Shown one piece after another: positions 1-39,698 of a DNA stretch of 39,698 bases. A model generated the notes under the pieces. It did not search any database, had not been told where the DNA came from, and saw nothing but the letters and a program-made list of their open reading frames with translations. Source of the stretch: Cochliopodium minus (taxonomy: Eukaryota > Discosea > Himatismenida > Cochliopodiidae). Position 1 is the stretch's first letter. Each line of letters starts with the position of its first letter. The DNA lies in contig JAMYWO010000334.1 in assembly GCA_024220525.1 (NCBI GenBank), positions 1 to 39,698 of the forward strand. The letters run 5' to 3'. Position numbers and translations under genes: made by a program.

Positions 1-19
1 AAAAATTTTTTTTGAAAAG

Positions 20-258
20 ATGTTTTTGTGATTGATGTGAAGGATGTTGGAACAATCACCTCCATAAAACTTGCAACTGCATTAAAACTTTTGAGCGGAC
101 AATGGAATTGTGAATCAGCTCAAGTTATCGATCAACTTAGTGGAAACGAATATAACTTTAAAGTTGACAGATGGCTCTCTAAGAAGGCCGCAAAAGAGAG
201 CGAAATTGTTACTAGTGGAAAGGACAAATTTGTTGAGTACATTATAAACCCTAACTGA
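20..258 (+). CDS. Last exon of a second PLAT-domain (LOXHD1-like) gene
   Basis: The exon opens after a TTTGAAAAG splice acceptor (positions 11-19) and ends at the TGA at 256-258. It encodes the last ~79 residues of a protein nearly identical to the C-terminus encoded at 17569-17807 on the other strand. The few changes include KAAKES in place of KFAKEG and FVEY in place of FIEY. The conserved pieces are the second half of a PLAT/LH2 beta-sandwich, including the tryptophan in DRWLSKK. Frame, acceptor and stop are all intact, so this is probably the end of a second working gene lying to the left of the window. The rest of that gene cannot be seen here, and a mis-assembled palindrome is also possible. 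Confidence 0.75.
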
Positions 259-341
259 TCTTCTTTTTTTTTCATCCCACAAAAAACAAATAAATACTTT
301 AAAAATAATTAATTTTTTATTGAATTAACTTTCATTTGGCT

Positions 342-1598
342 TCAAATGTTAAAAGCCATATCTTTCTTTTTTTGTTGTGCAAAGTTGATTGATACTTTTT
401 GGTTTTCATTCCTCAAATTCAAAATGTCAATGAGTTTGAATGAAAAAATAAAAGTGGAAATATTGTAAACGATAGGTTTTGGAAGTTTGAGACTCTTTGA
501 ACAAATCAACCAAGCAATGATATCAGGAGAAGAACTGTCATGAGGAATATACTCTTTTTTGAAAATGTTCTTCTTGAAATTGGTGTGTTCTTCAAGTGTT
601 TTGAATTGAACAGGATGAAAAGATGAAGTGTGTTGACTTCCTGGATTGGTGATTCTGAACTTATCAACAATCGAAGTGTAAAAAGAATAATGTTTCTCAA
701 TGTTTTCCAATCTCATTTGGTAAATATACTCTGCAATCAAATCTCTTGGAGTATCTTCAGGTATTCTCAAATCAACAAAACTATTTGCAACTTCAGATTT
801 GGGAAACAAATGGTTTCTTTTGAGGTAATACTTGAATTGAGTTTTATAATATCCTTGTCTTAACACAGAAGATTTGCTGTTCAAGTCTTTTGTTCTTTGT
901 TGTTTTGCAAACTCAATGAAATCTTCTTTCTTGAAAACTATTCCATTCAAAATACAGAAACCATCAAATTCTTTCCTCATCAAACAACAGAAATTGAGAA
1001 GTTTCAGTTTATCTATTATTTTTTTTTTAAAAAAAAGGTTTGTGAAAGAAAAATTTTTTTTATTTTTATTATTTTTTGTTTTTTTATACGTTCGGGAGGG
1101 ATGGTTGAGTTGCCACTCAATTTTATATCATAATCACCAAAATAAATATGTTCTCTGTTGCTAATTTGAAACTTGGTGCCATATAGCACAACAGAACTAT
1201 CCTTTGATATCAAATTTATCAAAAATAAAAAATAAAAAGAGTCAAAATATAACTTGTTTTGAAAAGTAAATTGAAAAATTGAAATATAAGTAAATGTAGA
1301 TTACAAAAAATGAATATTTTGATTCTAAAACATTTAAAATTACGTGATAAGAATGAGACTTATTGACATAAACAGGAATGAATCCTTTTCTTCGATACTT
1401 TCTGATTCTCTTCGAAAAACTGGAACTGTAGCAACAAAAATTGATGGGATTTATTCTGTATATCAATGCGGCAATCCCTGTTAAAGTGGTGAACACATTA
1501 AGATTAGAATCCATGTAAAACCTAGAACTGTCCAAATCAAATCCTCCTATCACTTGTTGTGGACTGTCATATATTCTCTTGATAAGTTGTATCATTGG
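342..1598 (-). pseudogene. 5'-truncated copy of the nucleotidyltransferase-like gene
   Basis: Three exons (1344-1598, 1090-1201, 342-1012) correspond exactly to exons 4-6 of the gene at 13779-15865. They have the same splice positions, the same exon lengths (255 and 112 nt; 671 against 668 nt) and open reading frames throughout. Exons 1-3, which carry the start codon and the GG...DxD nucleotidyltransferase motif, are absent upstream; the sequence passes instead into a GNAT-gene stub. Differences from the right copy are substitutions, for example DSSVVLYGTK in place of DDNALQYGTK, HV in place of QV at the end of exon 4, and a changed C-terminus. The copy lacks its promoter and start, so I call it a truncated pseudogene. 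Its undamaged splice sites and frames mean the truncation is recent, or that it is used as part of another transcript. Confidence 0.75.
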
Positions 1599-1934
1599 CT
1601 TGTAATGATTAAAAAGATAATTAATTGTAAAAATCGATGAATTGTCAAATAAAAATTATAGACAATGAAATATTAAATTAAAAAGACTATAAATTGTTAA
1701 AATCGATGAATCGTAAAAGTGGAAAATAAAGAAAAAAAAACAAATAAATGATTATTTTTTTAAAGTACAAAATATTTTTTTTTTTATACAAGATGATATT
1801 TTGAAAGAAAATAGGTCACTTTGGAGATGGAATAAAGAAAAAGAATTTAGATTATTTCAATTCATTTGAATTATCTTCAAATTTGGAGTTGATAAACGAA
1901 ATAAATAAAAATTTGGTTGAGATATTTTAATTTT

Positions 1935-2000
1935 ATGGATCCCAAACAAGATATTATATTGAAAAATGTGATTTGAAGAGATATTGCTGTGTCAGCCAAA
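1935..2000 (+). pseudogene. 5' stub of duplicated GNAT acetyltransferase gene
   Basis: The stretch begins with ATG GAT CCC AAA CAA, as the GNAT gene at 13597 (minus) does, and stays alignable for about 55 nt. An in-frame TGA lies at 1974-1976, where the intact gene has a leucine codon. Homology then fades around 1990-2000 and the acetyl-CoA-binding part is missing. The preceding ~145 nt match the promoter region of the intact gene. This is the broken edge of the inverted duplication, not a working gene. Confidence 0.8.
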
Positions 2001-2157
2001 AAGACAAGTTAAATTTTTTAATTTGTTTTCAAAAAAGTGAAAGATCTTTAAATAATTTGAGATAAAAAGATTGTTTCTTTGTTAAATGAATTTTGGGATT
2101 ATTTTGTGTTTTCAATTTTTATTTATATAAAATTTGATTGGGAAAAAAAAAAAAAAA

Positions 2158-3987
2158 ATGCAAGAAATCCCATCAACATATAAAGCTTGGTTATTAAAAA
2201 CAAGACCAACAGGAAATGAAACATTAGGTTCATTCACATTAATTTTTTAATTATAGCCTTAATCATATTTTTTTTTAAAAAAGGGAGAAAGCATCTCGAA
2301 TTGGGAGAGATAAAAACTCCCGATGTGGAAGAAGGAGGTGCATTGGTAAAAACTACATTCCTATCGTTTGACGCATCTCAGCAAATCATGGCCAGTGGGG
2401 GTATTTTTTTAACTGAAAATTCTTTATTAATTTTTTTACAAATACAAAACTTAAAGGTTCCAATTATTTCAAACAGGTAAAGGAATTCATCAAATTTGAA
2501 AATAGAAACGATATAAAAAAATTTTTTTTCACAAGGAATTGGGTAAAAAAAAAAAAAAGAATTTTCATTTTTTAATTTATTTTTATTCTTTATAGAATTT
2601 TCTTTATCCATTTCTCTTTATTTAATTTTTTATTTAAAAATTCTATTTTCTTAGACAAACCAATGTTTTGCTTGGCTGTGGGAACAATAGTAAAAGTGGG
2701 AAATAACAGCAAATATCCACTTGGAACAAAATTACATTACAGAGGGTAAAAAAAAAAAAAAACTGATATTGAAACTTATTTGTTTATAATCATTTAAACA
2801 AAACGTTTAGATCTTATGCAGAGTATGAATACTTGAATGCTGAAGCTTTAATCAAAGCCATTCCATACCAAAAAGATATTGAAGATGAAGACTTTCTTTC
2901 AGGTAAAAAATTTATAAAATGGGTAATCTCTTTATAGATTTAACCCTCCCTTGATAGTCGGATCATTTACTACTGGTAAAATAAAATTCAATTTAAAATT
3001 TCTTTAAACTTTTAATTTTCTTAATAATTTTCAAATTTAAAAGGATTGACTTCATATGTTGGTTTGTGGCAAGTTTGCAAGGATAATATCAAACCAGGAA
3101 ATACTTTGGTTGTGAGGTTTTTATTGAATAAAAAAAATTTTAATATAAAAAAAATATTAACTCTTTTCTTTTTTTTATAGTGCGGCTTCAGGAGGAGGTA
3201 TTTGATAGATTTGATATTTTTAAAATTTCCCTTTATTATTGACTTTTATTCATTTAGTTGGGCAAATCGTAGTTCAAATGGGAAAATTGGAAGGTCTCAG
3301 AGTTGTGGGAATCACTGGAGGTGAAGAAAAATGCAAAGACCTCGTCAAAAATTTGGGAGTAGATGTTGCCGTTGACTACAGAGATCCTCGTAAATCAAAT
3401 CCTCGTTTTATTCTCTCTTTTTTTTTTTGATTTTTAAAACGTTCAACAATTTGTTTAGAATTCGCTAAAAAATTACAAGAGGCTTGTCCAAATAAGGTAG
3501 ATATTTACTTTGACAACGTAGGAGGGAACATTACAGGTAATTTTTTTTTGAAAATAAATCGTTTAAATATTTACTTTAATATTTCTTTTTTAAAATTATT
3601 TTTTAAATGGAATATTTCATTTTTTTCATTTCTTCTTTTACTTTGAAATTTTTTTTTAATTTTTTCTCAACAAAAGATCAAGTATTTGCAAACTTGAACA
3701 CCAACGCCAGAATAGCTATTTGTGGACTTCTTACCGACTACGTAGAAAAGAAAGGACACACCTTTCAATATTATTCCAATGTGCTCATGTCAAGAAGCAG
3801 AATCGAAGGTTTTTTGGTCGGAGAAAACCTTCCTTTACTCTTTGAAGGATCCAATAAGATCACTACTTGGTTGAAAGAGAAAAAATTGAAATTTGAAAAG
3901 ACCATCATTGATTTCAAAGATGCTCCTGAAGGTATCTCTATTCTTTTGTCTGGAGAGAAAAAGGGAAAATTAATTGCACGTGTTTAA
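2158..3987 (+). CDS. NADPH-dependent medium-chain oxidoreductase (CurA/leukotriene-B4-dehydrogenase type)
   Basis: Ten exons give a 332-residue protein: 2158-2227, 2284-2400, 2655-2745, 2811-2902, 2958-2975, 3044-3116, 3181-3197, 3258-3389, 3459-3536, 3677-3987. All junctions are GT-AG and keep phase. The protein is a zinc-free medium-chain dehydrogenase/reductase. An N-terminal catalytic fold is followed by the Rossmann signature SAASGGVGQIVVQMGK, then VDIYFDNVGG and the family C-terminus ending GKLIARV. Relatives reduce the double bond of alpha,beta-unsaturated aldehydes and ketones with NADPH in the cytosol, as prostaglandin reductase and bacterial curcumin reductase do; the substrate here is unknown. 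The length is normal for the family. Exons of 18 and 17 nt are unusual, and the 17-nt one encodes the heart of the nucleotide-binding loop. The ATG at 2158 follows an A-rich leader directly. Confidence 0.88.
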
Positions 3988-4514
3988 TTCTGTTGTTTCA
4001 AAAGGATCATTATTTTTTTTAAAAATTAAACCATTCAAAAGAAAAATATTTTATTTCATGGTTTAGCGGAAGGATTCATTTCTCAATATAAAACATTTCC
4101 TAATTTGATTTATTTTATCCAAATTCTAAAATTATAATCTATTGAATCAGTGAATTAATTTAAATTTGTTTTTTAGATTTCAAATTAATTTTAAAATTAT
4201 TAAATTGGGAAATAAAATCTTTCACAAAATTTTTTTTTGAAAAAAATCAAATTAACTTTGAAGACAATTATGAATAGGGCTATGGAAAAAAATCTCAAAT
4301 TTAAAGATTTGCAAATTAATTTTTAATTTTAGAATTTTAAATTTTTTGAATACATTAAAATTTTTCAGCAAAACAATAAAATTTTATCAAGATCCCACTT
4401 TTAATTATTTTTAAATATTGAGAAATTTAGCTCCAAAAAAGAATAAATGTTTATATTTAAATTAATAAAAAAAAAAAAAAACTAACAAACAAAGAAACTT
4501 GAAGGAATTAAAAA
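3988..4514 (+). other. Intergenic, oxidoreductase to kinase 1
   Basis: AT-rich spacer with no supportable gene. Near 4388-4398 is a TCAAGATCC-like word that recurs upstream of other kinases in the array. The 35 nt before the kinase 1 ATG are A-rich, as in its paralogues. Confidence 0.6.
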
Positions 4515-5499
4515 ATGATTGGAAAATACCAAAAAGGATTTTTAATTGGGAAAGGAGTTGATGCAAAATGCTACCTTGCAACAAATCATGTTTTTCCAAA
4601 CATACTGCATTAAAATGATTACAATTAAAAAGAACCAAGAATCTAAGAAAAGAAACACCCAAAAAGAGGTGGAAGCATTAACCAAATTACAACACGAGAA
4701 CATAATCACATTTGTTGAAGCATTTTCTACATTTGAAAAGAATGATGAAATTCTCTACATAATCACTGAAGCAATGCCAATGAATCTAAGTAAATTTCTA
4801 AGAATGAAAGCTGGAACAATCGATGAATTCACATGCAAAAAGATAATGTTCCAAGTGATGAGCGCACTAGATTATTGCCACAGCAATTTGATCACTCATC
4901 AAGATATTAAACTTGAAAACATCACCATCGATCCAAATTCCTTGAGAATCAAGTTAATTGATTTTGGTTACTGCTCCATTTCTGAAAACAAAAAAGAAAT
5001 CACCAATTTGAAATTAGCACAAGGTAAACAAAAAAACCTCAAAATCTCCATATTTTTTAAATAGATTCCAACCCCTTTTTCTCATTTATTTCTATTAGGA
5101 ACTCCTCTTTATTTGAGTCCTGAGAAGTTTCTCTTTAAGAATTATGATGGAAGAAAAAGTGATGCTTGGAGTTGTGGAGTTTTGATTTACAAATTGATCA
5201 CTGGCTTCTTTCCATTTGGTGAAGATTGCAACAGTCTCAATGATTTAAGCAATGCTGTTGTACTAAGAGAACCAAATGAATTACTTTGTGAAATCTCACC
5301 AAAGTTGGTTGATCTTGTTAATTCTCTTCTTACAAAAGATCCAAAACAGAGAATTTCAATTAGTTATGCTCTTCATCATCCTTGGTTCGCTCAATCTAAA
5401 AAACCAAAATCTTTCAAAAGAAGTTTTGTTTATAAGTTGTTTGGCTCAAGAAACAAATCTAAAAACAACGGAAATACAAAACCATACAGAGACTTTTAA
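4515..5499 (+). pseudogene. Kinase 1 of the array, frameshifted near its N-terminus
   Basis: First of six tandem Ser/Thr-type kinase genes. The ATG at 4515 opens MIGKYQKGFLIGKGVDAKCY, matching the paralogues. Between about 4585 and 4605 the sequence is four bases longer than in kinases 3 and 5, so the glycine-rich loop is out of frame with the rest. Downstream everything is normal: CIKMI lysine, THQDIKLENI catalytic loop, DFGYC, an intron at 5024-5098, then GTPLYLSPEKF and the basic Ser/Arg tail ending 5499. Either the gene lost its glycine loop recently, or the assembly has an error of one indel. A protein started inside the shifted frame would lack the ATP-binding loop. Confidence 0.75.
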
Positions 5500-5867
5500 A
5501 CTTTTATAAAGTTTCCTGTAAACACGAATAGTTTGTAAATAAAAGCTTTTTTAAAGTAAATTTTAAATCAAAAAAAAAAAATATTCAAACTTAAGATTTG
5601 GATTTTAGATTTTGAAAGCAATTTTAAAATTTTTTTTATTCTGTTAATTGTGAAATTTAAAAAAATCAATATTTAAATATTTTTAAAATATTTTTTTTCA
5701 CAGATTTCAAATTTAATCAAGATCCAAAAAAAAAAAAAAAAAAAAAAATTTTTGAGAAGTGAAATTGATCTCTTTAAAATTTAAAATTTAAATAAAAAAA
5801 AAAAAGAAAAAAAAAAAAAAATTAAAAACTATTTTTCTTTCTCCAAAACAAAAACAATTTAATAAGA
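5500..5867 (+). other. Intergenic, kinase 1 to kinase 2
   Basis: Contains the kinase 1 3' processing word (TTTGTAAATAAA at 5532-5543), a long poly-A tract at 5726-5748, and the upstream element shared with kinases 3 and 4 at 5702-5770. No gene is seen. Confidence 0.6.
5702..5770 (+). promoter_or_regulatory. Conserved upstream element of kinase 2
   Basis: The words AATCAAGATCCAA and, after a poly-A run, GTGAAATTGA appear about 100-165 nt before the start codon. The same pair in the same order lies before kinases 3 and 4. It may be a promoter element or a remnant of the duplicated unit. Confidence 0.4.
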
Positions 5868-6829
5868 ATGATAGGAAATTACACAAAAGGATTTATGATT
5901 GGAAAGGGAGCTGATGCACAATGTTATCTAGCAACCAAAGATGACCAAACATTCTGCATAAAGATGATCCCAATCCAAGAGAATGAAGAAAAAAAGAGAA
6001 ACAACACTAAAAAAGAAATTGAAGCACTTAAAAGATTGAACAATCATGATAATATAATCACATTGGTGGAATCTTTTTCAACAAAGAATGAATCAGAAGA
6101 GGTCAGATACATAATTACTGAAGCAATGCCAATGAATCTTGAGAAATATCTCAGAATGAAGAAAGGAGCAATCACAGAAGAAGAATGCAAAAAGATAATC
6201 TTTCAGGTGATGGGTGCTCTTAATTTCTGCCACAACAATTTGATCACACATCAAGATATCAAACTTGAAAACATTACAATTGATCCTGAAACAATGAAAA
6301 TCAAGTTGATTGATTTTGGTTACTGTTCTATTTCTCTCAATGAAGAGGAAATTTGTGAATTGCATGAAACACAAGGTAAAAAAATATCATAAAAAAAAAA
6401 TTCTCTTTAACAAAACCAATTATTTATTCAATTCTTTTATTAGGAACTCCTTTTTATCTGAGCCCTGAAAAATTTCTCTTTAAGAAATATGATGGAAGAA
6501 AAAGTGATGCTTGGAGTTGTGGAGTTTTAATGTATAAACTTGTCACTGGCTTGTTTCCATTCGGTGAAGATTGCAAGAGCCTAAAAGAACTATATGAAGC
6601 AATATTATACAGAAATTACAATAAACTGTCTGGTTTTTCTGCTGAATTTACTGATCTTGTTGATTCCCTATTGCTAAAAGAACCAAAAGAAAGAATTTCA
6701 CTCTCTGAAGCTTTACAACATTCTTTTTTCAATCAAAAAAAACCTAAACAAAGCAAAAAAAGTTTGATTTACAAGTTCTTTGGAGGATCAAGAAACAGAT
6801 CTTTCAATGGGACCACTTCTTTAAACTAA
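5868..6829 (+). CDS. Protein kinase 2 of the array (HQD type)
   Basis: Exons 5868-6375 and 6444-6829 encode 297 residues, little more than a kinase domain. The N-lobe has IGKGADAQCYLA, in which the usual third glycine of the loop is replaced, and the ATP-anchoring lysine in FCIKMI. The C-lobe has THQDIKLENI, where HRD has become HQD, then DFGYCS, SPEKF in place of APE, and SDAWSCGVLMYKLVTG. The catalytic Asp, the following Asn and the DFG Asp are present, so activity is possible. An activation-segment phosphate contact through the HRD arginine is not. The last ~25 residues are basic and rich in Ser, Arg and Asn (GGSRNRSFNG). The closest general resemblance is to the CAMK/SNF1 group. The single phase-1 intron sits just before GTPFYLSPE, as in all copies. 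Confidence 0.9.
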
Positions 6830-6887
6830 TTTGTTCAATAGCACTTTAAAAAAAAAAGAATTATTGTAGAGTATTTATTTAAAAAGA

Positions 6888-6899
6888 TTGTAAATAAAG
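6888..6899 (+). terminator. Shared 3' processing signal TTGTAAATAAAG (kinase 2)
   Basis: The exact 12-mer occurs after the stops of kinase 2 (here), kinase 3 (8351-8362) and kinase 4 (9823-9834), and all but its last base occurs after kinase 1 (5533-5543). It lies about 45-70 nt past the stop. It combines UGUA, a cleavage-factor-I type word, with AAUAAA, so it is probably the polyadenylation signal. Confidence 0.55.
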
Positions 6900-7167
6900 T
6901 GTATTTATTCAAAAAGAATATTTAATTTTCCAAAGAAGATTTATTTTCTTGTTTTGATTTGAAAAAAAAGGGAGAAAATCATTGTATTTATTTACTTTTA
7001 ATTCCTCAAGTGGATATGATCTTTCTTCACATTTTTCTTCCTTAAATTTTTCTTTTTACTTGTTCCATACTTTACTTGAACACTGTTTAATTAGAAACCC
7101 AATTAAAATTCAAATATTAAGTGAAAATTCAAATTAAATTATTATTTAAATTTATAATTTTTTAATT

Positions 7168-7225
7168 CACAGATTTTGAATTTGAACAAGATCCAAATAA
7201 TAAAAAAATAATATCGTGAAATTGA
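7168..7225 (+). promoter_or_regulatory. Conserved upstream element of kinase 3
   Basis: GAATTTGAACAAGATCCAA followed by GTGAAATTGA, ending about 105 nt before the ATG. It is almost the same as the block before kinase 4 and resembles the one before kinase 2. Confidence 0.45.
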
Positions 7226-7331
7226 CGACAATGTCCAAAAAAAAATCAAAACCATTTTGAGAACCAATTGAAAAAAATAAACATATAAAAAAAAAAAAGC
7301 AAAAATTTAGAAATCACTAAAAAAGAAAGAA

Positions 7332-8289
7332 ATGATTGGGGAATACCAAACAGAAAGTTTAATTGGAAAAGGAGTGGATGCAAAATGTTATCTAGCAACT
7401 AAAAATGACCAAACATTCTGTATCAAGATGATCCCTATTAAAAAGAATCAGCAAAAAAAAAGAATCAACACAGAAAATGAAGTTGAAGCTCTTGAAAGAT
7501 TGCAAAATCATGAAAATATCATCAAATTGGTGGAATCTTTTTCAATAAAGGATGAATCAGAAGAAGTTAGATACATAATCACCGAAGCAATGCCTATGAA
7601 TCTTGAGAAATATCTCAGAATGAAGAAAGGAGCAATCAGTGAATCTACTTGTAAAAAGATAATGTTTCAAGTGATGAGTGCTCTCAATTTTTGCCACCTC
7701 AATCTCATCACACATCAAGATATCAAACTTGAAAACATCACCATCGATCCTAAAACAATGAAAATCAAGTTGATTGATTTTGGATATTGCACAAACTCTC
7801 TAAATGAACAAGAAATTTGTGAATTGCATGAAACACAAGGTAAATACCTAAAAGAATTTTTTTAAAAAAAGTAAAAAACTCACCCTTATTTCTTTATTAG
7901 GAACTCCTCTTTATTTGAGCCCTGAAAAATTTCTCTTTAAGAAATATGATGGAAGAAAAAGTGATGCTTGGAGTTGTGGAGTTTTGATGTACAAACTTGT
8001 AACTGGCTTCTTTCCATTCGGAGAAGATTGCAAAACAATGAATGAACTTTACGGATCTATCTTGCACAGAGATTATGACAGATTATCAAGTGGTTTTTCT
8101 TCTGAATTTACTGATCTTATTGAATCTCTTTTGCTTAAAGATCCAAAAGAAAGGATTTCACTTTCAGAAGCTTTAAAACATTCTTTTTTCTCTCAAAAAA
8201 AGCCTAAATCCTTCAAAAGGAGTTTGATTAACAAGTTCTTTGGAGGATCAAGAAACAGATCTTTCAATGGAACCACTTCTTTTAATTAA
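7332..8289 (+). CDS. Protein kinase 3 of the array (HQD type)
   Basis: Exons 7332-7839 and 7901-8289 encode 298 residues. Key positions are: glycine loop GKGVDA (12-17), ATP lysine K32, H128-Q129-D130 in the catalytic loop, N135, DFG at 149-151, and S176-P177-E178 at the end of the activation segment. Glutamine replaces the HRD arginine and serine replaces the APE alanine. The tail after about residue 272 is basic and Ser/Asn-rich, with no second domain, signal peptide or membrane segment. The gene is the closest relative of kinase 4: the first 15 residues and the 45 nt of leader are identical. The two arose by a recent tandem duplication. The substrate is unknown. Confidence 0.92.
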
Positions 8290-8808
8290 TCTGTTTAACA
8301 GTTCTTAGTTTAAAAAAAAAAAGGTTTTGTAAAGTATTTATTTAAAAAGATTGTAAATAAAGTGTATTTTTTAATATAATGATATCTTCTAATTCTTGTT
8401 CTCTTTGGACTGAATTTGTTGGCATTTTTCTTTGAGATTTTTTATTATTTCGGTGAAAGAAAATTTAAAATCTGAAGATTTTTTTTTTATTGAGGAAAGA
8501 ATCTTTCTCCAATATGGCTCCTATCAATAAAGAGAATCAAAATTGACCACAACGCAGAAAATATATTTAACTAAAACATCTTGATTACTTTGTTTGATTT
8601 GGATTTATTTATTCTATTCTAATTATGTGAATTAAACTTTTAATTATATTTTTATCAAAGATTTTGAATTTGAACAAGATCCAAAAAATAAATTATTAAA
8701 AGGAGTGAAATTGAAACTCATCTCAACAAATATCAAAAATTGAAAAAAATAAACATATAAAAAAAAAAAAAAAAAGCAAAAATTTAGAAATCACTAAAAA
8801 AGAAAGAA
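8290..8808 (+). other. Intergenic, kinase 3 to kinase 4
   Basis: AT-rich. It has the kinase 3 3' word (8351-8362), the upstream element (8659-8714) and an A-rich leader duplicated from kinase 3. No gene is seen. Confidence 0.6.
8659..8714 (+). promoter_or_regulatory. Conserved upstream element of kinase 4
   Basis: GAATTTGAACAAGATCCAA, about 20 A/T-rich bases, then GTGAAATTGA, ending 94 nt before the ATG. It is the best-preserved pair with the block at 7168-7225. Confidence 0.45.
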
Positions 8809-9765
8809 ATGATTGGGGAATACCAAACAGAAAGTTTAATTGGAAAGGGAGTTGATGCAAAATGCTATCTCGCAAAAAGAAATGACCAAACATTCTGTAT
8901 CAAGATGATTACAATTGAAAAAAATCAAGAAAAAAAGAGAAACAATACCCAAAACGAACTCCAAGCTCTTGAAAGATTGCAGAATCATGAAAACATCATC
9001 ACATTGGTGGAAACATTTGAAACAAAGGATGAATCAGAAGAGGTCAGATATATTATCACTGAAGCAATGCCTATGAATCTTGAGAAATATCTCAGAATGA
9101 AGAAAGGAGCAATCAGTGAATCTACTTGCAAAAAGATAATGTTTCAAGTGATGAGTGCTCTCAATTTTTGCCACCTCAATCTTATCACACATCAAGATAT
9201 CAAACTTGAAAACATCACCATCGATCCTGATACAATGAAAATCAAGTTGATTGATTTTGGATACTGTTCTATTTCTTTTAATGAACAAGAAATTTGTGAA
9301 TTGCATGAAACACAAGGTAAATACAAAAAAAAAAATGTATTTCTTTAAAAAAAGTAAAATACTCATTTTTTCTTAGGTACTCCTCTTTATTTGAGCCCTG
9401 AAAAGTTTATGTTCAGCAAATATGATGGAAGAAAAAGTGATGCTTGGAGTTGTGGAGTTTTGATGTATAAACTTGTAACTGGCTTCTTTCCATTTGGAGA
9501 AGATTGCAACAGCCTTAAAGAACTTTATGGATCTATCTTGCACAGAGATTACGACAGATTATCGTGCGATTTCTCAAATAATTTTATTGATCTTGTTGAT
9601 TCTCTTTTGCTTAAAGATCCAAAAGAAAGAATTTCACTCTCTGAAGCATTACAACATTCTTTTTTCTCTCAAAAAAAGCCAATAACAAACAAAAGAAGTT
9701 TGATTTATAAGTTCTTTGGAGGATCAAAAAATAGATCTTTCAATGGTATCACTTCTATTAACTGA
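8809..9765 (+). CDS. Protein kinase 4 of the array (HQD type)
   Basis: Exons 8809-9316 and 9377-9765 encode 298 residues and end in TGA. The motifs are those of kinase 3: GKGVDAKCYLA loop, FCIKMI lysine, THQDIKLENI, DFGYCS, SPEKF, SDAWSCGVLMYKL. Most differences from kinase 3 lie in the alphaC region (residues 34-60), in the insert near residue 70 (ETFETKD) and in the lobe after the activation segment (MFSKYDG; CDFSNNFIDL). These are surface regions that could set partner or substrate choice. The tail ends GGSKNRSFNGITSIN. It has the same 3' signal as its neighbours. Confidence 0.92.
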
Positions 9766-10462
9766 TTTTTTTATTCAAAAATGTATATAAAAAGAGTTTT
9801 TGTAAAGTATTTAGGGAAAAGTTTGTAAATAAAGATATTTTTTTAAAATTTTTTTTTCTATTACATTTCACAGTGTTTATTTATTCTATTTGATTTCGTT
9901 ATTTGTTTGTGAAAGGGTTGAATCTAAGATTTGGGATAAATTTCAATTCCCAAAGATCCCAATAATTTGAAAAAAATTATTTTTTTTTTCTCTTTAAAAA
10001 GTCCTTTATTTTAATTACAAAGCTTTTTTTGAATCCCTTTTCCTCAAATTGTATTTACTAATGTAAGAATTTAAAAGGGGAGTTCAATCTTTGTTTGATT
10101 AAAATTTGGAAATGTAACTTTTACTTTATTAAAATTTCATTCTTTTAAATAGGATTTATCATAATATGATTTGCTTAGAATAAAATATGTTGTGATGAAA
10201 AGGATCAAAACATTGATTCAATTATTTTTTCTTAAAAATGAATATATTTTTGTTAGAAGTCCTGAATTTGAGGAGGAATATAGTCTCAAAGTAAATTTTA
10301 TAAATAAGAAAAATGAAACCTAAAAGTAAAGACTTTGAATTTATGGAGTGAAATTTAACTACCATTTTAAATTAAAAAAATAAAATTAATATAAATTAAA
10401 AAAAAACTGAAAAGGATAATAAAAAAGCCAGTACACTATAAATTTAAGACAAATTTGAAGGA
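9766..10462 (+). other. Intergenic, kinase 4 to kinase 5
   Basis: The longest spacer of the array (697 nt). The kinase 4 3' word is at 9823-9834. A weaker version of the upstream element (TTTGAATTTATGGAGTGAAA) lies around 10334-10353. Otherwise it is featureless AT-rich DNA. Confidence 0.6.
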
Positions 10463-11422
10463 ATGATTGGGGAATACCAGAAGGGATTTATGATTGGAAA
10501 GGGAGTCGATGCAAAATGTTACCTCGCAACAAAAAACAACCAAACATACTGCATTAAAATGATCCCCATTCAGATGAAAGAAGAATCAAAAAGAAGAAAT
10601 ACAGAAAAAGAAATAGAATCACTAACAAGATTGCAAAATCATGAGAATATAATCACAATGGTAGAATCCTTTGCAACACAAGAGGAATCCGGAGATTCAA
10701 TTCATTATATCATCACCGAAGCAATGAAGATGAATCTCGAACAGTTCCTCAGAATGAAGAAAGGTGCAATCAACGAGACCATCTGCAAAAAAATCTCCTT
10801 TCAAGTGATGAATGCCCTCAATTTCTGTCATCTTAATCTTATTACACATCAAGATATCAAGCTTGAAAACATAACCATAGATCCTAAAACTTTGAGGGTA
10901 AAAATAATTGATTTCGGATACTGTTCCATCTCCCAAAACGAAAAAGAAATTTGTAATTTACGTGAAACACAAGGTAAATTCAAAAATAATCTTTTAATTA
11001 AACCAGAATGTTTATCCTCATTTCTTTTGTTAGGAACTCCTCTTTATTTAAGTCCTGAAAAGTTTCTCTTCAAGAAATATGATGGAAGAAAAAGTGATGC
11101 GTGGAGTTGTGGTGTTTTGATCTATAAACTCGTAACTGGCTACTTTCCATTCGGTGAAGATTGTAAAACTCTCAAAGAACTATACGCATCTATCCTACAA
11201 AACGAATACAAAAGGCCCACTGATTGCACACCTCACTTTGTCGATCTTGTTGACTGTCTTTTACATAAAAATCCTAAAGAAAGAATTTCTGTGAATACTG
11301 CTTTGCAACACTCTTGGTTTACACAATCTTGCAACTCCAAAGTTAAAAGAAACAGTTTGGTTGATAGATTATTCAGAGGATCTAGAAATAGATCTAAACA
11401 CAACAGTATCACTAATTGCTAA
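10463..11422 (+). CDS. Protein kinase 5 of the array (HQD type)
   Basis: Spliced exons 10463-10973 and 11034-11422 encode 299 residues. The sequence keeps GKGVDAKCYLA, the YCIKMI lysine, THQDIKLENI, DFGYCS and SPEKF. It is more divergent than kinases 2-4 (EAMKMNLEQFLRM, PTDCTPHFVDLVDCLL), and its tail is CNSKVKRNSLVDRLFRGSRNRSKHN. Its intron (10974-11033) has normal GT-AG ends but is exactly 60 nt and free of in-frame stops. An unspliced message would therefore give a 319-residue protein with a 20-residue insert between DFG and the SPE motif, in the activation segment. I take splicing as the main form because every paralogue splices there. Confidence 0.9.
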   Translation: MIGEYQKGFMIGKGVDAKCYLATKNNQTYCIKMIPIQMKEESKRRNTEKEIESLTRLQNHENIITMVESFATQEESGDSIHYIITEAMKMNLEQFLRMKKGAINETICKKISFQVMNALNFCHLNLITHQDIKLENITIDPKTLRVKIIDFGYCSISQNEKEICNLRETQGKFKNNLLIKPECLSSFLLLGTPLYLSPEKFLFKKYDGRKSDAWSCGVLIYKLVTGYFPFGEDCKTLKELYASILQNEYKRPTDCTPHFVDLVDCLLHKNPKERISVNTALQHSWFTQSCNSKVKRNSLVDRLFRGSRNRSKHNSITNC

Positions 11423-11883
11423 CAAGTTTCTTTATTTTTTGGAACTTTTCGGTTCAAAATTTTTTGCTTTGTATTTATTGTAATTAAAAAGTTTTTGTAA
11501 TAATTCATGTTTTTTAAAAAAAAAAGATTTAATTTTATTTGTTAAGTTAATTTGAGGAATTCTAAAGATCCAAAAATTAAAATAAAATAATATTCTTCAA
11601 TGAAAAATATTTAAAAGTTCATATTTACAAAATAAATTTGTTTTTGTTATTTTGTATTCAAGATCACATAAGACAATTTCAAACAATCATTTCCTATATT
11701 TTTATTTTATTTTCACTATTATTTTCAATTGTGTTCAGGGAATTAGATTTTTTTTTTAAAAATTAAAAAATATTTATAAATACAAAAAAAAAAAAAAAAA
11801 ATCAGTTTTTTCAGTTCTCTTTATAATAAATATTGCATTGAATTAGATAAGGATCCATTAATTCGAAAGATAGTGGGAATAAG
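11423..11883 (+). other. Intergenic, kinase 5 to kinase 6
   Basis: AT-rich with poly-A/T runs. A TTATTGTAATTAAAAAG word near 11476-11492 is a degraded form of the shared 3' signal. No gene is seen. Confidence 0.55.
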
Positions 11884-12798
11884 ATGATAGGAGAGTATAA
11901 AATAGGAAATATGATTGGACAAGGAGATTCAAATAACGCCAAAACATTCAGTGCCTCCAAATTAAAAGGAAAGAAAAAATATATAGTCAAAATAATCTCT
12001 TATAAGAAAAAACACTCACTGATTAAGAGCAAGGCACTCAGCGAATTAGAGATAATGAAAAAAGTGAAGGATCATGAAGGAATAATAGAATTGGAAGACA
12101 CAGAGTTGATAGATGCACCAAAGGTAGAAAGATTGTGCATCATTACCAAGGCTATGAAGATGGATCTGTCCCAATACCTCGCATCAAAGAAAGGAAAGCT
12201 CCGTGAATCAGTATGCAAGAAGATTTCTCTTCAATTGATCAAGGCCATTGAACATTGTCATCGCAACATGGTGGTTCATCATGATATCAAACTTGAGAAT
12301 ATTGCAATTGATCCCAAGACACAAAAAATAAAGCTCATTGATTTTGGATTCTCCACCATCTCAAATAATGAAACAGAAATCACGAATCAAGATTCGAATT
12401 TTGGTAAGAAATCTTCAAAAAAAAAAATATATATTTTTAAGTTATCAACATCTTTATAATTAAGCAAAATAAATTTTATAACATATTTCCTTTCAATTTT
12501 AGGAACACCACTTTATATTGCTCCAGAAAAATTTTTGATGAAAAAATATGATGGCAGAAAAAGTGATGTATGGAGTTGCGGAGTTTTGATCTACAAGATG
12601 ATGACTAGTTTCTTTCCTTTCGGAGAGGATTCGAAAGAGATTGACGATGTTTATGAGAGTGCATGCAGTGAAAACTTTCCTCCTTTGAAATGTTCCACTA
12701 AATTGAAAGATCTTTTGAAGAAGATGCTCCACAAAGATCCCCAACAAAGATTAACAACCTCTCAAGTATTGGAACATCCATGGTTCTTGAAAAAATAA
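11884..12798 (+). CDS. Protein kinase 6, divergent member (HHD type)
   Basis: Exons 11884-12403 and 12503-12798 encode 271 residues, with the intron at the same codon as in kinases 1-5. The start MIGEYKIGNMIGQGDSNNAK shares the family opening but has a longer glycine loop. The catalytic loop is VHHDIKLENI, so the HRD arginine is histidine here, then DFGFS. The activation segment ends IAPEKF, with a proper APE. It stops straight after HPWFLKK and has no basic Ser/Arg tail. It looks like the oldest or least changed member. Since the HRD arginine is missing here too, its loss came before the array expanded. Confidence 0.9.
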
Positions 12799-12920
12799 GA
12801 TAAAAGTGTAAATTGTGATCCCTTTTAAAACATGTAAATATATATTGTGAATAGAAGACAAGATTTGTGAATAAAATAAAATTTTGATAAAATATGTTTC
12901 TTTTTTTTGGATTTCCATCT

Positions 12921-13597
12921 CTAGTTAGTAATCAATTTATTTTTTAACTTTAATTCAGCATCACCCCATCCTTCTTTCTTCAAACAATAACATACCTCAT
13001 TTTTCATCTCTTCCCCTAACTTAATTATGTTCTTTTCCACAATGAGAGGGATATCCATATCCTCCAAGAAATGTCTCATTGGACCATTATCCTCCAACGT
13101 CTTCCACAAGATGGTATCCAATCCCATCTTATCGAATGCGAGTTTCAACAAGAATAAATGGACATGTATACTTATCTTATTCTTCCAATGGGTATGATGT
13201 AAAATGATACCACATTCTCCCTTTCTTCCTTTTAAAGAAGATATTTCCCAATTATAAAGAAATATAATTTGAAATTTCTCATTTTTAGGTATGAATATAG
13301 AATATTACCGTCTATATTGCTGAAACCGGCTATTCCAATCAAATTACCATTCTCTTTGCAGTACAGATGATATGATTTCCTTTTTCCTTCTTTTTGTAGA
13401 TTGATAATCATCTCCCTTCTTTCCTTTGCTTGATTGATTGACCATCCTCCAACATGAAAATTGGCCAAATTGAGAAGATATTTCATTGTTAAGGTATTTG
13501 ACAATATCTTGCGCATATCTTCATCATCTTTTGGATCACAAACAGCAATATCTCTTAAAATCACATTATTCAATACAATATCTTGTTTGGGATCCAT
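12921..13597 (-). CDS. GNAT-family N-acetyltransferase (RimJ/RimL type)
   Basis: Exons 13309-13597 and 12921-13228 encode 198 residues and end in TAG. The start ATG GAT CCC at 13597 is preferred because the only upstream in-frame extension begins with TTG. The fold is readable: an N-terminal LRDIAVCDPKDDEDM strand-helix, then CKENGNLIGIAGFSNIDG, GECGIILHHTHWKNK (the acetyl-CoA-binding motif A region) and a C-terminal HFLEDM(D) segment. RimJ/RimL relatives acetylate protein N-termini, amino groups of small molecules or antibiotics; the substrate here cannot be told. It is transcribed away from the nucleotidyltransferase-like gene across about 180 nt. Its 5' end is duplicated at 1935-2000. The 3' end faces the end of kinase 6 with a 122-nt gap. 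Confidence 0.82.
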
Positions 13598-15830
13598 AAA
13601 ATTAAAATATCTCAACCAAATTTTTATTTATTTCGTTCATCAACCCCATATTTGAAAATAATTCAAATGAATTGAAATAATCTAAATTTATTTTCTTTAT
13701 TCCTTCTCCAAAGTGACCTATATTCTTTCAAAATATCATCTTATATAAAAAAAAAAAAAAATTTGTATCCTTCACGAAATGAATCCTGAAAATGATGCAA
13801 TTAAAGAATTGAATTCCAATGATAAAGATTTCACCAAGAAATTCTTTGGAAAATACTGCAAAGGATTTGAAAGAGCAAATCAAATGTTCCTTGAGAGAGT
13901 GAAAATAACAGATTTGTGCATAAATCTTCAAGAATTCTCAAGAAGATCAATGAATTGGTAAATTCAAATCAAAATTAAATCAAATCTCTCCCCTTATTTT
14001 CTTTTTTTGCTTTTATTTAAAAAGGCCAATTTTGAAATTGGGAAGATTTGAAAGAAACAATGAGAAATTCAAATTTGTTAATACATTGATTGGTTTGGAT
14101 GTTGAAGATATAAGCATCCCTGATGAAATCTATTCATTATTGATGAATAATGAGAATATAATTTTGGCAGGTGGAGCAGTATTGGATTCATTGATAGGAT
14201 TCAAAGTAAAAAACAAATAAAATCAAATTATTTCCTTGAATTAATTTAAATTTCTTTTGTTTATTTCTTTATTTATTTTTTCCATTATTTTTTTTGATTT
14301 AATCTTCATTTTACTTTCAATATAAAATAAATCATTTGATTATTTTTATTTTTTAAAGGTGAAAGATTACGATTTATTTTGCATTGGAAGTCGTCCAACA
14401 ACATTCAGGACTGACAGTTGGTTGGAAACATCAAACTCAATAAGTACATTAAACAGAGTAATCATTTATTTTTTTTTTCTTTATTTTCCACTTTCACAAT
14501 TCATCGATTTTAACAATTTATAGTTTCTTTTTAATTTAATATTTCATTGTCTATAATTTTTATTTGAGAATTCATCGATTTTTACAATTAATTATCTTTT
14601 TAATCATTACAAGCCAATGATTCAACTTATCAAGAGAATATATGACAGTCCACAACAAGTGATAGGAGGATTTGATTTGGACAGTTCTAGGTTTTACATG
14701 GATTCTAATCTTAATGTGTTCACCACTTTAACAGGGATTGCCGCATTGATATACAGAATAAATCCCATCAATTTTTGTTGCTACAGTTCCAGTTTTTCGA
14801 AGAGAATCAGAAAGTATCGAAGAAAAGGATTCATTCCTGTTTATGTCAATAAGTCTCATTCTTATCAAGTAATTTTAAACGTTTTATAATCAAATACATT
14901 CATTTTTTGTAATCTACATTTACTTATATTTCAATTTTTGAATTTACTTTTAAAAAACAAGTTATATTTTGACTCTTTTATTTTTTTTTTTGATAAATTT
15001 GATATGAAAGGATGATAATGCTTTGCAATATGGCACCAAGTTCCAAATTAGCAACAGAGAACATATTTATTTTGGTGATTATGATATAAAATTGAGTGGC
15101 AACTCAACCATCCCTCCTGAACGTAAAAAAAACAAAAAAATTAAAAATAACAAAAATTTTTCTTTCACAAACCTTTTTTTTTTAAAAAAAATAATAGATA
15201 AACTGAAACTTCTCAATTTCTGTTGTTTGATGAGAAAAGAATTTGATGGTTTCTGTATTTTGAATGGAATAGTTTTCAAGAAAGAAGATTTCATTGAGTT
15301 TGCAAAACAACAAAGAACAAAAGACTTGAACAGCAAATCTTCTGTGTTAAGACAAGGATATTATAAAACTCAATTCAAGTATTACCTCAAAAGAAACCAT
15401 TTGTTTCCCAAATCTGAAGTTGCAAATAGTTTTGTTGATTTGAGAATACCTGAAGATACTCCAAGAGATTTGATTGCAGAGTATATTTACCAAATGAGAT
15501 TGGAAAACATTGAGAAACATTATTCTTTTTACACTTCGATTGTTGATAAGTTCAGAATCACCAATCCAGGAAGTCAACACACTTCATCTTTTCATCCTGT
15601 TCAATTCAAAACACTTGAAGAACACACCAATTTCAAGAAGAACATTTTCAAAAAAGAGTATATTCCTCATGACAGTTCTTCTCCTGATATCATTGCTTGG
15701 TTGATTTGTTCAAAGAGTCTCAAACTTCCAAAACCTATCGTTTACAATATTTCCACTTTTATTTTTTCATTCAAACTCATTGACATTTTGAATTTGAGGA
15801 ATGGAAACCAAAAGGTTACTATTAATTTCA
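13560..15830. repeat. Right arm of inverted duplication, main part
   Basis: 13560-13745 and about 14460-15830 are reverse-complement copies of 1790-2000 and about 370-1750. The piece between them (about 13750-14460, exons 1-3 of the nucleotidyltransferase-like gene) is present only here. Since only this arm has a whole gene, it is the better model of the ancestral order, and the left arm is a trimmed copy. Confidence 0.88.
13598..13778. promoter_or_regulatory. Divergent promoter of GNAT and nucleotidyltransferase-like genes
   Basis: The 181 nt between the two start codons hold no reading frame. Most of it survives in the left duplication arm (about 1780-1934), including AAAGTGACCTATATTC (GAAAATAGGTCACTTT on the other strand there). 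Such conservation next to two starts suits a shared promoter, but it also follows simply from recent duplication. Confidence 0.45.
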
Positions 15831-15865
15831 TTAATAGAAAGAAGCTAGAGGGATATAAATTTTGA
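13779..15865 (+). CDS. Nucleotidyltransferase-fold-like protein
   Basis: Six exons encode 497 residues: 13779-13957, 14025-14205, 14359-14457, 14614-14868, 15011-15122, 15198-15865. Around residues 107-127 is LAGGAVLDSLIGFK then VKDYDLF. The GG...DxD pattern (G109-G110, D123, D125) is typical of the polymerase-beta-like nucleotidyltransferase fold. A later block (QQVIGGFDLDSSRFYMDS, then a stretch ending KYRRKGFIPVY) resembles, from memory, a poorly described family seen in fungi, amoebae and large DNA viruses, often beside ankyrin repeats. No ankyrin repeat is visible here. The C-terminal half (from about residue 285) is charged and not recognised. Spliceosomal introns and normal base composition make it a resident nuclear gene. 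The reaction and substrate are unknown. Confidence 0.75.
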
Positions 15866-15915
15866 CCACATTTGAAGTCTAATGAACAAATTTTTTATTT
15901 TTTACAATAAATATT

Positions 15916-17091
15916 TTAACTGAAATGTATTTCTAAACTCATATTTTTAAAAATGGCGGGATCTAATCTCGAATCTTTTGAAGCTAAAAAATTTCCCATG
16001 TTTTTGTCATCGTGAACAATACCAACCCAATGTCTCCCTGCATTTCCCCTTAAAATGTTTGTGGTTGTGTCTTTATTAAGACAATCTTTTGTGTCTGATT
16101 TGTGTACATCATTAGGTAAGCATTCAATATTATAGTAGTTGTACATTGGAAATCTGTTCATATAAGTATACTCTAAACAATTTGGGTGATCAGAAGATAA
16201 GCCTCCATGTCTAGTTTATTTTTTTTTTTTGAAAATAAATTTATTTTTATAAAATTTTTATAATACACACCCATGATCTAAAATGGATCCTAAATATAAA
16301 TGAGCAGTTAATTCAACTTTAGTTCTGTACGCTAAATGTCTCAAATGATCTTGGATCAAAATATCCAAACCAAGCCTTTCCTTCAAAAATAAAGTCGTAT
16401 TTACATTTTTAGAGGCTTCCATCACTTCATTGATTGCTTTTCTCGAGAAAACTATTCCCACTCCTTGAAAAAAAATAAAAAATAATTAAAAAAAAATTTT
16501 CAAAAAAAAAACTATTTTTACCAAACCAACCTGTTGTCAAAATATCGATTTTATTCTCTATCACAATAAACTCTATTTTGTCTAATTCCCCACAAAAAAA
16601 ACCATCATCTTCCAAAAGAAAAAAGTAATCATAATCGAAATTCATTGCCAACTTTAACAAATTCAAATGATCATAAAACACATCTCCCGAAGATCTGGGC
16701 ATTTTCATGTCTCTAAGTTTGTAATGATCTTCTTCAATATGAATTAATTCAAAGTCTGGATTATTTGCTGGAAGCCTTTTTTCAAAATTAATAAATAAAA
16801 TAAAAAATAAATTTATATTCACCTTTTATAATGTTTCATTTGGATGGGCAGTAATCTGCTTCCTTCCATCATCAATTTCATTTGGAATTTTTGAAATTTG
16901 GAGAGTTTATTTAGTTTCTCATTTGATATCTCTGATGCAATTCCATCCGATCCTCCTTGTTTCTTACTCTGAATCATTTTCTCTTCATCAAACAACATAT
17001 CTTGGCTAAATATCTTGTTATTATAGTGTATTGTGATAATGATAGAAGAGAGAACCAACACTGAGATAACTATAATGACAGGTGTTTTCAT
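15916..17091 (-). CDS. Type II membrane glycosyltransferase-like protein
   Basis: Four exons encode 333 residues: 16823-17091, 16531-16775, 16271-16463, 15916-16210. Residues 4-22 form one hydrophobic segment (VIIVISVLVLSSIIITI) after a single lysine, a typical Golgi signal anchor. A stem of ~65 residues follows. The catalytic part has SSGDVFYDHLNLLKLAM and FFLLEDDGFF; E145-D146-D147 is the metal/nucleotide-sugar-binding acidic motif of GT-A folds. Further on come GVGIVFSRKAI and LYLGSILDHGGLSSDHP, which recalls the C-terminal block of GT54 (N-acetylglucosaminyltransferase IV) enzymes. I infer a Golgi glycosyltransferase, possibly GT54-related; donor and acceptor are unknown. The gene is absent from the left duplication arm. 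Confidence 0.72.
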
Positions 17092-17233
17092 CTCTTTCTA
17101 TTTTTTTTTTTAAAAAATTTTCTTTGCTATCAAAGGAAACAATGTTGAACATCCAAGATGTGTTCATTGTTAAAAGATAAGAATGTGAAAAATTTTAAAG
17201 TTATTTGAATCCTATCAAAAATATAAAAAAAAA

Positions 17234-17514
17234 ATGTCGTTTATTTTCAATGCAAACAATAAAAAGAGAAAAAATGAAGAAGAGATATCAACATCAAAGA
17301 ATACAAAACAAAAGATAATCATAGTAAGATAATTTGGAAATATTATAATAATTTTTATTTAATAGCCGATATATTAAAGGAAAAGCAAATTATGAAAGAT
17401 TGGAACATGTATAGTATGAATAATCATAAATTTTATAGTAATCATTGTATGATGGATCCAGAAAAGATAGCAAAGAAAAGCATATGTATTAAAAATTTGA
17501 GTTATATTCAATAA
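17234..17514 (+). CDS. Possible small two-exon gene, unrecognised
   Basis: An ATG at 17234 opens a lysine-rich stretch (MSFIFNANNKKRKNEEEIS...). A good donor (GTAAG) follows at 17324 and an acceptor ending TTAAAG near 17379. Spliced in phase, it continues with a Met/Asn-rich peptide ending NLSYIQ and TAA at 17512-17514, about 75 residues in all. A more obvious acceptor (TTTAATAG) would break the frame at once. The lysine-rich start could be a nuclear signal, but nothing here is recognised. It lies between two minus-strand genes and could be chance. Confidence 0.3.
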
Positions 17515-17524
17515 AATAAATTAA

Positions 17525-17825
17525 TTAAAGTATTTATTTGTTTTTTGTGGTATGAAAAAAAAAGAAGATCAGTTAGGGTTTATAATGTACTCAATAAATT
17601 TGTCCTTTCCACTAGTAACAATTTCCCCTTCTTTAGCAAATTTCTTAGAGAGCCATCTGTCAACTTTAAAGTTGTATTCGTTTCCACTAAGTTGATCGAT
17701 AACTTGAGCTGATTCACAATTCCATTGTCCACTCAAAAGTTTTAATGCTGTTGCAAGTTTTATGGAGGTGATTGTTCCAACATCCTTCACATCAATCACA
17801 AAAACATCTTTTCAAAAAAAATTTT
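17525..17825. repeat. Right arm of inverted duplication, PLAT-tail part
   Basis: Reverse complement of 1-310: the last PLAT exon, its acceptor and about 45 nt of 3' flank. Homology stops just past the gene end, where this arm goes on to the small gene and the glycosyltransferase, while the left arm goes straight to the nucleotidyltransferase-like copy. Confidence 0.88.
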
Positions 17826-20800
17826 TATTTTTTATTTTTTATTTTTTATTTTTTATTTTTTATTTTTATTTTTACCTTTTTTGGCTCTTTCAAATTTATT
17901 GACATTTTGTGAGTATAAGAGCTCTGTTCTCTCTGTCTCCCCTTTATTTCCAACAAGTGTGACATAAACAGCAGAGTCTGTACCTGCTCCCATGATGTCT
18001 CCTGTCTTCAAAATCACAGAGTCTTTAAAAAAAGAAGTTAAAAATAATTAAAACATCAAAAATAAAAAAAATAATGAAAAAGTTACATGAATTGGTTGGT
18101 GTTGATTTTGGTTCGAGTTCCCTATCAAAATTTTATTATAAATTTTTTAAAATTTTAAATTTGAAAATGAGTTTATATATTTTTTTTTTTCACCTGACAA
18201 TCTTTTTGTCATCTTCATCATCTGCGAGCCAACGTCCGCAAGGAAATTGCCAACGTTGTTTGGTATTGGTGTTGATCACATAAATTTTGTTCAAAAACCA
18301 TCCTGGTCCTATTCCTGTGTTGTCATGTCTTCATTTTTTTTAATTTTAAAAATATTTTTTAATTTGTTAATTTAGTTTAATATAATTTTTTTAATTTATT
18401 TCTTTTAATTTAAATTATTTTTACCCAACAGTAAGTGATTTGAGCTCACCTAAGTCTGTAGTTTCAAATTGGAAGTGATCTACTCTTCCTCTTTCAAAGA
18501 TTCCTTTCCCGTCCAATTTCACTCCATTTATTTTGTTTTTGTCTCCAACAACATGAAGGTAAACATTTGCATCAGTTCCTTTTGAAAAAAAAATTAGATA
18601 ATTAATAAAAAAAAATGAAAATAAAATTTGAACATAATATTAATTTAAAATCAAACAAAATTTTTTTGTTTTTATTTTTTACCAGCTCCTTTTTCTACAC
18701 CAGTAATTATTACGACTTTGTAAATGATGACATCATCCCCAGGTTTAGTGTCAGTGGTGATTTCTCTTTGTATCTTTTTGTCACCTGACTTTGCATCGAA
18801 CCATTGTTTTACAATGAAGTTGGTTACCTTTGAAATGGCAGTGTTTTCAACTTTGACACTTTCCAAGAACCATGCACTTCCAACACCTGAGTTGTCATGT
18901 CCAATTCTAATTCTCTTGATTTCTCCAATATCTACACATTCAATGGAGAATTCATCAATTTGGCTTCTTTCAAAGTCATTCGCAGCTGAATCGAGGTTGT
19001 GTACTCCTGTCTTTCCTGTTTCTCCAAATAATTGGATGAACACATTTGCGTCTGTTCCTGCTCCTCTACAATCTCCTGTTTTGACAGAGATTTTGTATTT
19101 GATTGATTTGACTGATTCCTTTCCCTCTTCAGAAGATGCTATTTCATGATCCAATCCATTTTCTTTGTCGATCCATTTCGAAAAGTTAAAGTAGTACAAA
19201 TGTTTGGTTGTCATATCTGTTATCTTCACTTTGTCCAAGAACCATGATCCTCCAATTCCAGTATTGTCATGTCCAACTTGGATCTTCAAAAGTTTTCCAA
19301 GATCAATCGCATCAATTCCAAAGATATCTGTTTTGTTTCTTTCAAAATTGTTTCCTGGTCCATCCAAAATATGTCTTCCTGAGTTTCCATTTTCTCCATA
19401 AATTTCGATGTAAACATTTGAATCTGTTCCTGCTCCTCTAATATCTCCTGTTTTAACTTCAACTTCGTATGTTTTGACAGGAAGTAAAGGTTTTCCTTGT
19501 TCATCAGATGCTGAAAATTCTCTGATCAAATTGTTTGAGTCCAACCAAACTCCTCCTGTTGGAAAATAGATTGTCTTTTTGGAATCTTCAACATAAATTT
19601 GGATTGATTCAGGCAACCATGCTCCTCCAATTCCTCTGTTATCTGTTCTCATTCTAACTTTGCTCAATTCTCCCAAAGAAATAGAAGCAACTGTGAAAAC
19701 ATCAGTTTGTGCTTTTTCAAAATTATTTTGAGAATTATCAAGTAGAAACTCATTGCTTTCTCCTTCTTTTCCTGTTATCACAATGTAAATATTTGCATCT
19801 GTTCCTGCTCCTGGTCTATCTGCTGTTTTGATTGTGATTTTATAGTCAATAAGAGGTAAATAAGTTGTTGAATCTTGTTCTGTTGCTTTCAATTCTCTGC
19901 TAGTTCTCTTGTCATCTTCTGTTGATGAAAGCCAACGTCCACACAAAAAGAACCATTGTCTTCCACTTCCATTCTTGATCAAAACCTTGTCTAAAAACCA
20001 ATCTGATCCCAATCCTTTGTTATCATGTCCAATTTCAATTCTTGAAAGTTCTCCCAAATCAACACANNNNNNNNNNNNNNNNNNNNNNNNNNNNNNNNNN
20101 NNNNNNNNNNNNNNNNNNNNNNNNNNNNNNNNNNNNNNNNNNNNNNNNNNNNNNNNNNNNNNNNNNNNNNNNNNNNNNNNNNNNNNNNNNNNNNNNNNNN
20201 NNNNNNNNNNNNNNNNNNNNNNNNNNNNNNNNNNNNNNNNNNNNNNNNNNNNNNNNNNNNNNNNNNNNNNNNNNNNNNNNNNNNNNNNNNNNNNNNNNNN
20301 NNNNNNNNNNNNNNNNNNNNNNNNNNNNNNNNNNNNNNNNNNNNNNNNNNNNNNNNNNNNNNNNNNNNNNNNNNNNNNNNNNNNNNNNNNNNNNNNNNNN
20401 NNNNNNNNNNNNNNNNNNNNNNNNNNNNNNNNNNNNNNNNNNNNNNNNNNNNNNNNNNNNNNNNNNNNNNNNNNNNNNNNNNNNNNNNNNNNNNNNNNNN
20501 NNNNNNNNNNNNNNNNNNNNNNNNNNNNNNNNNNNNNNNNNNNNNNNNNNNNNNNNNNNNNNNNNNNNNNNNNNNNNNNNNNNNNNNNNNNNNNNNNNNN
20601 NNNNNNNNNNNNNNNNNNNNNNNNNNNNNNNNNNNNNNNNNNNNNNNNNNNNNNNNNNNNNNNNNNNNNNNNNNNNNNNNNNNNNNNNNNNNNNNNNNNN
20701 NNNNNNNNNNNNNNNNNNNNNNNNNNNNNNNNNNNNNNNNNNNNNNNNNNNNNNNNNNNNNNNNNNNNNNNNNNNNNNNNNNNNNNNNNNNNNNNNNNNN

Positions 20801-23538
20801 NNNNNNNNNNNNNNNNNNNNNNNNNNNNNNNNNNNNNNNNNNNNNNNNTATCTCCAGTAAATACTGATACAGTATAAGTTACCAATGGTTCTGATTTGAT
20901 GTTTTCGTTGTGTGCTGAAATTTCTCTTTCTATCTTTCCATCTTCTTCATCTTTTGCAAACCAATGTCCACTTGGAAAAAAGTAAGAGTTGTTGTTCGAA
21001 AGATTTGTGATTTTAATTGTTTCCAAAAACCATCCAGGTCCTATTCCTTTGTTATCATGTCCAACTCTGATCTTTTTCAATTCACCCAAATCAGCACATT
21101 CAATCCCAAATGAGTCTGTTTTTGCTCTTTCAAAGTTATTTCCTTTTCCATCCAAATTCTTTTGACCTGTTTTCCCACTTTCACCATGAATCTCAATGTA
21201 AACATTTGCATCTGTTCCTGCACCTCTTCTGTCTCCTGTTGTAACTTCAATTTGATATGTCACAAGTTTTCCATAGCTTTCTCTGTTTGTATCTTCTGCA
21301 ACTATTTCTCTCACAATCAATCCATCATCTTCTGAGGAATCAAGCCAACGACCACAAATAAAAAAGTATTGTTTTTGTGTTACTTGGTTGGTGATTGCAA
21401 CTTTGTCCAAAAACCATCCAGGTCCAATTCCAGAATTATCATGTCCGATTCTGATTTTCTTCAATTCTCCCAAATCAATTGATTTCACCATGAACTCATC
21501 TCTCTTATTTCTTTCAAAGTTGTTGTCACTGTTGTCCAACTTGACTTGTTTTGTTTTTCTTTCTTCTTCACCATGTATTTCGATGAAAACATTTGCATCT
21601 GTTCCTGCTCCCCACCTGTCTCCTGTAAATACAACAACTTTGTATGAAACTGCAGTTAAAGGAGTATCATTTGATGGAACTAATTCTCTTTCGATCAATC
21701 CATCATCTTCATTTTTAGCAAACCAACGTGAAATTGGGAAAAACCATTCTCTATTCTTTGAATCATTGATTGTGATTGATTCTGCCATCCAACCAGGTCC
21801 CAATCCACTGTTATCATGTCCAACTATTATTTTTGTGATATTTCCCAGATCGAGGCAAGATATTTCGAACTTGTCTTCTTTTCCACTTTCAAAATTATTT
21901 TCAGAGTTATCCAAGAATTTTTTACTTGAGGTCGTTTGATTTACTTCATTTTTTCCAAATATGGTGATATAAACGTTTGCATCTGTTCCTGCTCCTCTCA
22001 AGTTCATTGTTTTCACAGAAATAGAATAAGTTAGAACTTCCCTTGGAGGCAACTCAGTTGGAACAAGAACTCTTTCTGTCTTTTGGTCATCAATTTTATT
22101 GGATAGCCAAACACCACAGTTAAAGTTCACTGTGTTTCCTGTTTTCTCATTTCTAACCAAAAATTTTAATGGAAGCCAATCAGGAGAGATACCAGCACAA
22201 TCAGATTTGACAACCAACTTGGTTAGATCTCCTAAATCCTTTTCAGACTTTAATTTGAATTTGTCTACTTTCGCACGAGTAAACTGTTCTGGTGATCCTT
22301 CAAGTCTCATAAATTGAGATTCCCCAGTTTCTCCAATGATGTTAAGATGAATATTCGAGGATGTAGAATTTCCCTTGATATCTGCAGTATGCACTTCAAC
22401 ATAGTAAGTTACTTTGTCTGACATTCCCACTCCTTCTGTTGCTTGGAGAGTTCTCTCTAATATTCCCCCAAATTTTTTGTCCTTTGCAAACCATTCATTA
22501 CACTCAAAAAAGTATTCTCCTTTTCCCTCAACAAGAACTATTCATATTTATAGTTTTAATTTTGTGTTAAAATAAAGATTTTGAATCGATTTTTACTGAT
22601 TATTTTGTTCAAATGCCATTCCGAAAATAATCCTTTTGCATCTTGTCCTACATTGAGCGTTTTGAGAATACCTATATCTTCTGATTCAAGTGTGAAATAA
22701 TCAATGTTTCCCCTCTCGAATGCTTTGAATCTTTTATCAGAATTGAGTTGTCTTTTTCCTGTTGATCCTTTTGTTCCCTGAATATCAATAAAGATATTTG
22801 CATCTTTGAAAGATTTAAAGGTTAAAGATTTTTTATTCTTTTATTATTCTTTCACCTGTTCCTGCATATTCGATATCACTTGTATATACAGTCACCTTAT
22901 ATCTCAATACTTCTTTTGTTGGGGTCAATTCTCTTTCCACTTTCTTATCTTCTTTGGCTATTTTTGTTTATTGTATAAATTATGATATATTGAAGATATT
23001 CGAAATTGAAATTTTACATGAATCTAGCCATCTATTACAATTGAATTCCCATGTTTTAGATGTTGTTACATTTCTCACAGTCACAGTTGCTAAAAACCTT
23101 GACAAATTATATAAAGGTTATTTAATTTGATAAGACTCATTCCATCTTATTTTTACCATCCTGCTCCCCATCCAGAATTGTCATGTCCAATTATTAATGA
23201 TTGTAAATCTCCAAGATCTTGGCATGAAAATTCCCTTTCTTCAATAGATGCTCTTTCAAAATATTTCTTTCCAGAAAGCAATTTCTGAACACCAGATTGA
23301 CCTTTATCTCCCTTCAAATTTATGTAGATCAAAGCATCTTGAATAAAATTTTTGAGAATAACATTAAATAAATGTCCTTTATTTAAATTAAATTTGAAAG
23401 ATGATACCTGTTCCTGCTTCTCTCACATCACTAAATTCATTTTAAAGGTAAAATATTTGAGAAGAAAAATTATGCTTGGTTTTTGAATATTAAAATTTTA
23501 AACCCTGTAACAATTGATAATTTATATTTGGTTGACAT
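17569..23538 (-). CDS. Giant tandem PLAT/LH2-domain protein, LOXHD1-like
   Basis: Twelve exons read in phase to about 1730 residues including the gap: 23504-23538, 23408-23430, 23157-23337, 23018-23097, 22856-22957, 22597-22803, 18683-22537, 18425-18578, 18194-18328, 18087-18121, 17876-18022, 17569-17807. The protein is essentially nothing but PLAT domains, at least 13, with a period near 129 residues. Each shows the pattern TGD..GAGTDANVYI.I.G, then F(E)R...D.F, DLGEL..I.IGHDN.G.GPGWFL and a W(F/L) near RELV. PLAT beta-sandwiches bind membranes, lipids or proteins, often with calcium; multi-PLAT LOXHD1 couples membrane to cytoskeleton in hair-cell stereocilia. There is no signal peptide (MSTKYKLSIVTGD), so it is probably cytosolic. 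The domain run is broken by an assembly gap at 20067-20848. Confidence 0.9.
17819..17877. repeat. TTTTTTA heptamer microsatellite in PLAT intron
   Basis: About seven near-perfect copies of a T-rich heptamer (TTTTTTA) lie at the end of the last PLAT intron. On the coding strand this reads A-rich right after the donor. The left arm begins inside the same intron and shows the acceptor side, so only the outer part could be compared. Confidence 0.7.
20067..20848. other. Assembly gap (782 N) inside the PLAT repeats
   Basis: Unknown bases replace the end of one PLAT domain and part or all of others. The reading frame on the two sides agrees if the gap length is taken as written. That length (261 codons) fits neither 1 nor 2 whole repeat units between the flanking TGD and DLGEL motifs (expected about 177 or 306 codons). 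The size is probably an estimate, or the gap includes an unusual unit. Confidence 0.95.
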
Positions 23539-23619
23539 TTGTCAAGTTTTTTTTTTATTTGAAAATAACTTTCATTAAAGAGTGAATAGAAGGAATAATA
23601 AATAATGATAAAAAGTTTT

Positions 23620-25196
23620 TTAATTAATCATTGATTTTTCAAATTCTGTGACTTCGTCAATAATAGAAATAGCTTTTTGTTGAAGAATGACCAGTGCTCT
23701 TTTAAAGATTTCTTTGGGATGAATAATACCAGTGCTTTCAATTGAAACTAAAAATAAGAAAAAGTTTAGAAAATCATTTTTTTTTGTTTTTATAATTTTA
23801 TAATTTTAAAAACAAGTTTCAGGTTTGCTTTTTTCGTTTCATATGCCCTGATGTGAAAAGGGCTACAAATGATAGCGCAGAGTTCATCATTTTTGTTTTT
23901 TTTTTATATATTTGATTTTAAATGTTTTTTACAAGTAAAATGATTTTTGACCCTAGATAATCTAATTCTTTCTTGCCATTCTTTTGGTCTGATACATTCC
24001 CTGCATACAGTGCAATTTTGAGGTCTGGATACAACTGCGACAGAATCCTCTATGTCGAATACACCCATAGGACATATATTGACAAGCTCTTCTGCCTTTT
24101 TTCCCTTTACTTGTTCTAAAATTTCGATTTTAGGCTTCAATCTGTAGAAGGCAGTGGATACAGGGCTCCATTTTGCATGTTCTTTTCCATTGCCTTTGAT
24201 TGCATGGCATTCAACTTCAATGCATTGACCTACAAGAAAAAATTTAAAGTTAATTGAAATATAAAAATTTTATTTTTTTATTTACCAGGCTTTAATTTAG
24301 CAATCACAATGTCATTATGAACAGTCCTCGGATAATCTTTATCTAGATTTTCTAATTGTTCTCCTTGTGGTGTCCATATCAGTTGATCTGTTTTGACCAA
24401 ATCATTGATGATTTCTCCTTTTTCATTTTTATAACATTTTACATTCAGTCTGAATATAAGAGTATCTTCGGTAGTTGGTTCATCTGGAAGGAAGATTTTT
24501 TTAAATCAAGTTTTTTTTTTATTAATATTATTTTTATAAATTTTTATATTATTTATTTTCAATTTTTCTTATATTTTTATCCGTTACCTTTATTTTCTCT
24601 ATTCTCAAAATTTTCTGGATCTGCATAAATTGGAATTAATCCCAATCTATGTGCTAATAATTCATCAGGAATGATAGAGGTGTTATTATTGAAATAAACA
24701 GTCTCGATCGCCATTGTTGGTACTTCCGATAGCAATATTCTTCTTAATGCATTTGCTACTGGTGCTTCAATACCTATTATGTCGAATACCATTCTGCTTT
24801 CTTTCTTATCGTCAGGTTCCATAGAGAGAATATTTATTTTCATTTTGTTCTTGAAATCTTTCAAGCTGAATGAATTATCTATGCCAAGTGAATTGAATAT
24901 CGAACTGGAATAAGTTGACATCTATCATAATGTAGCAATTTAATTGGGATATTATAAATAATTGAGATTTTCTCAAGATATCCTTTTGGATATTTTCTTA
25001 CATTCTGTACACCTGATTCATTAATTAATATTTGATCTTTAAATATCTTGAGATTGGGTGGCATTTTCGATACATTTTCATCTTCTTCCATATTATCATC
25101 TTCCATCTCTCTCTCATTATTTCCCTTTAACTTTACATCCCAAAAGTTTTCTTTTCTTTCTCTATTCTTGTCTGATCTTTTTTTATCGTTACTCAT
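23620..25196 (-). CDS. RPAC1: RNA polymerase I/III subunit RPAC1 (AC40)
   Basis: Five exons encode 383 residues: 25002-25196, 24588-24921, 24286-24483, 23933-24229, 23620-23747. The alpha-like subunit is clear throughout: GVQNMSTYSSSIF, then IGIEAPVANALRRILLSEVP, TMAIETVYFNNNTSIIPDE, LAHRLGLIPIYADPENFE, DTLIFRLNVKC, HAKWSPVSTAFYRL and HFTFSIESTG. With AC19 it forms the assembly platform of Pol I and Pol III, corresponding to the bacterial alpha dimer, in the nucleolus and nucleus. The N-terminus is a charged extension of ~55 residues rich in Lys, Asp and Glu, somewhat longer than in animals. A CPMG...CTVCREC cysteine cluster in the dimerisation region recalls the iron-sulfur-type insert of archaeal D subunits. 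The last intron carries a snoRNA candidate. Confidence 0.93.
23808..23900 (-). ncRNA. Candidate C/D-box snoRNA in RPAC1 intron
   Basis: On the RPAC1 sense strand the 185-nt last intron contains a perfect C box ATGATGA (23884-23890) and a D box CTGA (23819-23822), 72 nt from one to the other. They are bracketed by a perfect 8-bp terminal stem: AAAAACAA (23893-23900) with TTGTTTTT (23808-23815). The interior is markedly richer in G and C than the rest of the intron and contains a small GCCC...GGGC hairpin. Internal boxes are weak: TATGAAA as C' and CAGG as D'. Size, box order and terminal stem all fit a 2'-O-methylation guide processed from the spliced intron. I could not assign an rRNA target with confidence. 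Confidence 0.6.
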
Positions 25197-25419
25197 TTTA
25201 ATCCTTCTTTATTATACAATTAAAAATATTTTTAATTTTTTTTTTTTTTTTAATATATAATTCTCACAAAGACAACATTAATCTCTTGTAAAAAACGAGG
25301 ATATTAAACTTTGGTTAAATTATCTCAATTTGCAAGTTTTAATTTCTTGTTTTACCTTGCAAATTGACTCTTCTTTTTTTTTAAAAACTTTGATAATCTT
25401 TTTAAAGATAATTAATTTT

Positions 25420-28400
25420 TTAATTAAAGTTTTCCAACGATTTGATGTTTGCCAAAGCGTTCACAAATTGTTCAATAAGCTTTTTCTCTTTGGAAATGTT
25501 GGAAGATTGATTTTTCTTTATAAATTCAATGAGAGAATCAAGATTTTCAAAAAGAAGTTGAGAGAGAGAAGGGAGGATTTCTGTATTAATTTCTTTGTTC
25601 AAGCAAAAAGAGTTGTGAGAATGTCCAAATTGGATTGAAGTGGTGAAAGTATCAAAAAAATGAGAAATTTTGCTATTAAATTTGGAAATCAATTCATTAA
25701 AGGGTAGAAAAATAGGAGTGCTTTTGAATTCTGTTCCACTAAAAATATGATTCAAATAATCTGAAAAAAATTTGAGAGATTCAAAGACCAGTTTTCCATT
25801 GGGTTCCTTGTCAGTAATTTTGAAATCTTTGGGGGTCAAAAAGGCAGGAGAAAAAAAGATTTGCCAAGCAACACTTGAAGTAATGTTAGAAATGTTGATT
25901 TTTTTGTTACCTGAAAACTTTTTGTGGAGCTCATCTTTAACAAGCTTCAAAATTTCTTTGAAGTGGGAAGGAAAAGATTGAGCAGAAGAAAGAATTTTGT
26001 TGAGAATATTTTCAGTGATTTTCTTGATATTTTCAGTGGCTTGTTTATTGGAAGAATAATGCCAATTATCAGAAGGAGATTTATCAATAATTTCCAAAAT
26101 AAAAGGCTTCAAGGTAGTCTGCAAATAGCTGAAAGCGAGTTGAGATAAAACTTTGGAAAGAAAAGAAAACTTCCCTTCAAACAAAACTTGTTCCACATTT
26201 TCATGAGCAACTTGTTCGGAAACCATGTAAATTTCAAAACGTAGGAATTTGGTAAGAAGAGGGAAAAACTTTTGTTTTGCTTCCAATATTTTGGTGGAAG
26301 AAAGAGCAATTTGAGGGTTGCTAGAAGTAGAAATCGCCCTCGAAAAAAAGTCAAAATCACTCAAAACTTCAATGAGAGTATCATATTTGCTTTTTTGTCT
26401 GAGTTCTACTGTTTTTTTAGGAAGATAATTGAGCTCTTGGGTTTTGAGGGCGGCAACACATTCGAGCTTGGATTGTTGTATCGAACGGCGTACTACATTG
26501 TGTTTTTTGGGGTCAGCAAGGTGAGATGTTTCGAGAGCTTTCTTAATTGATTTGACTGTTGAGAATTTGGTGTTAGAATCCAACACTGCAAAGGTGAATA
26601 AATCATTCAACGTACGAATTTGAAAACCATCTTTTTCGTAACTAGAGTTACCATCCAATTCATCTAGGAAAGCACCGCTCAAACTTATAGCAGAAGAAAA
26701 AGTGTATTTTTTCTTATCAAACTTGGTTTTGATGAGGAGATCATTGAAAAGAAAGAAATGATACTTGCTTCTACTCTTTGGTTTCTTTGGATCTTCTATT
26801 TGGTACAGTTCTGTTTGCTCCAAGAAAACTCTCCCTGGAATTCCCAACGGAATGATATTTGTAGGGAGCTCCTCGATCCTCTCTTCAATATCTCTTACTA
26901 CTTGAGAATCTTTTGCGGTTAATTGATAGACTTTGACACCTTCTATTGCTACATCCACTTTACTGATAGCATCTTTCAAGAAGATATAATCCAAATGTTC
27001 TTCGGAAGTACATTTCAACAACTCTGTCATCAGTGTTTTGTAATGGAACAATCTCTTGCAAGGTAGCTCCAACAAACTCAACAAGGTGGTGGATTTACTT
27101 TCGGACTGAAGTCTTTGCAAAACAGTGAACAAATGGATTTTTGTTTTTTGAAGCCTTTTTAGATAATAGACTGCTTCGAAATAATCTTTACTATATTGTT
27201 CATACAACAAAAATATAGGTCCCATTTTAGCGAAAATATCTCCAACGTTGGGACTCAAAAATCTGTCATAAATTCTCTGCTTATATTCTTGAAGGACAGA
27301 GTTGTTCAACATGTAAACAGTCTCCAAAGACCCAAAGATCATGTTGATATCTTGTTCACTAATATTAGTGGATGGTTTTTGGGAAAGATCTTGCAAAGGA
27401 ACAATGTATTTCTATAAATTAAAAAAAATTTCGAAAGATTTTTTCATTTTTCATTTTTTTTTTTTACCTCGTAGATAACTTTAAGGTTGGAGAGGTATGC
27501 TTCTTGTGAAGAATAAATTTCTTTGATGAATTTCCATCTTGTTCTTTCTACGGTTGAAGCATCGCTCTTGAGATATTCTTGTATAACTGGGTATATCAAA
27601 GCTTCTTGAGACTTATATTTTCTGTAAATCAAGAATTTGCGTACTGCTTTTTGTATGATGATGGCCGTTTTAGCTTCTTTATTTTGGGAGCTAAAAAGGA
27701 AATGTTTTAAATTTGATTGGTAAAGAATCAGTTTTTTTTATTTGGATTGAATTTGAAAAAAAAAAAAAAATTAATCCTTCAATCATTTGATAAAATTGAA
27801 TAGAAGAGAGATATTAAAAAAAGATTTTTACTTTACTGAAACTATCTTTTTTTCTCTTTCATATAGATTACTTTCTTCTTGTGCAATCTCCTTTCTCATC
27901 ATCATCACTTCAAATTTCAATCTATTCAATTGATCTTGCTTCAATTGCATCATCTTTTGCTTCTCCAATGTCTTCTCCTCCAATTTTTTGACGTTAGGGT
28001 CTTTAAAATCAACAGTGATCTTTGAATTGGGTTTTGGGAGCTCTCCTTGTTTCAATACTGTTTTTTTTGGAGCAGTTTTGACAGGATTCAATTGTTTTGG
28101 TGGCTGTTTTGTTATTGGATTTTTTTTGACTGGTGGTGGCAATTCTCTCTTCTCTGTCTGTTTATTTGGGTGTTGTGGTTGTTTGATTGGAGTATTTGAT
28201 TGTTGATTAGTTATTGAAGGACCATCTATGAAAATAAATCAAGATATTTTGATTTATATCCAAAAATATTAGATAACAAATAAACAAGACATTATATTAT
28301 TATGATCGAGAATTTGATCCCATCAAATAAAATAAATCATATGTTTGGTTATATTCAAAATTTTATCCACAAATCATTTTTATATCTCTCTTAAATAAAT

Positions 28401-28621
28401 AAATATTTACCATTTACAATTGTATTGGTTGATATATTGTTCCCACTAATCTTATTTTTTGCAATAAGTTTCTTTATCTCTGATCTCTTCTCTTCAAGGG
28501 TATCCAATTCATCTAACAATTGATTTCTTTCATTTTTTTTGGCACTAATCAATTTCAATTCTATATCTTGGATTTGTTGTTTCAAATCTGAGCTTTGTTT
28601 TTCCAAATCATCCACTTGCAT
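25420..28621 (-). CDS. IQ-RhoGEF (DH-PH) fused to a degenerate RasGAP domain
   Basis: Four exons encode 939 residues: 28411-28621, 27832-28225, 27468-27690, 25420-27411. In order: an N-terminal coiled coil (about 1-70, VDDLEKQSSDLKQQIQDIEL), a Pro/Gln/Lys-rich linker with a second coiled coil, and an IQ motif near 207-228 (AIIIQKAVRKFLIYRKYK). Next comes a DH domain from about 250 (RWKFIKEIYSSQEAYLSNL, then YIVPLQDL), then a PH domain about 465-600 (GRVFLEQTELYQ, HFFLFNDLLIKTK). The last ~300 residues match RasGAP: LQTTLKPFILEII, NILNKILSSAQSFP, FFSPAFLTPKDF, IFLPFNELI. The finger motif LFRGN is LFEGK here (E688), and FLR is WQI (792-794), so Ras GTPase activation is unlikely. DH-PH should activate a Rho/Rac GTPase at membranes, with IQ offering calmodulin control. 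The start ATG is the first in frame. Confidence 0.85.
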
Positions 28622-28845
28622 TTTTTTTTTATAAATTTTTGTCTGAATTGAAAACAATTTTATATTTTCATAATACAATTTTAAATAAGAAAAAGAAATT
28701 AATCTTTGTTCGCCAACTAAATTTCAAGGAATTGGTAGATGTTGATTAATTTCATATTTAGTTGGAAACGAAAAATCGCAAAAATTGGCTTGATGAAATT
28801 AAAAGATGGAAATAAAAAATAATTTAATTTTGAATTTTACAAACT
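28622..28845 (-). other. Spacer between LSG1 and RhoGEF genes with inverted repeat
   Basis: A 224-nt spacer between two minus-strand genes. CCAACTAAAT (28713-28722) and ATTTAGTTGG (28756-28765) form a perfect 10-bp inverted repeat with a 33-nt loop. It could be a regulator-binding palindrome upstream of the RhoGEF gene or an RNA hairpin in the LSG1 3' UTR. Confidence 0.4.
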
Positions 28846-31036
28846 TTAATTATTAGTTTCAACAGGGATAAACACTTTGTTACCTCTATTATGCTTTTCG
28901 TAATATTTTTTCTGTATTCTTTCTTTTTTGGAAAGCTTGGTTTTGGAAGGAGCTTGATAATTAGGATCATAGGGGTTGGTGATCTTTTCAGTATATGTGG
29001 GAGGTTTGACATAACTAGATTTAAGTTCTTTGGGGGTGACTCTTTTTTTTTCTTTAGGAGCATGGTTAATAGAACCATTGCTGATGTTACTGCTTTTTTG
29101 TTTCATCAATACTTTGAGTTTCTCAGAAGAAACGAGTTTCTCAAGCGCTTGTCCTTCTTGAGGATCAAAGTTAGGGAACATATCTTCTTTGACTTCCTTA
29201 GAGTTTTCGTCTTTGATAACAGGTTTGGTGACATATCTCAAAACACCATTCACATAATCTTTCAAAATATAACGAGCAGCTCTGGCTTGATCAGGGGTAC
29301 CACTCTTTGTCATGAAACCTCTAATGTACCCATAAGCGTTCAAGAGCTCAACAGGAGTAGGATTTTTGATGATGGGTTGATCATTCTCGTCTCTTTCGAC
29401 AGGCAAAATGATTCCATAAAGACCCTCCAAAAGATCTTTTTTGATTCTTTGGCATACGAGAGAAATAGGTTCGAAGAAGTCTCTGAGTTGATCTATTGGC
29501 AATAGACCATTGCACACCATCTCTGCTTTTGTTGCAACAAAATTAGGAAATACCAACCCGGGACAATCACACAAAATGACGTTTTCATCAAGAATTAATG
29601 TTTGAAAGTGTTTAGTTTTTCCGGGAGTACTACTGACTGTTACTTTCTTAGATCCTACTAATGCATTGATAGTACTTGATTTTCCTACGTTAGGATATCC
29701 GACCATTCCGATTGTAATTTTTCTGTCAACAACTAAAATTTACGAATATAAAATTATTTTTTAAAAATAAAATATTATAAAAGAATTTACTTTTTGATTC
29801 GTTCCTCAATACAGAAAAAAATTTGATGAGTTGTCTTGTACCCCTTGTTTTTAAAAAATTGAAAAAGAAAAGAAAGTTATTTTTTAAAAAAGAATTACAT
29901 GATATGGTGAGAACCGATGATAGATAAGTCAAAAGGTTCCTCTTTACTCTCGGTAGTAGTAGGTTTTTCTTTTTTGAGTTTATTGATTTCTGAAACCAAA
30001 GGATCTTCGTTGTTCTCATCATCACGCTCAACCTCTTCTTCAATTGGATCCTCTTTTGCTTGTTTGTTTAATTCAATTTCAGTAAGAGCCGAGAAGAAGA
30101 CGAATGAGATATTTATAGTGTTATAATATCTCGCCCAGTCTTTACGTTGGTTTTCAGTTAGAAGATCCGCTTTGTTGACCACCAAGAAACATTTTTTCTC
30201 TTCTCCTTTTTCTTTCACATATTTCTCCAAATCTTCACATCTGTATAATTCTGGATTTCTTGAATCTACAATTTGAACGAGAATGTCCGATAATTCAACT
30301 ACTCTCCACAATTGTCTTTTAAAAATTTAATTGGATTGAGGTATAAATTGATGATTAAAAAGGTATATTTATTAATCCAATCATATCTTGTCAAATAATT
30401 TGTTTGGGGATTTTAATTCAGTGAATTTTATGTTTATAACGAATATTTTTTTAGAAAAGGAATTATTTTGGATGATTATGATGTAAGGATTATTAAATTT
30501 TGATACTTTTTTTTTGAAAAGAATAGTATCAAAAAGTTTAATTACCTCCAAACTTGCATATTCTTCTCGAAAGGGGTCATCATGAGATGTTCATTCGTAT
30601 CCAATTCTGCCAAAGTCTTTCTCCAACTTGCAAAAGCTTCTTTCTCCTTTCTATGAAGCTCCTCTGCCAACATATCTCTGGTCCATGCAGGTCTTCTTGG
30701 AATAGTGACGAAATTATAATTCTCCAATCTTGCTTTGATTTGTTCTTTGCTCAATTTATCGCTCACTTGAAACGATTCAGAATTAATTACAATCTTATAC
30801 TCTTTCTCTGAATGAAAATTTTCATCTCTCAATTCTGCCATTGACATCAATTCATCCAGATCATTGTTTTCTGTTATAGATTTCAATTGTGAGGCCATTA
30901 TATTGCTTTCATCCAAATCTGTATGTTGCAAAGCATGATTTGCTTTTTCGGTATTATATGTTCTTCTCATTTGTACTTTTTTCTTTCTTTTGTCATTTAC
31001 CAATGATGATCCTAAATGTTGTTTGTTTTTCTTCAT
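28846..31036 (-). CDS. LSG1: Large subunit GTPase 1 (60S ribosome export factor)
   Basis: Four exons encode 615 residues: 30546-31036, 29899-30315, 29791-29843, 28846-29732. It is a circularly permuted GTPase of the YlqF/YawG type. G4 NKAD (211-214) comes before G1 GYPNVGKS (332-339), the PGKTKHFQT region and G3 DCPG (376-379). The N-terminal block IPRRPAWT...TPFEKNMQVWRQLWRVVELSD and the LPIDQLRDF / RGFMTKSGTPDQARAARYILKDYV block are specific for LSG1. It releases the export adaptor Nmd3 from cytoplasmic 60S subunits. Between G4 and G1 is an acidic insert (about residues 238-300, EEEVERDDENNEDP), and the C-terminus is basic. A 53-nt exon (29791-29843) and a 230-nt first intron are notable. 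Transcription diverges from the coiled-coil gene at 31312. Confidence 0.94.
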
Positions 31037-31311
31037 TTTTTTTTTATTTATTTGATAATTAATTTGGAAAATAAAGAGAATTTTTTACTTTATCCAACAA
31101 AACTTACCAAATGATTCAAATGAAGTAATATTCAGGAGTATTTAGTTTTGACCTTTTAAATAATAACATAAAAATTGAAATTATTTTCTGTTAAAGAAAT
31201 TCAAACTTTCATCTTATTTATCCAAGATAAATTAGTTTAATTTATTGTATTGTTCAAATATTCAATTTTTATATGGAATCCTTTCATTCTCCTTTTTGAA
31301 AAAAAAAAAAA

Positions 31312-32366
31312 ATGAAAAACTTGATCAATCTTTTCAATAAAAAATATATCAAAATAAATTTCAATTATAATCCAAATATATTCTTCAAATATACCAGCAC
31401 CCCAATGAAATTCTATCATACCACAATCAAAATGCAAATCAAAAATAAAAATGAAACAAAAAAAGTGTTAACAGAAAGAGAAAGGCAAATAAAGGAAGAT
31501 GAACAATTCTGGAATGAAAATGTGGATAAAAATCCCTTTGAAAATATGATTAACAAGTTGGATGACGAGAGGATTTTTTATCTAAACGAATTGGAGAGAT
31601 TATATGAGAATCCAAGAGTAAAAGAATACAATGAAGAACTCCAAAAAGCACTTGATCAAGTGGGACATATGTGGTTATCTGATGAAAGGAAAGATTTTTT
31701 TTTTTTTGAAAAAATTATTAAAATTATTATTCTTTTAAATAGACCAATATCTTCAACATTGGCAAAAGAATACAGAGATTTGGTGACAAAGGTTAATACA
31801 AAAATTTTGTTTTTTTTTTTTTGGTTTTACAAAAATTTATTCTTTTTTTTTCAATGTCAATAGGTTTCTGTAACAATCCATTCCAAACACAGAAGAAAAA
31901 ACGAAATGATAGCAATAGAGAAAGAAATGGACAAAAGAAAAAAGCTAAATTTACCTATTGATGATTTACAAGAAAAATTTGATGAACTAGAAAAGAATCG
32001 TGCTGCACTACCCCACATGGTAATCCAAAAAAATACTTTTTTTTTTTAAAAAATTTTTTTTTTTTTAATAAGGAACAAGTAGAAGCAGCTTTGTCAACAA
32101 ATGGAATGTATATAAGAGAAGATGATAAAATGTTTCAAGATGTTTTAACAGAAGACACCGAGAACTTGGTTGCTCTTTTGTCAGGAAGAAAAAATCTTTA
32201 CCAAAACCAACTTTTTCTTTCACTGAATGAGAAATTAAAAGAAGAATCCAAAAAAGAACTTGAAGATTCTACCTCACAAGAAGTTTCTGAGCAAGATTTA
32301 CTAGAACTAAGAGAATACAAACAAAGATATCAAGATAAATTGAAAAATTTAAAAGGAAAAAAATAA
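31312..32366 (+). CDS. Coiled-coil protein with organelle-targeting-like N-terminus
   Basis: Exons 31312-31791, 31864-32019 and 32073-32366 encode about 309 residues. The first ~47 residues have ten lysines, several Phe/Tyr and no Asp or Glu (MKNLINLFNKKYIKINFNYN...), as in a mitochondrial or mitochondrion-related presequence. An alternative start is the ATG at 31405. The rest is highly charged and helical: LTERERQIKEDEQFW, DDERIFYLNELERLYENP, EMDKRKKLNLPIDDLQEKFDELEK, and a C-terminal coiled coil ending GKK. I do not recognise the family. Around 31690-31741 a poly-T tract interrupts the helix. It reads in frame (DFFFFEKIIKIIILLN) but looks like an intron without a clear GT donor. If removed, the protein is some 15-20 residues shorter. 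Confidence 0.65.
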
Positions 32367-32494
32367 TCAAAAAAAAACAATAAAAGAAAAATGAAAAAAA
32401 AAAATGAGAATTTTTTTTTTATACAAAATTTGCTTTTTTAATTTTTCACATACACAATAAAAATAAGAGAAAAAAAATATTTGAAGTAGGTCAA

Positions 32495-34634
32495 TCACTT
32501 TTTGAGCTTTGTCATCTGTACATTAATAAAAGTATCAACTTGATCGAAAGAAGGATCCAAAACGTTTTCGATACAAGAAGAACCCTTGATGTGCCACTTC
32601 ATAGCCTTATCCCAATATTCCTTCATTTCTATTAGGGGGTGGACTTCATTCAAAATATCACAAAGTTTAGAAGAAGTCTTCTCAGAGATGGCATGTTTCT
32701 TCTCAGAATGCGCTTGAATACACTTTGAGACAGATGGGAATTTCTTATAGTTGGACTTGTTTTTAATTTGAAAAATTTTTGAATAACAGAAAGAGGCGCA
32801 TTGAAAAAAAGTAGAAACAAAGTTTGACAACTCCTTTTTCTTGTTTTCGTTAAGATAAGGAGATTTAACCAAGTTTTCTAACTCTTCGTTCACCTTTTTT
32901 CCGTTCTGAACGAAATAAGTCGCAACACTAGTGAAACCATCTAGAGTTGTCTTTCTCATCTTTTCCAAATCTATGGTCTTTCCGTTTTTCTCATATACTC
33001 CACACAATTCCTCGAATTTGAAGTAAGATTGGAAAAAATAGAGTCCCCCACTCAGATATTGGATCCTTTGTTTCTTTTTGTCTGTTTCTTTGTCTGCTGT
33101 GTGTTTCATATCTACAGCTTGTTTCAATAAACTATTTTCCAAATTAAATTGTGTGAAAAAAAATTCGAAAAAAAAAAATTAATAAATAAAATTAAATAAA
33201 AACAAAAAAATAAAAGAAAAGAAAATACCATGAAGCAGATTTTTTAAGTTTTTCGTCACTCTTATTATTTGGAGAGATAAGGCTAGGAGGGGAGGGAGTC
33301 CTCTTCCTCTTCTTAGGGCTGCTACCCCTCTCCTCCTTCAAATTCTCAAAAGCTTTGGTAGAAGAAGAGCTTCTCCTATTACTACTGCTAACAGAAGAAA
33401 GGGAAGAATCTCTTCTTTTGGGTTTTGGATCAGAATGATTCTTTTCTATTTTGTTTTCTGGAATTTTTTCTTTTTTATTTGAAGAGTTTCTGCTCTTTTC
33501 GTTTCTTGATTCTTGTGAGCTCTCTTTTTCTCTCTTGTTCTCTTGTTTGCCTTTGGAAGAGTATGATTCTTTGTTTTTTGATTGTGAAGATGATGATTTC
33601 TCTGAATTAATATCTTTTTTTTTTCCGTTTTTGAAAAGATAAATGTTTTGAAATTATAAATAAATATCGTTATCTTAATGAATTAATTGGTTTGATATTA
33701 AATAATTTATGTGTTCTTATATATTATTCGATTGTTTTTGATTTTATTTTTGGGAGGATAATGATTTCTCTATTCGTTTATAATAAATGAGAAAAGAAGC
33801 TTTACCATTAGAAACGGATCTTTGAATAGGGATCTTCTCATTGGAATTGTTTTTTTTCTCAGTAGTTTTTGAAGAGGATTTCTCAAGTGGAGGTGATGTT
33901 TTCCCATTCAAAGAATTCTCCCTTGTGAAATCATGTTTATGACTATTCTCCTTTGAATCACCCACATCCTTCTCAACCTTTCTCATTTTGTTTCGATTTT
34001 CAGAGGAATATTCTTTCTTTATATTTTTATTCTCATCATCTTGTGGAGAGATTGATTTGATTTTTGATTCTAGAATATTATTATTTGGGGAGTTTTCTTT
34101 TGATATTGAAAATTTATTTGGTTGATTTATATTCTCTGAATTATTTTTATTCGCTGAATTATTGTTATTCGTAGTATTTTCCTTTTTTCTTTTCAATTTC
34201 TCCAACAAATCTTTCCCTTTGAAATTCACTTTCACTATTACTTCTTTCTCTGTTTCTTTCTTCTCCTTTATATTCAATCTTAAGGGTGATGGTAATTGCT
34301 CGGTAAAAGTGTTATCCTGTATAAACAATTTGCATAAATGAAAATTAAAATTTTAATTTTCTATTTATGGAATCATTGTTTTTTAAATTTTTTTTTTTGA
34401 AAGACTATATTCTCTTTTTTTTTTTTATTACCTTGATTATTCTATTTACTAGATCATCTATATTTGTTGTATTATTTGAACTGAATAGTTTCATATTGCT
34501 ATTATTTTTTTAAAAATTATATAATTTAACAAAAAAATGACAATAAGAAATTTATTTATTTGAGAAGATATTTCTTTGTTTATTAACAATTACCTCCCAT
34601 ATTCATCATTGTTATTATATGTTTCAAAATCCAT
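32495..34634 (-). CDS. AF4/FMR2 (AFF)-like protein, putative elongation-complex scaffold
   Basis: Five exons encode 546 residues: 34594-34634, 34432-34498, 33806-34316, 33229-33613, 32495-33131. The first ~330 residues are disordered, rich in Asn, Ser, Lys and Glu, with a likely nuclear signal (SPKKRKRTPSPP). The C-terminal ~210 residues are folded and helical. They match, from memory, the AF4 C-terminal homology domain: LLKQAVDMKHTADKETDKKK, IQYLSGGLYFFQ, CASFCYSKIFQIKNKSNYKK, EYWDKAMKWHIKGSSCIENV. AFF proteins scaffold P-TEFb and ELL in the super elongation complex, and their CHD dimerises. The overall plan, a disordered Ser-rich arm followed by a CHD, fits. The residue-level similarity is modest, so the assignment is probable rather than certain. 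Confidence 0.62.
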
Positions 34635-34968
34635 TTAATTTGTCTTATAATTTCTTATTATTTTTTTTTTTGTTGGTTATTTGGGTTATTAAGGTTTTTT
34701 GTGTATGTATTTTATTTGTGATGTTGATATTGGAAGAATAAAAGAAAAAATATGAACAATTATTACTGACTTGGGGAATATATTACAATTTTATTTTTTT
34801 TTTATTTTTCTATTTGAGTAAACAATTGAACTATTTGTAAACAAAAATGAAAATTCTTCTTGTTGTGATAATATGGAAGAATAAGGCTCCAAAATAATGA
34901 ACAAATTTCAAAGAATTTTTAATTTTATATCCAAAAAAAAAAAGATTTCATTTTTTATAATGTTTGTT
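34635..34968. other. Intergenic, CH-RhoGAP 3' end to AFF-like 5' end
   Basis: A 334-nt AT-rich spacer. Both neighbours are on the minus strand, so it should hold the 3' UTR of the CH protein gene and the promoter of the AFF-like gene. No other structure is seen. Confidence 0.6.
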
Positions 34969-37900
34969 TTATGGAAGGAAAATAGGAGAAAAAATTTGAG
35001 ATAAAAAGGAAGAAGTCATTTTGCTTTGATTTCCGTGTTGAGCAAGGGAATAAAAATGAGAAAAAATGAAAGCAGCAGTACTTCTTCTAACAATAGGGAG
35101 TTCAGAAACCAATTTTCTACATTGTCTGATGGAATGTTCGTTATCTATCTCAATTTCGTTAAAGTTGGTGGACAAAACAGAGTTGCCAAGTTGGTTGAAA
35201 TAATGTTTAACAACAGATGCAAGAAGGAAAGGATCTTTAACATTTTCGAGTTGCAATTTGAAGCCATTGTTAGAGTAAGTAACAATTTCGTTAACTTTGG
35301 TAGGTTTATAGTTTACTTTGGAGTAGAGATCTTTCTTGTTCAAATATTTATTTTCTATTTGTTTGCAAGGCTCAGTTACGAGTTGGGAGACTTCTTTGTA
35401 GGAAACTTGAATTTTTTTGAAGATGGAATTGAAATTATCAATCATGAACTTGATAATATCTGCTTTTCTGTTTCTTTTTTCTTTTGCATTCACCCCAGAT
35501 TGAAGATCATCAATCAAGTTGTACAAACGGTTGTTTTCACCTTTAAAATAAAAGAGTCTGAGTTTCTTTTGTTTCTTTTCGAGCAAGTCTTCCAAGTTGT
35601 GTCTTGCAACACGACGGTTTCTTCTCAAAATTTTGACAGTTTCGAAAAGCTCGTTATCTCTGTAAAGTTCTTTGTTTAACTGAGCAATCTTTCCTTGCAA
35701 AACATGCATTCTTTGAGGGTTCTCGGTATATTTCTCAGGGTAGTCAATGACACGGAGTAATTTGAGTCTCATTTTCTCGAAATAAACTTCTGTTTCAGTT
35801 TTTGGTTCATATGCTGTTCCGAGTTTGTTTTCTGCTTTGACCCAAACACCTTTAGCTTCTTTGAGTTGACTTTTATACTTCAATAATCTGCTTTGATATT
35901 GTTTAACTAGTTTTTGTTCAGGCTTTCCATGTTTGTCAGAAAGAAGCAACTCATTGAGCTCGTTGTAAATTTCGTTCAAGTCAAGTTTAAAGTTTCTATA
36001 ACGTTGTTCCAAGAATTTGTTGTCCTCATGTTCTTCAGTAAGGTTCTTAAAGTTTGTTCTTCTTCCCTTTCTGTAATAAAGCTCTCTAAGCTGCATCTCC
36101 CAGATAAGTTGGTCTTTGGTTCTGCGTGGATAATCAGCTTGAGGTTGAATGACTACAGGTTTGGAGTGATCTTTTTCTGTTTGTAAGATTGTTACAACTT
36201 CTATCATGCTCTCGTCTCCTCCAAGTCTAGTGTTAGGACGTCCTCCAGTTGTTACTTTAGATCTTGGTGGATCTTCAGTAAGGTGTATACGCGGAGGTGG
36301 TTGAATAAAGTCGAGTGCTCTCTCGATAGGACCGAGTGCCTCTCCAAGGTTAACACGATTATCTCCCTTGTCATCATCTTGGTGCAAATCATCATAGTTC
36401 TTGAGTTCAGTTAAAAACTCAAATTGATCTTTTCTGTCTACCAATGAGAGAGCAACATCCTTTGGATTTAGTTCAGTGAGCAACTTGAAATCTCTTTTGC
36501 AAGCATTGAGTGCTTTTCTGATTCTGCTATCATTATCAAGATTGGAGAGATCTCTTTCAATAACTCTTGGATCAACAGCATGAACGAGATTGGCATACTT
36601 GTTTCCGTCGTAATATTCTTTAGCATCAAGGACATCGTTCACTTTTCTGTTAAATGGTTCTAATTTCTTGTTTACCCATCTTTGAAGTTCACTGATTTCG
36701 TGTAATCTTTTCATTTCATTCAAAAGTTTTCTGAGATGATCCTTGTTTTCTTCAGCTCTTTTAACTTTTGTAGGGTCACACTCATGACGTATCTTGAGTT
36801 GCTCAGATGCACATCTAAGAACATCGCTAATTAATTCTTGAGCATTCTTAGGCATGTTTTTAGTATCAAATTCAGTAATACGTGAAATCGTATGAGCCAA
36901 AACTTCTCCACTTGTATAATCGAGTTTATTGAGCTTGTATTTGTTTGGAAGATTAACTTTTTCGTGTTGATTCAACCACTTGATGAGATTAGCATCTTCA
37001 ATCTTTTTCTTCATCTCCTTGAGGTATTTTCTGAGGAGAGAAGGATCTACATTCCCGGTAACTACATCATTAGGGTCCAACTTTGCAGGATATTTATCTC
37101 CAAGAATTCTTTTTCCCTCTGCCAAAGCATTCATTACCAAAGAACGAGAACTGTGATTCACAAGTCCATCAACATTCATAGAATTAGGATCAATAAGATG
37201 GATGATTTGAGATAAATGAGTACCATTCTCCCAATCAGTTGGCTCGACATAAGTGTGTAACCTAACTGGCCCATACTTTTTGAGCTGTTCCTTGTAAAAG
37301 TTCATCAATTCATCATCAGGTGATTGCAATGAGCTCATTGGATCCAAATCAGTGACAGGGGGTGTCTTATTTTGGATCAATTTATAGTTGAGCTTTGGCA
37401 GAGGAGCCATGGTGAGCTTGTAAGATTTTTGTGGCTCTTCTTCTTTTGGCTTTAGTACGGGCTCAAGGTTAACCACCTTTTTTTTCTCGTTTGCGAGTTC
37501 TTTAGACACAAGTTTTAATTCTCCTGCTTTGTCTATCAACTGGTTTCCGATTTTGATGTTTTCCTCTTCCAACAAGAGTCTTTTTCTTTCTTCCTCTTCT
37601 CTCATCCTTCTTTCTCTTTCAAGTTGTTCCTGCATAGCCTTGAGCATACTCTCCATACCTTCTTTGTTTCTTTCATTTTGTTCTTTCACCAATCTCATCT
37701 CTTCTTTAATCTTTTCCAAAGCTTCATTGGTCATGTCTTTGCTTGTTTCTTCGGATGTATCAGAAACAAGATCAGAGTAGTTATCAATCACTACCTTGGA
37801 TGATTTATCTCTGAATACACCAAAGTAGGTCAAAAGATCACGAGCACCACACAAATCATCTTGAATTGCATTTGCTGATACAATCAAAGGTACTCCTAAA

Positions 37901-39066
37901 GTATTCTTTGCTGCATTGAGTGCGATTTCCAAAAGATTAGGATCATTATTGATTGTATCTTCTGATATTGTATCTGGAACTTTAGAATTTACAAGATATG
38001 CCAATACACGACCATCTTTGAAGCTATTAAAAAATGATTTGATCAATTTGATACATTACTTTATATTTTATAAATTACTCGTCGTTTCTTAATCCCCTGT
38101 TTTCATCCAATCTTGGACATTTATTTCCATGAATTTCATTAGATTTGTTGATCCATTCAATCATTTGCTTTTCACTATCCTTTCCTTTATTACCTATTGT
38201 ATTTAAAGAGGTTAATGAAAATTTGAATTATGGAAGTGAGGAAAAAATTCAAAATATTTACCTGATACTCTCAATTGAAATTTTAGAATCAAAGACCAAA
38301 GGAAGCCGAGAATCATAGAAAGATCCTTATGATAATTTTCAGGCAAAAAATCTAATCAATATAAAGTTATTATATGAAAGTTGAAGAATAGAATTAATCA
38401 ATATTTGGGATATTTAGGTGAAATGTTTTCTTATAATATTTATCTTAACTGTTTCAAATTTAAGATGTTTTTAGATGGGTTTATTCTAATATAACGATTT
38501 ATTCTTACTCCATGGTGCTATGGTAACTCTTAGTCCATATTTTTTGAGTTCTTCCAAAGCAATATTGATATTCTCTTTCTTTTGTATTTCTAATTTGGGA
38601 TTCTCATTATGTTTTATGATCACATTTCTTTTGAACTCCTTGCTCAACAATCTTTCAACTAATAATATGAGTGAATGTCCATCTCCAAGTTCTTTTAATG
38701 AATCTATCCCTGCTTGAGGCTCACAGGTCGATAAATACATGTTTATCCAATTTTTGAAAGTCTATCCCAATGAAAAATATTAGATTATTAATCAATATTA
38801 AAGACTGGAATGAATTTTCCAAATTATAAACGATCAAAAATATTTGATAAATTTTCTTTTTGAATGAATTATAGATTATAGAAATAAATCATATTAAATT
38901 TTATATTTCGTCTTTGATTTATAAATTCTTGAAAAAAAAAAAATTATATATATATTTTTCTGCCCGTTTCTATCTTGATTAATTTAAATACCTTCTTTTC
39001 TATTTTAATCTTTTTATCTTCATATTTTAATCCTGTCAATTGTTTTTCAATTTTCTCTCTTTTCAT
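34969..39066 (-). CDS. Multi-calponin-homology protein with C-terminal degenerate RhoGAP
   Basis: Five exons encode 1195 residues: 38992-39066, 38509-38761, 38262-38351, 38079-38193, 34969-38023. After a basic coil, a tandem actin-binding pair of alpha-actinin/filamin type is clear. CH1 (about 25-145) has KKTFKNWINMYLS, LKELGDGHSLILLVERLL and MILGFLWSLILKFQ. CH2 (about 150-250) has QMIEWINKSNE, FKDGRVLAYLVNSKVPD and ARDLLTYFGVFRD. A coiled coil follows (about 270-370). Three weaker CH-like modules come next (about 405-715), each with a W..G..L or YYDGNKYANLVHAVDP pattern, then a helical stretch. The last ~135 residues resemble RhoGAP (KDPFLLASVVKHYFNQLGN, LPIVRRSTAAFIFSHF, NQSKMTSSFLSQIFSPIFLP). 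Where RhoGAP has GIFRVSG, this protein has DLYSKVN (S1079), so the arginine finger is missing. The domain also stops early. It probably crosslinks actin and binds Rho GTPases without activating hydrolysis. Confidence 0.82.
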
Positions 39067-39357
39067 CTCAAATTATGAAAATTATAAAAGATTATCCAAA
39101 TTTTTTTTTTATATTTTATTGAGATCAAAAAAATAAAAAAAAAAAATTATGAGAAATTTTATACTCCTTAAACCATAATTCTATCATCATCAACATTATC
39201 ACCATTATTATTTAATTTAAAAGTTTTAAATATTTCTCTTCCAATATTAAACTTTATTTCAAAAATTTCTTGAATCAATAAAAATCATTTTAACAACAAA
39301 ATGTAAAAATCCAAAATTTTTATTTACAAATAATTTATACAATTAAAATAATCAAAA
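39067..39357. other. Intergenic, CH protein 5' end to kinase 7 3' end
   Basis: A 291-nt AT-rich spacer. A reverse-strand TTGTATAAATTATTTG word around 39327-39342 may be the kinase 7 3' signal in changed form. Nothing else is seen. Confidence 0.5.
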
Positions 39358-39698
39358 TTAGTTTATAGAAGAGAATACATTGAAAGATCTGTTTCTTGAT
39401 CCCCCAAATAACTTATCTACAAGAAATCTTTTATTTGGTTTTGTCTTTTTTTGAGTGAAAAAAGGATGTTGTGAAGCTTCTGAAACTGAAATTCTTTCTT
39501 TAGGTTCTTTTTGCAAAAGAGAATCAACAAGATCAATGAAATTAGGAGAGAAATCGTTTGATAATCTACTATACTCTCTGTATAATATTGCTTCATAGAG
39601 TTCTTTGAGAGTCTTGCAATCTTCTCCAAATGGAAAGAAGCCAGTGACAAGTTTATACATTAAAACTCCACAGCTCCAAGCATCACTTTTTCTTCCAT
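39358..39698 (-). CDS. Protein kinase 7 of the same family (partial, runs off the window)
   Basis: Only the end of the second exon is inside the window, starting at GRKSDAWSCGVLMYKLVTG and running through FFPFGEDCKTLKELYEAILYREY, DLVDSLLQKEPKERISVSEA and the basic tail KRFLVDKLFGGSRNRSFN to a TAA at 39358. It is as close to kinases 2-4 as they are to each other. It lies about 27 kb from the array and on the opposite strand. It may start a second array to the right. Confidence 0.9.
   Translation of the reverse strand, partial: GRKSDAWSCGVLMYKLVTGFFPFGEDCKTLKELYEAILYREYSRLSNDFSPNFIDLVDSLLQKEPKERISVSEASQHPFFTQKKTKPNKRFLVDKLFGGSRNRSFNVFSSIN

Follow-up and report, generated by a model that had tools for sequence, protein, structure and literature searches.

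The window that we analyzed, a 39,698-nucleotide stretch of Cochliopodium minus DNA (contig JAMYWO010000334.1), contains on its minus strand a gene whose predicted product joins a Rho-type exchange factor to a domain of the RasGAP family. The gene runs from 28621 to 25420 in four exons and encodes a product of 939 residues, with the following features.

25420–28621, minus strand: gene; exons 28621–28411, 28225–27832, 27690–27468, and 27411–25420 (stop included); 939 residues.
27606–27677, minus strand: weak IQ motif, residues about 207–230 (Pfam IQ_SCN5A_C, E 0.054; IQ, E 0.32; both under the curated cutoffs).
26953–27527, minus strand: DH (RhoGEF) domain, residues 257–429 (PF00621), split by the intron at 27467–27412.
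27519–27521, minus strand: E259, the glutamate conserved in the first helix of DH; all four other sequences in the alignment have it too.
26932–26934, minus strand: K436, at the site of the asparagine of the last DH helix, opposite N of ECT2 and ARHGEF4.
26605–26817, minus strand: probable PH domain, matched core residues 475–545 (Pfam SOS1_NGEF_PH; IQSEC1 and IQSEC2 chains).
25423–26442, minus strand: RasGAP-like domain, residues about 600–939 (Pfam core 734–815, at 26040–25795).
26170–26184, minus strand: LFEGK, residues 686–690, arginine-finger loop (LFRGN in neurofibromin; R1276 to E688).
25858–25866, minus strand: WQI, residues 792–794, at the FLR site (R1391 to I794).
25759–25761, minus strand: D827, by alignment at the site of neurofibromin K1423, a residue reported to contact Ras (PMC4374526).

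All three introns (185, 141, and 56 bases) have GT and AG at their ends, and their GC content is 0.13–0.18 as compared with 0.29–0.35 for the exons. The third splice, which falls inside the DH domain, is supported by an alignment to ECT2 that spans it without a gap; the first two, which add the N-terminal region, are predicted by the gene model. The original prediction had been made for 25420–27411, which corresponds to the last exon only, the start of the modeled gene lying at 28621. This last exon contains the PH region and the RasGAP domain together with most of DH, and it is free of stops over 663 codons; the longest stop-free run in 300 sequences generated by an order-1 Markov model trained on the same exon was 171 codons. 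Because so much of both halves sits in one open exon, it is unlikely, judging from the sequence, that they are split between separate transcripts or genes.

The gene is flanked on both sides by reading frames on the same strand. Directly downstream, two open reading frames at 24577–25196 resemble a gene for an RNA polymerase subunit (Pfam RNA_pol_L, E 3.2e-10, at 24577–24921). On the other side, adjacent reading frames at 28846–31036 resemble a single gene for a ribosome-biogenesis GTPase, which we take to be LSG1-like; Pfam support within this interval is confined to 28846–29706 (MMR_HSR1, E 1.9e-15). Farther away, also on the minus strand, are a long reading frame of repeated PLAT/LH2 stretches at 18672–22430 (four in the 477 residues examined), which is interrupted by 782 N at 20067–20848, and a reading frame at 34969–38046 in which Pfam recognizes three stretches of CH (E 1e-19) as well as a RhoGAP domain (E 4.7e-15). 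In two of five inspected alignments of this RhoGAP domain, both to PI3K p85, the LYR of p85 lies opposite LYS. The arginine of LYR is presumably the arginine finger of p85, and this RhoGAP domain, too, seems by its sequence to have no arginine finger.

Elsewhere in the window, six kinase-like reading frames lie in a row on the plus strand at 4463–12459; five have HQDIK and one (near 12277) has HHDIK at the place where kinases usually have HRD. One of the six was run against Pfam and matched Pkinase at E 9.4e-53. Five are 74–86% alike in DNA, the sixth has no match over 150 bases, and a partial further copy lies inverted at the end of the window (39347–39698). Inverted repeats at 397–1768 and 14444–15813 share 97.0% identity over 1377 aligned bases and contain a reading frame for which Pfam gave no match (E up to 0.01). 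There are also shorter inverted matches, of 1–330 with 17500–17826 and of 1766–2001 with 13529–13767, and the arrangement suggests that the inverted matches are parts of a larger duplicated block.

Returning to the RhoGEF-RasGAP gene, a Pfam search with the whole protein at E up to 10 returned seven families, of which RhoGEF and RasGAP alone scored past their cutoffs. PF00621 recognized the DH domain at 100.7 bits (E 1.5e-28; cutoff 27.6), and the best of the 47 PDB sequences that matched the domain at E up to 0.001 was ECT2 (9e-17). The DH-PH module of the original prediction is strong in its DH part but weak in its PH part, the Pfam match to SOS1_NGEF_PH (E 0.031, 15 bits) falling under the cutoff of 27.7. 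The same region matched chains of IQSEC1 and IQSEC2 at E 0.0005–0.004 (IQSEC1 at 0.0005), in a part that we take to be their PH domain. The weak IQ motif that precedes the DH domain is possibly a calmodulin-binding site.

Whether this module would turn on Rho, as had been proposed, is less sure. In favor of the proposal, the DH domain scores well and E259 is kept, but the asparagine of the last DH helix aligns with K436. The lysine lay opposite asparagine in three MAFFT modes and in the alignments made by HMMER itself (the latter judged by eye), in a column to which only ECT2 and ARHGEF4 extend among the four other aligned DH sequences. With a 90-residue query, the five alignments that we inspected stopped at residues 430–433, short of K436; a match to P-Rex2 (E 0.25) does extend to it, in a region where similarity fades and the register is not certain. 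The P-Rex1 substitution N233A is reported to be catalytically inactive by itself (PMC12518277), and N1232 of Tiam1 is reported to hydrogen-bond R66 of Rac1 in a simulated complex (PMC7884829); we infer that both residues occupy the site of the last-helix asparagine. Because this catalytic asparagine aligns with K436 even though E259 is kept, we predict exchange activity as likely but not assured.

The C-terminal half is related to RasGAPs by several measures. PF00616 matched residues 734–815 at 52.1 bits (E 9.8e-14; cutoff 28.3), which is the outcome of a profile search that the original prediction had proposed as a check; with PF00621 scoring in the same frame and in a shared exon, the claimed fusion of a RhoGEF to a RasGAP-family domain holds. 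A phmmer search of PDB with the C-terminal 360 residues at E up to 10 found seven distinct sequences, every one of them IQGAP2, IQGAP1, or neurofibromin, with IQGAP2 at the top (entry 5cjp, E 3.2e-10) and IQGAP1 second. The real sequence scored 33.6 bits against the neurofibromin (NF1) segment and 41.4 bits against the IQGAP2 segment, as compared with 8.5 and 7.7 bits for the best shuffles (500 shuffles in each case, of which 425 and 414, respectively, received a score). A profile built from the protein together with neurofibromin and IQGAP segments found 15 sequences in PDB (E up to 10), of which nine were neurofibromin or IQGAP, as expected by construction, and three were p120GAP (best E 9.5e-31); another was SynGAP (E 4.1e-22), and the remaining pair, both chains from microsomal triglyceride transfer protein (E near 4), we dismissed as chance matches. 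Structures predicted by AlphaFold2 from single-sequence input were mostly helical and were too poor for a comparison of folds (mean pLDDT 39.1 for 360 residues and 38.1 for 300).

What the domain has lost is seen in the alignment to neurofibromin, in which LFRGN stands over LFEGK and FLRFINPA over WQIFFSPA, with three MAFFT modes in agreement; for the finger loop the comparison is with neurofibromin alone, the IQGAP segments in the alignment stopping short of it. We reproduced exactly the numbering given originally (LFEGK at 686–690 with E688, WQI at 792–794, and 106 residues from E688 to I794), and we likewise find both RasGAP arginines replaced, R1276 by E688 and R1391 by I794. At 16 neurofibromin positions picked from known motifs and from cited papers, seven residues are kept (L1274, F1275, G1277, P1395, A1396, P1400, and K1419, the last as K823) and nine are changed (R1276E, N1278K, F1389W, L1390Q, R1391I, N1394S, K1423D, Q1426N, and N1430S, with L1390 corresponding to Q793 and N1430 to S834). 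The losses thus go beyond the two motifs first singled out, with serines in place of N1394 and N1430 and with D827 in place of K1423, which in neurofibromin is reported to lie on the GAP surface and to be essential for GAP activity (PMC4374526). Given that both arginines are lost, the domain is very probably devoid of GAP catalysis on Ras. It may nonetheless have GAP activity toward a GTPase other than Ras, since GAPs of other GTPases are reported to employ other catalytic residues (PMC9408373).

Searches for relatives covered viral, bacterial, archaeal, and phage DNA and so say little about protists. With the 663-residue protein of the last exon, nine stretches in viral contigs and 88 in bacterial and archaeal genome contigs fitted the pattern, none of which was confirmed, and tblastn of phages at E up to 0.01 found no relatives. 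Viral contigs likewise yielded no confirmed relative among the 60 stretches that fitted the pattern of the RasGAP alignment or the 43 that fitted that of the DH alignment. There was no match in NCBIfam, a prokaryote library, and none in Rfam at gathering thresholds for the whole window.

How might a RasGAP-like domain that does not hydrolyze GTP serve an exchange factor? The original prediction was of a direct relay by which Ras turns on Rho: bound to Ras-GTP, the dead domain would recruit the DH-PH unit or activate it. The part of this proposal that concerns loss of hydrolysis agrees with the absence of the arginines, but the part that concerns reading of Ras-GTP is harder to sustain. The RasGAP homology is clear, the equivalent of K1419 is retained, and, as reported for Dictyostelium, finger mutants of C2GAP1 and C2GAP2 still bind Ras (PMC10806400), while finger mutants of NF1 and RGBARG localize to cups as the wild-type proteins do (PMC10806400, PMC7416115). 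Set against this are the replacements at K1423, L1390, R1391, and N1430 and the report that the R205A, L352G-R353A, and N392A mutants of Dictyostelium IqgC fail to interact with RasG (PMC10806400, which mentions beside them another report in which association with Ras was impaired). N392 is probably the equivalent of N1430, since each lies 39 residues past the FLR arginine (R353 in IqgC and R1391 in neurofibromin). Moreover, IQGAP domains are reported not to bind Ras (PMC12871552) even though, by alignment, they retain the arginine of FLR and the lysine at K1423, and at the other end of the relay K436 stands in the DH domain. Since none of the finger, the two FLR positions, and the K1423 contact is conserved, binding of Ras-GTP in the canonical manner appears less likely than had been assumed, and we consider the relay as a whole quite improbable. 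It is also unlikely, if a little less so, that the domain takes part in feedback on Rho by binding GTPases of the Rac/Cdc42 type, as in IQGAP, the same protein then holding the product of its own DH domain. The nearest PDB matches, IQGAP2 (5cjp, E 3.2e-10) and then IQGAP1, point in this direction, 5cjp being a complex with Cdc42 according to a figure legend (PMC9408373), and the IQGAPs as well as Dictyostelium DGAP1 and GAPA are reported to bind GTPases of the Rho family while having no GAP activity (PMC8305917). But IQGAP1 retains the YYR arginine and the K1423 lysine, both of which are absent here, no RGCt domain follows the RasGAP-like domain, and the affinity of the IQGAP GAP-related domain for Cdc42 is described as very low and independent of nucleotide (PMC9408373). 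The broader idea that the RasGAP fold has been made into a noncatalytic GTPase sensor, such that one active GTPase, of either the Ras or the Rho type, would control activation of Rho within the same polypeptide, fares somewhat better but is doubtful.

A different possibility is that the DH domain is as noncatalytic as the RasGAP domain and that the protein is a scaffold. K436 argues for this if its site is indeed that of P-Rex1 N233, whose replacement by alanine abolishes activity (PMC12518277), but the overall score of the DH domain and the retention of E259 argue against it, as does the uncertain register of K436, which only two aligned sequences reach and around which similarity fades; we give it the same low rating as feedback on Rho. 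Least probable by far is an artefact of the gene model, with the RasGAP half derived from another transcript or the locus a pseudogene. In its favor, the gene is known from a single locus in genomic sequence; against it, one exon stays open for 663 codons from DH through to RasGAP, the two halves share a reading frame in which each is recognized, and the flanks and introns are far richer in AT than the exon.

The reading that we favor, at a probability of about one half, is that the product is a Rho exchange factor of the Dbl family in which a possible IQ motif, a DH domain, and a PH domain are followed by a RasGAP-fold domain that would not promote GTP hydrolysis and would act as a noncatalytic regulatory or interaction module. 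We prefer it because the domain is recognizable even though the catalytic arginine, the stabilizing arginine, and the Ras-contacting lysine have all been replaced. Such a module would restrain or place the DH-PH unit, either by contact within the molecule or by way of a partner protein; its control of that unit would not operate by canonical Ras-GTP binding. IQGAP1 is described as a pseudo-RASGAP that has threonine at the finger position and is inactive even when arginine is inserted there (PMC9408373). In Dictyostelium RGBARG, the protein is reported to spread over the cup when its RasGAP domain is removed, and addition of either the RhoGEF or the RasGAP domain blocks recruitment of the BAR domain to the membrane, which the authors attribute to intramolecular interactions (PMC7416115). 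If the favored reading is correct, a RasGAP fold has been retained for a role that does not involve hydrolysis, a parallel to IQGAP in an otherwise dissimilar protein.

Among known proteins, the DH domain has its best PDB matches in the DH-PH units of ECT2 and ARHGEF4, neither of which, to our knowledge, has a RasGAP domain. The RasGAP domain of neurofibromin can be aligned along some 240 residues that take in both motifs, but it is active and retains its catalytic residues, unlike the RasGAP-like half described here; we know of no DH-PH unit in neurofibromin. The nearest PDB relative of that half by sequence is the GAP-related domain of IQGAP, which is also related to RasGAPs and has no GAP activity, as we predict for the half described here; IQGAPs have no DH-PH unit that we know of. 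We rejected membership in the IQGAP family because the protein has no RGCt and none of the IQGAP motifs: E688 stands in place of the finger threonine, WQI in place of YYR, and D827 in place of the K1423 lysine (PMC12871552, PMC9408373), and RGCt was not among the seven Pfam families found at E up to 10 in a protein that ends at residue 939. GAPVD1, likewise, joins a RasGAP domain to an exchange-factor domain, but this is a Vps9 domain, which is reported to act on Rab5 and not on Rho (PMC6032885).

The original prediction had called the pairing of DH-PH with RasGAP uncommon. The remark is a fair one, but there is a published precedent in RGBARG (DDB_G0269934) of Dictyostelium discoideum, a 225-kDa protein with RCC1, RhoGEF, BAR, and RasGAP domains (PMC7416115); in the same source the classical RasGAPs are described, apparently with mammals in mind, as mostly multidomain and as having no member that also has a RhoGEF domain. 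RGBARG was the only protein with both RhoGEF and RasGAP that a phrase search of the open-access PMC literature returned; in that literature we found no RhoGEF joined to a RasGAP lacking both arginines, nothing on Anaeramoeba with RhoGEF, and nothing that combined inactive RasGAP, arginine finger, and pseudoGAP. The likeness between the two proteins is that RhoGEF and RasGAP occur together in one amoeba protein. The RasGAP domain of RGBARG is reported to act on both Ras and Rap, and an R1792K mutant localizes normally but does not rescue, whereas the activity of its GEF domain was not clear to the authors (PMC7416115). The Cochliopodium protein, in contrast to RGBARG with its RCC1 and BAR domains and its active Ras/Rap GAP with R1792, has lost the arginines and has neither RCC1 nor BAR among the seven Pfam families found at E up to 10; with these two domains missing, we rejected the idea that it is an RGBARG orthologue. 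RGBARG shows that an amoeba can combine the shutting off of Ras with Rac signaling in a single protein. With the pairing of RhoGEF and RasGAP thus already described, what varies here is the RasGAP half, which is very probably dead; such a variation would be a natural case in which to test how a RasGAP fold becomes a binding or regulatory module.
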